A DNA stretch of 64,000 bases. It comes from Candidatus Thiodiazotropha sp. 'RUGA' (GTDB lineage: Bacteria > Pseudomonadota > Gammaproteobacteria > Chromatiales > Chromatiaceae). Shown one piece after another: positions 1-64,000 of the stretch. Positions within the stretch are counted from its first letter, which is position 1; every line of letters begins with the position of its first letter. The translations under genes and the position numbers were made by a program. The notes under the pieces are model-generated. The model worked only from the letters and a program-made list of their open reading frames with translations. It had not been told where the DNA came from and did not search any database. Location: NCBI GenBank assembly GCA_016842065.1, contig JAEPDS010000006.1, positions 62,001 through 126,000 on the forward strand, given 5' to 3'.

Positions 1-1469
1 TAGCTGAGGTTGTCAGACAGCTGCACTTCGGCGATGGTCGCCTCGATCATCACCTGTTTGGGCGCCACATCGAGCCGGGTGATGGTTGCTTTGATCTTCT
101 GGTAATCCTTGGGGCTGGCCATAACCAGAATCGCATTGTTGTCAGGATCGGCGATGATGGTCGCCGTCGATGCCGCACCACCACCGGGTTTTGTGCCTTC
201 GGATTGAGCCGCCGCTGGGTCATCAGCAGCCAGTGTCGGCTGATCCTTGGTCAAGGCGGCTTCCCGATCCGCATTGCTGTTTTTCAGATCGATACCGGTG
301 GTTGTCGGGGAACGTACGTTGGAACGCAGCAACGGATCGCTGTTGCTGAGCGGACCGGCCGACTCTGTAGCCGCCACTTCATTGCCGAATATGCTCTGCA
401 GAATTGAGGCGATATTTTCCGCTTTACCGTTTTTCAGGTGGTGGACATAGAGCCTGCGGTCAGGCGACTTGTCACTGCCCTGATCGAATTGAGCGATCAG
501 TCGGCGGGCTTCATCGATATATCTGGGTTGCTGACTGATCACCATCACCGCACCCAGCCTTTCCACCGGGATCAACTTGATCATATTGCCCAAGGGTGAG
601 GCATCGCCATCCCCGAGAATATGTTTCAACTCATCGGTCAGGGTTTTTGCATCGGTGAATTTCAGGGGAATCAGGCCAAAGGACATCCCGCTCAGCCAAT
701 CCACATCGAACATCTTGATGGTTTGCAGCAGATTGTTGATCTTCTGATAGGATCCACTGAGGATCATCAGATTTCTGCCTGGGTCGATACGGATCTGTTC
801 AGTTTTGGTGGTGAAGGATTCGAGTATCTTTTTCATCTCAACGGCAGAGATGTATTTCAGGGGAACGATCTGTACCCCCTGGCCGGCGCGCATTTTTGCC
901 TGCCCCTGGCCTACCGAGGGTTTCAGTGACATGCCTTTCAGATCCGCCGCAGGAAGAATCTTGTAGAGTGCCCCGTTACGCACCATCACCGCACCATTCA
1001 TCTGCAGGATGTTCTCAAGAATCGGCAAGACGGACTCTGTACTGACCGGATAGGTGGTGTGGATGGTAACTTTTCCCTGAACCTTATCGTCGATCAGATA
1101 GTTTTCCCGCAGAATCTCTTCGAAGATCACCTTTACCACTTCCCGCAGATCAACCGCCTCGAAGTTCAGGGTAATCTCCCCTTTCGCCGGTTGACTTTGT
1201 GATCTTGCCTGAGCCTTACGGTTGATGAATTCACCGCTGCCCTCCCGGACAAAAAACTCCGGTTCACGTTTCACCTCCTGTGAAAGCACCAGTTCATTCT
1301 GATCGCCCGCGCTCGAGGCAGGCAGCTCGGGACGCTGCTGATTGAAGTAGCTCACCCCATTGCCTTCGGCAGACTCATCCACCGTGGGCTGCTGGGCGCA
1401 GGAAGCCAGTAGCATTGTCATGACTGCTGACAGCAAAACTACCGAAAAACTGTAAAATCTTTTACCCAT
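1..1469 (-). CDS. gspD: type II secretion secretin GspD, N-terminal part (cut by window edge)
   Basis: Outer-membrane secretin of the type II secretion system, the channel through which folded periplasmic proteins leave the cell. The reading frame is open from an ATG at 1469 to the left edge, so only the N-terminal ~489 residues are present. It starts with a signal peptide and a lipobox (LLASC near residue 25), suggesting a lipoprotein secretin. An N0 domain follows (ITLNFEAVDLREVVKVIFEE, about 110-180), then N1/N2-type repeats (IVPLKYISAVEMKKILESF; LIPLKFTDAKTLTDELKHIL; VHHLKNGKAENIASILQSIF), a Gly/Ala/Ser-rich linker, and the start of N3 (IIADPDNNAILVMASPKDYQ). The C-terminal secretin barrel lies outside. 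The family call rests on repeat order and these motifs. The neighbour to the right is divergent and encodes a plausible secreted substrate. Confidence 0.93.
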   Translation of the reverse strand, partial: MGKRFYSFSVVLLSAVMTMLLASCAQQPTVDESAEGNGVSYFNQQRPELPASSAGDQNELVLSQEVKREPEFFVREGSGEFINRKAQARSQSQPAKGEITLNFEAVDLREVVKVIFEEILRENYLIDDKVQGKVTIHTTYPVSTESVLPILENILQMNGAVMVRNGALYKILPAADLKGMSLKPSVGQGQAKMRAGQGVQIVPLKYISAVEMKKILESFTTKTEQIRIDPGRNLMILSGSYQKINNLLQTIKMFDVDWLSGMSFGLIPLKFTDAKTLTDELKHILGDGDASPLGNMIKLIPVERLGAVMVISQQPRYIDEARRLIAQFDQGSDKSPDRRLYVHHLKNGKAENIASILQSIFGNEVAATESAGPLSNSDPLLRSNVRSPTTTGIDLKNSNADREAALTKDQPTLAADDPAAAQSEGTKPGGGAASTATIIADPDNNAILVMASPKDYQKIKATITRLDVAPKQVMIEATIAEVQLSDNLS

Positions 1470-1954
1470 TGGCTTTCCTGTGATCAATTCCTATACAACT
1501 CGCAACTGCTCAGAAAATCAGAGTCCTGACGGCCATTCAATCTAATGAACAGCAGCAGGATCCACTCAATCCATTGCCTCCGATCTGATCAGAAATCTCC
1601 TATCTCTATCTCAGCAGAAATCAGAGAATAGTATGATTGATGGGAGGGTGTATTTGCATATGGGGTAACTCCTTACCTTTGATGCATAAATACCCTACCA
1701 CGACAGCTACAGTCCAGTGCAATCACTGATATACTTAATTATCAATAATAACAATTAGTTATTAATTCACACTGATCACTTAGGAAGCCCGTTCACTGCA
1801 CCCAAGGTAGTAATAGACCTCATCCACTGGTAGTAGTAGTCAGCATATCGCCAGATATGTACAGAGAATATAGTTAATTCACTGTCAGAGTGAACCTTAT
1901 ATAACAGGTATCTGCGCATTCGAGGAATTAATCGTCTTTTGTGGCGAATCAGGC
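1470..1954. promoter_or_regulatory. divergent intergenic region gspD / subtilase
   Basis: There is no gene in these 485 bases, which separate two divergent genes and must hold both promoters. The middle (about 1640-1760) is AT-rich. A nested dyad is visible at 1650-1693: outer arms GTATTTGCAT (1650-1659) and ATGCATAAATAC (1682-1693), which pair with a two-base bulge, and inner arms GGTAA (1664-1668) and TTACC (1673-1677). It could be an operator or a chance structure. I could not assign a convincing -35/-10 pair. Confidence 0.35.
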
Positions 1955-4849
1955 ATGCTTATCCGATTTATAACCGCTGTTGTTCTGGCGGCCATCATCT
2001 TTTACCAACCGATGCTCTTTGCGGCGGCGGCACTGACTGCCGATGCGGAAAGACTGGTTGCGGACGCCTCGGAGCACGATCGGGTACCGGTGATCGTTCG
2101 GTTTGAAAAACAGTACAACATCAGCGAGTTGAAGGAACAGCATCTGAAATCCGAGCAATATCGGAGCCGCAAAGAGAGCCAGACACTGAAGCGCAAGCAG
2201 TTTCGTCAAAGTGTCTTCAGTGGACTCCAGCAACAGACTCGTGATGCCTCAGCCAGGCTGGCGGCACTGCTGAGAAAGCATGGGGTGAAAAGCAAACTGA
2301 AGTCGCTTTGGACGATCAACGGTATTGCGCTTGATGTGCCGACTGAGATGATCGATGAGATCGCAGCGCTTCCCGGAGTCGAGCGGGTCACCGCCGACAT
2401 GCGCCTGACCATGAATACCCCGGAAGTGGAGGATTTCGACAGCGAACCCCAGTGGAATATCGAGAAGCTGAATGCCGCAAGACTCTGGGAACGGGAGATT
2501 CAGGGCGAAGGAGTTGTTGTCGGGATCATGGATTCCGGCGTCGATGTGAATCACCCGGACCTGGCTGACCGCTGGCGTGGTGGTGACAACAGCTGGTTCG
2601 ATCCCTACGGCGATCAGGAGCTGCCCATCGACCTGGTCGGGCATGGCACTCAGGCACTCGGTTTGATCCTCGCGGGTGATGAGAGCGGCTATCAGGTTGG
2701 TATGGCCCCCGAAGCGAAATGGATTGCGGCACGCATCTTCGATAACGCCAACCAGACCACGCTCAGCGCGATCCATCTGGCATTTCAGTGGCTGCTCGAT
2801 CCCGATGGGGATCCACTCACAGACGACGCCCCGCACCTGGTCAACAACTCCTGGGGATTCGCCAACACCATCAACCAGTGTTATCAGGAGTTTGATGAGG
2901 ATATTCGCCTGTTACGGGAAGCGGGTATCGGCGTGGTTTTTTCGGCGGGTAACTACGGCCCGTTTGCGGAGACCAGTATCAGTCCGGCGAATAACGCAGG
3001 ATCATTATCGGTCGGCGCAATCGATATACTGGATGAGATCGAGTTTCAAAGCAGTCGTGGTCCGAATGCCTGTGATGGCGGAATCTACCCGAAACTGGTA
3101 GCCCCGGGCTCACAGGTCTATACCACCGACAGACTTCCGGTTGCCTATAACGTGGTTTCCGGCACCTCATTTGCCGCACCGCATATTACCGGTGCCCTGG
3201 CACTGCTTAAAAGCGCCTTTCCCGATACACCAATCTCCCAGATCGAGACGGCCCTTTATGATAGTGCAGTCGACCTGGGCGAGGCCGGTGCCGATGATCA
3301 ATACGGCTATGGCCTGGCCGATGTGGCTGCGGCCTATGATCTGCTTTTGAGCAATTCAGGGTCCAGTGATCAAAGTCTGCTGATCTTCAATGAAAGCCAA
3401 TACTCGATCGATGAAAACACCAATCGTCTGATTGTCACTGTCAGACGGGTAGGCAGCAGTGAAGGTGAAGTCTCCGTTGAATATACCACCAGTGATGACG
3501 ATGCCGAGGCTGGTGCCGATTATGTCAGCCAGAGCGGTCGGTTGACCTTTGCGGATGGGGAGACACTGCGCAGCATTGAAATACCGATCATCAATGACCG
3601 GGAAGATGAAGAGAATGAAGCGTTCCAGATATTTCTGAGTGACGTCAGAGGCGATGCCGCCCTGGGTCAGCAAAGTGAAGTTGAAGTGGTCATTCTGGAT
3701 GATGACGGTGCCGGGACCATTGCATTCAACTCACTCTCGGTCGCGGTTAACGAGTCCCGAGGTGAGGCCCTGGTCAGCCTGGTTCGCACAGGTGGCACGG
3801 CTGGGACCATTGAGGTCAGCTACCGGACAGTTGCTGATACGGCACTGGCAGAGGTCGATTTCATTGAAACCGAGTCAATGGTTCGATTTCTACCGGGAGA
3901 GACCGAGAAACAGATTTCAATCGAGTTGGTGGACGATGACCTGTTCGAAGAGAGCGAAAGATTCCAGCTGATGATCACGGATCTGGATGGTGATGCGGAA
4001 ATTGGCGCTCCGGCATCCACCACCATCTCAATCCTGAACGATGACCCGGATACCAATTTCGCCACCATCTCACTGGAATCGGTCAGCTACGAAATCCGAG
4101 AGAACGCCAGCCAGCTGAGAGTCTCTGTATTGCGTGAGGGGAATCTGGATATCAAGGCGACCGTGGAATACAACACACTGAACGGCTCAGCTGTCGAAGG
4201 TGAAGACTACCAAGCGGCCAGCGGCACATTGACCTTTGCAGAAGGGGTGAGTCATCGCTCTGTTACGATCAATATCATCAACGACACACTCTATGAGCAG
4301 GAGAGCAGTTTCACTCTGATACTCTCCAATGCCGGTGGAGGCGCGGTGATTGCAGATCCGAGTACGGCGATAATCCGCATCATCGATGATGATGCCCTGC
4401 CATTTGTCTCTATCCAGTCCCCTACCCCAACCTCGACCTTTGGTTCATCCAGTAGCTCTCAACTGGGTCAGCAGGAACAATTCGACAGCCGGAGCAAGCG
4501 GAACTCTGAGAGTGGAGACTCATCCGGTATCCAGGTATTCGAAATCAATCTGCGAAAGTACGGACGTCAGAGAGCTGAGGAGAGGACGGCAAATCTGAAT
4601 GACGAGTCCGCACAACTGAAGTCGGCAGACGAATCATCCTGTGGTGCTGAGGAGCAAGCCAATTGCGGGTCGGATAGTGAGGCCGGCGAGCAGACGCAAG
4701 AGCCGGTGATCAGCCTACCGGAAAGCACAACCGAAGAAGCCCCCCAATCCGATTCCGGCAGTGAAACAGAAACGGATTCACAAACAGGGCACTCTGCCAG
4801 CCCAACGACGGAAACAGAAGCGGCCCCTGTGATTGAGGACCAGTCCTGA
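1955..4849 (+). CDS. secreted subtilisin-family (S8) serine protease with three Calx-beta repeats
   Basis: 964 residues. A signal peptide (residues 1-25) precedes a propeptide-like segment (VPVIVRFEKQYN) and a subtilase domain at about 170-455. The catalytic triad is visible: Asp193 in GIMDSGVDVNHPDL, His230 in VGHGTQ, and Ser405 in SGTSFAAPH; the oxyanion Asn lies in VNNSWGF. Three Calx-beta modules follow, starting near 475, 586 and 701, each with the usual 'ADGE...I.I.NDxxxExxE.F' pattern rich in acidic Ca2+ ligands. The last ~150 residues are Ser/Glu/Gln-rich, low-complexity and acidic. There is no membrane anchor or sorting tail, so it is probably released from or loosely attached to the cell. 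A type II secretion gene is divergent next door, which fits export by that route but does not prove it. The substrate is unknown. Confidence 0.92.
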   Translation: MLIRFITAVVLAAIIFYQPMLFAAAALTADAERLVADASEHDRVPVIVRFEKQYNISELKEQHLKSEQYRSRKESQTLKRKQFRQSVFSGLQQQTRDASARLAALLRKHGVKSKLKSLWTINGIALDVPTEMIDEIAALPGVERVTADMRLTMNTPEVEDFDSEPQWNIEKLNAARLWEREIQGEGVVVGIMDSGVDVNHPDLADRWRGGDNSWFDPYGDQELPIDLVGHGTQALGLILAGDESGYQVGMAPEAKWIAARIFDNANQTTLSAIHLAFQWLLDPDGDPLTDDAPHLVNNSWGFANTINQCYQEFDEDIRLLREAGIGVVFSAGNYGPFAETSISPANNAGSLSVGAIDILDEIEFQSSRGPNACDGGIYPKLVAPGSQVYTTDRLPVAYNVVSGTSFAAPHITGALALLKSAFPDTPISQIETALYDSAVDLGEAGADDQYGYGLADVAAAYDLLLSNSGSSDQSLLIFNESQYSIDENTNRLIVTVRRVGSSEGEVSVEYTTSDDDAEAGADYVSQSGRLTFADGETLRSIEIPIINDREDEENEAFQIFLSDVRGDAALGQQSEVEVVILDDDGAGTIAFNSLSVAVNESRGEALVSLVRTGGTAGTIEVSYRTVADTALAEVDFIETESMVRFLPGETEKQISIELVDDDLFEESERFQLMITDLDGDAEIGAPASTTISILNDDPDTNFATISLESVSYEIRENASQLRVSVLREGNLDIKATVEYNTLNGSAVEGEDYQAASGTLTFAEGVSHRSVTINIINDTLYEQESSFTLILSNAGGGAVIADPSTAIIRIIDDDALPFVSIQSPTPTSTFGSSSSSQLGQQEQFDSRSKRNSESGDSSGIQVFEINLRKYGRQRAEERTANLNDESAQLKSADESSCGAEEQANCGSDSEAGEQTQEPVISLPESTTEEAPQSDSGSETETDSQTGHSASPTTETEAAPVIEDQS

Positions 4850-4942
4850 AGGTTTCGCAAACCATTCACTATAACTCCCCTACTCTGATCCTGAGTGATC
4901 GCCACAAAATCTGACCGTTTCAATCGCTGGCTGTCGCAAAAC

Positions 4943-5665
4943 TCAACTCTGTAGACTGTGCGTTAGTGGTCCTCTTGTCTTTTGCAACAATCCCCAGGCA
5001 TGTAGCAGATTCATTGAGATCAATAGAGGAACCAACATACCTGGTGCAAGGATCATCGGATATTCGAAGATAAAGACAAACCCAGGTTCACTCATCCAGT
5101 AGCCCATGATCAGAAAGGTTGGGAAAAATATCAATGAAAAACCGATCAGATTCCATACCATCAACAAAGACGTTTTTATTTCCCGTTTCAACATCAACAG
5201 ACCAATGACCAGGGCAGATAATCCAAAAAGAAAATCGGGAATTCCGATCCAGAAGACATAACCAGAAGAGATATCCCCATTAAGTCCTTTGACTATGCCA
5301 CCGATTGCACCGAGACGCAGTGCCTGGAACAGTACAAACCATTGGGCCGGTGTATGCATGGCGATCTTCAACAAGCCTGAACGCAGATCGGCAGATAGAA
5401 CAAAGGCAGTCACCCATATCATGACAGGCACAAAAGCCTGCCATAGCAGTGGCACACGAGACATCAGGGCGACATGCTGGTTATCGAGAGCCAATAAAGC
5501 AATCGACACACTCCAGACGACAAATGCAACTAACAGTAGGAAAATTTTTCGTTGCTCAGCTGTATCGATAAGCTGATTCTTCGAAGCATACCTGAGCAAC
5601 AGAAAACAGAAAAAGAAAACAACGACAAGATAAATGGGTACTATCGAAAGAGTCATATCGATCAC
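4943..5665 (-). CDS. polytopic membrane protein of unknown function
   Basis: 240 residues with about seven hydrophobic helices, starting at residues 5-25 (IVPIYLVVVFFFCFLLL) and continuing at regular intervals to the C terminus. Loops are short and there are no obvious catalytic motifs. I do not recognise the family. Its start lies 24 bases downstream of the stop of a TetR-type regulator on the same strand, so the two are probably co-transcribed and the regulator may control this protein. Convergent with the subtilase gene (93-base gap). Transport, signalling or lipid-related roles are all possible; none can be chosen from sequence. Confidence 0.75.
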   Translation of the reverse strand: MIDMTLSIVPIYLVVVFFFCFLLLRYASKNQLIDTAEQRKIFLLLVAFVVWSVSIALLALDNQHVALMSRVPLLWQAFVPVMIWVTAFVLSADLRSGLLKIAMHTPAQWFVLFQALRLGAIGGIVKGLNGDISSGYVFWIGIPDFLFGLSALVIGLLMLKREIKTSLLMVWNLIGFSLIFFPTFLIMGYWMSEPGFVFIFEYPMILAPGMLVPLLISMNLLHAWGLLQKTRGPLTHSLQS

Positions 5666-5689
5666 CTTGACTGTTTAATCTGTGCATCA

Positions 5690-6277
5690 TTACGTAAGTG
5701 GAAGGAGCGTTAATGCTGTCTCCATCTGTAATTTCAGCTCTCTTTTCTTGTGACCGCTGGATGACAGCATCAGTAGCGTTCTGAACTCATTGACCAAAAA
5801 CCTGGCAAGGATTTCTGTATCAACCTGTGGGTCGATCTGCTTAAGCTCAACAGCCCGATCCAGACAAGCCTTCATCACCTCAGTCGTCTGCTCAAAAAAT
5901 GTCTTTACCATCCGGCTGAACTCATCATCCCGTAGACCCAGTTCCATGCCGGTATTGGCCATCAAACAACCATACTGAAAATCCTTTTTGGTTAGCTTTG
6001 CTGGCAGAGACGAAAAGAAAGCAACAATCTCAGGCAATGCGGCCTGCTGCTGTCTCAAGGGCTTCTGGATATCCTTTTTCCTATCCTCGGCATACTGCTT
6101 CAAGACAGCTTTAAACAACGCTCGCTTTGAGCCGAAGGTCGCATAGATTCCATATTTGGCCACACCTGAACGCTTGATCAGCTCGTCGACGGAGCTATCG
6201 CAATAGCCTTTCTCCCAAAACAGCAGAACGGCTGTTTGCAGCAATTCACTTTCACTGAACTCTTTATGTCTGGGCAC
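5690..6277 (-). CDS. TetR/AcrR-family transcriptional regulator
   Basis: 195 residues. The N-terminal ~60 residues are a TetR helix-turn-helix: 'LLQTAVLLFWEKGYCDSSVDELIKRSGVAKYGIYATFGSKRALFKAVL', with the characteristic YxxFxSKxxL segment. The C-terminal part is an all-helical ligand-binding/dimerisation domain without recognisable ligand residues. It probably represses its own operon, which includes the membrane protein 24 bases downstream. A dyad repeat just upstream of the start (6293-6323) is a good operator candidate. The inducer is unknown. Confidence 0.92.
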   Translation of the reverse strand: MPRHKEFSESELLQTAVLLFWEKGYCDSSVDELIKRSGVAKYGIYATFGSKRALFKAVLKQYAEDRKKDIQKPLRQQQAALPEIVAFFSSLPAKLTKKDFQYGCLMANTGMELGLRDDEFSRMVKTFFEQTTEVMKACLDRAVELKQIDPQVDTEILARFLVNEFRTLLMLSSSGHKKRELKLQMETALTLLPLT

Positions 6278-6292
6278 TATTTCATACTACTT

Positions 6293-6323
6293 AGTCTGAT
6301 ATTATTCCAGACTAGTCAGTCTG
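6293..6323. promoter_or_regulatory. candidate TetR operator (overlapping dyads)
   Basis: CAGACTAGTCAGTCTG (6308-6323) has 6-base inverted arms CAGACT/AGTCTG around a 4-base spacer. A further AGTCTG at 6293-6298 pairs with the CAGACT at 6308, giving three alternating half-sites within 31 bases. They lie 16-46 bases upstream of the TetR gene start, where autorepressor sites usually sit. The half-site pattern is seen in the sequence; binding is inferred. Confidence 0.6.
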
Positions 6324-6436
6324 TTTTAGTTTGTCAAGCTATGTAGTCGTTTCGAAATAGGAAGATAGTTGGCGTCAATTCCAGCTGTAATGAGTATTCG
6401 CTGATTGCGTCTATTATCGATGGCCTGGCCTGTCGG

Positions 6437-7177
6437 TCACAGAGTTTCAGATTTACTGAACTGTCCCTTGTGAAGAAAATGTATGGTTTGATCTGCTACT
6501 TCATTGTTGTAACGCATCATCGAATGTCCGGATGGTACAAGCGTGAAATCCTGCATCTTATCCAGTTTGGTGGATTCCACAGAAACCAACCCATCATCGA
6601 GACCTGGAATCAGCTTATCGTTATCTGATGAGCTTACCCCGGCAATAACGCCAACCGGATAGTCTGGCTCCGGTAGTGTGTTTGGAAAACTCTCTTTGGT
6701 GGTTCCCAGTGATAGAGCTGCCGGACCGGCAAGATGGCCCCACCATTTACCGTTTGCATAATCAGCAACTTCGGATCCCCGGTTGGGTGTGCCGATCAAG
6801 ACCACTCTACCCAGGTTCTCGGGTCTGTTTTCCATCAGATAGGCGCGTATCAGTAAGCCACCCAGTGAGTGACCGACAAAATGCACCCGGTTGTTGATCG
6901 ATCGGCAGCAGTCGTTAATCTGTTGACTGATCTCCTGGATTATCTGCTGAGATGTTCGATTGAGAGAGGCATAGCCAATGGTCTCTACGTGGAAGTCTGC
7001 CTCTTCAAGTCGCTGTTTCAATCGCCACATCGCCATATTGCTGCGGGCCAGACCATGCAACAGGACCACGACTTCCTTTTCACCAGGCTCACTGGATTCA
7101 GCCGGATTCTCCCAGATCGGCACCAACAAAACGATCAGCAGTGAAGCCAATGTAACGAGGAGTATTTTCTGTTTCAT
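6437..7177 (-). CDS. exported alpha/beta-hydrolase, lipase-like
   Basis: 246 residues. It starts with a signal peptide or anchor (MKQKILLVTLASLLIVLLVP), then the lipase oxyanion HG motif (VVLLHGLARSNMAMW) and the nucleophile elbow GHSLGG (VHFVGHSLGGLLIRAYL). An Asp in 'GLDDGLVSVEST' and a His in 'VPSGHSMMRYN' complete a plausible Ser-Asp-His triad. The general fold is that of small triacylglycerol lipases/esterases; the substrate cannot be told. It begins 23 bases after the AraC-type gene on the same strand, forming an SDR-AraC-lipase operon. Confidence 0.85.
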   Translation of the reverse strand: MKQKILLVTLASLLIVLLVPIWENPAESSEPGEKEVVVLLHGLARSNMAMWRLKQRLEEADFHVETIGYASLNRTSQQIIQEISQQINDCCRSINNRVHFVGHSLGGLLIRAYLMENRPENLGRVVLIGTPNRGSEVADYANGKWWGHLAGPAALSLGTTKESFPNTLPEPDYPVGVIAGVSSSDNDKLIPGLDDGLVSVESTKLDKMQDFTLVPSGHSMMRYNNEVADQTIHFLHKGQFSKSETL

Positions 7178-7200
7178 TTTTCTATCTGTGTTTGAGATGT

Positions 7201-8196
7201 TTACTGAAAACGCTCTCTGAACAGCCCTGGGCTGACACCCTTCCAGCTGCTGTAGGCCCGAATGAAGGAGTTGGTTTCCTGAAATCCCAGCATGAATGAG
7301 ATTTCGCCTAGTGAGAGATGAGATTTCTTCAGATAGTGATCGGCCAGTTCGGATCGTACACTTTGCAGTACCGATTGATAGGTCTCCGCTTCATCCGTAA
7401 GCTTTCTCTGCAAGGTTCTTTTACTCATGGCAAGCCGTTGAGCGACAGACTCGATCGAACTGTCACCACTGGGAAGCGCTTCAAGGAGAACCGATCTCAC
7501 CCGCTCTGTAAAACTGGCCGAAGCATCCAGGTCTTTCAATCGTTGATTCAGCTTTCCTTCGAAAAATGACCAGATCGCAGCATTCGAGGTCAGAAACGGC
7601 ATCGCGGCATCTTTTGCGCTGAAACTGATTGCGACCTCTTTGGCCGGTTTCAATCGACAACCGAAATAGTCCTCATAGGGCTGAAGTTTTTCCGGCAGTA
7701 TGGGAAGCTGGACAGCCAATGGTCTGATCTCGGTACGGGTGGCAATTCGCGCCAGTTGGGTAAAAAACACCAGTTCGGTAATGCCCAATGAACTGGGCAT
7801 ATTCTCTTCATATCCGTAGCAATCAATCGACAAGCGGGTCTGCCTGGGTAAGATACTGACCGTCAGGACCATTGGACCGATCAACGGCTTGTAATCTTTC
7901 AACCGCTTCAGGGCCGTATTCAGGTCCGGACTGCAGATGGAGGCAAAGATCGCCGGATCAAAGGACTCGACGCTCAAATGCTTGGCAAGCAGCAGTGCGA
8001 CGTTCTGTTCACCGACGATCACTTCAAGACTGCGCCAGAACTGATAGTACTGGGCTGGCGTCAGGCTCGCATCTTCCCGGATGAACAGATCCGCAGGCAG
8101 ATTGGCATGTTTCAGCACCGCTGACATATCAACCTGCATATCCTTGAACAGGATCGCCCAACTCGGGGAGACGACGAAATTACTGGCGCGCTTCAT
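7201..8196 (-). CDS. AraC-family transcriptional regulator
   Basis: 331 residues. The N-terminal ~210 residues resemble the 'arabinose-binding-like' domain found in OruR/ArgR-type AraC regulators (…MSAVLKHANLPADLFIREDASLTPAQYYQFWRSLE…). The C-terminal ~90 residues are a double HTH: 'SIESVAQRLAMSKRTLQRKLTDE' and 'LSLGEISFMLGFQETNSFIRAYSSWKGVSPGLFRE'. The ATG overlaps the TGA of the upstream SDR gene (ATGA), implying translational coupling. It likely controls the dehydrogenase/lipase operon in response to a small molecule, perhaps a lipid-derived one given its neighbours (inference). Confidence 0.92.
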   Translation of the reverse strand: MKRASNFVVSPSWAILFKDMQVDMSAVLKHANLPADLFIREDASLTPAQYYQFWRSLEVIVGEQNVALLLAKHLSVESFDPAIFASICSPDLNTALKRLKDYKPLIGPMVLTVSILPRQTRLSIDCYGYEENMPSSLGITELVFFTQLARIATRTEIRPLAVQLPILPEKLQPYEDYFGCRLKPAKEVAISFSAKDAAMPFLTSNAAIWSFFEGKLNQRLKDLDASASFTERVRSVLLEALPSGDSSIESVAQRLAMSKRTLQRKLTDEAETYQSVLQSVRSELADHYLKKSHLSLGEISFMLGFQETNSFIRAYSSWKGVSPGLFRERFQ

Positions 8197-9005
8197 GACG
8201 TGATTTTTGCCTCAACAGGTTTTACTTTCTTCTCCATTACCTGACGGGATAGTTTCAATACCAGCTTTCTCGGTAGTAGAGGAACAATCCAGTTCAGCAT
8301 CAGATCCAACCCCTTCTCATTGATCGCAACAAGTTGGCCGCTCTGCATGGCCCGATAGCCATATTCTGCCACTGATTCCGCCGTCTTGGCATTTTTCCAG
8401 ACATCGAGCCCTTGCAGGTTTCCGGCTTTGACGAATCCCGTATCCACCGCACCGGGACACAAAGCGGTTGCGGTCACATGGTATTCAGCCACCTCCTCTG
8501 CGATGGCCTGGGTGAACGAAGTCACATAAGCCTTGCTGGCATAGTAGACCGCCTGTAAAGGCCCAGGCATAAAGGATGCTGTGGACGAGACATTCAATAT
8601 GCGTCCACTCTGGCGCGCCACCATTCCCTGCAGGTAGAGATGGGTCAGCTTGGTCAAACTGACCATATTTACCTGCATCATCTGCTGCTCCGCCACCAGT
8701 TCCCGTTCATGGAACAGGCCATGGCCGCCAAAACCAGCATTGTTGATCAGAGTATCTATGACAATGCCTAGCGCTTCGGTGCGACTGAAAATTTCATTCG
8801 CGGCATCAGGATCGGAAAGATCAGCAACGATGACCGTGACCTTGACACCCTGTTGCGACTCCAGTTCAGCCTGCAATGTTTCAAGTTTGTTACGTGATCT
8901 GGCCACCAACACCAGATCACCGCCTTTGCCTGCATGTATCCTTGCCAGAGCTTCGCCGATGCCGCTGGATGCCCCTGTAATCAACGCTGTATTCGCTTGT
9001 GCCAT
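8193..9005 (-). CDS. short-chain dehydrogenase/reductase (SDR)
   Basis: 270 residues from the ATG at 9005, chosen because GGAG precedes it and because the Rossmann fold begins at once (TALITGASSGIGEALA). The frame stays open 20 codons further upstream but that extension has no SDR homology. Features: TGxxxGIG cofactor motif, NNAGFGG, catalytic Ser in 'VSSTASFMPG', and YxxxK in 'YYASKAYV'. The C-terminal 'WIVPLLPRKLVLKLSRQVM' is hydrophobic/basic, as in DltE/YqjQ-like SDRs. It uses NAD(P)H; the substrate is unknown. First gene of the SDR-AraC-lipase operon, divergent from fbaB. Confidence 0.9.
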   Translation of the reverse strand: MAQANTALITGASSGIGEALARIHAGKGGDLVLVARSRNKLETLQAELESQQGVKVTVIVADLSDPDAANEIFSRTEALGIVIDTLINNAGFGGHGLFHERELVAEQQMMQVNMVSLTKLTHLYLQGMVARQSGRILNVSSTASFMPGPLQAVYYASKAYVTSFTQAIAEEVAEYHVTATALCPGAVDTGFVKAGNLQGLDVWKNAKTAESVAEYGYRAMQSGQLVAINEKGLDLMLNWIVPLLPRKLVLKLSRQVMEKKVKPVEAKITS

Positions 9006-9241
9006 GGACTGTCTCCTCTGTTGTTCGCTTCGATGTAGATAGTCTAAATATTCAGAAGACGACACAAACTGGCAGAAGATGACAGAAAACTATCAATTCA
9101 TGCCAACCGATCAGACAATCTCTGGATCGGTTATTTCCCGACGAATTCAAAAAAACAGATGAAAAACGCCCTGTTCGAGCACTTACATAACGCCTAAGAC
9201 TATCTATACTCATGGTGCGGATTAACCATCTGGAACAAGCC

Positions 9242-10294
9242 ATGACCGACATCACCACCCTACTCGGCTCTGAGGCGGATCAGCTGTTGAGCCACCAATG
9301 CAAGACCATCGATCAATCCATGCTGCAGCTGCCGGGAGCGGACTATGTGGAGCGGGTTGTTGCCGATAAGGATCTCAAACCCGGGGTTCTACGCAATCTT
9401 CAGGGCCTGTTCAATACGGGCCGTCTGGCGGGTAGCGGTTACCTTTCCATATTGCCGGTAGACCAGGGTGTCGAGCACTCGGGTGGTGCATCCTTTGCAC
9501 CGAATCCAATCTACTTCGATCCAGCAAAAATCGTCGAACTGGCGATTGAGGGTGGCTGCAACGCGGTCGCTTCAACTTTGGGCGTACTGAGTTCGGTATC
9601 ACGCCGCTATGCCCACAAGATCCCCTTCCTGGTCAAGCTGAATCACAATGAGATGCTCACCTACCCGACCCTCTACGACCAGACCCTGTTCGCATCGGTG
9701 GAACAGGCTTTCGATATGGGTGCGGTGGCGGTTGGCGCCACAATCTACTATGGCTCCCCGGAGTCGCGTCGCCAGATCATGGAGATCTCGGAGGCTTTCC
9801 AGCAGGCCCATGAACTGGGCATGGTGACCGTGCTATGGGCCTATTTGAGAAACAGCGCCTTCAAGCTGGACGGAGTGGACTACCACGCTTCGGCCGACCT
9901 TACCGGTCAGGCCAACCATCTGGCGGCCACGATTGGAGCGGATATCGTCAAGCAGAAGCAGGCTGAGGGCAACCGGGGCTATCAGGCCATCAAATTCGGT
10001 AAGACCCATGACAAGGTCTATAGCGAGCTCACCTCGGAACACCCGATTGATCTGGTCCGCTATCAGGTAGCCAACTGTTATATGGGACGCGCCGGATTGA
10101 TCAACTCGGGCGGCGCCTCATCAGGCCAGGGTGATCTGGCCCAGGCGGTAAGAACCGCTGTGATCAACAAGCGGGCCGGGGGTATGGGGATGATCTCCGG
10201 ACGCAAGGCCTTCCAACGCCCCATGAGTGAAGGTGTTGAGTTGCTTAACAGCATTCAGGACGTCTATCTGGACAACCAGATCACCATCGCCTGA
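9242..10294 (+). CDS. fbaB: class I fructose-bisphosphate aldolase, FbaB/DhnA type
   Basis: 350 residues from the ATG at 9242 ([16 protein letters not shown]), the same length and start context as E. coli FbaB. The frame is open to 9212 but the extra ten residues have no counterpart. It cleaves fructose 1,6-bisphosphate to DHAP and glyceraldehyde 3-phosphate through a lysine Schiff base (gluconeogenesis/glycolysis, cytoplasm). Motifs recalled from the E. coli protein are nearly identical: [54 protein letters not shown], and [16 protein letters not shown]. It converges with the next gene with only a 3-base gap. Confidence 0.97.
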
Positions 10295-10297
10295 CAC

Positions 10298-11542
10298 TCA
10301 CAATAAGCTGTTGTTAAGGATGTTCTGAAAACGCTGAATAAAGACCGGATTGGTTAAGATCGTTGCATGCCCGGCGTTAAAACCATACAGGCGAGTCGCT
10401 TCAGCCTGCAGCGACAGGGGGATCTGACTCTCCAGATCAACCACCCCATCGTCACTGTCACCACCCTGGTAGGAGAACACCAGGTGATAGGGTATCTCCT
10501 CAGGCCAGGGCCAATCCCGGATGATGCGCAGGAACTCGCTGTTCTGTGCGATGTCCCTCCAGGAGGGAATCACGATCGGGGATGAACGGGCGCCGAACTC
10601 GGCGCTGGCCATACCGTCCATGGGACTGTTGATGGTCATGGCCAGACCGATCACAGGATGATGCTCACTTTCGGTATATTTCTTCACGGTTGAACGCATC
10701 ACCAGCCCACCCATACTGTGGGCAATCAAATAGAAGTTGTCGAACGGATACTGGGTTTCCAGCTGGTTGATGCTTTTCACCAGATAGTCACTGACAATAT
10801 CCAGCCTCAGTCCGCTTGGATAGTGCAGCACCCAGGGCTCAAAGCGTTGAGTATCAAGGCTTTTCACCAGTTCGACAAACTCCAGCGGTGTCCCGCCTGC
10901 ACCATGGATGAAGATCACCGGAATCCGCTTGGCCTCCGATGAACTGAGCATATAGAGCCCAATTCCCACCTGATCGATGAACGAGATCGGTTTCCATAAT
11001 CCGAGTGATCCGATCTCACGGGAAAATCTCGGGTCATCCAGAGAGGCGATCTCTCCCGTATGGTCCTGCTCAATCTCAAAAGAGATATTGTTCCGGTTTG
11101 TTTGGTTGGCAATCGGCCCTTTGATTACCAGTCTATCCAGTTCAACATGTCCACTGGGCTGTAGGACCACAGGGGCTGCATTGAACAGATCAGTGCCGCC
11201 ATAAAGGAGTGCCGGTTCGGTTTGTTGATAGAGCGTGTCCCGATTGTTGTCCTGAAATGCGGCAACATAGTAGGTGCCTTGCTCGGCGTAGAAACGAAAC
11301 TCACCGGCCCCCTGCAAAACATATTTTCGCTCCAGCTTCGGTGCAAACTCCAGTTTGGTAAAAAGCAGTATCGTCACCGGGGCATCGCTGCCGCTCTCGA
11401 TATCCACATGGCCTGAGATGGTTCCAGCCTTGTTCACACCCTCGCTCTGTTGTGAGATCTCCAGCAGTGAACAGCCACCGCTCGAAAGGATGACAAGCAT
11501 TGACGTAAAAAGTAGGCGCATCAGATATTGCGAAATGGTCAT
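10298..11542 (-). CDS. lipoprotein alpha/beta-hydrolase
   Basis: 414 residues from the ATG at 11542, chosen because it gives a compact lipoprotein signal (MTISQYLMRLLFTSMLVILS, then SGGC lipobox). The frame extends 15 codons further to 11587. An N-terminal ~150-residue region without recognised motifs (beta-rich, 'YYVAAFQDNNRDTLYQ') precedes a hydrolase domain with the oxyanion loop VIFIHGAGGTP and the nucleophile elbow AHSMGG (YLIAHSMGGLVMRSTV). A late His in 'YGFNAGHATILTNP' could be catalytic. Probably anchored in the envelope; the substrate may be a lipid or ester. Convergent with fbaB. Confidence 0.82.
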   Translation of the reverse strand: MTISQYLMRLLFTSMLVILSSGGCSLLEISQQSEGVNKAGTISGHVDIESGSDAPVTILLFTKLEFAPKLERKYVLQGAGEFRFYAEQGTYYVAAFQDNNRDTLYQQTEPALLYGGTDLFNAAPVVLQPSGHVELDRLVIKGPIANQTNRNNISFEIEQDHTGEIASLDDPRFSREIGSLGLWKPISFIDQVGIGLYMLSSSEAKRIPVIFIHGAGGTPLEFVELVKSLDTQRFEPWVLHYPSGLRLDIVSDYLVKSINQLETQYPFDNFYLIAHSMGGLVMRSTVKKYTESEHHPVIGLAMTINSPMDGMASAEFGARSSPIVIPSWRDIAQNSEFLRIIRDWPWPEEIPYHLVFSYQGGDSDDGVVDLESQIPLSLQAEATRLYGFNAGHATILTNPVFIQRFQNILNNSLL

Positions 11543-11844
11543 TTGTTCCAATAAACCGAGGTTATTAAGGGTTTTTATAAGCTTCATTGTGCAGCCACCA
11601 GCTGTCTATTTTTATTGATTGGCGCTAAAGTAAAGTTAAAGCTGAATTCATGGGTTCACTGAAAGCACTGTTTATAAAAGACGGGATTCCCAAAGGCATC
11701 GTAAAACACCAGCTTGGTTACGCGTGTATTCTTGAAATTGCCTGGGAAGCGTTAACGTGCCTCGTCTACCCTTAGATTCAGGTTAAACCAAGAATATAAA
11801 AAGTCCAGCCTACTGGGCCTGCTCAGCTGGAGTACAAAGCAATA

Positions 11845-12966
11845 ATGAATCAGTCAAATAGTGCCGCCATCGCCTTAGCCCTGATCTTTCTCTCTCTCGC
11901 TGGGTGCAGTGAACCCCCGACCACGACACAGACCGAGGTGATTCGTCCGGTAAAGAGCTTTTTGATTGAATCCACCGCCAGCGGCGCAATCCGCACCTTT
12001 CCTGCGCGCATCGATGCGGGTCGCAAAGCGGAACTCGCTTTTCGTGTCTCAGGGGTACTCAAGGAGTTGAGTGTCAAAGAGGGGGATCAGGTCAAGGCGG
12101 GGCAACAGGTCGCCGCACTCGATCCAACCGACCTGCAGATCGTCTATAACGACCGTGAAGCCAACTTTGACCAGGCCAAGCGTAACTTCACCCGTGCCAA
12201 GGAGTTGGTAAAAAAGGGAAACATCTCGAAGATGGATTTCGATAAACTTGAAGCGGAATTCAAGAGTTCCAGTGCCACACTGAAAGCTGCCCAGCAGGAC
12301 CTTAACTACACCAAGCTGACAGCCCCATTCAGCGGCACCATCGCACGACTCAATATCGATAACTTTGAAGAGGTGAAGGCGAAGCAGTCGATCCTGGTGC
12401 TGCAGGATATCTCGGAACTCGAAGTGAAATTCGATGTGCCGGAGAATCTACTGCGTGGATTGTCCGCTGAGGATCGGGAGAGTGCCAAAGACGATGTGTC
12501 GGTGAGTGTCTCGTTTGCTGACATTCCCGGCAGCAGCTACCCACTCAGCTTCCGCGAAATCACCACCCAGGCCGATGCCAAGACCCAGACCTTTCAAGTC
12601 ACCTACACCATGCAAAGATTGAAGAGTGCCAATATCCTGCCTGGCATGACCGCCAAGGTGACCGTCGATTTCAGTAAGTTTGACAGTGGCAGCGATGTCT
12701 TTACCGTACCCGCCAGCGCCATTGTCGGTGACTATAAACTCGATCCCCTGGCCTGGGTAATAGAGACTGAGAGCATGACGGTTCAGCCCCGTAGTGTGAA
12801 GGTCGGCCGCCTGTCCGGAGAGAACATCGAGGTTTTCGAAGGATTGATGCCAGGTGACAGGATCGTTACCGCAGGAGCCCCGTTTCTGGTGGATGGAATG
12901 AAGGTACGGCTGATGCCGGAAAAAGAACAGGCCATGCAGAGACCTGAAGATCTGAAGTACCAATAG
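11845..12966 (+). CDS. RND efflux periplasmic adaptor (membrane fusion protein)
   Basis: 373 residues with a lipoprotein signal (SLAGC lipobox at about residues 17-21). It has the HlyD/AcrA layout: a biotinyl-lipoyl half motif (ELAFRVSGVLKELSVKEGDQVKAGQQVAALD), a short alpha-helical hairpin (about 95-150), the second lipoyl half (LTAPFSGTIARLNIDNFEEV), a beta-barrel domain, and a membrane-proximal domain. It bridges the inner-membrane pump encoded 27 bases downstream to an outer-membrane channel not encoded here. The substrate is unknown. Confidence 0.93.
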   Translation: MNQSNSAAIALALIFLSLAGCSEPPTTTQTEVIRPVKSFLIESTASGAIRTFPARIDAGRKAELAFRVSGVLKELSVKEGDQVKAGQQVAALDPTDLQIVYNDREANFDQAKRNFTRAKELVKKGNISKMDFDKLEAEFKSSSATLKAAQQDLNYTKLTAPFSGTIARLNIDNFEEVKAKQSILVLQDISELEVKFDVPENLLRGLSAEDRESAKDDVSVSVSFADIPGSSYPLSFREITTQADAKTQTFQVTYTMQRLKSANILPGMTAKVTVDFSKFDSGSDVFTVPASAIVGDYKLDPLAWVIETESMTVQPRSVKVGRLSGENIEVFEGLMPGDRIVTAGAPFLVDGMKVRLMPEKEQAMQRPEDLKYQ

Positions 12967-12993
12967 CCGGCAACAGCAAGTATAGGGGCACAC

Positions 12994-15900
12994 ATGAATA
13001 TCGGGGAATACTCTGTCCGCACACCGGTTATATCCTGGTTGCTGGTGATCATTCTGGTCGGTGGCGGCCTGCTCAGTTTCGATAAAATGGGTAAGCTGGA
13101 GGATCCGGCGTTCACCATCAAAAACGCCAAGGTCATCACCCTCTATCCAGGCGCATCCGCCCAGGAGGTGCAGGATGAGGTGACCTATCACATCGAAGAC
13201 GCCATCCAACGCCTGGAACAGGTCAAGCGGATCAATATGTCGATCTCACGACCGGGTATGTCCGACATCTCCATCGAATTCAAGGATAAGTACCGGGGCG
13301 ATGATTTTCCGGACATCTACGATGAATTGAGACGCAAAATCGTCGACATGAAAAACAAGCTGCCTCCCGGCGCCCAGGATCCGATGGTGATCGACGATTT
13401 CGGGGATGTCTTCGGGGTCTACCTGGCGCTCACTGGTCAGGGTTACAGCTGGCGCGATCTATGGGATTTCGCAGACTACCTTAAGCAGGAACTGGTGTTG
13501 GTGCCTGGGATTCGCAAAGTCTCGATCGGCGGCGAGCAAAAGGAAGTGATCTATGTGGACATGTCACGGGAGCGACTCGGAGAGCTCGGCATCTCACCAT
13601 CCAGCATCGCTGAACTGCTTCAATCCCAGAATGCGGTGGTTACCGCAGGACATGGCAATGTGCAACGGCAACGCCTGCGAATTGTCCCCAGCGGGGAACT
13701 TGAATCGGTCACGGCGATCGGAGATATCCTGGTTTCTTCCGATGACAAGCGACTGATCTATTTGAAAGACATTGCGACCATCACCCGTGCTTACGATGAA
13801 GTACCCAGTCAACACTACTATGTGAACGGCAAACCGGCATTGACCATTGGTGTCTCCATGTTGACCGGTGAAAACGTGGTGGCGGTAGGAGAGCGTCTGC
13901 GCAGCCGGGTGGAACAGTTGATCCCCAATATACCGATCGGCATGGAGATCAAGGAGATCTACAACCAGCCAGCGGAAGTCGACAAATCGGTGAGTGGCTT
14001 TATCGTCAGCGTGGGACAGGCGGTCGCCATTGTGATTGTGGTCCTGCTGGCCTTCATGGGTCTACGGGTCGGTCTGATCATCGGTGCGGTACTGCTGATT
14101 ACCGTATCCGGAACACTGTTACTGATGTACCTGGATGGGATTGAACTGCAACGCATCTCCCTCGGCGCCCTGGTCATCGCCCTGGGCATGCTGGTGGATA
14201 ATGCCATCGTGGTAGCTGAGGGTATGCTGGTACGCATGAAGAGTGGCATGCAGGCAGCCCAGGCGGCCCGGGAGACCGTGGGCAAAACCATCTGGGCACT
14301 GTTGGGCGGCACCATCATCGGTATTCTCGCCTTCTCAGCCATCGGTCTGTCCCAGGACAGTACCGGTGAATTCGCCAACTCCCTGTTCTGGGTGATTCTC
14401 TACTCTCTGCTGCTCTCCTGGATCACGGCCATCAGTACAACCCCCCTGCTCTGCGCACTGCTACTGAAACCCGGTGCAGCGACTGCGGATCAGGGTGAGG
14501 ACCCCTATGGCAGCAGTGTCTTCAAACTGTTTCGTAATCTCGTCGATCGTGCGATCCGTCTGCGTTGGATAACCGTGAGCTTTGTGATCGGTCTGTTCGT
14601 ACTCGCGGTGATCGGCTTCGGCAGTGTCAAGCAGGCCTTCTTCCCGGAATCCAACACACCCATGTTCTTTGTCGATATCTGGCAGATCGAGGGAACGGAT
14701 ATACGGGCCACCCGTGAAGATACGCTGCAGATCAACCAGTTTCTGCTTGAGCAGGAAGGCGTGGAGCAGACCAGTATCACCATTGGAGGTGGCCACCAGC
14801 GCTTCACACTGGTCTATAACCCCAAAGAGACTTCATCTGTCTACAGCCAGATCATCGTCAAGACCGATAGCCGCGAGCGAATTGCCGAGGTCTGGGAGAA
14901 AGTAGACCGGCATATGAAGGAGCACTACCCCTGGACCGACCCGATCATCAAATCCCTGCGCATTGGCCCCGGTCGGGACAGCAAGATTGAAGCCCGTTTC
15001 CAAGGACCGGATCCAACCGTACTGCGTAAGCTCTCTTTGCAGGCCCAGCAGATCATGCGGGCCGACCCTGAAGCCAAGGATATCCGCGATGACTGGCGTC
15101 AGCCGGTAAAAATGATACGGCCGATTTTCAACGAACAGGTTGGCCGGCAACTGGGTATCACACGGGAGAGTCTCGCCTATGCCCTGCAATATGCGATGGA
15201 TGGCACCCCTGTGGGTCAGTTCCGGGACGGAATTCGGGTACTACCGATCTACATGCGAGCCTCCGAAGATGAGCGCAGTGATGTGGGTAACCTGCGAGAC
15301 ATCGTGCTCTGGAGCCCGGTATTGGGCCAGTCAGTACCGGCAGCCCAGGTGGTCAACGGTTTTGAAACGGTCTTTGAAAATCCGCTGATCCGCTCCCGGG
15401 ACCGGATCCAAACCATCATCGCGCAATGCAATCCAACCGGCGAACTCGCGACGCCACTATTCAGTCGACTGAGACCCCAGATCGAGGCGATCGAACTGCC
15501 GCCGGGCTACAGTTTCAGTTGGGGAGGTGAATATGAGGATTCACAGAATGCCCAGGCCGGCCTCGCCAGTTCACTGCCATTCGGTTTTCTCTTGATGATT
15601 CTGGTGAGTATTCTACTTTTCGGTAAACTGCGCCAACCGCTGATCATCTGGCTTACCGTACCCTTGGCGATCGTCGGTATCACCGCGGGACTGCTCGGTT
15701 TCAACGGTGCCTTTGATTTCATGTCGCTGCTGGGTGCGCTCTCCCTGATTGGCCTATTGATCAAGAACGCCATCGTTCTGATCGATGAGATCGATCAACA
15801 GATCGCCAACGAGAAACCGGGCTATGAAGCGATTCTCGATTCAACCGTGAGTCGTCTGCGACCGGTGGTGCTGGCCGCAGCAACCACAATTCTAGGCCTG

Positions 15901-16041
15901 ATTCCATTGTTGCAGGATGTCTTCTTCGTCAACATGTCCCTGACAATCATGGCCGGACTGGGTTTCGCCACCCTGCTGACCCTGCTGTTCGTACCGACAC
16001 TCTATGCCATCATGTTCAAGATCGAAGCACCAGCGGAGTGA
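12994..16041 (+). CDS. RND-family efflux pump, inner-membrane permease
   Basis: 1015 residues, the usual AcrB-family length, with two repeats each of TM1 + large periplasmic loop + TM2-6. TM4 contains the proton-relay Asp in 'GALVIALGMLVDNAIVVAEGM'; TM10 has the counterpart 'LIGLLIKNAIVLIDEID'. The N-terminal loop starts with KLEDPAFTIKNAKVITLYPG, a segment seen in AcrB/VexF-type HAE1 and related pumps. It exchanges protons for exported small hydrophobic compounds, with the adaptor encoded just upstream. No outer-membrane TolC partner or regulator lies in the operon. Confidence 0.94.
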   Translation: MNIGEYSVRTPVISWLLVIILVGGGLLSFDKMGKLEDPAFTIKNAKVITLYPGASAQEVQDEVTYHIEDAIQRLEQVKRINMSISRPGMSDISIEFKDKYRGDDFPDIYDELRRKIVDMKNKLPPGAQDPMVIDDFGDVFGVYLALTGQGYSWRDLWDFADYLKQELVLVPGIRKVSIGGEQKEVIYVDMSRERLGELGISPSSIAELLQSQNAVVTAGHGNVQRQRLRIVPSGELESVTAIGDILVSSDDKRLIYLKDIATITRAYDEVPSQHYYVNGKPALTIGVSMLTGENVVAVGERLRSRVEQLIPNIPIGMEIKEIYNQPAEVDKSVSGFIVSVGQAVAIVIVVLLAFMGLRVGLIIGAVLLITVSGTLLLMYLDGIELQRISLGALVIALGMLVDNAIVVAEGMLVRMKSGMQAAQAARETVGKTIWALLGGTIIGILAFSAIGLSQDSTGEFANSLFWVILYSLLLSWITAISTTPLLCALLLKPGAATADQGEDPYGSSVFKLFRNLVDRAIRLRWITVSFVIGLFVLAVIGFGSVKQAFFPESNTPMFFVDIWQIEGTDIRATREDTLQINQFLLEQEGVEQTSITIGGGHQRFTLVYNPKETSSVYSQIIVKTDSRERIAEVWEKVDRHMKEHYPWTDPIIKSLRIGPGRDSKIEARFQGPDPTVLRKLSLQAQQIMRADPEAKDIRDDWRQPVKMIRPIFNEQVGRQLGITRESLAYALQYAMDGTPVGQFRDGIRVLPIYMRASEDERSDVGNLRDIVLWSPVLGQSVPAAQVVNGFETVFENPLIRSRDRIQTIIAQCNPTGELATPLFSRLRPQIEAIELPPGYSFSWGGEYEDSQNAQAGLASSLPFGFLLMILVSILLFGKLRQPLIIWLTVPLAIVGITAGLLGFNGAFDFMSLLGALSLIGLLIKNAIVLIDEIDQQIANEKPGYEAILDSTVSRLRPVVLAAATTILGLIPLLQDVFFVNMSLTIMAGLGFATLLTLLFVPTLYAIMFKIEAPAE

Positions 16042-16055
16042 TGGCAGATGAGGTA

Positions 16056-16104
16056 ATCAAACAGGCCCTAAGGCACCTCAGGGGTTTAAGGAAGCCTGTT
16101 TGAT
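16056..16104. terminator. inverted repeat between convergent genes, possible bidirectional terminator
   Basis: Perfect 11-base arms ATCAAACAGGC (16056-16066) and GCCTGTTTGAT (16094-16104) flank a 27-base loop. The right arm is inside the 3' end of the minus-strand gene that follows, and the left arm follows the RND pump stop. Its position suggests transcript ends for both genes, but there is no T-run directly after either arm. Function is inferred. Confidence 0.45.
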
Positions 16105-16332
16105 GACTTCAGCAGGCAAAGTTTCAGGCGCCGGTGAAAACTGCAGCCGTTTAATCGCGCTCAAAGGAATGATATTCAAATGGCCGTCTGCTTCAATCAC
16201 CAATCGATCTGCCTTCATCGCATCGTTCAGTTTACCCATCAGGTCGTAATGGTCTTTCGCCTGTTTTGGAAAAGTGAAAGTCTCGCTCGTACCATCCAGA
16301 TAGTGAATGACTAAAAATCTACTGGCAGCCAT
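16078..16332 (-). CDS. small conserved-looking protein of unknown function
   Basis: 84 residues from the ATG at 16332, chosen for its strong GGAGG ribosome site a few bases upstream; the frame runs on to 16377 but through the inverted repeat described separately. The protein is soluble and mixed alpha/beta (ASRFLVIHYLDGTSETFTFP… LNIIPLSAIKRLQFSPAP), with no signal peptide or metal motif. I do not recognise a family. It looks like a small single-domain protein with an 'xxVIxxxGxLNIIPLxxIKxLQ' C-terminal strand pattern. Confidence 0.65.
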   Translation of the reverse strand: MAASRFLVIHYLDGTSETFTFPKQAKDHYDLMGKLNDAMKADRLVIEADGHLNIIPLSAIKRLQFSPAPETLPAEVIKQASLNP

Positions 16333-16361
16333 CTCCACCCTCCAACTTGTGAGTGATTGAT

Positions 16362-16424
16362 TAGGGCCTGTTAACACTAATCCAATACGCCCTGCTGGGT
16401 CTGGATTAGTGTTAACAGGCCCTA
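16362..16424. repeat. long perfect inverted repeat (23-base arms)
   Basis: The left arm at 16362-16384 (beginning TAGGGCCTGTTAACACTAAT) is the exact reverse complement of the right arm at 16402-16424. They flank a 17-base loop, giving a 63-base element. It lies just upstream of the small minus-strand gene and before the HtrA-like protease. It could be a solitary mobile-element end pair (MITE/REP-like), a terminator for upstream minus-strand transcription, or a large operator. No T-run follows. Confidence 0.75.
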
Positions 16425-16715
16425 GGAGTCGTTATTTACCGGTTAAGCTTAGTAGTAACATGAAATCGATTCAACACCATAGCCAGGCTATGGTGAACAT
16501 CCTCCGAAAGATTGAAATGTAATGATACCGATCCTTGACTGAACTCCACCTCATGCTGATCGTTTATAGGGAGCCTTATATTTGATGCTATAGTCACTGA
16601 ATCAAGAAACTTTTCGGTAATGCGCTTTTCATCTTGCCTGCGAAAACCGGAATGAGAGATCTATTTGAGATCGCTAAATCTTCAACCGCTCGAGGTTACC
16701 CTATTGAATCGTACG

Positions 16716-17714
16716 ATGTCTCAGTTAATACTCATTGCCCTGTTGTTACCGGTAATCTGTCATGCCACAGACTTCAGTCGTCAGTTCGCCCAGGTCGACC
16801 CTTCTGTGGTTGTACTGCATACCTACTCCACCTCTCCAGTCACTGAAAAAGTGGAGCGAGGTCTGGGCAGTGGTGTAGTCATCAGTCAGGAGGGTGATAT
16901 TCTGACAGCGGCACATGTGGTCCATACCAGCGATGCGGTTCATGTTGAGTTCAAGGACGGCCAACGGGTGCTTGCCAAGGTTGAAGGCACGGAACCCGCT
17001 GCCGATCTTGCTCTACTCAAGTTACAAAAGATCCCGGACAACCTGGTCGTTGCCAAGCTGGGAAACTCCGACAAAGTCCAGGTTGGCAATGAAGTGTTTG
17101 TGATCGGATCGCCCTACGGGCTTCACCACACCCTCACCACAGGGCACATCAGCGCCAGACACTCTGGTCCCGAGCTGGGCAAGTTGTTTCTGCTCGGTGA
17201 CTTTTTACAAACCGATGCGGCGATCAACAAAGGCAACTCCGGAGGACCGGTCTGCGATCTCGATGGTGAAGTGATCGGCATCGTCAGCCACATCGAGACC
17301 ACGTCCGGGGGTCACCAGGGTATCGGCTTTGCCGTGACGTCGAATAGTGCCAGAGAGTTGATGCTGGAGAGAAACAACTATTGGAGTGGCCTGAATGGTT
17401 TGCCAATCACGGCGGATATCGCAAAGGCCATCAACTATCCCCTGGATTATGGTGTATTGATACAAAAGATCGCTGAAGGCTCTGCAACCGATCGACTTCA
17501 ACTGCGTGAAGGCACCATTCCGGTAAAAATCAACAACCAGGAACTGTTACTGGGTGGCGATATCATCGTATCCGTTGCTGAGATACCCCTGGACGGTCAA
17601 CTCAGCTTCCAGAAAATAAGAGAAAAAATCGATCGTATGGAACCGGGTGAGCCGATTAATTTTCAAATCTACCGGAACGGTATGCTGGCAGTCTTAAGTC
17701 TGGAAAAACCTTGA
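16716..17714 (+). CDS. exported trypsin-like serine protease, HtrA/DegP relative
   Basis: 332 residues from the ATG at 16716, which opens a normal signal peptide (MSQLILIALLLPVICHA). The frame is open to 16665 with no obvious gain. S1C-type triad: His in 'LTAAHVVHT', Asp in 'PAADLALLKL', Ser in 'INKGNSGGPV'. After about residue 230 there is a PDZ-like C-terminal region ('LPITADIAKAINYPLDYGVLIQKIAEGSATDRLQLREG … LLGGDIIVSV'), as in DegS/DegP with one PDZ. Periplasmic protein quality control or regulated proteolysis is the usual role. It converges on a histidine kinase gene. Confidence 0.9.
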   Translation: MSQLILIALLLPVICHATDFSRQFAQVDPSVVVLHTYSTSPVTEKVERGLGSGVVISQEGDILTAAHVVHTSDAVHVEFKDGQRVLAKVEGTEPAADLALLKLQKIPDNLVVAKLGNSDKVQVGNEVFVIGSPYGLHHTLTTGHISARHSGPELGKLFLLGDFLQTDAAINKGNSGGPVCDLDGEVIGIVSHIETTSGGHQGIGFAVTSNSARELMLERNNYWSGLNGLPITADIAKAINYPLDYGVLIQKIAEGSATDRLQLREGTIPVKINNQELLLGGDIIVSVAEIPLDGQLSFQKIREKIDRMEPGEPINFQIYRNGMLAVLSLEKP

Positions 17715-17759
17715 TATCCGGTAATCAAACCATTGACCCAAGCATTAGTGACTCTTGCT

Positions 17760-19151
17760 TCAATAGGACCACACCGCTTTGACTTCCAGTAAACCGTCAG
17801 AAAGCTCTATGACATAAAACTCGCCACCAGAGAGTATGGTTTTCTCCTGCATGGCAACGAAGAAACTGGGCAATTGTCCATTGTAGTTCAGGTTTTTCTG
17901 CTTGTTGATGATCTTGGCCTGCAGCTGCAGCAGATCATCAACATTGTTCAAAGTAATGATCACTTCTCCATCGACCTTTTCATCGAAGCAGATTGCCTTG
18001 AGGGTATCCTTGAACATCCGGTAGAGAATGGATTTTTGATCCTGCGATATCAACTCTTCATTGACCGACACATCGACCGTGATCTGCACTCCGGTGGTGA
18101 TGGTATGACACTCGGAAACCAGTGAATTAAGTGCCGCCTTAAGGCCGAAATCGTCCAGACTCGGTGGACGCAAATCGAGTGCCACGGCGCGGATCTTGTG
18201 TGCGGCATTCTGCAAGGTGGGAATGATGACAGTTGTGAGCTGATCCGAATCTGACCCTTCATCCTGCTTGTCAAACTGCAGGATATATTTTTCCAGCTGC
18301 ATTTTGACACCGGAAAGGGTCTGCACCACATCCTCATGCAACTCGAAGGCGATGCGTTTCTTCTCATCCTCCTGGGCGTTGATCATTTTTGCCGTGAGAA
18401 ATTCAAGCATCGCCTTTTTCTCTCGGGTAATGCGATTTTGCGCCTCGATAATCCGTTCAGAGCGTTTGATATGCATAAGCAGGAAGGTATAGAGAATCAG
18501 CATCAATAACATCGTGACTGACATAACGATAATGATAGCCCGCATTGCATGGCTGATGTAGTCACTTATGTCGTAGTAGATCTCCATCACACCCATCACA
18601 GGTGACTGCTCGGTGGAACGAATTGGTACATATGTCTGCACCAGATTTACATCACGGTCACTGGTATTGAAAATACTAAAGCTATCCCTATAGTTCAAAA
18701 CAGTCCTGGGAGTTCCGGACAATGCAGAGACAAAACCATCGTTATCCTCTTCCTCATCATGGTAGGCGTCTTTCCTTGAAGAGTAGGCAACTTTACCGGA
18801 TGTATCATACAGTTTAATGCGGTCAACATTCGTGTCCCGTATCATTCTTTGTAATGCGCGTTCCAGCATAGGCTCGAGAGGCATATCGCCAGGCTGTTTC
18901 TCATTCAACTTCATGAGATTCATAAACATCACAAAATGGTCATTCAGCGTGTACTCAGTGGCGATGGTGAGTGACTCATTACTCTGCTTAGTGGAGTGCT
19001 GGATGATGCGGGCCGTTTCATAGCGAAACAAAAAAAGAATGACGACAGCAATCAGGATAATCGCGATAAAACTGATCACCCCAAAACGTTTGGCCAGTTG
19101 ATAATCTTCCCTGTATTGTGTTGTGTTGTAGTTGATATTGTTATCCATCAA
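17760..19151 (-). CDS. membrane histidine-kinase-like protein with degenerate ATPase domain
   Basis: 463 residues. TM1 (about 23-43) and TM2 (about 205-228) enclose a ~160-residue periplasmic sensor. A HisKA_3-type dimerisation helix follows, with the phospho-acceptor region 'DEKKRIAFELHEDVVQTLSG' (His272), and the conserved 'ALDLRPPSLDDFGLKAAL'. Beyond that, where NarX-type kinases carry the N box (N-x-x-K-H/Y-A), DNGxG and GxGLxGM, this protein reads 'YRMFKDTLKAICFDEKVDGE' and then has no recognisable G boxes. It is full length with no stop or frameshift, so it is either a pseudo-kinase sensor or an extremely diverged one. Last gene of the Sco/cytochrome operon. Confidence 0.8.
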   Translation of the reverse strand: MMDNNINYNTTQYREDYQLAKRFGVISFIAIILIAVVILFLFRYETARIIQHSTKQSNESLTIATEYTLNDHFVMFMNLMKLNEKQPGDMPLEPMLERALQRMIRDTNVDRIKLYDTSGKVAYSSRKDAYHDEEEDNDGFVSALSGTPRTVLNYRDSFSIFNTSDRDVNLVQTYVPIRSTEQSPVMGVMEIYYDISDYISHAMRAIIIVMSVTMLLMLILYTFLLMHIKRSERIIEAQNRITREKKAMLEFLTAKMINAQEDEKKRIAFELHEDVVQTLSGVKMQLEKYILQFDKQDEGSDSDQLTTVIIPTLQNAAHKIRAVALDLRPPSLDDFGLKAALNSLVSECHTITTGVQITVDVSVNEELISQDQKSILYRMFKDTLKAICFDEKVDGEVIITLNNVDDLLQLQAKIINKQKNLNYNGQLPSFFVAMQEKTILSGGEFYVIELSDGLLEVKAVWSY

Positions 19152-19194
19152 ACAAATCTCATGAATTTACAAAGTTTCACAACGCAGCATGAAA

Positions 19195-20826
19195 TCAGGG
19201 AGCTATCCAGCCAGTGAGATTAACGATCCCTCCTTTACCATCAGTTTTGGCCACATAGAACCCCCGTGATGCAAACCTTTGATCCGGCGCCATGCTGAGG
19301 CGCGGAAAGATCGAGGTATAAGGTAAGTCATCAATCATATGTTCAATCTTTTCAATCATGTAGTCACGATAGAAATAGCCGCGAATGTGCTTAACCGCAT
19401 CGCCAAGCACCTTTAAAGCGAAGTAGGCATTGGCTTGGATCTCTCTCTCTTCCTTATTATAGATTCTTTTTGCTTTGAACCAACCGGTTGAGCGGATCAG
19501 CAGCCTGTTCAGTTTATCGGGCATTTCAGCGCTGTGAATAAACAGAACAGAGTCCGTCAAGCCCTGCGGAATAAGCTTGGTGTCTGTTCCATAATACTGA
19601 CTGGAGAGCATGATCAACTCGGCGCTGTTAAGCTGCCCGCTGTTGAAGAGTTGTTCTGATTTGCCTCTATCCAGCCACAAAACAACTGTGTCGTCCTTGC
19701 CTATCCGAAAACTGCTCGATGCTTTTTCGCCGAGTTCTCCCAGAGAAACCGAGTCTACGCTGATTCCTGCCTTATTCAGTTCATCAATCAGCGCGTTGGA
19801 AGCGATGGAACTCAGCATATCAGATTCATCATGAATCTGAACCACACGTGCAGAGGGTCGGTTCTTGCGGATATAAGAGGCAACCGCTTCAGACTCATGT
19901 GCTGCACCCTTGTTCAGATAGATGGTGTAGTAGTTCTCATCACTGATCACCGGCTGCTGTGTGGTTGGGAAAAGACAGGGAATGCCATGCCCTTCACAGA
20001 ACTCGCTGACCCGGTTCCAGCCTGTCGGCACCAGACCGTTGACCATCGCAAATACCGGCTGTTTTGTATAGTACGTGCTCAGTTGTTCCGGCCAGCTCGC
20101 TTCATCACCTTTCAGTTCCCAAACATGGATCTGCCACTTACGATAGGGCTTGAACATCCACTCCTTGTGCCATGGGGCATTCTTGGCCCGTTTTGTCTCA
20201 TATCTGGTTTCAATGTTCTTCTGCTCGACATAGGTCTCCATGACATCGATCAACGCCTTGTTCTCCTCCGCTTTATTGGAGGATAAGACAATGGTGGCGA
20301 AATGGATGGTCTCTTCGTCTACACCGGGAGACGGAGTATTGGAGAGGGTACTGACATAGGCCATCAAACCGTCCAGTGCCTCCTCATCGATCTGATATCT
20401 TGGCATGAAGGGATCCAGTGGGTAACCATTGGCATCCACCCCATCCCTGATCGCCGCCATCAAGCTCTCACGGGTGTAGGCTTCACGATAGACCGGTGGC
20501 TCAGGTGGTTTACTGGTGGGGAGTTGCAGGGGCTTGAAGAGCACACTGCCGGCAACTGCCGGGACAACCTGCTGACCCTCGGTGGAGCCCAAACCACTCT
20601 TGCGATGACAGGTCTCACAGATCAGCTGATCCCCTTGCACCGAGATATCGCCCTGGATGGTAGCCTTTACCAGTTTCCCGTTCGGCAGAATGCCCTGTTT
20701 GTAGAGGGCTTTGCCGGTTGCATAGGCTTTGGAGTCAACCTCCACTTCATTCTGTGAGGCTGTAGAGAATAGGATCAAACCGGCGCATAGAGTAAACGCC
20801 GTCATCATTTTGTTGAGTTTTTGCAT
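19195..20826 (-). CDS. c-type cytochrome fused to periplasmic ligand-binding domain
   Basis: 543 residues, exported (signal peptide ~1-24). The N-terminal ~170 residues are a monohaem cytochrome c with CETCH (Cys70, Cys73, His74) and a plausible axial Met in 'DPFMPRYQ'. The remaining ~370 residues look like a type 1 periplasmic binding domain (ABC amino-acid or ANF-receptor type): 'IHFATIVLSSNKAEENKALID', 'VFAMVNGLV', 'AVASYIRKNRPSARVVQIHDES'. The ATG overlaps the Sco gene stop (TAATG), implying coupling. A haem plus ligand-binding fusion suggests a periplasmic redox sensor or receptor, perhaps acting with the kinase encoded 43 bases downstream (inference). Confidence 0.8.
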   Translation of the reverse strand: MQKLNKMMTAFTLCAGLILFSTASQNEVEVDSKAYATGKALYKQGILPNGKLVKATIQGDISVQGDQLICETCHRKSGLGSTEGQQVVPAVAGSVLFKPLQLPTSKPPEPPVYREAYTRESLMAAIRDGVDANGYPLDPFMPRYQIDEEALDGLMAYVSTLSNTPSPGVDEETIHFATIVLSSNKAEENKALIDVMETYVEQKNIETRYETKRAKNAPWHKEWMFKPYRKWQIHVWELKGDEASWPEQLSTYYTKQPVFAMVNGLVPTGWNRVSEFCEGHGIPCLFPTTQQPVISDENYYTIYLNKGAAHESEAVASYIRKNRPSARVVQIHDESDMLSSIASNALIDELNKAGISVDSVSLGELGEKASSSFRIGKDDTVVLWLDRGKSEQLFNSGQLNSAELIMLSSQYYGTDTKLIPQGLTDSVLFIHSAEMPDKLNRLLIRSTGWFKAKRIYNKEEREIQANAYFALKVLGDAVKHIRGYFYRDYMIEKIEHMIDDLPYTSIFPRLSMAPDQRFASRGFYVAKTDGKGGIVNLTGWIAP

Positions 20827-21626
20827 TAATTTGCAGCCGATACGATCTTTTTGTACTCCTTGACAATATCTTCTGCACTGGCCAGACCATTGATGCGCGT
20901 CCAGTGCTGTCCACCTTGATTCCTGATCAGGGTAATCGGTTCATGGTTCATTTTTGAACCACGGAAGATATCAAAGGCCTTCTCAACGGTAACCACATCA
21001 TTGTAGCTACCGGTATAAAAATTCCACTGCTCACCAGCTTTGAACCGTTTCGAGTATTTCATCAACTGTTCAGGCGTATCATAATCCGGATCGATGGTGA
21101 TTGATATCATGGAAACGTCGCCAACCTCATCACCCAGGATCTCCTGTACCTGATGAAAACTGGCCGACAGAACCGGGCAGATGGTGGTACAGGTGGTGAA
21201 GATGAAGTTGAGCATCACCGGTTTGTCATGGTTGAGGATGTCCGCCAGCTTCTTCTGCTCCCCTTTGTGAGAGGTCAGATTCACATCCGGCAAATGATAG
21301 CTGGCATGATTTACCTTGTAGGACTTGTCCTGCATCATGGCGCGGTGATGGGCATGTTCATCGTGACCGGCATGCTGGGAATGGTCGTGCATGTTCATGG
21401 CTACCTTGAACCGATCGGCATGGTTCTGAGGTTTACCTGGTCGGGTGACGCAGTCGAGCTTGAACTGGGGCCCGAGGGTCTCATCACCTTGGGATTTCAC
21501 AATGCTTGGCAGATCAGTGGCATTGACTCCAGAGGTTGCCAACAGAGCAACAGAAAGCACAGAAGCCTTTAGCAAGCCGCTGAAACACTTTTCAATCGAA
21601 TCGTTAATCCACACGCGCTTATCCAT
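20826..21626 (-). CDS. Sco1/SenC-family copper chaperone/thioredoxin-fold protein
   Basis: 266 residues from the ATG at 21626 (AAGGG ribosome site; a GTG three codons earlier is possible). An N-terminal membrane/signal segment is followed by a His-rich stretch (MHDHSQHAGHDEHAHH, ~85-100) and a Sco thioredoxin fold with the copper motif C-x3-C-P (FTTCTTICP, Cys146 and Cys150) and a distal His in 'KMNHEPITLI'. Sco proteins deliver copper to oxidases or reduce their thiols in the periplasm. A partner could be a terminal oxidase elsewhere or the copper proteins of the operon upstream. The His-rich insert may hold extra copper. Confidence 0.88.
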   Translation of the reverse strand: MDKRVWINDSIEKCFSGLLKASVLSVALLATSGVNATDLPSIVKSQGDETLGPQFKLDCVTRPGKPQNHADRFKVAMNMHDHSQHAGHDEHAHHRAMMQDKSYKVNHASYHLPDVNLTSHKGEQKKLADILNHDKPVMLNFIFTTCTTICPVLSASFHQVQEILGDEVGDVSMISITIDPDYDTPEQLMKYSKRFKAGEQWNFYTGSYNDVVTVEKAFDIFRGSKMNHEPITLIRNQGGQHWTRINGLASAEDIVKEYKKIVSAAN

Positions 21627-21644
21627 CGTATACACCCTTATATG

Positions 21645-24600
21645 TTACTGCTCTTCAGCACGACGTTTTGCATAGGCTCGTGCCTGACGGGCATTCTGCA
21701 GCTGCAGATATCCGAAGAAGATGATCATCAAGCCCAGCAGAAGCATCAGATCGGCGGATCCGCCGCCGCCACCGCCACCGCCATTGTCATCTCCATCACT
21801 GCCACCATCCTGCTCATCATCGGAGATGGTCAGGGTGAAGCTGCCGCTATTGCTATCAATTGTCGCTGTGCCTGAGGCATTACCCAGGACGAAGGTGATT
21901 GTCCGGTCTCCATCAACAACCGTATTGTCAATGATCTCCACATTGATGGTCTTTTGCGTCTCGCCACTGGCAAACTGCAGGGTTCCTGTGGTGACATTGA
22001 AATCGGTACCGGCAACAGCGGTCGATGTGCCAACGCTCAGATCGACACTGACCGTACCAGTCAGAACAACGCTGCGATCGATGGTGAAGCTCGCATTGAC
22101 TGAAGATTCATTCACAGTAAGGCTGGTGATGGTGAAACCGATCAGGGTGGATGCGTTGAGTACGTCATCATCGGTGATGGTAATCTGGCCACTGCTCTGA
22201 TCACCGGCAACCGCCCCACCCTGAAAGTTACTCATCTGCAGTAGAATTGTCTCATCGGACTCCACCTCGGAATCGTTCAGCAACGGAACGGTAAAAGTCT
22301 TATCCGCCGCATCCCCATCGGCAAAACTGATGCTGCCGGAGGAGTAGGTATAGTCTGAAGAGGCAATCGCAGTGCCATCCGCTGTGTTGTAATCGACCGA
22401 TACGGCACCGGTTGAACCACCACTGCGTGAAACAGTCACCGTGACATCGCCGCCATCCTCAGCCGCCGTGATGGCTGAATTGGAGAAGATCAGAGAACCG
22501 GCAGCAGGCGGCTCGTCATCATCGGTCACGCTGATGGTTGCCGCAGCGGTATCACCCAGTGACGCGCCAACCGCATCAGAGAGTATCAGGTTGATGGTTT
22601 CGGTACCTTCATAGAGTCCGTCGTCGACGATGGTGATTTCGAATGTCTTGGATATTTCGCCATCCGCAAACATCAGGGTACCACTGGCAACCTGATAGTC
22701 GATACCGGCAATTGCGGTGCCATCTGCGGTTGCATAGTTGACCTGTGCAGCACCACTACTACCACCCTGACGTTCGACGGTCACCTCAATCAGGCCATCA
22801 GCCTCGTCCGCACCAAGTGCGCTGGCACTGAAGACCAGCAAACCGGTTGCCGGTGCCGCATCATCTTCAGTGATCACCAAGTCGACCTGAGATGTCTGAC
22901 CCAGCACGGCGCCACCGGTTGGGTTGCTCAAAGTCAACGTAATACGTTCATCCCCTTCGTATTCACTGTCATCGAGCAGCGTTACCTGGAATGATCCACT
23001 GGTCCCACCATTGGCAAAGTTGACGCTGCCGGAAGCGGCCGTGTAATCCTCACCAGCGGTGGCTGTTGAATCACTGGTGGCGTAGCTGACCCCAACGGCG
23101 CCACTGCTGCCGCCCGAGCGTGAGACGGATATGGTGGCGGTACCACCATCCTCATTCAATTGATACTCAGAGAGGCTGAACTGAATGCTACCCGCGGCAG
23201 GTATCGGATCATCACTGCTCAAAGTCACGACCGCAGAGGCCGGTGTGCCAAGTACAGCGCCACCTGTTGGCGTAGCCAGGGTGACCATCAGAGTCTCATC
23301 CGCTTCGTAACTGCTGTCATCCAGAATCGGAATCGTACAATTGCTGGTGAGCTCACCATCGGCAAAACTGACCGTGGCCTGGGTTGCTGTATAGTCAGCT
23401 CCGGCGGTGGCGGTAAGATCGCTGGTTGAGCAGCTGATCGAGACAGCACCACTGCTGCCGTTAGTGCGGGTCACCGGCACCAGAATCGATGTATCGCCCT
23501 CTGAGGCGGTATAACTGGAACCGCTGAACTGCAGGCTACCGGAACTCGAGACCGGCTCATTGTCGGTGATCGAGACTTCGGTAACATCCCGGGCTGCCAG
23601 TGCAACCGAGACCGGATTCGAGAGTGTGATCAACAGAGACTCAGTACCTTCCGTAGTGGCATCGTCTGTGATGGCTAGGGTTATGCTGCTACTGATCTGT
23701 CCATCGACAAACGAAAGCGTACCGGAGGCGGCTGTGTAGTCACTGCCTGCCGTAGCCGTTGCGTCACTCATGGCATAATCCACCGAACCACTGCCGGAGC
23801 TGCCCGCGTCGCGCTGCACGGTGATGGTAACGCTGCCGTCACCTTCACTGAAGGTATAAGTACTGCTACTGAACTGTACCGTGCCAACGGTTGGTGCATC
23901 GTTATCGGTAATGGTCACCGTGGCACTGTTCTGCGCACCGATGTTGAGACCGCTCAGATCGATCGTAAAGGTCTCGTTGTCCTCGAAGACCGTATCGTCC
24001 AGAATCGTGATGCTGATCTGCTGACTGCTCTCACCATCGGCAAAATTGAGGGTTCCTGAAACTGGTGTGTAGTCCTGATTGGCACTTGCCGTGTCGATCT
24101 CACTGTCACTGTCAGTTGCATAGTCAACAGAGAGCGCACCACTGGTGCCACCGGTACGTTCCACGGTGAGCTGAAGGGTGGAGGCATTCTCAGCCACGCT
24201 GTAGGTGGCGCTGCTGAACTGCAGTTTCTGGCCGGGGAATGCGCCGGACTGGGCGCCCAGTGTAAAATCATCCGAGAAGAAGATATTGACTTCATCTCCT
24301 CCCTCATCCACCGCCTCTACCAGTACGTTGGTGAAACCCGCATCATCGATGAAACCGAGAAAGGTCCAGCCTGTAACCGTGGCCTGTGAACCGGTGAAAT
24401 CGACCGGCGCCGAACCGTTGGTGGTAAAACCGATTTTCGCACCCGTACTGCTGCGAAACCAGCCGCCTACGCCGTAGAGGGTCGTGCCGCTGGCGGTCAA
24501 GGTGTACTTGTCCGGTACCAGGTGATCATTTCGGTTGTCCACGGGGAACATCAGATAGCTGCCCTCATGCACATCGCCACCACTGGTGGAGGTACGCACA

Positions 24601-24869
24601 AAGGAGGCTTCCGTGGAACTGCCCGCCCAGGTGATGCCTTGGGAGGTCACACTCTGAACACCGGTACTGCGAGTGCCGTCCCAGGCGCTGCCTTCAAAGC
24701 TCTCTTTGGTGATGTCTGGTGAAATGGAGGGTAGATTGGAAAGATCCTGGATGAATTGAGCCTCGGCTGTTGCATCGCAACAATAGACGGTCACCACCGC
24801 GTGGGATTCAAATGAAGAGGCCAGTCCGAGTAATGTTAGAAAACCAAGCAGATGATTTCTATATTGCAT
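21645..24869 (-). CDS. surface protein with seven Calx-beta repeats and GlyGly-CTERM-like tail
   Basis: 1074 residues from the ATG at 24869 (GAAGGA site). The signal peptide (~1-24) is followed by a ~190-residue beta-rich domain resembling an extracellular lectin/PEP-CTERM-type module. Seven Calx-beta repeats then start with LQFSSATY, VQFSSSTY, LQFSGSSY, IQFSLSEY, LVFSASAL, LIFSNSAI and IGFTITSL, each with 'FADGE…I…I.DD..xExxE'. The C terminus has an eight-Gly run, SADLM, a hydrophobic helix and a basic end (YAKRRAEEQ). That layout matches rhombosortase-processed GlyGly-CTERM signals of type II secretion substrates. Calx-beta repeats bind Ca2+ and mediate adhesion or spacing. Second gene of the 25485-17760 operon. 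Confidence 0.88.
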   Translation of the reverse strand: MQYRNHLLGFLTLLGLASSFESHAVVTVYCCDATAEAQFIQDLSNLPSISPDITKESFEGSAWDGTRSTGVQSVTSQGITWAGSSTEASFVRTSTSGGDVHEGSYLMFPVDNRNDHLVPDKYTLTASGTTLYGVGGWFRSSTGAKIGFTTNGSAPVDFTGSQATVTGWTFLGFIDDAGFTNVLVEAVDEGGDEVNIFFSDDFTLGAQSGAFPGQKLQFSSATYSVAENASTLQLTVERTGGTSGALSVDYATDSDSEIDTASANQDYTPVSGTLNFADGESSQQISITILDDTVFEDNETFTIDLSGLNIGAQNSATVTITDNDAPTVGTVQFSSSTYTFSEGDGSVTITVQRDAGSSGSGSVDYAMSDATATAGSDYTAASGTLSFVDGQISSSITLAITDDATTEGTESLLITLSNPVSVALAARDVTEVSITDNEPVSSSGSLQFSGSSYTASEGDTSILVPVTRTNGSSGAVSISCSTSDLTATAGADYTATQATVSFADGELTSNCTIPILDDSSYEADETLMVTLATPTGGAVLGTPASAVVTLSSDDPIPAAGSIQFSLSEYQLNEDGGTATISVSRSGGSSGAVGVSYATSDSTATAGEDYTAASGSVNFANGGTSGSFQVTLLDDSEYEGDERITLTLSNPTGGAVLGQTSQVDLVITEDDAAPATGLLVFSASALGADEADGLIEVTVERQGGSSGAAQVNYATADGTAIAGIDYQVASGTLMFADGEISKTFEITIVDDGLYEGTETINLILSDAVGASLGDTAAATISVTDDDEPPAAGSLIFSNSAITAAEDGGDVTVTVSRSGGSTGAVSVDYNTADGTAIASSDYTYSSGSISFADGDAADKTFTVPLLNDSEVESDETILLQMSNFQGGAVAGDQSSGQITITDDDVLNASTLIGFTITSLTVNESSVNASFTIDRSVVLTGTVSVDLSVGTSTAVAGTDFNVTTGTLQFASGETQKTINVEIIDNTVVDGDRTITFVLGNASGTATIDSNSGSFTLTISDDEQDGGSDGDDNGGGGGGGGSADLMLLLGLMIIFFGYLQLQNARQARAYAKRRAEEQ

Positions 24870-24891
24870 ATTTCCTTCTCGAGTCAACGGG

Positions 24892-25485
24892 TCAGTTGAC
24901 TGTTAAATTTTCAGCTTTGAAGTCGCCAATCACCATTGTAACTTTCTCTCCTGATTTCACATGCGCATCAGGATTGCCAAATACCATGTAGTAGGTCTTA
25001 TTGGACTTGATGTTCATACCCCGGTTGGTTGGTCTGAAGGCACCAACCTTGGCGGCCATGGGTATAGGTAGTTTAGCATTAGATTTCTCGACTTTGAGGT
25101 GCGGTTTGATGCGACTGTCGAAAAAAATCCTGGCTTTCTCGAGATCCAGTACCTTAAATCTGAAATCGATCATGTAGCCGGCTGCAGCCAGACGCAGACT
25201 GAGCATTTCGATACCCCATTTTTCCGCAATCTTCTTGGCGGTCTCTTTATCCACAGGGGGTTTGGGAACTGCCGGCATGGCAACAGGCGGTTTCCAGGGC
25301 TTGGGTGCCGCCTGCTCTGCGGTCTGCGGGGCGGTTTTACTCTCCGCCTTGGCGACCGACGAGGTGAATGCAAGAAAGGCCGTGGCGCAGATCACCAGGA
25401 CCAGTATTACCAGCAGAGGATTGCCTCCAGGATGTCTCTCCTTTTCATCCTCAGGCGCTTTGTCGGAAAAGTGCGAACTTTTCAT
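24892..25485 (-). CDS. exported/membrane-anchored protein of unknown function
   Basis: 197 residues from the ATG at 25485; the frame is open to 25566 but that part overlaps the upstream terminator, so the later start is preferred. One N-terminal membrane segment (NPLLVILVLVICATAFLAF, ~24-42) is followed by a Pro/Ala/Lys-rich linker and a ~130-residue periplasmic domain ('KWGIEMLSLRLAAAGYMIDFRFKVLDLEKA', '…KTYYMVFGNPDAHVKSGEKVTMVIGD'). I do not recognise it with confidence. It is the first gene after the copper-oxidase operon terminator and probably heads the operon of Calx-beta, Sco, cytochrome/PBP and kinase genes. Confidence 0.7.
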   Translation of the reverse strand: MKSSHFSDKAPEDEKERHPGGNPLLVILVLVICATAFLAFTSSVAKAESKTAPQTAEQAAPKPWKPPVAMPAVPKPPVDKETAKKIAEKWGIEMLSLRLAAAGYMIDFRFKVLDLEKARIFFDSRIKPHLKVEKSNAKLPIPMAAKVGAFRPTNRGMNIKSNKTYYMVFGNPDAHVKSGEKVTMVIGDFKAENLTVN

Positions 25486-25524
25486 GGTACTACCCAGGAA
25501 TTGCCTCTTTTTACGTTTGATCTT

Positions 25525-25558
25525 AACAAAAATCCGCCCCCTGACGTACAGGGGGCGG
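25525..25558 (-). terminator. rho-independent terminator of the copper-oxidase operon
   Basis: Perfect 10-base GC-rich arms CCGCCCCCTG (25534-25543) and CAGGGGGCGG (25549-25558) enclose a 5-base loop. Read on the minus strand, the hairpin is followed by ATTTTTG. It lies 22 bases after the stop of the last gene of the operon. Confidence 0.92.
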
Positions 25559-25579
25559 TGCCTCACGCCATGATACTAA

Positions 25580-28500
25580 TTATGGCTCGATGTCGATTGG
25601 GACATTGAAGTAGACCGCGTTGGGGAAATTGGCATCAATTACCTCAACTTCCAGATAGTCATTGCCATCCGGCAGTTCAACTTCAGGTCGATTGTTACCA
25701 ACATTATTGACGTTGATACCCCAGACACGCTGTCCGCCGGCATTCCGGATACGACCATTGTTATTGCCAGTCACATTGGGAACGATCTCAACACGTGGGG
25801 ATGGTGTCCCGTTGGTATCGACCCGCACCAGGTAGACCCGTACGCCTTGCGCAGCACCTGTGGTTGGGATGCTCGGGTCAACCAGACCTCTGATGCGCCA
25901 CCTATCATTGCCGGGAGCGGCAGTATTACGTTGCAGATAGGAGGACCGGGTAACAGAGACCTGACGCACGATGTCAGCCGTAGCGGTATTGCTCGGAGCC
26001 GTGAGATCGCTCGCCTGATACTCGATACTGGTCAGAGTACCTACAGCTGTGGGGTCGATCGCAAAGCTCGGTATGGAACCATCGATACCCAGTGCAGGAT
26101 CCAGGTTGTCAGGATCATTCACTTCGGTCGCCAGCAGTCCGTCATTCTCGAGATCGGTATCGTTCCCGAGAACCCCAGGTGCTGCAACACTGAAGGTCAT
26201 GGATACTGGCTCACCCTGTCCATCCAATACAGCGGTAGAGGCATCCTGTACATACAGCGTATCGTTCACAGCCACCGGTGCATCGTTGACCGGATTGACA
26301 GTGATCTCAGCGGTTACCGTGTTACTGCTGATGGTTACCAGATTGCCGCCATCATTATAGGTCTCTTCCAGATGGTAGACGATGGTGTCGGCACCTCTGG
26401 CACCTGCGGTGTCATTCAAGGTACAGGCATCTGCGTCATCCACGGGAGGATTGACACTGTTCCAATCCAACAGAGGCTCATAGTGGAATGAACCAGTCAC
26501 GCCATCGTAGGTGAAGCTACCGGCTGTGGTGTTGGCACAGGTCGGTGCACTATCCACGACTACCGCCAGGGTACCACCATTGATGGGTAATTCACCGATC
26601 AACAGACCGTTGGCTGCGAGTACATCAAGGATCGAATCCTCATCAGCGGTATAGGTCTTGCCACCGACAGCGATCAAGCCGGATGCCGGAGCAGGATCGA
26701 TGGTCACCGTTGCAGCAGGCGGATCGGTCAGACAGACATCATCCAAAGGTGCAGCGGTCAGACAGTAGGTGAAGCTATCCCCGGCAAAAGTTCCTGCCGG
26801 TGGGGTATAGGTAAACGTACCGTCGTCTTCTACAGTCGCCGTACCACCGGCAGCCGGTGCTGAAGCAAGCGCCAGACCATAAGTGGCGGGCAAATTGACA
26901 TCATTGGCATCGAGATCCAGCGTTCCGATCTGATCCAGCGTGGTTGTATCATCAAACAGCGTTGGTCCAGGGAAGGCCAGGGAGACCGTTGCAGACTGAC
27001 CCTCAACCACATTCAGACCGTCGGTCATGGTGAAGTCCAGGTTCAGCTGATGTGGCGCCGGGGTGCCTGCAAAGCTGATGCTGCAGGTACCTGCCACGTA
27101 GTCACAACCCAGCAAGGTTGCGGTGGTTGCAGGAACCGCTGCGATGGCAACCGGAGGAGTATCTGATACGGTTACCGTATCACCGGCCGTCGCATCGGTT
27201 GCATCCGCTACCAGGTCCGCCAGATTGATGGTAGCCACATCGGCAACCAGCTGGTCTGTGGTCACCACGACTTGAGGGGCAGCTGCCAATACAGGTGCAG
27301 CGTTAACCTCTACCGTCAGATCAATATTGCCAAGAACAGGCGTTGTATTGGCCGCAGTGGTGATTTCATAGTTATACAGAGCGGTTTCACCCCCAACTAT
27401 CGTGGGTGGCAGTTGCGAATCGACAGTCAGATCACAACTTGTTCCACCAGCCAGACAATCCAATGACATTGTCAGACCGGGAATCGAGAAGACATCACCG
27501 ACGATCGAAGTTGCACCAAGGATCAGAGCATCATTATCCGGATCCAAGTCATTAGCCAGTACGTTAATGGTCTCGGTGACCTGATAGGCTGTGTCAGCAC
27601 TGACGATTTCCGGAATCTGAATGGTGATCGGATCCGCATTGGCAATCGGTGGTTGATTGTTACCGTTGGCATTGAATGCGAGAAAACGCAGCATGCCACC
27701 GATATCGTCGCCCTGTGTGAACACTTCAGGATCACTCGGGTTGGTCATGTTGCCATTGCCATCATAGACCGCATAGCGACCACCGAAAGTGGGATGAATG
27801 ACCACATCTTTGGTCTTCAGGGGTGGTATACCAATGGAGTACTGAGTTTTTGGTGCGGTATGCGCACCTGTAGCATCCTCATAGGTATAGGGGATGCCGT
27901 CCTCCGCATGGATTGTACCGTAGAGGCCCTGCAATACAGAGATATGCTTCTCACTCGCGGCACTGACATAACGCAGCAGGGTCGGACCGGCGGTTGTCAG
28001 TGGTGTAACACCATCTGCACCGTTGACGATATCCGGAAAACCGGCCTGGTAAGGTTCGCCATTGATCATGTACCAACTAGGATGACGATGAATGGCGGTA
28101 CCCAGAGTACCGGCAACCACATCGGCGTTAAAATCCGTATCCACATCGTGGTAGAAGAGGATCAGCTCATTCGCATAGGTTACTTCATCACCACTGGCTG
28201 GAACGCCGTCATGATCATAGAGCACATTGCCCACATCGGCGTCTTTGGTAATGACACCGGCCAGCCCCATATAGAGCTGCTTCTGTGGCCAGGTACCCGT
28301 GTGATACATCAGTGTACCGCTAGTGTCGATGGCATTGGCACCCGCCCAGGAGTAGACCTGTGTACCGCCATTGGCGTCAGCTTCCACACCGTAAGAACGA
28401 ACCTTTTGGATCTGATTGGTACGAGGACCTGTACTATTGTCGTCCCAGGTTGGTCCCATCAGAGGTAACTGCTGACCCGGTATGACGATCGAGGTCTGCT

Positions 28501-28831
28501 CATCCAACAGATTGGTGAGATAGATATTCAATACAGGATCGGCTGGATCGATGGTGATCCGCGGCCCTGGTGCGCTTGCTACGGCACCGGTACAGGCAGC
28601 ATCCGCCGGGTTGCCCGCATTGTAGCAGGCACCAGGGGAACCGATATCATCCAACGCATAACCCCACATAGTGGTGGTTTGTGTCCCGCCACCCGAAAGT
28701 GGCAGATCCATTGTGAACGATTTAGCAATGAGATAGACATCCAATGCATTCGCTTGTCCGGCTCCTAAAGCCAAGGCACAGGCGACTACGATGGGTTTCA
28801 GTGTTTGCTTCATGGTAGTAGACCTTTTCAT
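25580..28831 (-). CDS. cupredoxin-like protein without copper ligands, fused to cadherin-like repeats
   Basis: 1083 residues from the ATG at 28831 (GGGAGGG site; the upstream extension is not needed). The signal peptide (to ~31) is followed by a two-domain multicopper-oxidase-like region (~32-420). It has the same start pattern as its two neighbours (MWGYALDD), and at the position of the HCH motif it reads YHTG (His177, Thr178). The first His-x-His motif is replaced by 'SIVIPGQQ', and the second domain also lacks His pairs. From ~430 to ~960 it is a chain of Ig/cadherin-type repeats ('VLANDLDPDNDAL', 'TYTPPAGTFAGDSFTYCL'), then a beta-rich ~125-residue C-terminal domain. Probably a surface scaffold rather than an enzyme. 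Last gene of the operon. Confidence 0.8.
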   Translation of the reverse strand: MKRSTTMKQTLKPIVVACALALGAGQANALDVYLIAKSFTMDLPLSGGGTQTTTMWGYALDDIGSPGACYNAGNPADAACTGAVASAPGPRITIDPADPVLNIYLTNLLDEQTSIVIPGQQLPLMGPTWDDNSTGPRTNQIQKVRSYGVEADANGGTQVYSWAGANAIDTSGTLMYHTGTWPQKQLYMGLAGVITKDADVGNVLYDHDGVPASGDEVTYANELILFYHDVDTDFNADVVAGTLGTAIHRHPSWYMINGEPYQAGFPDIVNGADGVTPLTTAGPTLLRYVSAASEKHISVLQGLYGTIHAEDGIPYTYEDATGAHTAPKTQYSIGIPPLKTKDVVIHPTFGGRYAVYDGNGNMTNPSDPEVFTQGDDIGGMLRFLAFNANGNNQPPIANADPITIQIPEIVSADTAYQVTETINVLANDLDPDNDALILGATSIVGDVFSIPGLTMSLDCLAGGTSCDLTVDSQLPPTIVGGETALYNYEITTAANTTPVLGNIDLTVEVNAAPVLAAAPQVVVTTDQLVADVATINLADLVADATDATAGDTVTVSDTPPVAIAAVPATTATLLGCDYVAGTCSISFAGTPAPHQLNLDFTMTDGLNVVEGQSATVSLAFPGPTLFDDTTTLDQIGTLDLDANDVNLPATYGLALASAPAAGGTATVEDDGTFTYTPPAGTFAGDSFTYCLTAAPLDDVCLTDPPAATVTIDPAPASGLIAVGGKTYTADEDSILDVLAANGLLIGELPINGGTLAVVVDSAPTCANTTAGSFTYDGVTGSFHYEPLLDWNSVNPPVDDADACTLNDTAGARGADTIVYHLEETYNDGGNLVTISSNTVTAEITVNPVNDAPVAVNDTLYVQDASTAVLDGQGEPVSMTFSVAAPGVLGNDTDLENDGLLATEVNDPDNLDPALGIDGSIPSFAIDPTAVGTLTSIEYQASDLTAPSNTATADIVRQVSVTRSSYLQRNTAAPGNDRWRIRGLVDPSIPTTGAAQGVRVYLVRVDTNGTPSPRVEIVPNVTGNNNGRIRNAGGQRVWGINVNNVGNNRPEVELPDGNDYLEVEVIDANFPNAVYFNVPIDIEP

Positions 28832-28847
28832 GATTGTGCCCTCCCGA

Positions 28848-30278
28848 TTATTGGATTGGTGTACCAGGAGGCAGCACAACTACCGATCCCAGGCTTCCGC
28901 CAGGGAAGATGTCAAAGGTAGTCAGCTCTTTTTCAGCATGGGAGTGCCATACCAGGAAATAGCCGCCAAAGGGATTCAGACCACCCTCACCAGGAGGCAG
29001 GTCACCGGTATCGCCCAGGAAGGGGCTGCCACTCCACCAGCCGCCCAGGGTCAGATCACCCACACCGGGCAGTGAGACCGGAATCGGCTTACCGTGGTCG
29101 TTACACCACTCACCAGGATAGTCAGAGTTGGCATCCGCATATCCGTCACGTGGATTGACATCGATACAGTTGTGTCCCGCATCGTGACCGTAGATGTCCC
29201 AGCCCAGGTCTTTACCGGTCCAGGTCCAGAGAGCATCAACCGTCTGCTTAGGTTGTGAGTTGATGGTATTGTCCGAACGACCCAGGTCAGCCAGAACACC
29301 GTCGGAACTCAGCATCTTGCCGTCACGGCCAATGAAACGCAGGTTCTCACCATGGTAGTGCATGGGATGGGCATCCTGTCCTGCGTTGACATTGCGGACC
29401 AGGACCACATCACCGGGACGCGACATGACCAGAGCCTCATAAGGCTGGTTGGGGAACAGGGTGTTGTAGTCACCCTGGAACAGGTCCGGGAAAACCCGGC
29501 CGTTGATGAACCAGACCTTGGCATAACGATCGGTGTTGGTGAAGTGGTTGATGTGCCCCTTCTCCATCTGAATATGGATGTCCGGATCCACCTCGGTCAT
29601 CAGGTAGAGGTTCTCGTGATCGTAATCGGTTCCGGTACCGGCACCGTATGCAGTGCGGTTGTTGATCGGATCGTAATCAGCCGGTCTGACGACCATCACA
29701 CCCACCAGGCCCATTTCGGTATGCAGCCCAGGGTTCTGACCTGCCAGACTGTGGTAGATGTAAGTGCCGGGAGAACCCGCTGTGAAGGTATAACTGACGG
29801 CCTGGCCGACAGCGGCTTCGTTGGTAAACAGGCCAGCTGTACAGTTGGTCGCACCGGTTGTCGGAGTCGGACCACCGGGTGCTGGAATATCGATACATTG
29901 AGAGTCGATCTCGTGACCGGTCATCTCAATGGAGATATTGTCCGGCACACCGTAGTTCACCAGATTGATGGTAACTGCCTCACCCTCGGTGACGATCAGT
30001 GTCGGCGCCGGGTACTGAGGCAACTGGTAGCTGGCACCCGCCTGATGGGAAGCACCTTCACCCAGGTCCAGATCACCGAAGCCCCACATGTAGAGACTGG
30101 TGCCCTCCGGCAGGTTCATATTGAATGGATAGGCATAGAGGTTGAACACACCGTTGGCACCCTGTGAGATGCCGCGGATGTCGTGCTCCGCCTGTGCCTG
30201 CTGCACAGTCAGTGCACTGCTCATGCCCAAAAACAGGAGGCCCAAGAGCCGTCCAGGTTGTTTGAGTAGTTGTTTCAT
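28848..30278 (-). CDS. multicopper-oxidase-like protein carrying second-domain copper motifs
   Basis: 476 residues from the ATG at 30278, chosen because AGGAG sits 9 bases upstream (an ATG three codons earlier abuts that site). Signal peptide to ~31. Two cupredoxin domains. In the first, the site aligned with HCH reads YHSL (His176, Ser177) and no HxHG is present. In the second, HPMHYHG (His304, 307, 309) and WHSHAEKE (His445, Ser446, His447) are intact His pairs, but the type 1 Cys is Ser. It could supply half of a trinuclear copper centre, with no type 1 site of its own. 27 bases after the preceding oxidase gene. Confidence 0.82.
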   Translation of the reverse strand: MKQLLKQPGRLLGLLFLGMSSALTVQQAQAEHDIRGISQGANGVFNLYAYPFNMNLPEGTSLYMWGFGDLDLGEGASHQAGASYQLPQYPAPTLIVTEGEAVTINLVNYGVPDNISIEMTGHEIDSQCIDIPAPGGPTPTTGATNCTAGLFTNEAAVGQAVSYTFTAGSPGTYIYHSLAGQNPGLHTEMGLVGVMVVRPADYDPINNRTAYGAGTGTDYDHENLYLMTEVDPDIHIQMEKGHINHFTNTDRYAKVWFINGRVFPDLFQGDYNTLFPNQPYEALVMSRPGDVVLVRNVNAGQDAHPMHYHGENLRFIGRDGKMLSSDGVLADLGRSDNTINSQPKQTVDALWTWTGKDLGWDIYGHDAGHNCIDVNPRDGYADANSDYPGEWCNDHGKPIPVSLPGVGDLTLGGWWSGSPFLGDTGDLPPGEGGLNPFGGYFLVWHSHAEKELTTFDIFPGGSLGSVVVLPPGTPIQ

Positions 30279-30305
30279 TAATCTCATCTCCTAGTTCGGC
30301 CAGGC

Positions 30306-31670
30306 TCAGTTGATGACAATCTCAGTGATCATGCCGCCATCCAACTGGGTTGCATTACTCATCTGATGCACTTCAGTGGCGTGCAGGAAGTAGGTACCCG
30401 GGGCAACATCAGCGGTGTCGATAATGATGTCGAGGGTCTCACCACCACCGAAGTTGTGGGATGCAGCCTCTTTATAGATGTTCTTGCCATCTATACCGCG
30501 CATATGACGGGCGCCGGTGCCCACTACCTTCATGGTCAGACCTGGGGCAGTGATGGTCCAGAAACGGTCCAGCCCCACATTCGACAGGCGTAGTAGCAGC
30601 CGTGCCTCACCACTCGGATAATCAGCACGATTTATCTCAATGTCAGAACCGATTAACTGAGTTGGAACACCCTCATTGGTCAATGGAACAGCATCAGCAG
30701 TACCTCCTACTGGTTCACCGGTAACCTTACCAACACCGGGGACAGGATCCAGCGGATCTTCAGCATCCACTGGCGCGGGTAGTGCACCAGGGAAAACGGT
30801 ATCTGGATATCCCCTGCCGTTGAATTGGGGATAGTTGCCTTCCAACAGCGCAAAGGGCAGTGGCTGCACAAACAGACTGGCATCATGGAACACCTGATCA
30901 AAGCTTGAGAGTTGAAGCGCCTTCTCTACTTCAAACTTGGTCGTACCATCACCATCGTTGTAGACATATCCCTCATCACCTACTGCGGCGGCACAATTGC
31001 CATTGGGAATTCTCACCGGATCGTATTCAGTCGTACCTGGATTGTCTGGCCCGAAATCAAAGCAACCCAGTTCATCCTGTATCGGATGGACATAGAGATT
31101 GGCCAACATACCCATCTCCATATGCTCGGTGGCCTCCACGTGACAGTGGTAGAGATAGGTGCCAGGCTCGACGATGTTGTAGTAGTAGGTCAGGGTCGAA
31201 CCCATGTTGATACTGACAGAGACCTCGGGAACACCATCAAATGCAGCAGAGGCATTCGGGAAGCCGTGAAAGTGAACAGTATGGGGGTCGAACAGATCGG
31301 GGCGAACCACGGTACCCACATTGGTCAGGTTGAGGAAAAAGTGATCTCCCTCATCCAGCTCGATGGTCGGTCCGGGCCACTCTGCGCTGAGGATACCCCT
31401 TCCGATAACATCACGAGGTGCGGTACCGGTCTGATCACCAAAACCAAAGGTATAGAGTGGATTGCCGTCAGACATCTTGGCGTAGCTGTCACCGGCGATC
31501 AGGTGCATGCACTTTGTATTAGGCGGCTGGGTTTCACCACCTGTCCATGTTGCATCACCGTTGTTATCCCCAGGACACTGTACATTGACAATGGCACTGG
31601 CCTGGCCCGAGATGCCCAGCAGCGCCAGGGCAATCGCTCCGGCAAGGGCTTGCTTACTAAATAGTTTCAT
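30306..31670 (-). CDS. multicopper-oxidase-like protein carrying first-domain copper motifs and type 1 Cys
   Basis: 454 residues from the ATG at 31670 (AGGAG 10 bases upstream, then a clean signal peptide ending GISGQASA). The frame is also open to an ATG at 31805, two bases after the upstream stop; that longer start would bury the signal peptide. Domain 1 has HTVHFHG (His130, 133, 135) and HCHVEATEHMEMGM (His175, Cys176, His177, His183, Met188), i.e. a type 1 copper site and two trinuclear His pairs, with a five-residue gap between HCH and the next His where three is usual. Domain 2 (to the end) has only 'YFLHATEVHQM' and no HPxHxH. It is complementary to the next gene. Confidence 0.85.
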   Translation of the reverse strand: MKLFSKQALAGAIALALLGISGQASAIVNVQCPGDNNGDATWTGGETQPPNTKCMHLIAGDSYAKMSDGNPLYTFGFGDQTGTAPRDVIGRGILSAEWPGPTIELDEGDHFFLNLTNVGTVVRPDLFDPHTVHFHGFPNASAAFDGVPEVSVSINMGSTLTYYYNIVEPGTYLYHCHVEATEHMEMGMLANLYVHPIQDELGCFDFGPDNPGTTEYDPVRIPNGNCAAAVGDEGYVYNDGDGTTKFEVEKALQLSSFDQVFHDASLFVQPLPFALLEGNYPQFNGRGYPDTVFPGALPAPVDAEDPLDPVPGVGKVTGEPVGGTADAVPLTNEGVPTQLIGSDIEINRADYPSGEARLLLRLSNVGLDRFWTITAPGLTMKVVGTGARHMRGIDGKNIYKEAASHNFGGGETLDIIIDTADVAPGTYFLHATEVHQMSNATQLDGGMITEIVIN

Positions 31671-31807
31671 AGGGCGTTTACTCCTCATCATTTTGTAAGC
31701 GCCTGACTCACCTGATGTGTGATTGCGAAGTTTGTTCCACCCTGCCACCAGGGAGCTGGTGACAGGTTGGCGCGTTTCAGTTGCATGTGTGTCGATCATC
31801 TTCATGA

Positions 31808-34800
31808 CTACTGCCTCTCATCGGCACCGGCATCCGGAGCGGTGGTACCAGCCGGCCTTGGCTCACCATCGATGTCGGTTGACAGGTTACCGCCCAGGGC
31901 TGTGGTGACATTGCCACCGGCCACATCCAGTGCAGGACTGCCAGCCGCCAGATGATAGTCGATCAGGCCGTCCGCTGTTCCGGTATCACCATCGATATCC
32001 AGCAGCGAGAGCGGACCGAAGTTGACCTGCAGGAAGTTACCGCCTTCATCGAAGGCACCTGCTGCCTGCAACACTTTGAACTCTGGGAAGAGCAGTGCGT
32101 TGCGGTCTTCATTGAAACGACCGTTTTCAAACACTGGTCCGAGAACGTTGTGCGGATCGTTGTTTGCGGTTGTGTAGCCATCAATGAAGGTGTTGGGGGT
32201 AACCGCAGTGGCACCGGTCTGCAACACATTACGCTGTGGACGCAACAACATGGCACCTAACGTAGGATGTACCGGATTAATCTCATGTCCACTGAGTACC
32301 GCCAGATCCTGTGTATAGTCCTCCACGTTAACCAGTGTGATATCACAGTTGGTGTTGGTGGTGTTGTCACAGGATGCGGGCACCAGACCATTCTCCAATA
32401 CTATGGTGGCTGGATCATCAGTGTTCCGCCAGTAGAAGGAACGGTTGTGGTAGACGATGTTATCCAGCAGTTGGATCGGATCGGAGAAAGTCATCCGCTC
32501 GTCATCCCGATTGCGTGGATCACCTTCATCGAAATCACCCGGGAACTCTTCGAGAATGTCACCGTCGATCAGCGCTGCCATGGTGGCACTGTGATAGCGA
32601 GACACGATACCCGCAGGCTTAGCGATCGATTGATTAGGATCAGTAGCAAGAAACGCCTGTGATCCGGTTGCAGTCGAATCGTTGTTAACAATCGTGTTGT
32701 AACGAATGTAGGCCCTGACCGTATCAGAGAGGGAGAGACCGCCACCGGCAACACCAGAGACATTGTTGCTCAGGAGGTTGTTGGTGACAAACACCCGATA
32801 CCAGCGTCCGAAGATGTCGGGGTCACGGGCGATATCCTCACCATTCACATTGACCAGAGCGATACCGCCGCCATCACCGGCACCGGCCAGATTGCCCCGA
32901 ATCTCGTTGCCGTCGATGATCATGTGACCGGCACCAGGTGACAGGGTCAGCCCGGTCTCCTCGTCAATCCGCAGCCCAGGCAGGCCGCCGACAAAGATAC
33001 CGGCACCAGCAGGTTTGGTACCCGGAGTCTGGCTGAAGCTCTCGTTGAAGATAATGGTGTTATCCAGGATCTGACCACCGCGGGAGAGACCCAGGTGACC
33101 GATACCGGCACCATCGCCTTTCGAGAAGTTACCGCAGATCCAGTTGCTGCGAACACGATAGTTGTTAGCACCCGTATGGATAGCGATACCGCCGCCGGCG
33201 CCATTCAATCCACCATTCTTGATGATCTCATTGTGATGGATGTTCATGTTATCGGCGAAGGCGTCGTCATAGGCCATGAAACCGTCTTCAGCCTGATCTT
33301 CAAGCCAGCTGTTATAGCCGCGTCTGAAGAACTCGTCATCTTCACCAATGACTTCATGGGTCAGAGTGGAGTGACCGATACGGATACCACCACCGTAGAA
33401 ACCGGAATTAGTGGTAAGACGGTTATTGGAGATAACCAGGAAGCGGGTGTAACCATTGGCAACAATGCCGCCACCGGTACTCGCACCGATGATGCTCAGA
33501 CCATCGATACGGGCATAGCGGTTATGGTTGTTACGATGGAATCGGTTGGGACCGGTCCACTTACCCGCAACCATGATGCCTGCACCCTCTTCCGTGGGGA
33601 AGATCGGGGCACCCAGTGCACCCTGAACCCCACCGAAGAAGGGTACGGGTACCAGCTGTGCCGGCAGTTGATCGATGGTACCTGTACCAACCAGCTCAGC
33701 GGCCAGCTCACGCCAGGCAATGATCTTCTCTGTCGGTGTCTGACGGGCGTTGATGGTGGTTGTTTCAGCACCAAAACCCTGCAGCTTGACCGGCTTCCAC
33801 ATGATCACCATCTCATTGTAGATTCCGGGTTTGACGATGATCAGATCACCAGCGTTGACGCCACCAAGACCGTTATCGAGACTGCCGATCGCATCCTGAA
33901 TTGTCGGATAGGCGACGCTTGGTACATTGACAACGTTATAAGTGGAGTTGTTGTTACCAAGACCCACACCTTCAGCGGTACCGACCGTCAGGGTGATACC
34001 TGTCGGAGAGACGTTACCGTTGCTGTGAGTTACCAGCAGTTGATACTCACCGGCTACCAGGCCAGCGGTAGATGCGATAATGGTGTTGTCACTCCAGGTT
34101 GAAGCAACCAGGGTAGTTACAGCATTACCATTCCGATCCTGAACAAGAACCGAGCCGGCAACAGTACCAAAGCCGTAATCCCGATCGATGTTCTGTTCAG
34201 CTAAAGGATCACCATCAGCCCATTCCGGATTACGAACAGCGGTCAGGCCCTTGGCGTTGATGACGATGTTCTCACTCGCACCGGCGACCACGAAAGGACC
34301 TTCGATGCCTCCATTCGGGTTTTGACGCAGTACGGAGGAGATCGCCGGGGTCTGAGTTGGCGCTTCACAATCCAGCGGGAACTGATCCGGACCGGCAAAG
34401 GCGGCCACCGGCTCGACCGGGGTATCCAGATAGGTGATGGTACCCGGCATATACTGGAAGGTGTAACAGAACTGGCTGTACTGAGTATCGAAATGGGGAT
34501 CGATAATGAACTCAGGATTACCGCTGGCATCAATGCCGTCACCGGCGGCACCAGTGAAATCCGGATTCGAAATCGGACCCGCATCGTTCATACAGGAGAC
34601 CAGCATGTTCGGTGACATGCCGGAAGGCATCGGCAGATTTGCAGTGGTGGTCGAAGCAACCATCAGGTTGTAGCGACCATACTTGTCCGCATAGATACGA
34701 TTGATCTCATTACCGTTCCAGTCGTAGAACGCAACCGGTACATGAGGCGGGGCGAACTTCTCACCGAACTGGGGTGAGTTCGGATTGAACTCGTTGGCCA

Positions 34801-37800
34801 GATCGTTGAGGATCACGCCCGAGATGTTGCCTGCTTTAGGCACATCGGTCATCAGGAAGAACTCAGCCGCCGCATTCTGACCGGCAGAGAGCGGTACATG
34901 CTTGAGATCACAGAGTGGTCTCATTTCACCGGCGAAAGGCGCTCCAATGGCTTCAACACCGGGGATCAGCTGGGCTGCATCACCACTGCCATCTTTGGTA
35001 GCCATCGCCAGATATTCAGGCACCATCACTTCCTCACCCACACAGGTGGCGGGGAAAGCCTGCAGTGATGGGATGTACTCATCACCGTAGTCCACATTCT
35101 TATGGTGCTCCCTGACCAGCTTGTAACCGGCAGGTGTGGCCGATTCAATCAGATAGTCACCAGGAATGAGCCAGGCCTCCGGAAGATTCAGCTCGGGCCA
35201 GCCGGTATTCAGATCAGCGTAGAAAGCGCTGAGCTTGGCGGCCACAACCGCGGCGTTATAACCAGCAGAGGCAGGAATCGAGGCCAGATGGTCCAGATCG
35301 TAATCTTCGAAGGCATAACCACCGTCGAACAGAGCATCGCGAACCTGGTTGAAGTTACGCAGGCCATCGAAACAGCGCTGGTCATCAATCGCGGGGGCGA
35401 CCTCCGCACCGGGTGGATTATTGGTTCCCTGACAACCTGCGGGCAGATTGTCATCCCAGCTATCGGTGTGAGTGAACTGTAAGGCATCACCCATGTCAAA
35501 AACACCGTTGCTGTTGTAATCCACATCTTCAGGTCCGGGGAAGACATCAAGCGGATGGTTGTTCACGTCAGCCCGCTGAATACCTGGAATACCATTGATG
35601 TCCTCAATAACACCATCGTCTGGATCCTGGATACCGTTGCCATTCCAGTCGATGTCGCAAGGATCACCCGGGAAGTTGTTCAGCGGAGGACAGTTGACAT
35701 CGCCATCTGCATAGAGGGCCAGTTGCACCCGAGGCACACCAGGCTCCCACTCTTCGGCCGCAGCGAACTGAGGCTCATCTTCCGCACGGGTGGTGGCGTA
35801 GTAGACGATACCGGAGATACCGCCGTTCTCACCAACGTACTCGGAGATTCTTGGAGGGAATGCAGTGAAGTCGAATGGAGTATCGATCACATAGTCGACT
35901 TTACCGAACTGCATCACACTGGTCTGACCCAGGAAGCCCTGGAAGCCCTGGGTGAGCACCAGACCGGTCTCGGTGCGTGACAGGTTGTTTCCAGTGTTCG
36001 GGTTAATCATCTGGCGGGCGTTTTCAACAACCCAGGTAGCACCATTGTCATCAGAACCGAGACAGTCGCCGATCGCACCGCGAGGATCGGTAGCAGAGAT
36101 AACGATATCACTATGACCTACGCCACGAGCTTCACACTGTCCCTGAGGGTTGAGTTCACCAAAAGTAGGATCAGCCCAACCGCCGTCCGGACGAACTTCA
36201 CCACCTGCGTCCACAACAAAAGTGGCGCCAGTGGCTTTCTTGTTACCGAAGCTGACTTCAGCCACCAGCCAGTGGAAGAATGGGAAGACTTCATCAAAAG
36301 GTGCTAAACCATCACCATCAGTCGGGAAGGCCTGATAGATGGTACCGTCACGCCAGCGCAGTACGGTCTCCTGACTTTCAGGACCGATACCGATCTCACC
36401 GTCATCCCAGAAACCGTCCTGGTCATCATCCCTGAAGATGCCGGTATTGAGACGTGTGAACCAGTTGAATACCGGTACTTCACCGAAGTTACAGGAGGCG
36501 CCGCCATTACAGGTTCCACCGGTTGGATCCACGGTGAACAGCAAGGAAGCAAAAACCACATCCAGGTTGGAATCCCAGATGGCCAGCTGATATTCACCAG
36601 GTGGTACCAGACCCACTGAGAAATCACTGTCAGCACCGCAAGCACCCGCATGGACTGCCTGACCCAGTGCACCGCCGACACCAACCTGGTTGATGGCAAC
36701 CCAACATTGTGGGAAAGGACGGCCACTGAAGAAGGTGGTAGCCGGGTTACGTGACATGTGCATGTCGGTAACGACACCGCTCACAGTCGCCACCTGCTCG
36801 CCTGTCTGGGCTGGAGGCAGATCGGTGAAAGGACGCACAAAACCCATGAAGACATGGGGACCGGGAATACCGAACTCTACAAAGACCGCAGGCTCGTTGG
36901 CCTTGACCCAGGCATCGATTACCTTACTACCCTCGATGGTGCTGGTCTGCTGCCAACCGGCATTGGGTGGCGGAATGATAACCACGCCGTACTTACCCGG
37001 GGCCAGGTTTTTCACTGAGATGAAACCATCTGCATTCGGCTGCATGGTACCGTCACCCAGCTCATCGATAACCGGATTGCCATCAGCATCGATACAGGTC
37101 GCATTGATCATGCCGCCTGGGGTATCACCACCGGCACCAACCGGGTTACTGGTGGCACAGGTCTGGTCATAGGAGGTACCGAGGTAGTTACCGAAGGCAT
37201 CCTGAATCACCTGACCACCGGCTGCGCCGTAACGACCGCCTGGCTCTTCCAGGAACAGGCTGAACTGAGTCCAGTCCACGCTGCCATCGTTCTGCTCTTC
37301 CGGCAGATCCGGAACACCATTCACCGGATGCTTGTCTTCAAACAGATAGATCGAGATCTGTGCTGTGGGGATCGGATGCTGCTGTACTGTGACAGTAACC
37401 TCACCGGCCGCTATCGTTCTCAGATCAACCGAATCGCCACTCAGGCTGTAACCACTGTAGGGGTGCACTGATACGTAGTAACGTCCAGCGGGGATTACAT
37501 CACCGATCGTCGCTGTAGATGCATCTACATTGCCCGACAGTGAACCCGATCCGTCAGTAGCAACGCCGACTTCGTGATTACTCGCGTGAAAGCTCAACGA
37601 CAGCAATTCATCAGCGGTTGTTCCAGGATTCGCCGGATCGACCGGAAAGGTGTTATCCCTCTCCAGCAACCAACGAAAACCGAAATTCGGATCAGTGATT
37701 GGGTTGCCTGACTGATCAACCACATTGATGGTCAATGAGGCTGCATTCAGCGCAGTAACCAGAAATGAGAGACACAGAAATACAAATAACTGTAGCCCTC

Positions 37801-37831
37801 TGTTCATGTAACCCTGACTTTCATTTATCAT
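31808..37831 (-). CDS. giant exported repeat protein: SdrD-B-like modules, IPT-like domain and beta-helix
   Basis: 2007 residues. The ATG at 37831 has a TGGAGA site; an ATG eight codons later would give a shorter signal peptide (MNRGLQLFVFLCLSFLVTALNA). The N-terminal two thirds contain several prealbumin/SdrD-B or carboxypeptidase-regulatory-like modules ('GDVIPAGRYYVSVHPYSGYS', 'NLAPGKYGVVIIPPP', 'SVGLVPPGEYQLAIWD') and Ca-binding-like DxDxDG loops ('FRDDDQDGFWDDGE', 'DIDWNGNGIQDPDDG'). Near residue 1190-1310 is an IPT/TIG-like domain. From ~1320 onward is a right-handed parallel beta-helix ('YPTIQDAIGSLDNG', 'IHHNEIIKNGG', 'ILDNTIIFNE'). It ends with a short 'SPALDVAGG…PDAGADERQ' motif common in such proteins. 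No anchor seen. First gene of the copper operon. Confidence 0.82.
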   Translation of the reverse strand: MINESQGYMNRGLQLFVFLCLSFLVTALNAASLTINVVDQSGNPITDPNFGFRWLLERDNTFPVDPANPGTTADELLSLSFHASNHEVGVATDGSGSLSGNVDASTATIGDVIPAGRYYVSVHPYSGYSLSGDSVDLRTIAAGEVTVTVQQHPIPTAQISIYLFEDKHPVNGVPDLPEEQNDGSVDWTQFSLFLEEPGGRYGAAGGQVIQDAFGNYLGTSYDQTCATSNPVGAGGDTPGGMINATCIDADGNPVIDELGDGTMQPNADGFISVKNLAPGKYGVVIIPPPNAGWQQTSTIEGSKVIDAWVKANEPAVFVEFGIPGPHVFMGFVRPFTDLPPAQTGEQVATVSGVVTDMHMSRNPATTFFSGRPFPQCWVAINQVGVGGALGQAVHAGACGADSDFSVGLVPPGEYQLAIWDSNLDVVFASLLFTVDPTGGTCNGGASCNFGEVPVFNWFTRLNTGIFRDDDQDGFWDDGEIGIGPESQETVLRWRDGTIYQAFPTDGDGLAPFDEVFPFFHWLVAEVSFGNKKATGATFVVDAGGEVRPDGGWADPTFGELNPQGQCEARGVGHSDIVISATDPRGAIGDCLGSDDNGATWVVENARQMINPNTGNNLSRTETGLVLTQGFQGFLGQTSVMQFGKVDYVIDTPFDFTAFPPRISEYVGENGGISGIVYYATTRAEDEPQFAAAEEWEPGVPRVQLALYADGDVNCPPLNNFPGDPCDIDWNGNGIQDPDDGVIEDINGIPGIQRADVNNHPLDVFPGPEDVDYNSNGVFDMGDALQFTHTDSWDDNLPAGCQGTNNPPGAEVAPAIDDQRCFDGLRNFNQVRDALFDGGYAFEDYDLDHLASIPASAGYNAAVVAAKLSAFYADLNTGWPELNLPEAWLIPGDYLIESATPAGYKLVREHHKNVDYGDEYIPSLQAFPATCVGEEVMVPEYLAMATKDGSGDAAQLIPGVEAIGAPFAGEMRPLCDLKHVPLSAGQNAAAEFFLMTDVPKAGNISGVILNDLANEFNPNSPQFGEKFAPPHVPVAFYDWNGNEINRIYADKYGRYNLMVASTTTANLPMPSGMSPNMLVSCMNDAGPISNPDFTGAAGDGIDASGNPEFIIDPHFDTQYSQFCYTFQYMPGTITYLDTPVEPVAAFAGPDQFPLDCEAPTQTPAISSVLRQNPNGGIEGPFVVAGASENIVINAKGLTAVRNPEWADGDPLAEQNIDRDYGFGTVAGSVLVQDRNGNAVTTLVASTWSDNTIIASTAGLVAGEYQLLVTHSNGNVSPTGITLTVGTAEGVGLGNNNSTYNVVNVPSVAYPTIQDAIGSLDNGLGGVNAGDLIIVKPGIYNEMVIMWKPVKLQGFGAETTTINARQTPTEKIIAWRELAAELVGTGTIDQLPAQLVPVPFFGGVQGALGAPIFPTEEGAGIMVAGKWTGPNRFHRNNHNRYARIDGLSIIGASTGGGIVANGYTRFLVISNNRLTTNSGFYGGGIRIGHSTLTHEVIGEDDEFFRRGYNSWLEDQAEDGFMAYDDAFADNMNIHHNEIIKNGGLNGAGGGIAIHTGANNYRVRSNWICGNFSKGDGAGIGHLGLSRGGQILDNTIIFNESFSQTPGTKPAGAGIFVGGLPGLRIDEETGLTLSPGAGHMIIDGNEIRGNLAGAGDGGGIALVNVNGEDIARDPDIFGRWYRVFVTNNLLSNNVSGVAGGGLSLSDTVRAYIRYNTIVNNDSTATGSQAFLATDPNQSIAKPAGIVSRYHSATMAALIDGDILEEFPGDFDEGDPRNRDDERMTFSDPIQLLDNIVYHNRSFYWRNTDDPATIVLENGLVPASCDNTTNTNCDITLVNVEDYTQDLAVLSGHEINPVHPTLGAMLLRPQRNVLQTGATAVTPNTFIDGYTTANNDPHNVLGPVFENGRFNEDRNALLFPEFKVLQAAGAFDEGGNFLQVNFGPLSLLDIDGDTGTADGLIDYHLAAGSPALDVAGGNVTTALGGNLSTDIDGEPRPAGTTAPDAGADERQ

Positions 37832-38395
37832 GGATTTTTCTCCAGACCCCTATTGGTCATTCAACTTTCCCGGGGCTCTTCTGACTCAAGTCAAAAAAAC
37901 TACCAGCCCCATTACCAGTACTTAGGCCAAAGTCTACAGCCCTATATAAAAGGTGGCTTTGCGTGAAACTACGCTATTTCTCTACTTCAGCCCCTACTGG
38001 AAAAGGAGATAACCCGGTATTTCCACGGCAGCAAAAACCCTACCCTGCATGGTAGGGTTGACAAATAGGAGAAAGAGTCATCCTATGACTACTTAGAATC
38101 TTAAAATTCATATAAAAACAGACAAAAAGTTGACTTTTCCCTCACACATCTGGCGGATCGAAAAAAACCACGTCTTTCTGCGAATTTGCACGCTGGCGGC
38201 GACACCATTTTTATGGTTTATTCAATAAACATTTTGTGTCATGGTGAATGGCACGAATTCCCACCATCATGATCAGGTAGACAGGTTTGAAATTTGCATC
38301 AACTGCAATCACACCTAAACTTGTCTGAGTAAAAGCCGGAAAACGATGCGCAAGGGACTCAAAACCAGAGAGAGATGAGATAGGTTCGGGTGACA
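37832..38395. promoter_or_regulatory. divergent control region of copper operon and response-regulator gene
   Basis: 564 bases without a gene, between divergent starts. A perfect hairpin/dyad lies at 38036-38059: AACCCTACC, 6-base loop, GGTAGGGTT. CTGACTCAAGTCAA (37881-37894) reads on the minus strand as TTGAC-N4-GTCAG, a partial match to an FNR/CRP-type dyad, 50 bases before the operon start. The regulator encoded to the right is a natural candidate to bind the dyad. No convincing sigma-70 promoter was picked. Confidence 0.45.
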
Positions 38396-39058
38396 ATGAA
38401 CAGCGACAAGAAAAAAATCATCATCGCCGAAGACCACAACATTCTGCGTGCAGGGCTGAAAGCACTGCTGACTTCCAATCCCCAGTTCGATGTGATCGGC
38501 GAAGCTGACAATGGCCGCGATGCAATACGCCGGGTGATTGATCTCAAACCGGACCTGGTGATCATGGATCTGAATATGCCTGGCATGAACGGCATGGATG
38601 CGATCCGTGAAATCAGGGAGCGGGATGCAGAAATCAAAACTCTGGTGCTGACAGTACACAATGAGGAAGAGTACGTTTTGGCAAGCTTGAAAGCAGGCGC
38701 CAATGGTTATGTTCTGAAGGATGCGACTCAGAATGAATTGATGACGGCAGCTGAACGTGTATTGAGTGGCAAAACATACTTAAGCGCAGAGATCACGGAA
38801 AAAGTCGTCAACAGTTATCTGCAAACCAATAACGTCAATAACGAACCCCTCACCCGCTGGGATACAGTGACTCAACGGGAACGTCAGATATTGAAATTGA
38901 TTGCTGAAGGTCACACCAACAAGAGCATGGCCGACTATCTCTGCATCAGCGTCAAAACAGTTGAAAAACATCGCGCCAATCTGATGAAAAAACTCGACCT
39001 GCACAACGTATCAGCGCTGACCACTTATGCGCTGGAGAAAGGTTTAATCAACCGCTAA
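38396..39058 (+). CDS. NarL/FixJ-family response regulator
   Basis: 220 residues from the ATG at 38396; a GTG two codons earlier is an alternative. The receiver domain (~5-120) has acidic pocket 'IIIAEDH', phospho-acceptor Asp in 'PDLVIMDLNMPGMNG', Thr in 'TLVLTVHNEEE', and Lys in 'YVLKDATQNEL'. The C-terminal LuxR-type HTH is 'LTQRE…' like: 'VTQRERQILKLIAEGHTNKSMADYLCISVKTVEKHRANLMKKL'. It probably works with the soluble kinase convergent to it, and may control the divergent copper operon (inference from position). Confidence 0.94.
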   Translation: MNSDKKKIIIAEDHNILRAGLKALLTSNPQFDVIGEADNGRDAIRRVIDLKPDLVIMDLNMPGMNGMDAIREIRERDAEIKTLVLTVHNEEEYVLASLKAGANGYVLKDATQNELMTAAERVLSGKTYLSAEITEKVVNSYLQTNNVNNEPLTRWDTVTQRERQILKLIAEGHTNKSMADYLCISVKTVEKHRANLMKKLDLHNVSALTTYALEKGLINR

Positions 39059-39174
39059 TCGGATAAGCTCTGATCAATCCATTGATCTTTTGGGTCTCAG
39101 CCGGGAGACATTATTGATTTCGGATACGCTGATCGCGTAACCGTTGAAATCGACTGATCTGTTGTAGGAATTAT

Positions 39175-40008
39175 CTACAGAGGAAAGGAAGCGCGGATCT
39201 GCACACCTTGATCGATGCCGGTATCGATGCGGATTCTGCCATCAACCGATTCAGCCCGCTCACGCATTCCGACCAATCCCATTCCCAGGTTACCCTGAAT
39301 TTCGGAAGGATCGAATCCGACGCCGTTATCGATAACCAGCAGATGAATCGCATCATGCGCCTGTAACAGGGAGACCGTAATGGTCTTCGCGTTTGCGTAT
39401 TTGACCGCATTGTTCAGGGACTCCTGGACGATGCGATAGATGACACTCTTATAATCCTCGGGTATCGACTCTTCATCCACGTCGAAATCGGTGACTACCT
39501 GAGTCTCGCTGCAGACTTTGGTTATCTGTCGGCACTGCCAGGAGATTGCGGGGATGACACCCAAATCGTCCAGAATGGCGGGGCGGATTGCACTGCAGAT
39601 CGATCTCACTTCGGACATCGCCTGCTTGACCATGGATGAGACAGCTTCCAGGGATTCACGCTGTTGACTCTGCGACGCCTTTTCCTGTCCATCACAGCCA
39701 TCGAGACAACGCTGAATATGCAAACTCATGCTGGTGAGCAGTTGCCCCAGACCGTCATGGAGTTCGCGGGAGATACGTTTTCTCTCAAGCTCCTCAGAGC
39801 TGACATGCTGATGAGGTGTACCCTGCTTCAGCTGCTTGAGACAGGAGAGACCATCCTGAATATGTTGATCGGTCAATCTGAGGTTATCGTTGATTGAAAC
39901 ACCGGCCTGAACATCCTTTTCCGCCGATGGAAATGGAGAAGATGAGAGTTTTAAAGCGGAAACCCTTATGAACGCGTCACTGCCCAGATGATCGTTTACC
40001 AATGCCAT
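39175..40008 (-). CDS. soluble NarX-type sensor histidine kinase
   Basis: 277 residues, no membrane helix. The N-terminal ~85 residues have no recognised sensor fold. The HisKA_3 box is 'LERKRISRELHDGLGQLLTSM'; the HATPase domain is complete with N box (YRIVQESLNNAVKYANAK), G1 (VIDNGVGFDP) and G2 (GMGLVGMRERA). It should phosphorylate the response regulator encoded convergently 116 bases away. It contrasts with the motif-poor kinase at 17760-19151. As a cytoplasmic kinase it must sense an internal signal or dock to another sensor. Confidence 0.92.
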   Translation of the reverse strand: MALVNDHLGSDAFIRVSALKLSSSPFPSAEKDVQAGVSINDNLRLTDQHIQDGLSCLKQLKQGTPHQHVSSEELERKRISRELHDGLGQLLTSMSLHIQRCLDGCDGQEKASQSQQRESLEAVSSMVKQAMSEVRSICSAIRPAILDDLGVIPAISWQCRQITKVCSETQVVTDFDVDEESIPEDYKSVIYRIVQESLNNAVKYANAKTITVSLLQAHDAIHLLVIDNGVGFDPSEIQGNLGMGLVGMRERAESVDGRIRIDTGIDQGVQIRASFPL

Positions 40009-40346
40009 GTAGTAACCCTTTATTTTTGTGCTTTATCCAATAACACTTCTCGGCTTTATTAGAATAATGTTTAAATATTAGAGAATTTAAATACTTTAAA
40101 ATATGACTAATCCGTCACAATTGCCATGCTTAGCCGTGATTGACATTTATCATTGCAGGGTTTATGCCAAAATTATATAATTGTATGAATTACATGACGT
40201 TATAAAATAATCTTAATAAATTACAACGTAATATAAAAAAAATAGTGTAAAAAATTCCGACAAAAACGCCTCTTATTCCCAAGTTCAATGGGTTAAATCC
40301 CCCATTTACCGGGTAGTAGTCGAAAAATTTTACAATGTTTAACTAT
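40009..40346. other. AT-rich intergenic region
   Basis: 338 bases between the soluble kinase start and the end of kdsB. Strongly AT-rich from 40060 to 40260. It must contain the kinase promoter. A weak dyad AATGGG (40287-40292) / CCCATT (40301-40306) lies near the kdsB end, with no T-run. I see no gene. Confidence 0.4.
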
Positions 40347-41111
40347 TCACTGGCTGAGCTGTGCCTCCACCAGCCGCAGATCATCCCGGGTATCGACACC
40401 ATGCCCAGGGTCTCTTTTGGCATTACTGACGTGGATCCGACCACCATGCCAAAGCACGCGTAACTGCTCAAGGGATTCAGCCCGCTCTATCGGCGCCCTC
40501 TCCCAGGCAACAAATCGGGCCAGATAACCGGCACGATAGGCATAGAGACCGATATGCCGGGCAAAACCGGTATCCGCAGGGAGCGGGCTCTCCGCATCGA
40601 TAAACTCATCACGATGCCAGGGTATCGGTGCCCTGCTGAAATAGAGCGCGTAGCCCTGGATGTCTGTCACCACCTTCACCACATGGGGATCAAACAGCAT
40701 CTTGCGCTCGGTGATCGGCGCCGAGAGCGTGGTAACCCCTGCTGCATCGTGCTGACTCATATCCTCGGCAACCTGGGACAGCAAATCGGCCGGCATGCAG
40801 GGTTCGTCTCCCTGCAGGTTGACGATGATCTCTTCATCCGCCCAGCCTCGCTGGGTCACCACTTCAGCAATTCGATCGGAGCCGCTGCGATGTTCTGCCG
40901 AGGTCATGCAGACATCCGCCGAAAACCCCCGACAGGCATCGGCAATTTGCTCGCTGTCGGTGGCGATCACCACTTGACTGGCGCCGCTTTCAACCGCGCG
41001 CTCATGGACATGCTGGATCATCGGTTTGCCGGCAATCTGCAACAGCGGTTTTCCCGGTAAGCGCACCGAGGCGTAACGGGCCGGTATGACGACTTTGAAA
41101 TTCATATCCAT
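40347..41111 (-). CDS. kdsB: 3-deoxy-manno-octulosonate cytidylyltransferase (CMP-KDO synthetase)
   Basis: 254 residues. Activates KDO with CTP for LPS inner-core synthesis in the cytoplasm. N-terminal nucleotide-binding motif 'VVIPARYASVRLPGKPL', then 'HVHERAVESGASQVVIATD', 'SGSDRIAEV', 'IVNLQGDEP' and 'LYFSRAPIPWHRD' are all typical. The start overlaps the Trm112-like gene stop (TGATG). Last gene of the exbB-exbD-lpxK-Trm112-kdsB operon, a common gammaproteobacterial order. Confidence 0.97.
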   Translation of the reverse strand: MDMNFKVVIPARYASVRLPGKPLLQIAGKPMIQHVHERAVESGASQVVIATDSEQIADACRGFSADVCMTSAEHRSGSDRIAEVVTQRGWADEEIIVNLQGDEPCMPADLLSQVAEDMSQHDAAGVTTLSAPITERKMLFDPHVVKVVTDIQGYALYFSRAPIPWHRDEFIDAESPLPADTGFARHIGLYAYRAGYLARFVAWERAPIERAESLEQLRVLWHGGRIHVSNAKRDPGHGVDTRDDLRLVEAQLSQ

Positions 41112-41299
41112 CAGCCTTCCGGAATCTCTTCGTCAGCGGGTATTTTCCGCGCCTCCTCTTCGAGCATCACCGGGATATCATCCCGTATTGGATAGGCCAG
41201 CCGATCGGCACGACAGATCAGCTCCTGCTCTTTCTTCATATAGAGAAGCTTCCCCTTACACACTGGACAAACCAAAATATCAAGCAGTTTTCTATCCAT
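41111..41299 (-). CDS. Trm112/YcaR-family small zinc-ribbon-like protein
   Basis: 62 residues: '[20 protein letters not shown]', with one CPxC knuckle and the family's '[20 protein letters not shown]'. YcaR-type proteins sit between lpxK and kdsB in many gammaproteobacteria, as here. Its exact role is unsettled; the eukaryotic relative Trm112 is a methyltransferase partner. It overlaps the lpxK 3' end by 8 bases. Confidence 0.93.
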
Positions 41300-42284
41300 C
41301 TAAGAGCCTTTTCACCTTCGTCTTGAGTTGATGTTCAAATGCCGCGGCAACACTGGCAGTGGCAGGCACATACCAGTGATTGGGTTGGGCGAACTGTTCG
41401 CACTTTACCGCATCTTTCTCAGTCATGAGAACTGTCTTTTGGTTAAATGGCGCCAGATCATCGGCCGTAAAACCATGATGATCGGCGAATGGGTGTCGAT
41501 CCACGTTTAATCCTGCCGATTCAAGCATGCTGAAAAAACGCTCAGGGTGGCCGATACCCGCAACCGCATCGACTGGGGTTGTGACGAAATCCGCCAGGGG
41601 TTTACAGGCTCCCCCGGCAACCGGGCATGCCATGTCACCAACCACCGACATGCCATACTCGCCTTCGCCCGGATTGCCATTGATGAGTACCAGATCGACC
41701 TGTTGCAGACGTCTTCGGGTCTCCCGCAGCGGCCCGGCTGGCAGGCAGTAACCATTACCAAAACGGCGCTCTCCATCCACTACGGCAATTTCAAGGTCCC
41801 GCTGCAAGGCATAGTGCTGCATCCCATCATCGGAGAGAATCACATCGCAGGGATAGTTTGAGAGCAGTTGCTGCGCAACCAGAGGACGCTGCGGTCCGGC
41901 AAATACCGGACACTCCCCATGACGCTTCAGCAGAATGGCTTCATCACCTACCTGTTGAGGCGTGGAGTCGGACGTCACTTCACATGGCCAGACCTGCGAC
42001 TTCCCACCGTAACCACGGGTTATGATGCCTGGCTTGTAGCCCCACTCGGTGAGCTTCTGTGCCAACCAGATGATCAATGGCGTCTTGCCTGTACCACCGA
42101 CCGTAATATTACCAACGACGATCACGGGAGAATCGATTTGCTGGCTCTTAAGCCAACCCCAGCGATAGAGGCGTCGCCTCACTGCGACAACCGTGCAAAA
42201 CAGAGCACTCAGGGGCAGTAGCAGATAAGTGAGAAGCTGACGTCGTTGCCAGGAAGCTTCAATCGGATTCAAAGCCAGGGCCAC
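41292..42284 (-). CDS. lpxK: tetraacyldisaccharide 4'-kinase
   Basis: 330 residues. Phosphorylates the 4' position of the lipid A disaccharide at the inner membrane. It has an N-terminal hydrophobic helix ([19 protein letters not shown]), P-loop '[19 protein letters not shown]', 'ITRGYGG', 'VGDEAILL' and '[13 protein letters not shown]', all LpxK signatures. One base separates it from exbD. Confidence 0.97.
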
Positions 42285-42285
42285 C

Positions 42286-42705
42286 TCATTCCATAGCAGG
42301 TTTGTGGGCTGAAAAGGTCATCTTGGTCAAACCCAGCTGGCTGGCCGCATCCATGGCGGTCATCACCGACTGATGAGGGGTGCGCGCATCCGCGTTGATG
42401 ATCACCGGGATGTCACCCCGGTCGCCAATGGCTTTACTGATCGCCAGCTTCAGGGTCTCCATCTCGGTATTCACGACCTCTCGTTGATTGACAAAAAAGG
42501 TACCGGCTATGTTGATGGTGATATCGAGCTGCTGTTCTTCCCTTTGTATCTCCTCACCGGTCGCTTCAGGCAGTTCGATCAGAATCTGGCTCTCATGTTC
42601 GAAAGTGGTCGATACCATAAAGAAGATCAACAGCAGGAAGACCACATCGATGAGCGGCGTGATATCCACTTCAGGTGATTTTCGAGCATTGGTTCTGAAA
42701 TTCAT
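42286..42705 (-). CDS. exbD: ExbD/TolR-type biopolymer transport protein
   Basis: 139 residues. A short cytoplasmic tail is followed by one TM helix (IDVVFLLLIFFMVSTTF), which carries the proton-pathway Asp in 'DITPLIDVVFLLLIFF', and a periplasmic domain. Works with ExbB/TolQ to use the proton motive force. Since it is next to lpxK rather than tonB or pal, the energised partner is not evident. One base after exbB. Confidence 0.93.
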   Translation of the reverse strand: MNFRTNARKSPEVDITPLIDVVFLLLIFFMVSTTFEHESQILIELPEATGEEIQREEQQLDITINIAGTFFVNQREVVNTEMETLKLAISKAIGDRGDIPVIINADARTPHQSVMTAMDAASQLGLTKMTFSAHKPAME

Positions 42706-42706
42706 T

Positions 42707-43318
42707 TCAGCGCTCTCTCTCCCCGTGGATCACTTCCACCATCTTCAATGCCTGCTCTTCCATGCCGATGACCAGCTGGTCGATCAGACCGGAGAAGTAT
42801 CGATGGAACATCAGACTGGGTATGGCGACCGAGAGCCCGGCCGCGGTGGTGATCAAGGCTTCGGAGATGCCACCGGCCAGGACGCCGGGGTCACCAACAC
42901 CTGCAGTTACAATGACGCTGAAGACTTTGATCATGCCGATCACAGTTCCCAGCAGACCAAGCAGTGGCGAGATGGAGGCGATTGTACCGAGCGTATTGAG
43001 ATAGCGCTCCAGTTCGTGAACAACCTGGCGACCGACCTCTTCAATCGCCTCTTTCATCACAACCTTACTGTGATTCCGGTTGACCAGACCGGCTGCCAGT
43101 ATCCGACCCAGGGGGGAGCTGGTCTTCAGTTTGTCCAGGTCGGCCAGATTCAGTTTCTCCTCCTGGTGGAGCTGCAGGATCTGTCGCATCAGATATTCCG
43201 GCATGACCCTTTTTCGCTGCAGCGACCAGAATCGCTCAATGACAATCCCCAATGCAGCGATGGAACAGGCAATAATGGGCAGCATCAACCATCCACCCGA
43301 CGTTACAAGTTCAAACAC
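42707..43318 (-). CDS. exbB: ExbB/TolQ/MotA-type proton channel protein
   Basis: 203 residues with three TM helices: ~10-28 (LMLPIIACSIAALGIVIERF), ~110-135 and ~155-180, and the conserved 'LGTIASISPLLGLLGTVIGMIKVF' and 'ISEALITTAAGLSVAIPSLMFHRYF'. Stator partner of the adjacent ExbD. First gene of the operon that runs to kdsB. The 152 bases upstream, to comEC, hold no gene I can support. Confidence 0.94.
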   Translation of the reverse strand: MFELVTSGGWLMLPIIACSIAALGIVIERFWSLQRKRVMPEYLMRQILQLHQEEKLNLADLDKLKTSSPLGRILAAGLVNRNHSKVVMKEAIEEVGRQVVHELERYLNTLGTIASISPLLGLLGTVIGMIKVFSVIVTAGVGDPGVLAGGISEALITTAAGLSVAIPSLMFHRYFSGLIDQLVIGMEEQALKMVEVIHGERER

Positions 43319-43470
43319 TTATCCTTTTCCTTCTGTGATTTTCACGATACTTTTCTCGATACGACCATGATACTCGACCAGGATATCTTGTTGCAGCCTA
43401 GATTGCATGGTGATCTAAACGGCTCAGATTCCTCACCCGTCTGCAACTGCCCGGCATCTACCGAGCTGGT

Positions 43471-45789
43471 CTAGTCAGGTCTCAGGCGATTTCCCGAGAC
43501 CTCATCAGCCGGTTGCCAAAACCGTTGGTTGAGATCACGGTAGAGACGTGGTTGCGGCTTCACCTCACCTGACCTCAGACGGAATTCGATGGCGCCGCTC
43601 TGCGCGGTATTCAACAGCTTTGCGCCTTGTGCCTGCCAACGGTCAACCACCTCCGACTTAGGGAAACCATAGCTGTTTTTGTAACCAGTTGAAAATAGCA
43701 CCCACTGTGGGTCGACCGCTGTCACAAACTCAGCCGTGGAAGAGCTGTTCGAGCCATGGTGCGGAGCGACAACCAGATCCGACCGGAGTTGTTGGGGATT
43801 CAGACTGAGCAGGGCATCTTCTGCTGCCTGTTCAATATCCCCCGGCAGTAGAATCGTCCAATCATCACTCTCGATCTTCAACACACAGGAGCGGTTGTTC
43901 GATTCTTGAAACTCAACGCTGGCGGCCGGATGGAGAATCTGGAAATGCACCCCATCCCAGGACCATTCACTGCCTGCCAGGCAAGCTTGAGCAGCTCCAT
44001 CAATCATCTCCGGATCACCTGCCAGGAGCTGCCCGATTGGGATCGAATGAGTCAGCGATTCGACACCACCGGCGTGGTCACGGTCTCCATTGCTGACAAT
44101 CAGCGTATCGATTTTTCGATGCCCTCTGGATCTGAGAAACGGCATGATCACGGAATCGGCTACCGTCCGGTCCCCCTGTCCCGGACCGGTATCGTAGAGC
44201 AACAGGTGACTACTGGTCTCAACCACACAAGCCAGTCCCTGCCCCACATCCAGTACGGTGAACCATATCTCCCCTTCGTCTGGGCGCTCCGCCGATGCAA
44301 ACAGAATCGGCACACACAACAGCAATCCCAAACCACGCCCCGGCATTCCGGCTGGCAACAGCAGTAACAGACAACCTGCCAGAACAAACCACAACAGCAA
44401 CGGATCCTGTTGCACAAGATCAGTCATGGCAAATGGTTGCAATGAACACCACTCCAACAGCTGAAAGGTTGTAACGGCGAGTGTCTGCAGCAGTGTGAAC
44501 CAGGGACCAGCAATGCTGGGGAGCAACAATAACGGCAGACCAATCAGGGTCATCGGCACAAGCACCAGACTGAACCAGGGCACCATAAGGAGATTTACCA
44601 ACGGCGAGATCAGGGAGATCTGACTGAAAAACAGAATCAACAGAGGTAACAGACCGAGACTGACTGAGAGTTGAACCTGTATGCCCTGACGCCAGCCTTG
44701 CCAGGCCGCAAGGCGGCCGCCGATACTCCATAGAATGACCGCTACGGCAGCGAATGAGAGCCAGAAGCCCCGGCTCAGAATGGCCAGAGGATCCAGCAGA
44801 ACCACCAAAAAGAGCGCCAGCAGCAGACTACGGCCGAACTGAATTCGGTAGCCAAGGATCAGGGCCCCAAGGGTAGCAACCAGCATGATCAGCGCCCGTT
44901 GGGTCGGCAGGGTAAAACCGGCCAATGCGGCATAAACCGCCGCACCCAGCAGGGTAAACAGGGCGCCGGCTTTGAGTGCAGGCATTTGCTGGCAGAGTCT
45001 GCTGCTGCGCCGCCACAGCCAGCTGCCGGTGAACAGGCACCAACCGGCAACCAGGCCAATGTGCAGCCCGGATATGGCGATCAGATGGTTGGTCCCGGTA
45101 CGGCTGAAAGTCTCCCAGGCTTGTCTGTCCATACCCCGCTTATCACCCACGGCAAGTGCCTTCAGCAGGGCTGCAGCCTGAGGCTTGTCGCTCACCTCAT
45201 CGATGGCTTTGGCGATCTTTTGTCGCAGCAAACCAAGCAGAGCGGGAAACTGCTCAGATTCAAGCTGACGATTTCCGGCCCAATCCCTGACATAGCCTTT
45301 GGCCTGGATCTGCTGCATGAAGAGCCATTTCTCGTGATCGAAACCAGCTGGATTCTGTGCCCCTCTGGGACGGATCAATCTGACCTTTAAGCGCCAGGTA
45401 TCGCCGATACTCAGCGCTTTTTCCGCACCGAACCAGCTGAGCTGAAGCCGGGAGAGTTCAACAGACTCGCCGTTTTCGTCCTGCAACGAAGTGACCCGTA
45501 TCTGGAAACGGGATAACCGACCCTGTGTGACCGGCAGTGAATCCACCACACCCTCAAGGAACAGGTCACTGCGCTCCAATTTCACCGGTAACTGCTGCTG
45601 CAGTATCAGGCTGGCATTGAGCAGACTCCAACCGGCTCCAGCAGCGATTGCCACCAGAGGACGCAGTGGTTTGAAACGCCAGAGCAGAGGAAATGTCAAA
45701 AACCCGGACAACCAGGTCAATCCTGGCAGGTGATCCAGCAGGTGAAAAAGTGCCACACCGATGATAAAACCGATCAGAAATCTGTTCAC
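43471..45789 (-). CDS. comEC: DNA internalisation protein ComEC/Rec2
   Basis: 772 residues. It has an N-terminal hydrophobic/OB-like domain, the central Competence domain with many helices ('ALLKALAVGDKRGMDRQAWETFSRTGTNHLIAISGLHIGLVAG'), and a C-terminal metallo-beta-lactamase domain ('WFTVLDVGQGLACVVETSSHLLLYDTGPG'). It forms the inner-membrane channel for single-stranded DNA uptake. The metal motif, usually S-H-x-D-x-D-H-x-G-G, here reads SNGDRDHAGG, with Asn for the first His. 'VAPHHGSNSS' is intact. Transcribed alone or with the exbB operon downstream. Confidence 0.95.
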   Translation of the reverse strand: MNRFLIGFIIGVALFHLLDHLPGLTWLSGFLTFPLLWRFKPLRPLVAIAAGAGWSLLNASLILQQQLPVKLERSDLFLEGVVDSLPVTQGRLSRFQIRVTSLQDENGESVELSRLQLSWFGAEKALSIGDTWRLKVRLIRPRGAQNPAGFDHEKWLFMQQIQAKGYVRDWAGNRQLESEQFPALLGLLRQKIAKAIDEVSDKPQAAALLKALAVGDKRGMDRQAWETFSRTGTNHLIAISGLHIGLVAGWCLFTGSWLWRRSSRLCQQMPALKAGALFTLLGAAVYAALAGFTLPTQRALIMLVATLGALILGYRIQFGRSLLLALFLVVLLDPLAILSRGFWLSFAAVAVILWSIGGRLAAWQGWRQGIQVQLSVSLGLLPLLILFFSQISLISPLVNLLMVPWFSLVLVPMTLIGLPLLLLPSIAGPWFTLLQTLAVTTFQLLEWCSLQPFAMTDLVQQDPLLLWFVLAGCLLLLLPAGMPGRGLGLLLCVPILFASAERPDEGEIWFTVLDVGQGLACVVETSSHLLLYDTGPGQGDRTVADSVIMPFLRSRGHRKIDTLIVSNGDRDHAGGVESLTHSIPIGQLLAGDPEMIDGAAQACLAGSEWSWDGVHFQILHPAASVEFQESNNRSCVLKIESDDWTILLPGDIEQAAEDALLSLNPQQLRSDLVVAPHHGSNSSSTAEFVTAVDPQWVLFSTGYKNSYGFPKSEVVDRWQAQGAKLLNTAQSGAIEFRLRSGEVKPQPRLYRDLNQRFWQPADEVSGNRLRPD

Positions 45790-46094
45790 GACGACTCCCT
45801 GTCGAGATCAATGTCCACTTTATCGGATATCAGCACACTTGTGGACTATGCTTATTAACCCAGCACTTTGATTCAGTTAACAGGTTGGCAATCCGCCTGA
45901 ATCGTAAAAAAACAATAGTCCTGACGACTACTATTGATTTACTATTGTCGAGAAGTTACAACTTGAGTGATTTTCAGGGAAGAAACTGCTTTTTAATCGG
46001 CTGCCACCGGGATTGCATGGGGTAGCATGCCGATGCGCAAGTTCCGACCGTACTTGCCGCTAACCAATTAGACCGTTTTTTAATTGCCTTTAAC
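45790..46094. other. divergent intergenic region
   Basis: 305 bases between comEC and the DUF2062 gene; promoters for both are expected. A heptamer CAATAGT at 45913-45919 is followed by ACTATTG at 45930-45936 and again at 45941-45947, one inverted and one repeated copy. No gene is supported. Confidence 0.35.
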
Positions 46095-46637
46095 ATGCCA
46101 AAACAACTGATCAAGCGTCTGTTGCCACACCGCGACCATGTGTGTAACCACAAGCACATGCAGGTGTTCGGTGATCTGCTGCACGATGCCAACCTCTGGC
46201 ATCTCAACAGACACTCGGTCTCCGGTGCTTTTGCCGTCGGTCTGTTCATGGCATTTATACCAGTGCCTTTTCAGATGGTGCTGGCCGCTGCAGCCGCGAT
46301 TTTCTTCCGCGTCAACCTGCCGCTTTCGGTGGCCCTGGTATGGATCACCAATCCGATCACCATTCCACCGATGTTCTATTTTGCCTACCAGGTCGGTATC
46401 TTCATCACCGGGGAGACCGCCTCTCTGGAACCCTTTCAGTTCACGCTTGAGTGGCTTCAGAGTGTCGGCTCTGAAATCCTCATACCCCTGATCCTGGGCT
46501 CATTGGTGTGCGCCACCGTCTCTTCGGTTCTGGGCTACAGTCTGATTCTGTGGGTCTGGCGCTGGCACGCTGTGGAAAAATGGAAGAGCCGCCGGCATAG
46601 CAAACAGAGCAACACCTCGGCCAAGCTATCCGAATAA
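46095..46637 (+). CDS. DUF2062-family inner-membrane protein
   Basis: 180 residues. The family layout is clear: an N-terminal basic part (MPKQLIKRLLPHRDHV), a short region ending in 'HRHSVSGAFAVGLFMAFIPVPFQMVLAAAAAIFFRVNLPLSVALVWITNPIT'-like helices (~48-95), and a C-terminal TM helix at ~135-160. The function of the family is not known; members are common next to competence or lipid genes. The stop is followed by a MITE-like repeat. Confidence 0.9.
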   Translation: MPKQLIKRLLPHRDHVCNHKHMQVFGDLLHDANLWHLNRHSVSGAFAVGLFMAFIPVPFQMVLAAAAAIFFRVNLPLSVALVWITNPITIPPMFYFAYQVGIFITGETASLEPFQFTLEWLQSVGSEILIPLILGSLVCATVSSVLGYSLILWVWRWHAVEKWKSRRHSKQSNTSAKLSE

Positions 46638-46676
46638 ACACCCCCTCCGGGTGGCCTGTACGAGAAACCTCCTAAC

Positions 46677-46780
46677 CGAATGACACTTACTTAAGCACCA
46701 AATCTCATTGCATCTCGTTTTCTCAACGGGTTTTGGTGTGGCATGGCCCCACCAAATAGTGCTTGAGTAAGCACCATTCG
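46677..46780. repeat. MITE-like element with imperfect terminal inverted repeats
   Basis: Ends CGAATGACACTTACTTAAGC… (46677-46699) and, reversed, CGAATGGTGCTTACTCAAGC… (46758-46780) match at 18 of 23 positions around a 58-base centre, giving a 104-base unit without a gene. The inner part can fold further (TTTTGGTG … CACCAAAT). The terminal 'ACTTACTTAAGCAC' pattern recalls IS4-group ends, from memory only. Could also be the DUF2062/lolD shared terminator. Confidence 0.5.
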
Positions 46781-46784
46781 CCTC

Positions 46785-47471
46785 TTACTCCTCAGTCAAC
46801 CTGCCGTCGACCAAGTGCAAGGTACGGTCCATGCGTTGGGCAAGATCCGCATCGTGAGTCACCACGATGAAGCTGATATTGAGTTCCTGATTGAGTTGCA
46901 GCATCAGTTCATAGACCTGATCGGCGGTTTTTCTGTCCAGATTGCCGGTTGGTTCATCCGCCAGCACACAAGCCGGATGGTGGACCATGGCACGCGCCAG
47001 GGCAGCCCTCTGCCTCTCTCCGCCTGACAGCTCATTGGGTTTGTGGTGCATCCTCTCCGCCAGTCCGACCTGCTGCAGCATCTCGCTTGCCCGCTCGCGG
47101 GCCTGATTGACCCCATCTCCGCCGATCATCAGAGGCATCGCCACATTTTCCATCGCGGTGAACTCCGGCAACAGATGGTGAAATTGGTAGACAAAGCCCA
47201 TGTTACGGTTACGCAACAGACCCTTTTCCCGCTCATTCAGACCGAGCAGATCCTGACCGCATAACCTGACACTGCCGGAATCCGCTTTGTCCAGTCCGCC
47301 CAAACAGTGCAGCAGGGTGCTTTTTCCCGAACCGGATGAGCCGACGATCGCTACCCGTTCACCAGCAGAGAGTTTCAGATTAACGCCTTGCAACACCTCC
47401 ACATGAAGTCCTCCCTGGGAAAAAGTCCGAACCAGGTCATGCGCTTCAAGCACAAGCTCTTCACTACTCAT
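46785..47471 (-). CDS. lolD: lipoprotein-releasing ABC transporter ATPase LolD
   Basis: 228 residues. Walker [11 protein letters not shown]-loop '[24 protein letters not shown]', signature LSGGERQR, and Walker B '[12 protein letters not shown]'. It powers release of outer-membrane lipoproteins to LolA. Start overlaps the lolC/E stop by 8 bases. Confidence 0.97.
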
Positions 47472-48711
47472 ATCGCAACGCCTCGGCAGGCTGGGTCCGG
47501 GAGGCCTTCCAGGCAGGATAGAGGGTTGCCAGCAGGGTAATCAGAAAAGCCATACCGCCAATCAACAGTATGTCGCTGGTATGGGGATCCGAGGGTAGCT
47601 TGGTAATGTAGTAGATGCTCGGGTCGAGAAAATCGACACTTAACGCCTGTTCGATCCAGCTGACGATCGCCTCCACATTGTGCGCAAGCAACGTCCCTCC
47701 CAACATACCGAAAAGGTTACCGACGATTCCAATCGTCGCGCCCTGCACCATGAAGATTCCCATGATCGAACCCGGTGATGCGCCCAGGGTGCGCAGAATT
47801 GCAATGTCCGACTGCTTGTCGGTCACCACCATCACCATAGTTGAAACGATATTGAAGGCCGCCACGGCGACAATCAGCGAAAGAATGATGGTCATCATGC
47901 GTTTTTCAGTACGCAGTGCCGAGAAGAAGTTGCGATGCTGCATGGTCCAGTCACTGATCCGGTAGTAACCCCCCATCTTCATGGCCAACTCACGCGAAAC
48001 CTGTGGTGCCAGATAGAGATCATCCAGTTTCAACCGAACGCCGGTCACTCCATCCTGCAGACGCATCAGCTTTGCGGCATCTTTGATATGCAGGATCGCC
48101 ACACCCCGGTCATACTCCCCCATTCCAACCTGAAAGATCGCACTAACGGTGAGACGCTTCAGACGCGGCATGATGCCTGCGGGCGTTACATTGACCTGAG
48201 GAGTGACCAGTGTCACCCGATCGCCAACCCCAACCCCCAGCACATTGGCAAGCTCTCTACCGAGTACGATGCCATAGCTGCCCGGTTTCAGGGTTTCAAT
48301 GGTGCCACGGGTTATGGAACTGATGACATCCGACACCTCGCCCTCCTGCTCCGGCAGGATACCTCGCAACAGTACCCCACTGACCTTCTGTCCGCTGATC
48401 AACATGCCCTGCCCCTCCACATAGGGGGCCTTGCCGACCACATGGGGAAACTGTGCGGCTTCCGATTCTACACTGCGCCAATCGGCTAGTTCACCATTCA
48501 CCCCGGAGATGGTTGCATGGGAGGCCATCCCGAGTATCCGTTCGCGGATCTCCTTATGAAATCCATTCATCACTGAGAGCACCACGATCAGGGCGACAAC
48601 CCCCAGCATGATCCCGACCATCGAGATCACAGAAATGAAAGAGATAAAGTGATTTCGCCGCTTAGCGCGTGTGTAGCGCAGGCCGATATAGAATTCGATC
48701 GGTTTAAACAT
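47464..48711 (-). CDS. lolC: lipoprotein-releasing ABC transporter permease (LolC/LolE)
   Basis: 415 residues, with TM1 near 25-50 ([28 protein letters not shown]), a large periplasmic MacB-like domain, and three TM helices after ~270 (…[21 protein letters not shown]…). '[21 protein letters not shown]' is the usual LolC/E start. Only one permease gene is seen here, so it may act as a homodimer-type LolF or have a partner elsewhere. Part of a two-gene operon with lolD. Confidence 0.94.
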
Positions 48712-48929
48712 AGCTCGGCATTAAAACATAAAGTAGGAATAATCCGCATAGACTAGGCAAAAAAAATACCATTTGATCAAATTCAACCAGTGATGATGCT
48801 GAATAGTGTTAGCTGGGTCAGAGTTTTATCCACTTCACGCTTTTATTTCGGCTTAATTACTCCTGCTTTCCTATAGTTAGGCAAGAGTGCTATATTCCTT
48901 CATGAAGAGACAAATTCGGAGTTGCTCAG

Positions 48930-49223
48930 ATGAGTTTTCGCATTACCGCCCTATCCATGACTTTGTGTGCCTGCCTGCTATCCCATTCAGCTGTGGCTGA
49001 AGTTCTGCTGATAGACTCGATCGATTCTGCCCCGATCAACAGTGAGGAAGGCATTCCACGCCCAACTCGCAGCATGACAATGGATCAGGTCAGTCAGCGT
49101 TTCGGTCAACCGAGCACCACGCATGCACCGGTTGGCGATCCTCCGATCACCCGTTGGGACTATCCAAGCTATTCCGTGTTTTTTGAATACGACCATGTGT
49201 TGACATCGGTACTTCACCGCTGA
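48930..49223 (+). CDS. small exported protein, SmpA/OmlA-like
   Basis: 97 residues with a clean signal peptide (ends SHSAVA). The mature part has 'SMTMDQVSQRFGQPSTTHAPVGDPPITRWDYPSYSVFFEYDHVLTSVL', a pattern like the SmpA/BamE-type fold (M-x-V-x-x-x-F-G-x-P … W-x-Y … V-x-F). GGAG ribosome site about 10 bases upstream. Single gene; function unknown. Confidence 0.78.
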   Translation: MSFRITALSMTLCACLLSHSAVAEVLLIDSIDSAPINSEEGIPRPTRSMTMDQVSQRFGQPSTTHAPVGDPPITRWDYPSYSVFFEYDHVLTSVLHR

Positions 49224-49288
49224 CATCGTACAATCGCCAGCGGCCATCCACCAACCGCACCAACAGGCGATTTCAAGTACAGCAACAG

Positions 49289-49316
49289 AGCTTTGCAGCG
49301 CTATTCCTGCAAAGCT
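49289..49316. terminator. hairpin after the small exported-protein gene
   Basis: Perfect 10-base arms AGCTTTGCAG (49289-49298) and CTGCAAAGCT (49307-49316) with an 8-base loop, 65 bases after the stop. No clean T-run follows on the plus strand, so it may be a rho-assisted end or another structure. Confidence 0.45.
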
Positions 49317-49521
49317 TTGGCATGGCCTTATATAGAGAGCGTGTGATTTCCAGCGGCTAGTCTGTAGAGCTCTTTCGGCCAGATTACTTCTCCAGCCACA
49401 TCTATCCCCACACAGTTGTCACGGAAGCTATTCTTGACAATTTTACTGAGTTTTTTATACTCCTCGCCAATTCAACTCATAATCTTCCAACTGCAGTTCT
49501 CCGGTCTGCCAGGTAGTACAG

Positions 49522-50625
49522 ATGACAAACCAAACATCAGCGGCATTGATGCACTCCATTATCCAACGGATCGCCACTGGCCCAGAATTGAGTAAAGACA
49601 TCTCCCTGGATGAAGCCAGGGATGGAATGTCAGCCATTCTGCGTGGTGAAATCGATGATGTGCAAACTGCCATCTTTCTGATTGCCCTGCGCATGAAACG
49701 GGAGACGGACGATGAAAACAAAGGCACTCTCGAGGCGATTCTGAATATCTCAGAGAGCCGCGCAGCCGATGTCGATGAACTGATCTCCCTGGCCGATCCT
49801 TACGACGGCATGAACCGGAACCTGCCGATTGCGCCGATGATTCCAGTGGTGCTTGCCGCTTGCGGACTCCCCTGTGTCAGCCACGGGCTTGACGCGGTCG
49901 GCCCAAAATTCGGCATCACCCACCGACACGTCCTGCAGGCCGCCGGTGTCGATGTGGACATGGATCTCGACGAGGCAGTCAAGCACATCGAAAATCCCGA
50001 TCTGGGCTGGGCCTATGTGGATCAGCAGACCTTCTGTCCCGGCCTGCACGATCTCACCGGTCTGCGACAACGCATCATCAAACGCCAGGTCTTGACCACG
50101 GTTGAAGTGCTGGCGAAACCGATTACCGCAAAGCTAAAGACCCATCTTCTCACCGGCTATGTACACAAACCCTACCCGGCCAAATACGCCTCGCTGGCAC
50201 GCTTTGCCGGGTTCGAGGGCTGCCTGTTGGTAAGAGGTACAGAAGGTGGTGTTATCCCTTCACTCAGACAGCAGGGGATGATTTTCCGCTATGACAATAT
50301 GAACCAGGAGAATCCAGTCGAAATTTCACCATCAAGTCTGTCGATTGATCAGAGTGTCCGTGCGGTTCCGCTTCCGGATGATCCAACCATTAAAAACAGT
50401 GATGATGAGGTCGCCCGAATCACCGATATCGGCAAAGCAGCAGAATTCGCTGCTGAGACCGGACTTCAAGCGTTACGGGGAAAACCGGGACCCGCATATG
50501 ACTCGTTGCTCTACAGCTGCGCCATCACTCTCTGGCATAGCGGACGACATGAAACACTGGAGCAGGCTGCGGCCCAGGTACGCCAGGTTCTCGATTCGGG
50601 CCAGGCAGCGGCCCGTCTGGTATAG
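49522..50625 (+). CDS. TrpD2-like glycosyltransferase family 3 protein (anthranilate phosphoribosyltransferase homologue)
   Basis: 367 residues. The N-terminal helical domain ('MHSIIQRIATGPELSKDISLDEARDGMSAILRGEIDDVQTAIFLIALRMKRET') and the phosphoribosyl-binding domain are of the TrpD type. The PRPP-binding GTGGD stretch of true TrpD is replaced by 'CVSHGLDAVGPKFGITHRHVLQAAGVDV'. The usual trp neighbours are absent. It is therefore more likely a TrpD2/YbiB-type nucleic-acid-binding homologue or an enzyme of another pathway than a tryptophan enzyme. 13 bases before a Rieske ferredoxin. Confidence 0.8.
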   Translation: MTNQTSAALMHSIIQRIATGPELSKDISLDEARDGMSAILRGEIDDVQTAIFLIALRMKRETDDENKGTLEAILNISESRAADVDELISLADPYDGMNRNLPIAPMIPVVLAACGLPCVSHGLDAVGPKFGITHRHVLQAAGVDVDMDLDEAVKHIENPDLGWAYVDQQTFCPGLHDLTGLRQRIIKRQVLTTVEVLAKPITAKLKTHLLTGYVHKPYPAKYASLARFAGFEGCLLVRGTEGGVIPSLRQQGMIFRYDNMNQENPVEISPSSLSIDQSVRAVPLPDDPTIKNSDDEVARITDIGKAAEFAAETGLQALRGKPGPAYDSLLYSCAITLWHSGRHETLEQAAAQVRQVLDSGQAAARLV

Positions 50626-50638
50626 CCGGAGATTGTAG

Positions 50639-50956
50639 ATGACAGAGCGATGGATCAAGGTTGCTGATATGGCTGGCCTGCCCCCGGGCACTATGAAGCG
50701 TTTTGATTTTGAACAACATCAATACCTGATCGTGAACGTTGATGGCCAGATCTATGCCGTTGACGACCAATGCACCCATGAAGACATATCCCTCTATCTT
50801 GGTTGCATCGAGGATCACAACATAAAATGTTCACTTCACGGCAGCCGATTCTGCCTGAAAACCGGAAGACCTCTGGAAGAGCCCGCAGACGAGCCAATTG
50901 GTACATATCCCGTCAAGATCGACGATAATCAAATCCTAATAAAGCCAAAATTTTAA
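50639..50956 (+). CDS. Rieske-type [2Fe-2S] ferredoxin
   Basis: 105 residues, soluble. The cluster motif is C-x-H-x16-C-x2-H: 'QCTHEDISL' and 'IKCSLHGSRF'. 'CLKTGRPLEEPADEPIGTYPVKIDDNQILI' is the usual end of NirD/NdoA-type ferredoxins. It likely passes electrons to a partner enzyme; with TrpD2 13 bases upstream the two form an operon. Confidence 0.95.
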   Translation: MTERWIKVADMAGLPPGTMKRFDFEQHQYLIVNVDGQIYAVDDQCTHEDISLYLGCIEDHNIKCSLHGSRFCLKTGRPLEEPADEPIGTYPVKIDDNQILIKPKF

Positions 50957-50973
50957 TTAAACACACGATTTTG

Positions 50974-50987
50974 GTGACCTAGATCAA
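50974..50987 (-). promoter_or_regulatory. possible FNR-type site
   Basis: On the minus strand TTGAT-CTAG-GTCAC, eight of ten matches to the FNR pattern TTGAT-N4-ATCAA. It lies 140 bases before a 45-codon ORF, with TACTAT/TATATT at 51026-51036 downstream on the plus strand as possible -10 elements. Weak on its own. Confidence 0.35.
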
Positions 50988-51113
50988 AAATCAGTAGGTT
51001 CCCACACTAGCGGAATCAGGGTAATTACTATATATTTGCCCCCATAAAAAAATCCGCCTTATATTTAGGCTTTATAATTTCACCACCAAATAAGAGTTCC
51101 GGGGGTATAACCG

Positions 51114-51251
51114 GTGAAATACCTATTCATGTTAGCCATCGCATTCTGTATGACCCTGTTTTGGCAAACATCCAACATTGCTGACAGAACCCCCAACCTT
51201 CAGAGTTTCGAACAGGAACAGGTGATTATCAAAAAGCCTCAAGCCTCTTGA
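51114..51251 (+). CDS. putative very small exported protein
   Basis: 45 codons from a GTG, preceded by a GGGGG stretch at 10 bases; an ATG five codons on is possible. The peptide starts with a signal-like hydrophobic run (KYLFMLAIAFCMTLFW), then 'NIADRTPNLQSFEQEQVIIKKPQAS'. No homologue is recognised. Lies between the Rieske gene and ccmA, in a region with otherwise no plus-strand gene. Confidence 0.45.
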   Translation: MKYLFMLAIAFCMTLFWQTSNIADRTPNLQSFEQEQVIIKKPQAS

Positions 51252-51574
51252 GTGCAATTCAGGTTTTATCAAAGAATCACGGTTTCCATTTCCCTTAACG
51301 GTATCCTGAGATACTGAAATCGCATAAAACCTCCCAATCAATAAGTCACTATGGCAAAGCCATAGCGTGATCTGTTTCAGATTTCTGCCTTCATTGCAGA
51401 TCGATATTGAACAAACCCTTGTCTCCACTGGTCACTATTTGGGAATATTAACCCATGCTCATCAACAAAACGGCAAACCAGGAGATTCATAGCTTTTTTT
51501 GTTGAGACTCCTGAGTGAATTCAGGTATGGTTGGTGGGCTGTAAGATTACGATAACGATAAAACGACTGAATCT
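51252..51574. other. intergenic region upstream of ccmA
   Basis: 323 bases, no supported gene. A small hairpin CTATGGC-AAA-GCCATAG lies at 51349-51365. The ccm operon promoter should be here; I cannot define it. Confidence 0.4.
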
Positions 51575-52228
51575 GTGACAACCGCATCTTCAAGCCACTC
51601 TGTTGCGACCTTTGAAGCCAAATCTCTGGCCTGTATCCGGGATGACCGTATGCTGTTCGAAGGTCTCGATTTCACCATCAACCCTGGTCAGGCACTGGTC
51701 CTGGAGGGTAGAAACGGCAGTGGTAAAACCTCCCTGTTGAGAATTTTGTGCGGTATTCGCCTACCGGAAGCCGGCGACCTGCTCTGGGAAGGTGAAGATA
51801 TTTTTCAGTTGGGCCCCGAATTTCATGAGCATATTGCCTATCTGGGCCATAAGGATGGCTCGAAGCTGGATCTGACACCTTTGGAGAATCTGCGAATCGC
51901 CAAAGGCCTGGGCAAGGCCCGGGAGGACATTGATCTGGAGGAGGCACTGGAACAGGTCGGCCTGTATGGTTTTGAAGATGTACCCACGCGAAACCTTTCT
52001 GCGGGTCAGCAGCGCCGACTCGCGATTGCCCGCCTGCTGGTCACGGATGCAAAACTGTGGATTCTCGATGAGCCTTTCACATCACTTGACCGCAAAGGTA
52101 TAGAACATATGGAGCGACTCTTCGAGGGACACCTCAACAAGGGTGGCATGGCGGCTATGACGACCCATCACCGGATCGGTTTTAAGGATGAGATCGAACT
52201 GGTACGTATCAATCTCTCCGATCGATGA
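51575..52228 (+). CDS. ccmA: haem exporter ATP-binding protein CcmA
   Basis: 217 residues from a GTG. ABC ATPase with Walker A GRNGSGKTS, signature 'LSAGQQRR' and Walker B 'LWILDEPFTS'. With CcmB it powers release of holo-CcmE in System I cytochrome c maturation. Its stop overlaps the ccmB start. Confidence 0.96.
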   Translation: MTTASSSHSVATFEAKSLACIRDDRMLFEGLDFTINPGQALVLEGRNGSGKTSLLRILCGIRLPEAGDLLWEGEDIFQLGPEFHEHIAYLGHKDGSKLDLTPLENLRIAKGLGKAREDIDLEEALEQVGLYGFEDVPTRNLSAGQQRRLAIARLLVTDAKLWILDEPFTSLDRKGIEHMERLFEGHLNKGGMAAMTTHHRIGFKDEIELVRINLSDR

Positions 52229-52908
52229 GTACCCTCTCCCTGACAAGCGCCTTCAGCCTGCTCCTGAAAAGGGATCTGGTGCTCGCCTATCGCAGACGTT
52301 CAGAGTTGATCAATCCGATGCTCTTCTTCGTCCTGGTGACGGCCATGTTTCCCCTGGGTATCGGCAATGATCCCAAACTGATCGAGGCGGTCGGACCCGG
52401 GGTCGTATGGGTCGCCGCCCTGCTCGCTTCGTTACTGTCTCTGGACAGCATGTTCCGCTCCGATTTCGAAGATGGCTCGCTGGAACAGTTTATGCTCAGC
52501 GCCCATCCGGTCTCGATCCTGGTGTTGGCAAAGATCCTGGCCCACTGGCTGGTAACCGGCCTGCCGCTGTTTATCGTGGCGCCGCTGCTGGCGGTACTGT
52601 TGAACATCCCCACCAGCGCCATTCCTACCCTGATGCTGACGCTGATCCTGGGCACACCGGTGCTCAGTCTTATCGGCTCGGTCGGGGTGGCGCTGACTGT
52701 CGGTCTAAGACGGGGTGGCGTCATTCTCTCGCTGCTGGTACTACCCCTCTATGTCCCTGTGTTGATATTTGGTACAGATGCTGTCAAAACAGCCATAATC
52801 GGTATACCGACCACCGCACAGATCTCCATCCTGGGGGCGATGCTGGTCGGTTCCCTGGTGCTGGCGCCCATGGCCACTGCCGCCTCATTGAGAATCAGTC
52901 TGAGTTAA
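52225..52908 (+). CDS. ccmB: haem exporter permease CcmB
   Basis: 227 residues, six TM helices; 'LLKRDLVLAYRRRSELINPMLFFVLVTAMFPLGIGNDPKLIEAVGPGVVW' is the family start. Overlaps ccmA by 4 bases; one base separates it from ccmC. Confidence 0.97.
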   Translation: MSTLSLTSAFSLLLKRDLVLAYRRRSELINPMLFFVLVTAMFPLGIGNDPKLIEAVGPGVVWVAALLASLLSLDSMFRSDFEDGSLEQFMLSAHPVSILVLAKILAHWLVTGLPLFIVAPLLAVLLNIPTSAIPTLMLTLILGTPVLSLIGSVGVALTVGLRRGGVILSLLVLPLYVPVLIFGTDAVKTAIIGIPTTAQISILGAMLVGSLVLAPMATAASLRISLS

Positions 52909-52909
52909 T

Positions 52910-53656
52910 ATGATCATACGTTTCTTTCATCAAATGGGTTCGCCACGCTATTTCTATAATGTAGCGGGCAAACTGGTGCCCTGGTTCATGGTCAGTTTTC
53001 TGATCACCCTGGTGTTCGGCCTCTACTACGGCCTGTTCGTTGCTCCTCCCGACTATCAGCAGGGCGAGAGCTACCGCATCATGTACATCCACGTACCCTC
53101 TGCCTGGATGTCCATGTTCATCTATGTGGTGATGGCGGTTTCCGGGTTGATCAGCCTGGTCTGGCGGATAAAAATGACCGAAATCGTGGTCATCAGCAGT
53201 GCCACCGTAGGCGCGTCGTTCACCTTTCTCGCCCTGGCCACCGGCTCGCTCTGGGGCAAGCCCATGTGGGGCACCTGGTGGGTCTGGGATGCACGGCTGA
53301 CCTCAGAACTGATCCTGCTGTTTCTCTATCTCGGCATCATCGCTCTGCACAGTGCCATCGAGGACAAGCGGGTCGCCGCCCGTGCGGTTTCCATCCTCGC
53401 CTTGGTCGGGGTGGTCAACATACCGATCATTCACTACTCCGTGGAGTGGTGGAACACCCTGCACCAGCCCGCATCGGTGACGAAATTCGATAAACCCTCC
53501 ATGGATATGAGCATGTTGATCCCACTGCTGACCATGGCAATCTCGTTTAAACTTTACTACGGCGCTGTGGTCTTAATGCGCGCGCGCGCAGAAATTGTTG
53601 AACGGGAAAGGAACAGTCGCTGGGTTCAGGAAATGGTTGAACAGGAGGCGAAATGA
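52910..53656 (+). CDS. ccmC: haem-handling protein CcmC
   Basis: 248 residues, six TM helices. The WWD domain reads 'SLWGKPMWGTWWVWDARLTSEL', between two periplasmic His (one in 'MYIHVPSAW', one in 'IHYSVEWWN'). It loads haem onto CcmE. Confidence 0.97.
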   Translation: MIIRFFHQMGSPRYFYNVAGKLVPWFMVSFLITLVFGLYYGLFVAPPDYQQGESYRIMYIHVPSAWMSMFIYVVMAVSGLISLVWRIKMTEIVVISSATVGASFTFLALATGSLWGKPMWGTWWVWDARLTSELILLFLYLGIIALHSAIEDKRVAARAVSILALVGVVNIPIIHYSVEWWNTLHQPASVTKFDKPSMDMSMLIPLLTMAISFKLYYGAVVLMRARAEIVERERNSRWVQEMVEQEAK

Positions 53657-53832
53657 GCGAGTTTTTCGCAATGGGTGGCTATGCAGTCTATGTCTGGCCC
53701 TCTTTTATCCTGGCGTTCATCGTGCTGGTTGCCAATGTTGTGGCACCGCTACGTCAACGTAAGCGCGCCTTAACTGATATCGCCCGTAAAATACGTCGGG
53801 CCAGGAAAGTACAAAATGAATCCCATACGTAA
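53653..53832 (+). CDS. ccmD: CcmD, small membrane subunit
   Basis: 59 residues, too short for usual cut-offs. It overlaps the ccmC stop (ATGA) and the ccmE start by 17 bases. One TM helix ('YAVYVWPSFILAFIVLVANVV') with the family's N-terminal FFAMGGYAVYVW and a basic end (RQRKRALTDIARKIRRARK). It helps release holo-CcmE from CcmABC. Confidence 0.93.
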   Translation: MSEFFAMGGYAVYVWPSFILAFIVLVANVVAPLRQRKRALTDIARKIRRARKVQNESHT

Positions 53833-54283
53833 GAAAAGACTCACCCTGATCGGCCTTATGGTAGCCGGTATCGGTGTCGCTACCTGGCTGGCACTGAATG
53901 CCTTCGATGAGAACCTGATGTTCTTCTTTTCACCCTCTGAAGTGGTTGAAGGCAAGGCGCCGGAGGCACATCCGTTCCGCATTGGCGGCCTGGTGCAGTC
54001 CGACAGTGTCAAGCGCAAGCCCGATGGCCTGACCACCGCATTCTCTGTGACCGATAATGCCGAGGCGGTGACCGTTGAATATACCGGCATTCTGCCCGAC
54101 CTGTTTCGTGAAGGTCAGGGTATCGTCGCCATGGGTCAACTGAATCAGAACGGCATCTTCATCGCCAGCGAAGTACTGGCCAAACATGATGAGAACTATA
54201 TGCCTCCGGAGGTCGCCGAGTCTCTGAAAACCGCCCATGACGAGGCCGTCGCCAATCCTCAACCCCAGGCCAGCGTACAATGA
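53816..54283 (+). CDS. ccmE: haem chaperone CcmE
   Basis: 155 residues: N-terminal anchor (RLTLIGLMVAGIGVATWLAL) and periplasmic OB fold. The covalent haem-binding His is in 'VLAKHDENYMPPEV'. It carries haem from CcmC to CcmF/H. Confidence 0.97.
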   Translation: MNPIRKKRLTLIGLMVAGIGVATWLALNAFDENLMFFFSPSEVVEGKAPEAHPFRIGGLVQSDSVKRKPDGLTTAFSVTDNAEAVTVEYTGILPDLFREGQGIVAMGQLNQNGIFIASEVLAKHDENYMPPEVAESLKTAHDEAVANPQPQASVQ

Positions 54284-56277
54284 TCCCTGAACTCGGTCAC
54301 TTTGCCCTAATTCTGGCACTCTGCCTGGCGGTCACCCAGGCCATCGTGCCTCTGGTCGGCTCCTATACCCGGAATAACGCCTGGATGGCGGCTTCCCGAA
54401 GTCTTGCCTGGGGCCAGTTCGTGTTTCTAACCGTTTCACTGCTGATCCTGACCAACGCTTTCCTGAGCAACGACTTTTCCGTCGTCTATGTGGCTCAGCA
54501 CGGTAACACCAAATTGCCGGACATCTACAAGATATCCGCCGTATGGGGTGCCCATGAGGGATCCCTGCTGCTGTGGGCTTTTCTGCTTGCCGCCTGGAGT
54601 GTGGCGATTGCCGCTTTCAGTCGCAATCTGCCACTGGAGATGGTCTCCCGGGTACTCGCGGTGATGGGCATGGTGAGTATCGGCTTCATGCTCTTCATGC
54701 TGCTGACCTCCAATCCTTTCGACAGAACCTTCCCCGTTCCCTTGGAGGGCGGTGAACTCAACCCCATGCTGCAGGACCCGGGGCTGGCGATCCACCCGCC
54801 GATGCTCTATATGGGCTATGTGGGCTTTTCCGTCGCCTTTGCGTTTGCCATCGCCGCGCTGCTCGGCGGTCGACTGGATGCCTCCTGGGCCCGCTGGTCA
54901 CGCCCCTGGACAACCATCGCCTGGGTTTTTCTGACCCTCGGCATCGTACTCGGCAGCTGGTGGGCCTACTATGAGCTGGGCTGGGGTGGCTGGTGGTTCT
55001 GGGATCCGGTGGAAAATGCCTCCTTCATGCCCTGGCTGGTCGGTACGGCATTGATCCACTCCCTGGCTGTGACAGAAAAACGCGGTGCCTTCAAAAGCTG
55101 GACTGTACTGCTGGCGATCTCCGCCTTCTCGCTGAGTCTGCTCGGCACCTTTCTGGTACGTTCCGGAGTGCTGACATCCGTGCACTCGTTTGCCTCTGAT
55201 CCGGCCCGTGGTGTGTTTATCCTGATCTTCCTGTTGATTGTCATCGGTGGCTCACTGCTGCTCTACACCTGGCGCGCCCCCTATATCTCAAGTGGCGGAA
55301 GATTTGATCTGATCTCCCGTGAGACCTTTCTGCTGGGTAACAATCTATTACTCTCGGTGTTTGCCGCTTTGGTACTTCTCGGCACCCTGGCGCCACTGAT
55401 TTACGACGCTTTGGAGTTGGGCAAGATCTCAGTGGGTTTCCCCTGGTTCAACAAGATGTTTCTGTTGACCACCCCCTTCCTGGCTCTGTTGATGGGCATC
55501 GGCTCCCTATCCCGATGGAAACATGCGGAACCCTCACTGCTGATCAAGCAGCTGAAGGTAGCTTTTGTCATCAGCGTAGCATTCGGTTTGGTCAGTCTGC
55601 TGCCGATGTTCTCCGGCGGTAACTGGCTGGTAGGTCTGGGTATGGGGCTGGCTCTGTGGGTCGCCGCTTCGCACATCGTCAATCTCCGCGACCGCTTGAA
55701 GAACAAGAAGGGCTTCAATGGATTCTGGCAGGATTTCAAAACCGGTGGTCGGAGTTATTACGGTATGATTGTGGCGCACATGGGTGTTGCCATGTTTATC
55801 GTCGGTGTCACCATGGTCTCCAATTTCGGTGAGGAGCATGATGTCCGCATGAGTCCTGGCGATGTCAGTGAAATTGCCGGCTACGAGTTCCGATTTGATG
55901 GTGTAAAGCGGGTTCCGGGCCCGAACTACAACGCCCATCGGGGAAGTTTCCAGGTTTCCCACAACGGTGAAGCTTTCATTACTCTGGAGCCGGAAAAACG
56001 GACCTATTTCGTACAGACACGTCCGATGACGGAAGCCTCCATCGATTGGGGCTTCACCCGGGATCTCTATGTCTCATTGGGAGAGCCTCTGGGTGGTGGC
56101 GACTGGAGTCTGCGTCTCTACTACAAGCCCTATGTACGCTGGATCTGGCTGGGTGGTGTACTGATGAGTCTGGGCGGCATCCTGGCTGTCACAGATCGAC
56201 GCTATCGAACCGCCAAAGTACGTTCGCCAGAGATGGTCAACAGCGCTGCAGCAGCTGCGCCAGCATCGGGGAGTTAA
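54280..56277 (+). CDS. ccmF: cytochrome c haem lyase subunit CcmF
   Basis: 665 residues, about 14 TM helices. WWD domain 'GWGGWWFWDPVENASFMPWL', and the conserved 'YMGYVGFSVAFAFAIAAL'. It attaches haem to apocytochromes with CcmH/I. Starts in the ccmE stop (ATGA). Confidence 0.97.
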   Translation: MIPELGHFALILALCLAVTQAIVPLVGSYTRNNAWMAASRSLAWGQFVFLTVSLLILTNAFLSNDFSVVYVAQHGNTKLPDIYKISAVWGAHEGSLLLWAFLLAAWSVAIAAFSRNLPLEMVSRVLAVMGMVSIGFMLFMLLTSNPFDRTFPVPLEGGELNPMLQDPGLAIHPPMLYMGYVGFSVAFAFAIAALLGGRLDASWARWSRPWTTIAWVFLTLGIVLGSWWAYYELGWGGWWFWDPVENASFMPWLVGTALIHSLAVTEKRGAFKSWTVLLAISAFSLSLLGTFLVRSGVLTSVHSFASDPARGVFILIFLLIVIGGSLLLYTWRAPYISSGGRFDLISRETFLLGNNLLLSVFAALVLLGTLAPLIYDALELGKISVGFPWFNKMFLLTTPFLALLMGIGSLSRWKHAEPSLLIKQLKVAFVISVAFGLVSLLPMFSGGNWLVGLGMGLALWVAASHIVNLRDRLKNKKGFNGFWQDFKTGGRSYYGMIVAHMGVAMFIVGVTMVSNFGEEHDVRMSPGDVSEIAGYEFRFDGVKRVPGPNYNAHRGSFQVSHNGEAFITLEPEKRTYFVQTRPMTEASIDWGFTRDLYVSLGEPLGGGDWSLRLYYKPYVRWIWLGGVLMSLGGILAVTDRRYRTAKVRSPEMVNSAAAAAPASGS

Positions 56278-56284
56278 TTCTGTC

Positions 56285-56827
56285 ATGAACCGCTATTTGC
56301 GTTATTCCGTGCCGTTGATCGTCTTCGGGATAATTGCCGTTTTCCTTTATAAAGGGCTGGGCATGAACCCCAGGGAGATCCCCTCCCCGCTGATCGGCAA
56401 ATCGATACCTGAATTCTCCCTGCCCTCGGTGGAAAGTGCCCAAACCATGATCAATGATCAGAACCTCAAGGGTAAGATCTACCTGTTGAACGTCTGGGCA
56501 ACCTGGTGTGTCTCCTGTCGCGCTGAGCACGACACCCTGGTGCACCTTGCCCGTTCAGGGAAAGTCGAGATCGTGGGACTCAACTGGAAGGATGAGCGGG
56601 TCAAGGCTCAGGCCTGGCTGCAGCAGCTGGGCGACCCCTATACGGTCAACATATTCGATAAAAAGGGACGCACAGCCATCGATCTCGGGGTCTATGGCGC
56701 CCCGGAGACCTTTTTGGTCGATGGCGATGGCATCATCCATTACAAACACGCAGGCCCCCTCACTCTGGGCGTGTTCAACGAAACCCTGCTTCCCATGATC
56801 AATGATTTGAAAGCCAAAGGATCATAA
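56285..56827 (+). CDS. ccmG: thiol:disulfide interchange protein CcmG/DsbE
   Basis: 180 residues with a membrane anchor (~8-25) and a thioredoxin fold with active site WATWCVSCRAEH and the cis-Pro region 'GVYGAPETFLVD'. It keeps the apocytochrome CxxCH cysteines reduced for haem ligation. Confidence 0.96.
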   Translation: MNRYLRYSVPLIVFGIIAVFLYKGLGMNPREIPSPLIGKSIPEFSLPSVESAQTMINDQNLKGKIYLLNVWATWCVSCRAEHDTLVHLARSGKVEIVGLNWKDERVKAQAWLQQLGDPYTVNIFDKKGRTAIDLGVYGAPETFLVDGDGIIHYKHAGPLTLGVFNETLLPMINDLKAKGS

Positions 56828-56828
56828 C

Positions 56829-57308
56829 GTGCGCCTATTTCTGTTGAGTTTTATCTACCTACTCGGTCTGACTGCCCTGCAAGCCGCAACCCTCGCGGAA
56901 TACACCTTCGAGGATCCGGCTCAGGATGAGGACTTTCGCGAAATCATTGAAGAGATGCGCTGCCTGGTCTGTCAAAACGAATCACTGGCAGGATCCAATG
57001 CGGAACTGGCGATTGACCTGAGAAACGAAATCTATGACATGATGAAGGGTGGTCAGAGTAAAGGGGAGATCATCGATTTCATGGTTGCCCGTTATGGTGA
57101 CTTCGTGCTCTACAGTCCACCTGTCAAGCCAAGCACCTACCCCATCTGGTTTGGCCCGTTAATCGTTTTTCTGATCGGCGGTGTGGTTCTGTTTCGTATT
57201 ATCAAACGCAAAAATCAGAGCCGCGAAACAGAACTGAGTGAGGCAGAACAACAAAAACTTGAAAAGCTTCTGAATCAGTCGAACGAACAAAGAGACACGA
57301 ATCAATGA
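56829..57308 (+). CDS. ccmH: CcmH, thiol-reducing subunit of haem lyase
   Basis: 159 residues. A signal peptide precedes the redox motif 'MRCLVCQNESLAGSNAELAIDLR' (Leu-x-Cys-x2-Cys), then one TM helix (PIWFGPLIVFLIGGVVLFRII). A C-terminal TPR domain is absent, as the function is provided by the separate ccmI. Overlaps ccmI by 4 bases. Confidence 0.96.
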   Translation: MRLFLLSFIYLLGLTALQAATLAEYTFEDPAQDEDFREIIEEMRCLVCQNESLAGSNAELAIDLRNEIYDMMKGGQSKGEIIDFMVARYGDFVLYSPPVKPSTYPIWFGPLIVFLIGGVVLFRIIKRKNQSRETELSEAEQQKLEKLLNQSNEQRDTNQ

Positions 57309-58606
57309 CCCTATTCTGGATGATTATTGCCGGACTGACTGTCCTGGCAATGGCTTTTGTCGGCCTGCCGCTATTAAGAAAAGAGGTAACCGATAAAATC
57401 ACCTCTGACGAACTCAATCTGGCTGTCTTCAAACAGCAGCTTGAGGAGTTGGACAGCGATCTTGATGCGGGCAATCTGGACCAGAACCGCTATGACGCGG
57501 CTCGCAAGGACCTGGAAAAATCCCTGTTGACCGATGTCTCCACATCAAATTCAGATTCCACCATTGCGGAGAGCCGTTCTGGACGCATCATGGCGGGAAC
57601 CGCACTGTTGATTCCACTGGCTGCCTGGCTGATCTACGACTTTCTGGGATCCCCTGAGATCATCAACCATCTGGCTCAACAGCCAGCAGCTGGCACACCC
57701 CAGCAGACTGCTCATGCACCCTCCGGCAGCATGGAAAACCTTCCGCCAATGGATGAGCTGGTCCGAAGGCTGGCGGAAAAAATGCAAGAGAACCCGGACA
57801 ATCAGGATGGCTGGGTCATGCTGGGCCGCAGTTATATGGCCCTCAATGATCACTCGGCGGCAATCAACGCCTACCAGCGTGCGATGGAGATGAATGACCA
57901 GCGCGTGGATCTTCTGCTGGCCTATGCGGAAGCCATTGCCGCGACAACCGGTAATGATTTTACCGGACGTGCTGCACCAATGATCGAAAAAGCCTACCAA
58001 CTGGAACCGGAAAATCCGAACGTACTCTGGTTGGCGGGTATCCTGGCTTATCAATCCACCGATTATCAATCGGCGATCCTGCGTTGGGATACGCTGCGTA
58101 CCAGCCTTACACCACAGAGTGCCGAACTTGAATCGGTGAACAGTGCAATCGACGATGCGCGCAAACAGCTGGGTATGGAGCCGGAAGAGGCAGAGCTGCC
58201 GAGTATCGTGAAGAAACAGCAACCCAAAGCCGAACCCCAACCAGCTGCTGCAGCAGCCAACGAAGCCATAAAGGTCGCCGTATCCCTGTCGCCTGAACTG
58301 CAGGCCAAGACCAACCCAAGTGACCTGGTGTTCATCTATGCCAAAGCGGTCAGCGGTCCACCCATGCCACTCGCCGCCGTCAGAAAAAAGGTCAGTGACC
58401 TGCCGATTTCAATCAGCCTGGATGACAGCATGGCGATGATGCCACAGATGAAGCTCTCCGGTTTCAATGAAGTAGTGGTCGGTGCCAGGATCTCCATGTC
58501 TGGCAGCCCTACCGCTCAGGCTGGAGACCTTGAAGGCGAGATTCAGCCAGTCGCCCCCGGATCTGCCGAGACAGTTCAGGTCGTGATCAATTCGGTGCAC
58601 CCCTGA
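57305..58606 (+). CDS. ccmI: CcmI/CycH, apocytochrome chaperone
   Basis: 433 residues. Two TM helices (~2-22 and ~95-118) with the CcmI leader 'LNLAVFKQQLEELDSDLDAGNLDQNRYDAARKDLEKSLL' between them, TPR motifs at ~150-275 ('DGWVMLGRSYMALNDHSAAINAYQRAM'), then a Cu-oxidase-like/beta C-terminal domain. It presents apocytochrome C termini to the lyase. Last gene of ccm. Confidence 0.95.
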   Translation: MTLFWMIIAGLTVLAMAFVGLPLLRKEVTDKITSDELNLAVFKQQLEELDSDLDAGNLDQNRYDAARKDLEKSLLTDVSTSNSDSTIAESRSGRIMAGTALLIPLAAWLIYDFLGSPEIINHLAQQPAAGTPQQTAHAPSGSMENLPPMDELVRRLAEKMQENPDNQDGWVMLGRSYMALNDHSAAINAYQRAMEMNDQRVDLLLAYAEAIAATTGNDFTGRAAPMIEKAYQLEPENPNVLWLAGILAYQSTDYQSAILRWDTLRTSLTPQSAELESVNSAIDDARKQLGMEPEEAELPSIVKKQQPKAEPQPAAAAANEAIKVAVSLSPELQAKTNPSDLVFIYAKAVSGPPMPLAAVRKKVSDLPISISLDDSMAMMPQMKLSGFNEVVVGARISMSGSPTAQAGDLEGEIQPVAPGSAETVQVVINSVHP

Positions 58607-58615
58607 TTCCCCAGT

Positions 58616-58646
58616 GGCAAAGGCTGCGGCAACTCGAGCCTTTGCC
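58616..58646 (+). terminator. hairpin at the end of the ccm operon
   Basis: GGCAAAGGCT (58616-58625) and AGCCTTTGCC (58637-58646), perfect 10-base arms, 11-base loop, just after the ccmI stop. No T-run follows, so termination efficiency is uncertain. A second palindrome, TGATTTTT-TG-AAAAATCA, lies at 58730-58747 in the 283-base gap to the next gene. Confidence 0.5.
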
Positions 58647-58889
58647 GAAACAGGGCCCAATCTGCCCTATCCCACACCCGCCACAGAGCCTAAATGGCAT
58701 ACAGGACAGCATCAAGCTGGCCATTGTCATGATTTTTTGAAAAATCAGGCTGTTTTATGCCAATCTACTGCCTGAGCTCAACAACTTCAGATAGTTGATT
58801 GATATACTGGCAACAAACGTAATCAATAACACTTAGCCGACGCCTCTGATGGCTATAAAACCCGGCATGTTCTGCTGATAGGAGTCACG

Positions 58890-60926
58890 ATGGCCAATTA
58901 CTCTACCCATGATATCCACAATATCGCTCTGGTCGGACATGCCGGCTCAGGAAAAACGAGTTTGATCGAGAGCCTGCTGCACCGATCGGGCATGATCAAG
59001 ACGAAAGGGACAATTGAACGGGGCGACACCGTCTGTGACAGCGACGACCTGGAAAAAGAGCTGCAACACTCCCTGGATATCGCCATCACCCACCTAAGCC
59101 ATGAGAACAAACAGGTCAATATCATCGACACCCCCGGATACGCGGATTTTCTCGGTCGCGGTATCAGCATCCTGCCAGCCGTGGAATCGGCGATGGTCGT
59201 CGTCAATGCGTCGACCGGTATCGAACCGGTTACCATCCGTATGATGGATGCTGCAAAGCGACGCAACCTGTGCCGGTTTATCATCATCAATAAGATCGAT
59301 TCAGAGGAAGTCGACCATGAGGCACTGCTGGAGAGCCTGAAGGAGACCTTCGGTAAAGAGTGTCTGCCGATCAATCTGCCTGCAGAAAATGGAAAAAAGG
59401 TCATCGACTGCTACTTCCAACCAGGTGGCGATGCCACTGATATCTCTTCGGTCAGTCAGGCCCATGACAATCTGGTGGATCAGGTAGTGGAAGTCGATGA
59501 GGAGTTGATGGAGCTCTACCTGGAACAGGGACAGGCGATTGAACCTGAACAGCTACACGACCCATTTGAGAAGGCGTTGCGTGAAGGCCATCTGATCCCG
59601 GTCTGTTTTACTTCGGCAGAGAATGGTGCTGGCATCGATGAGCTGCTGAATCTGTTCGCCAAACTGATGCCAGATCCAACAGAAGGCAACCCTCCCCCAT
59701 TCATGAAGGGTGAAGGGGCTGACATGCAGCCTGTCGAAGTCACACCTGATGAGAGCAAACATGTCATCGGCCATGTCTTCAAAGTAATCAATGATCCCTA
59801 CCGTGGCAAACTGGGCATCTTCCGCATCCACCAGGGCAAGCTCGAAGTCAATTCCCAGCTGTATATCGGTGATGCCAGAAAACCATTCAAGGTCAATCAC
59901 CTCTACCGTTTGCAGGGTAAAGAGCAGGAGGAGATGAAACAGGGTGTACCCGGCGACATCTGCGCCGTGGCCCGCATTGACGATATTCATTTCGATGCCG
60001 TGATACATGACTCCCACGATGAAGATCACCACCATCTGCGCTCGATTGAGTGCCCATTACCGCTGTTTGGTCTGGCGATCAACACCACCAAACGTGGCGA
60101 TGAGCAAAAATTAAGTGATGCTCTGCATAAACTGGAAGATGAAGATCCCTGTTTCCATGTTGAGCACAATGTCAGCCTCAATGAGACGGTGATGCGCGGT
60201 CTGGGCGAGCTGCATCTCGATGTACTGCTGCAGCAGATCAAGAAGAAATACAGTGTGGAAGTGGAGACCCATCCACCCAGCATCGCCTACCGGGAGACCA
60301 TAACGCGCAAAGCAGAGGGTCACTATCGGCACAAGAAACAGACCGGTGGCGCAGGCCAGTTCGGTGAAGTATTTCTGCGTATCGAGCCACTGGAGCGAGG
60401 CTCGGGCTTTGAGTATGTCAACGCAGTGGTTGGCGGAGCAATTCCCGGGCAGTTTATTCCAGCGGTTGAGAAAGGGGTCAGAAGCGCCATGGAAGAGGGA
60501 GCGATCAGCGGCTTCACCATGCAGGATATAAGAGTTACGGTTTACGATGGCAAATTTCACTCTGTCGACTCCAAGGAGATCGCCTTTGTAACCGCAGGCA
60601 AAAAGGCCTTTCTGGAGGCCATTGATAACGCCGGGCCGGTTATCCTCGAACCGATTGTCAATATCTCGATAACCACCTCGGACAGCTTCATGGGCGACCT
60701 GACGGGTGATCTGGCTGGACGCAGGGGGCAGATCAGCGGCACAGAGACCGGACGCAATAACACGCTGATCATCAAGGGTCAGGCACCGCTGGCGGAACTT
60801 GAAGGCTACTCCACTCAGCTGAAAGCGATGACGGGTGGTGAAGGCAGCTACACCATCGAGTTCAGCCACTACGAGGCGGTTCCACCGAACATTCAAAAAC
60901 AGATGCGTAGCGCAAAACAGGCCTGA
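58890..60926 (+). CDS. fusA2: EF-G-like translational GTPase, FusA2/EF-G2 type
   Basis: 678 residues, full EF-G domain order. The P-loop is GHAGSGKTS, not the AHIDAGKTT of classical EF-G, and the G3 motif is DTPGYADF, with Tyr for the usual catalytic His. G4 is 'INKID'. These are typical of the EF-G2/EF-G-like paralogue family, whose role may be ribosome-related but is not settled. No str-operon neighbours (rpsL, rpsG, tuf) are here, so a standard EF-G should exist elsewhere. Confidence 0.93.
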   Translation: MANYSTHDIHNIALVGHAGSGKTSLIESLLHRSGMIKTKGTIERGDTVCDSDDLEKELQHSLDIAITHLSHENKQVNIIDTPGYADFLGRGISILPAVESAMVVVNASTGIEPVTIRMMDAAKRRNLCRFIIINKIDSEEVDHEALLESLKETFGKECLPINLPAENGKKVIDCYFQPGGDATDISSVSQAHDNLVDQVVEVDEELMELYLEQGQAIEPEQLHDPFEKALREGHLIPVCFTSAENGAGIDELLNLFAKLMPDPTEGNPPPFMKGEGADMQPVEVTPDESKHVIGHVFKVINDPYRGKLGIFRIHQGKLEVNSQLYIGDARKPFKVNHLYRLQGKEQEEMKQGVPGDICAVARIDDIHFDAVIHDSHDEDHHHLRSIECPLPLFGLAINTTKRGDEQKLSDALHKLEDEDPCFHVEHNVSLNETVMRGLGELHLDVLLQQIKKKYSVEVETHPPSIAYRETITRKAEGHYRHKKQTGGAGQFGEVFLRIEPLERGSGFEYVNAVVGGAIPGQFIPAVEKGVRSAMEEGAISGFTMQDIRVTVYDGKFHSVDSKEIAFVTAGKKAFLEAIDNAGPVILEPIVNISITTSDSFMGDLTGDLAGRRGQISGTETGRNNTLIIKGQAPLAELEGYSTQLKAMTGGEGSYTIEFSHYEAVPPNIQKQMRSAKQA

Positions 60927-60955
60927 GCCTCTTTTACAGCAAAACGTAAAACGGG

Positions 60956-60994
60956 AAGCCGATGATATGTTCCTACCCGGGCATTCATCGGCTT
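60956..60994 (+). terminator. hairpin after the EF-G-like gene
   Basis: AAGCCGATGA (60956-60965) and TCATCGGCTT (60985-60994), 10-base arms with a 19-base loop, followed by ACTTATTTC. Plausible but weak transcript end. Confidence 0.4.
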
Positions 60995-61560
60995 ACTTAT
61001 TTCAGTCACCCGGTAACCTTTCCTGCGCTGCGATGAGCAAGATCGACATCACCTAACCACACTGCAAAATTATTGTTAGCTATTGAAGCCAACCATCCTC
61101 AATTACTCACATCAGCAGCCTGTCAGCTCTTCTTTGAAGTCAAATCAACGCACAATTATAGATTAGGATCCAAGGAACCTTTTGTTATTTGTTTTGCCAT
61201 ATCATTGGCAACAACAGTAGTCGATCGGGCAAAAAAGCGGCTCATCTTAAGCGGTAGAATCGATTCCACTAAAGAGAGACAAACACAGTAACGAATATAA
61301 TTATATAAACAAAAATTACAGCTACCTATTTTTAGGTATAGGGAGTATTTCTTGATAGGTAATAACAGCTATTTCGTTCTAGGCAAAACCACTTTCAACC
61401 TTAAAAAAAGATTAAAATAATTATTCACTGTCCAGTGTAAATGAACAATATTTTTACCTGTAAGATCCGTAAAAATAGTCGCCATTCGCCTATCTTTCAC
61501 AGCATTTAGACCAACTTTTAAAATTATAAAAAAACCTTACTTGGTTCAGCCCGATGACTT
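60995..61560. other. AT-rich intergenic region
   Basis: 566 bases, strongly AT-rich after 61290. An open frame of 72 codons (61073-61291) has no ribosome site and no convincing protein character. Nothing else is supported. Confidence 0.4.
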
Positions 61561-61574
61561 TTGATTTAAATCAA
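61561..61574 (+). promoter_or_regulatory. FNR/ANR box upstream of the octaheme cytochrome
   Basis: TTGATTTAAATCAA is a perfect match to TTGAT-N4-ATCAA. A -10-like TATAGT lies at 61600-61605, so the site centre would be about 44 bases from a start near 61612, close to the -41.5 class II arrangement. It implies activation under low oxygen of the gene starting at 61860 (and of the leader ORF). Binding is inferred. Confidence 0.75.
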
Positions 61575-61703
61575 GGCATCCCCCTATACGAACCGTTTTT
61601 ATAGTCTACAGTAAGCAATAAAAAGAAAAGGGTTTTACTGGCCTCAATGTAGTGAAACCATGCAGTCCCCATACAATAAAAAATTTGGGGTTGGGAGGAA
61701 GTC

Positions 61704-61802
61704 ATGTCCATCCTTGTCTTCATTAAGGCTTACCATTCTTTTTTAAAAATGAGGGGTTCCATATTCGATCACCTGTCGTCTTTAATGCCATTGGATTATT
61801 GA
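61704..61802 (+). CDS. possible leader peptide ORF
   Basis: 32 codons from an ATG with a GGGAGGAA ribosome site just before it: MSILVFIKAYHSFLKMRGSI, then FDHLSSLMPLDY. It ends 57 bases before the octaheme gene, within the expected 5' UTR. It may be translated as a leader; no homologue is known to me. Confidence 0.45.
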   Translation: MSILVFIKAYHSFLKMRGSIFDHLSSLMPLDY

Positions 61803-61859
61803 CGCGGCCGTCTATTGGAGCGCTTAAACTGTTCGTTCAACCCATCACAGGAGGGAGCT

Positions 61860-63353
61860 ATGAAACGCTTCGGTAATGGTCGGTTCACCGCGATACTGGG
61901 GAGTGTTGCTGCGGGACTAGCTCTGATGTTGCAAGTCACTACAGCAGATGCCGCGAGACCGTCTGGTGAAATTGGTAAGGATTGGGGCAACCCAAAAGGT
62001 CATGAGTGTGTGGAGTGTCACTGGCAGGAAGATCCAGGACTAACCATGGAGTGGAACAACAGTCAACACGGTCAAAGTGGTGTCAACTGCCTTGACTGTC
62101 ATGCAGCCAAAGCTGACGATGTTGACGGCTTTGAACATGAAGGTCAGCGAATTTCAATTATTGTAACCCCTAAAGACTGCTCGAAATGCCACTCGGTAGA
62201 ATTCGAAGAGATGGATGGCTCCCATCACTCAAAAGGCGGTCAAATCCTCGCATCCCTCGATAACCTCCTTGGTGAAGTAGTCGGCGGCCCTGCAGCAGTC
62301 AATGCAGGTTGCCGCCAGTGCCACGGCTCCAAGATCGAAATCGGTGAAGATGGCAGACCTCTGCCGACCACATGGCCCAACACCGGTATCGGCCGAATCA
62401 ACCCTGATGGTTCCGCCGGTTCCTGTACTGCCTGTCACGGTCGTCACCGTTTCTCCAAAGCCCAGGCCCGTACACCGGATACCTGCGGTAAGTGTCACGT
62501 CGGTCCCGACCATCCTCAGATTGAGGTCTACAACGAGTCCAAGCACGGCATCATCTATCGCGCGAAAGTCGATGAGATGAACATGGAGTCGGATAAGTGG
62601 GTCGCGGGTGTTGACTATTCAGCCGCACCGACCTGTGCCACCTGTCATATGAGTGCCGGCGGTAAAGAGGGCAAGACTCATAACGTAGGTGATCGTATCT
62701 CCTGGACCCTGCGTCCACCAATCTCTCAGAAGATCAACCTGATTCGTCTGGAGAACGGCAATGAGTTCGACGTCAAAGAGGGTAAGAAAATCCCCAAGGT
62801 CGGTGACAAGGCCAAGGGTTCTACCGTAATCGAAGTCGTGACCTGGCAGGAACGTCGTAAGAAGATGCAGGAAGTCTGTAAAGCCTGTCACAGCGACAGT
62901 GTTATCAATGGTCACTACAACCAGTTCGATAACGTGGTCGAGCTCTACAATGAGAAGTTCGCCAAGCCGATCGCTGCTGTCATGGGTGAGCTGAAGAAGA
63001 ACGGCTATATCACCAAAGCCCCGTTTGACGACAAGATCGAATGGACCTGGTGGGAAATCTGGCATCATGAAGGCCGCCGCGCTCGTCACGGTGCGTCCAT
63101 GAGTGGTCCCGACTACACCTGGTGGCACGGTATCTATGATGTAGCCAAGCATACCTACATGAAATGGATACCCGAGTTGAAAGAAGTGTCCATGAAGAAG
63201 GACGGCAACACCAAGTTTGCCGAGGCAATGCTCGACAAGTACTTCAAACCCATCGATGGTCATACCTGGTACTTTGAAGGTATGAGCAAGGAGTCAATCG
63301 ACAAGGTACGTAAGGGTTTTGAAGAGCGCTACGGTAAAGGCGCACTGAAGTAA
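61860..63353 (+). CDS. octaheme c-type cytochrome of the hydroxylamine oxidoreductase family
   Basis: 497 residues from the ATG at 61860 (AGGAGG site). Signal peptide ends near ADAA. Eight CxxCH motifs start at residues 50 (CVECH), 77 (CLDCH), 107 (CSKCH), 151 (CRQCH), 189 (CTACH), 209 (CGKCH), 259 (CATCH) and 340 (CKACH). The spacing and the C-terminal 'GPDYTWWHGIYDVAKHTYMKW' fit the HAO/octaheme family of periplasmic nitrogen-oxide or hydroxylamine enzymes. Whether it oxidises hydroxylamine or reduces nitrite/hydroxylamine depends on the fate of Tyr419 (cross-link or not). Matured by the ccm system upstream. Clear terminator follows. Confidence 0.9.
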   Translation: MKRFGNGRFTAILGSVAAGLALMLQVTTADAARPSGEIGKDWGNPKGHECVECHWQEDPGLTMEWNNSQHGQSGVNCLDCHAAKADDVDGFEHEGQRISIIVTPKDCSKCHSVEFEEMDGSHHSKGGQILASLDNLLGEVVGGPAAVNAGCRQCHGSKIEIGEDGRPLPTTWPNTGIGRINPDGSAGSCTACHGRHRFSKAQARTPDTCGKCHVGPDHPQIEVYNESKHGIIYRAKVDEMNMESDKWVAGVDYSAAPTCATCHMSAGGKEGKTHNVGDRISWTLRPPISQKINLIRLENGNEFDVKEGKKIPKVGDKAKGSTVIEVVTWQERRKKMQEVCKACHSDSVINGHYNQFDNVVELYNEKFAKPIAAVMGELKKNGYITKAPFDDKIEWTWWEIWHHEGRRARHGASMSGPDYTWWHGIYDVAKHTYMKWIPELKEVSMKKDGNTKFAEAMLDKYFKPIDGHTWYFEGMSKESIDKVRKGFEERYGKGALK

Positions 63354-63362
63354 CCCCCCTCC

Positions 63363-63393
63363 CCCCCTTCAGGTGCTCCTGAAGGGGGTTTTT
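63363..63393 (+). terminator. rho-independent terminator of the octaheme gene
   Basis: CCCCCTTCAGG (63363-63373) and CCTGAAGGGGG (63378-63388), 11-base perfect arms, TGCT loop, followed by TTTTTC. Ten bases after the stop. Confidence 0.93.
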
Positions 63394-63440
63394 CTTTTCT
63401 CACAATCTTCCGCTACCGTATTTTTCCAATGAGGTATTCA

Positions 63441-63896
63441 ATGCTGCGATACTCAAGATACCTGGTTGTTGCTTTACTCGGTTGCAGCCTATCCTTCTCA
63501 ATCACGGCCAACAGCCAACAACAAACCCTGATCGAACAAGCCTTTCAACAAACAGAAGCCGGCGACCTGGAAGCCGCTCAATCACTTCTGGAAGAGGCGA
63601 TCAAGCAAGCACCCTCCTCCTCTCTGGCCTATACTCGACTTGGTGGAGTACAACTGTTGCAACAGTCTTACTCCTCAGGCATCGAGAACTTTCAACAGGC
63701 GATCATGCTGGATCAATCCAATTCAGAAGCCTTCATCGGCCTGGCTGTCGCCTATCTGCACCTTGGAAGATATCAGCTGGCAAGAGAGGCCTTGAAACAG
63801 GCACAACAGCTGGATCCATCCAAAAAACAAGAAATTGACAAAGTTGTTACGTGGCTGAATCAACGCTCATCCAACAACTCGAACTCGATGCACTGA
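63441..63896 (+). CDS. exported TPR protein
   Basis: 151 residues from the ATG at 63441 (GAGG 6 bases upstream; an ATG four codons earlier is possible). Signal peptide ends near TANS. Three tetratricopeptide repeats: 'IEQAFQQTEAGDLEAAQSLLEEAIKQ', 'SLAYTRLGGVQLLQQSYSSGIENFQQAIML', 'SEAFIGLAVAYLHLGRYQLAREALKQAQQL'. Probably a periplasmic assembly or docking factor, perhaps for the adjacent cytochrome (inference). Confidence 0.85.
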   Translation: MLRYSRYLVVALLGCSLSFSITANSQQQTLIEQAFQQTEAGDLEAAQSLLEEAIKQAPSSSLAYTRLGGVQLLQQSYSSGIENFQQAIMLDQSNSEAFIGLAVAYLHLGRYQLAREALKQAQQLDPSKKQEIDKVVTWLNQRSSNNSNSMH

Positions 63897-63922
63897 TTCA
63901 GATTTCACCAGAGGAGATTTTC

Positions 63923-64000
63923 ATGAAAAACAGAAAAGCACGGCTACTCGCATTGACAGCCGCGGTGATTTTCTCAGGCAGCCTGGTTGCGGAAGGTGTC
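63923..64000 (+). CDS. start of an exported protein (cut by window edge)
   Basis: 26 codons to the edge: a strong GAGGAG site and a signal peptide (MKNRKARLLALTAAVIFSGS, then LVAEGV). Likely co-transcribed with the TPR gene, 26 bases apart. The product is unknown. Confidence 0.7.
   Translation, partial: MKNRKARLLALTAAVIFSGSLVAEGV

What the first reader, a model, noticed from the sequence alone, without database searches (positions are those of the whole stretch)
28848..31670. Two adjacent multicopper-oxidase homologues carry complementary halves of the copper sites
The protein at 30306-31670 has HTVHFHG and HCHVEATEHMEMGM in its first cupredoxin domain, including the type 1 Cys176, but its second domain lacks the His pairs. 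The protein at 28848-30278 is the reverse: no His pair in domain one, but HPMHYHG and HSH in domain two, with Ser446 for Cys. In known multicopper oxidases the trinuclear centre sits between two domains with four His pairs. The simplest reading is a heteromeric oxidase in which each gene supplies half of the centre.
Basis: partly seen in the sequence, partly recalled or inferred. Interest (0 to 1): 0.82.

Follow-up and report, generated by a model that had tools for sequence, protein, structure and literature searches.

The report
Copper oxidase split between two genes
Neighbouring bacterial genes each appear to supply half of one oxygen-reducing copper centre, a third neighbour probably completes the ring, and the set is inherited together in very different bacteria, so an enzyme normally built from identical subunits seems to have been divided into different parts.

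Summary
Gene A (30306-31670) keeps the type 1 copper ligands and both domain-1 His pairs of a type C two-domain multicopper oxidase (2dMCO). Gene B (28848-30278) keeps only the two domain-2 pairs.

The pattern is ancient. A-B-C lie together in 74 of 80 fetched named loci; the six incomplete ones break off at or near contig ends. A ligands are invariant in 83 of 83 rows; B ligands in every row with letters there (81 or 78). In 369 Gammaproteobacteria genomes strong A and strong B occur in the same 10 genomes.

A second, two-gene version (B'-A') shows the same split in 20 full-length pairs, one of them with a disrupted B' end. In 17 of 20, B' has a Tat motif and A' no signal, as expected if they are exported as one complex.

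Best reading: a heteromeric oxidase with the trinuclear centre at the A-domain-1/B-domain-2 interface, C probably completing a ceruloplasmin-like six-domain ring. Shown: ligands, conservation, co-occurrence. Inferred: complex, stoichiometry, copper, substrate. Ten paper searches found no description.

The parts
30306..31670 (-). Gene A: secreted two-domain cupredoxin protein; domain 1 has the type 1 copper ligands and two His pairs, domain 2 has none
   Evidence: AlphaFold2 model mean pLDDT 82.7, pTM 0.83; best PDB matches 3g5w and 2zwn
31266..31283 (-). A H130-T-V-H133-F-H135: H130 type 1 ligand, H133 and H135 first trinuclear-centre pair (roles by equivalence to type C 2dMCOs)
   Evidence: sequence; invariant in 83 of 83 rows and 10 of 10 profile-found loci; alignment
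31107..31148 (-). A H175-C176-H177...H183...M188: second trinuclear-centre pair plus type 1 Cys, His and Met
   Evidence: invariant in 83 of 83 rows and 10 of 10 profile-found loci
28848..30278 (-). Gene B: secreted two-domain cupredoxin protein; domain 1 without pairs, domain 2 with two His pairs and no type 1 Cys
   Evidence: AlphaFold2 model mean pLDDT 82.2, pTM 0.83, but poor (about 48-75) over residues 401-476; best PDB matches 3gdc, 2zwn and 3g5w
29352..29369 (-). B H304-P-M-H307-Y-H309: third trinuclear-centre pair (H307, H309) and a further invariant His (H304)
   Evidence: 81 of 81 rows with letters; 10 of 10 profile-found loci
28938..28946 (-). B H445-S446-H447: fourth trinuclear-centre pair
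   Evidence: 78 of 78 rows with letters; 10 of 10 profile-found loci
25580..28831 (-). Gene C: secreted protein with a degenerate two-cupredoxin head (about 400 aa, no conserved His pair) and a cadherin/Ig-repeat tail; proposed third ring subunit
   Evidence: profile alignment of the head to complete 2dMCOs, probability 98.97
31808..37831 (-). HELIX: 2007-aa protein with a beta-helix match below the Pfam cut-off, first gene of the cluster; fused to A in three other loci
   Evidence: fusions L138, L126, L116
24892..25566 (-). Small protein after C, hydrophobic near the N-terminus (by eye), no Pfam family above cut-off; its neighbour family occurs in 50 of 80 loci, mostly third gene after A
21645..24887 (-). 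Calx-beta repeat protein, next gene of the cluster in this genus
20826..21635 (-). SCO1/SenC-like protein (possible copper delivery)
   Evidence: neighbour family 4, taken as SCO-like from its position in the genus, in 27 of 80 loci
19195..20826 (-). Protein with periplasmic-binding-protein-like and cytochrome c matches (both below the Pfam cut-offs)
   Evidence: neighbour family 3 in 28 of 80 loci, one member with the same two weak matches (L106)

Best explanation
A, B and C descend from two-domain multicopper oxidases and form one secreted hetero-oligomeric oxidase. In ordinary 2dMCOs three identical subunits make a ring of six cupredoxin domains, with a trinuclear centre where domain 1 of one subunit meets domain 2 of the next (general knowledge; the trimer and the two-protomer site also in the passages). 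Here the subunits are different gene products. Domain 1 of A, holding the type 1 copper (H130, C176, H183, M188) and the pairs H133/H135 and H175/H177, meets domain 2 of B, holding H307/H309 and H445/H447, so that one complete trinuclear centre forms between the two proteins. C most likely fills the third place: B-D1/C-D2 and C-D1/A-D2 are then dead interfaces, giving a ceruloplasmin-like ring with a single oxygen site. Electrons enter at the A type 1 copper, pass through Cys176 and its neighbouring His to the shared centre, and reduce O2 to water. The three have secretion signals, and C's adhesin-like tail and HELIX probably hold the enzyme outside the cell. Shown: ligands, their invariance, co-occurrence, gene order, fold of A and B alone. 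Inferred: contact, stoichiometry, copper loading, catalysis. Substrate unknown; a metal ion or other extracellular reductant is my guess.
For: Ligand halves confirmed and aligned column by column to complete enzymes. Invariance in 83 A rows and 82 B rows from at least six named phyla, and in 10 of 10 loci found by whole profiles rather than by motif patterns. Co-occurrence: same 21 of 56 relatives, same 10 of 369 genomes and 13 places each, A-B-C complete in 74 of 80 named loci, 17 of 17 relatives' loci and 10 of 10 further loci, where C runs into the contig end in three. In the window's genome the A query (E up to 1e-3) and the pair models (E up to 1e-15) find nothing besides A and B. Two-gene version: A' ligands 20 of 20 rows, B' pairs 20 of 20 and 19 of 20; B' has a twin-arginine motif in 17 of 20, and in those 17 A' has no hydrophobic signal segment. 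Positive control: nine single-gene 2dMCOs in the same survey keep all four pairs in one chain. Both A and B model as two-domain oxidases, nearest to trimeric 2dMCOs. Residues of two protomers make the trinuclear site in 2dMCOs (PMC13151041, passages).
Against: No complex was modelled: the folding tool takes one chain, and no coordinates were available to measure distances. The B model is poor exactly where the last His pair lies (residues 401-476, pLDDT about 48-75). Co-occurrence in one gene cluster also fits cooperation without contact. The A'-B' pairs lack C, so C is not needed for every split enzyme, and a two-partner ring cannot be a simple closed trimer with equal copies. C evolves faster and could be only an adhesin. 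The Tat argument comes from the pairs, not from the window's own trio, whose members mostly have their own signals (A 73 of 74, B 75 of 77, C 59 of 69 scored), and three of 20 pairs have ordinary signals on both genes. The kinship of trio and pairs is unresolved. The type 1 ligands H130, H183 and M188 lie inside the scan patterns.
Confidence: 0.8

Rival explanations
1. A and B share the trinuclear centre, but C is not part of the ring: the enzyme is an A-B hetero-oligomer (for example alternating A3B3) and C is a separate surface protein.
For: The two-gene B'-A' pairs have the same split without a C gene, so two partners can suffice.
Against: C is a third two-domain cupredoxin protein lying directly after B in 74 of 80 loci, B, C and B' lie on one side of a branch (SH-aLRT 95.9), and a trimer is the native state of 2dMCOs (PMC13151041 passages).
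Confidence: 0.27
2. A and B do not share a site: A is a type 1 copper electron carrier (a homo-oligomer) and B a separate copper-binding or structural protein; the leftover His pairs bind something else.
For: No complex has been shown; A has a full type 1 site that could work alone; a further invariant His (A H262, B H235) hints at other metal chemistry.
Against: Exactly the four trinuclear pairs of one enzyme are kept, two in each gene, while the matching positions of the other domains are lost; the same division recurs in the B'-A' pairs, where export on one Tat signal suggests a preformed complex.
Confidence: 0.1
3. Decay: the two genes are degenerating remnants of ordinary 2dMCOs.
For: Each gene lacks half of the usual ligands.
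Against: Open frames in nearly all loci and invariant half-sites across at least six phyla; the absent halves differ between the genes in a fixed way.
Confidence: 0.02

Closest known systems
Type C two-domain multicopper oxidases (PDB 3g5w Nitrosomonas europaea blue copper oxidase; 2zwn metagenome laccase; their type is recalled)
   Same: Two cupredoxin domains, type 1 site in domain 1, same motifs in the same order; among the nearest in sequence and fold
   Different: Single-gene enzymes of this kind carry all four pairs in one chain (nine controls), and the two-domain enzymes of the papers read are homotrimers; here the pairs are divided between two genes
Ceruloplasmin and other six-domain multicopper oxidases
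   Same: Proposed architecture: a six-domain ring with one trinuclear centre (recalled from general knowledge for ceruloplasmin)
   Different: Those are single chains; here three genes, and the type 1 copper lies in the first domain of A
MnxEFG manganese oxidase
   Same: A multicopper oxidase active as a complex with other gene products (PMC5622069 passages)
   Different: Only MnxG is a multicopper oxidase there; MnxE and MnxF are small proteins with no known homologs according to that paper

Membership tests
Two-domain multicopper oxidase, type C | Two cupredoxin domains per chain | tested here: met
   Pfam multicopper-oxidase matches in both halves of A and B; models match 3g5w and 2zwn over 413-435 alignment columns
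Two-domain multicopper oxidase, type C | Type 1 copper ligands in domain 1 | tested here: met
   A: H130, C176, H183, M188 in 83 of 83 rows and 10 of 10 profile-found loci; not met by B or C
Two-domain multicopper oxidase, type C | All four trinuclear His pairs in one chain | tested here: not met
   A has two, B two, C none; nine ordinary enzymes have four
Two-domain multicopper oxidase, type C | Homotrimer with the trinuclear centre between protomers | not testable with these tools
   Single-chain folding only; A alone and B alone cannot supply a complete centre by ligand count
Six-domain multicopper oxidase (ceruloplasmin type) | Six cupredoxin domains in one chain | tested here: not met
   Three separate genes with two cupredoxin domains each
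MnxEFG complex | Six-domain MnxG with MnxE and MnxF | tested here: not met
   No six-domain oxidase chain among the cluster proteins scanned; likeness of other cluster proteins to MnxE or MnxF was not tested

The most novel reading that the evidence does not exclude
A, B and C are a three-gene bacterial counterpart of ceruloplasmin: a secreted 1:1:1 ring of six cupredoxin domains with one trinuclear centre made by two different gene products. Division of a 2dMCO into complementary subunits is a general architecture, seen also in the B'-A' pairs, where A' crosses the membrane on B's Tat signal and the oxygen site can exist only after heteromeric assembly.
Probability: 0.52. Interest if true: 0.86.

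Novelty: new variant of a known kind. Interest (0 to 1): 0.76.

Why it matters
The multicopper oxidases that I know of, and those in the passages read here, build their trinuclear copper site from one gene product, either within a chain or between identical copies. A site assembled from two different, co-inherited gene products would show one way in which a symmetric homotrimer could lose sites one by one and become a ceruloplasmin-like single-site ring. It would give a role to genes that look like defective oxidases (one search confirmed 277 A-like stretches), and would point to an uncharacterised secreted oxidase in bacteria that include sulfur, iron and methane users by their record titles. 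It also warns that surveys which demand all four His pairs in one protein would miss such enzymes.

Tried and rejected
Single-gene reading of A as a complete oxidase: rejected, since the facing domain-2 positions lack the His pairs. Decay: rejected by conservation. HELIX-A fusion in L112 and G344 (L222): rejected, these are long open frames running into A's own signal peptide; three fusions (L138, L126, L116, the last cut by the contig end) stand. Long B or C frames that overlap other genes in GC-rich loci were not read as fusions. One split or two: the quick tree put B+C+B' against A+A'+ordinary enzymes, but holding A with A' or B with B' is not rejected (p-AU 0.766 and 0.66), so the number of splits is left open. 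Coevolution of the interface was not attempted: about 80 sequences are too few. The phylum survey found the system only in the window's genome and says nothing on co-occurrence. A second structure comparison could not be run. Apparent exceptions to B'-A' pairing: G359 (B' alone) and G350 (A' fragment with in-frame TGA) both lie at contig starts; in G070, B' is followed after one base by an open frame whose end carries the same letters as the start of the A' fragment at the end of another contig, so its partner is probably next to it. Of the 20 stretches fetched, 14 hold full pairs, L207 two A' genes at a contig end, L213 a pair cut by a contig end, and L201, L211, L212 and L214 other multicopper oxidases; of the 11, five hold full pairs and six are cut by contig ends; L058 gives the twentieth pair.
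Full report
WHAT IS THERE. On the minus strand three secreted two-domain cupredoxin genes follow one another: A (30306-31670), B (28848-30278) and C (25580-28831), after a 2007-residue gene, HELIX (31808-37831). A carries HTVHFHG and HCHVEATEHMEMGM; B carries HPMHYHG and HSH. Its tail is made of cadherin/Ig repeats. The genome is very probably a Candidatus Thiodiazotropha: the window's same-genus relative G016 has a contig of the same length, with the match at the same place, as LVKA01000023.1 of Ca. T. endoloripes (inference).

LIGANDS. Nine ordinary two-domain oxidases from the class survey keep all four pairs in one chain (13 loci were examined; three were A' genes, L179, L180 and L193; L188, a longer complete enzyme of 558 aa, was dropped before the alignment). 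Profile alignment places A's motifs on their domain-1 motifs and B's on their domain-2 motifs. The facing positions in A domain 2 and B domain 1 have lost the pairs. 'Ser for Cys' in B is therefore expected, because type C enzymes have their type 1 copper in domain 1 (PMC13151041 passages).

CONSERVATION. A scan of named genome contigs with the A alignment confirmed 277 of 344 candidate stretches and kept 80. A-B-C are complete in 74 of 80 loci. The six others are L080, L097, L114, L126 and L139, cut by the contig end, and L123, a 3.8-kb contig where B lies in two frames and the contig ends soon after. Over 83 A rows (80 loci, the window and two relatives) H130, H133, H135, H175, C176, H177, H183 and M188 never vary. 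In B, H304/H307/H309 are kept in 81 of 81 and H445/H447 in 78 of 78 rows with letters there (82 rows in all). The scan patterns (EHM[EQ]MGM and RPDLFD[PA]H) contain H130, H183 and M188, so for these the invariance is partly by construction (81 and 78 of 83 rows hold the patterns); H133, H135, H175, C176, H177 and all of B are outside them. As an unbiased check, ten loci that whole-profile searches brought in (L215-L224), four of them of a divergent subfamily without the first pattern, keep all A and B ligands in 10 of 10. Record titles could be placed in a phylum for 72 of 80: Pseudomonadota 46, Thermodesulfobacteriota 12, Nitrospirota 5, Myxococcota 5, Acidobacteriota 3, Bdellovibrionota 1. 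Many are metagenome-assembled genomes, so single placements may be binning errors.

CO-OCCURRENCE. Among 56 relatives (the window's genome included), strong A (E below 1e-75) and strong B (E below 1e-45) occur in the same 21, of which 19 are among the 22 genomes of the genus. In 369 genomes of the class (E below 1e-90) both occur in the same 10 genomes, 13 places each; the next weaker matches are at about 2e-19 (A) and 6e-27 (B). Ten of the 13 places were fetched and all have A, B and C in a row, C running into the contig end in three; the other three are the window and two loci seen. Of the 20 stretches fetched, 17 are such relatives' loci, and 17 of 17 have A-B-C in order, most followed by the same small protein, Calx-beta protein, SCO1-like protein and 19195-type protein; the other three (L057-L059) were weak matches taken for comparison. 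In 200 genomes of the phylum only the window's own has either gene.

A SECOND SPLIT SYSTEM. Many weaker hits of the B model were pairs of adjacent genes, B' then A'; what each fetched stretch held is told under Tried and rejected. A' has the domain-1 half with the type 1 ligands and B' the domain-2 half in 20 full-length pairs of 305-422 residues per gene (alignments for 14 pairs; extended to 20). In B' the last pair is intact in 19 of 20; the exception, L205, has a disrupted C-terminus that overlaps A'. At E below 1e-50, B' occurs in 22 and A' in 22 of 369 genomes, 21 of them shared; the two others (G359, G350) are at contig starts. B' has a twin-arginine motif in 17 of 20 pairs, and in these 17 A' has no hydrophobic signal segment (maximum 13-residue Kyte-Doolittle mean 1.44 or less in the first 70 residues); in the other three pairs both have ordinary-looking signals. 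One A', L200, has a possible arginine-leader start. This suggests that A' is exported bound to B' (Tat 'hitchhiking', a known mechanism, recalled). It is a simple hydrophobicity test, not a trained signal predictor.

FOLD. AlphaFold2 models of A (59 rows, pLDDT 82.7, pTM 0.83) and B (57 rows, 82.2, 0.83) match two-domain oxidases best (A: 3g5w, 2zwn; B: 3gdc, 2zwn, 3g5w), with copper nitrite reductases further down. The B model is poor over residues 401-476, where the HSH pair lies. These are single chains: no complex was modelled and no ligand distances could be measured.

MECHANISM. In two-domain oxidases residues of two protomers complete the trinuclear site (PMC13151041, passages read). 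If A and B replace two neighbours in such a ring, A-D1 and B-D2 meet and give exactly one full site. C fits the third place, which leaves two dead interfaces, as in ceruloplasmin (recalled). HELIX is fused to A in three loci (L138, L126, L116). Type II secretion genes lie downstream of the cluster in L088, L101, L110, L118 and L129 (neighbour families; Pfam confirmed for four proteins of L088, L101 and L110). So a surface or extracellular site is likely. The substrate is not determined by these data.

HISTORY. A, B, C, A', B' and ordinary enzymes each form one group (SH-aLRT 98-100). {B, C, B'} stand against {A, A', ordinary} (95.9). One or two splits cannot be told apart.

NOVELTY. Ten paper searches in the open-access library listed no paper that, by title or start of abstract, describes a heteromeric trinuclear centre; subscription papers and preprints are not covered. 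Papers read: passages of PMC13151041, PMC3192119 and PMC5622069; the last calls MnxG the only characterised multicopper oxidase that requires accessory proteins for successful overexpression. The rest were seen as search listings only. I class it as a new variant of a known kind.

Noticed in passing
window A residue 262, B residue 235; A' residue 196 (L195): An extra His at the start of domain 2 is invariant in A (83 of 83), B (81 of 81 with letters) and A' (20 of 20) and common in C (52 of 77), but absent from the ordinary enzyme shown in the alignment (L181); it could be a metal site near the ring axis.
   Followed up: partly
L195-L200, L202-L206, L208-L210, L226-L230, L058: Two-gene B'-A' pairs: twin-arginine motif on B' in 17 of 20, A' often with a Gly/Met-rich N-terminus and no signal; a likely case of Tat co-export.
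   Followed up: yes
L110:14835-16574, L090:14156-16396: In two loci of other groups that were scanned, the gene after the small protein encodes a subtilase, in L110 with a MopE metal-binding motif (Pfam PF11617), instead of the Calx-beta protein.
   Followed up: partly
window 19195-20826: Weak cytochrome c and periplasmic-binding-protein matches in one protein next to an SCO1-like gene; the neighbour family recurs in 28 of 80 loci.
   Followed up: no
window 17760-19151, 38390-39058, 39175-40008: Histidine kinases and a LuxR-type response regulator flank the cluster; the regulator and the kinase at 39175 recur beside it in many relatives' loci.
   Followed up: no
L216, L217, L219, L221: A divergent subfamily of the trio (A motif HCH(V/I)TPPEH) in which C is over 2600 residues long in the three loci where it is not cut.
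   Followed up: no
L088, L110 upstream: Proteins with repeated CxxCH motifs and, next to them, possibly porin-like proteins precede HELIX in two Deltaproteobacteria loci, hinting at an electron-transfer setting (by eye).
   Followed up: no
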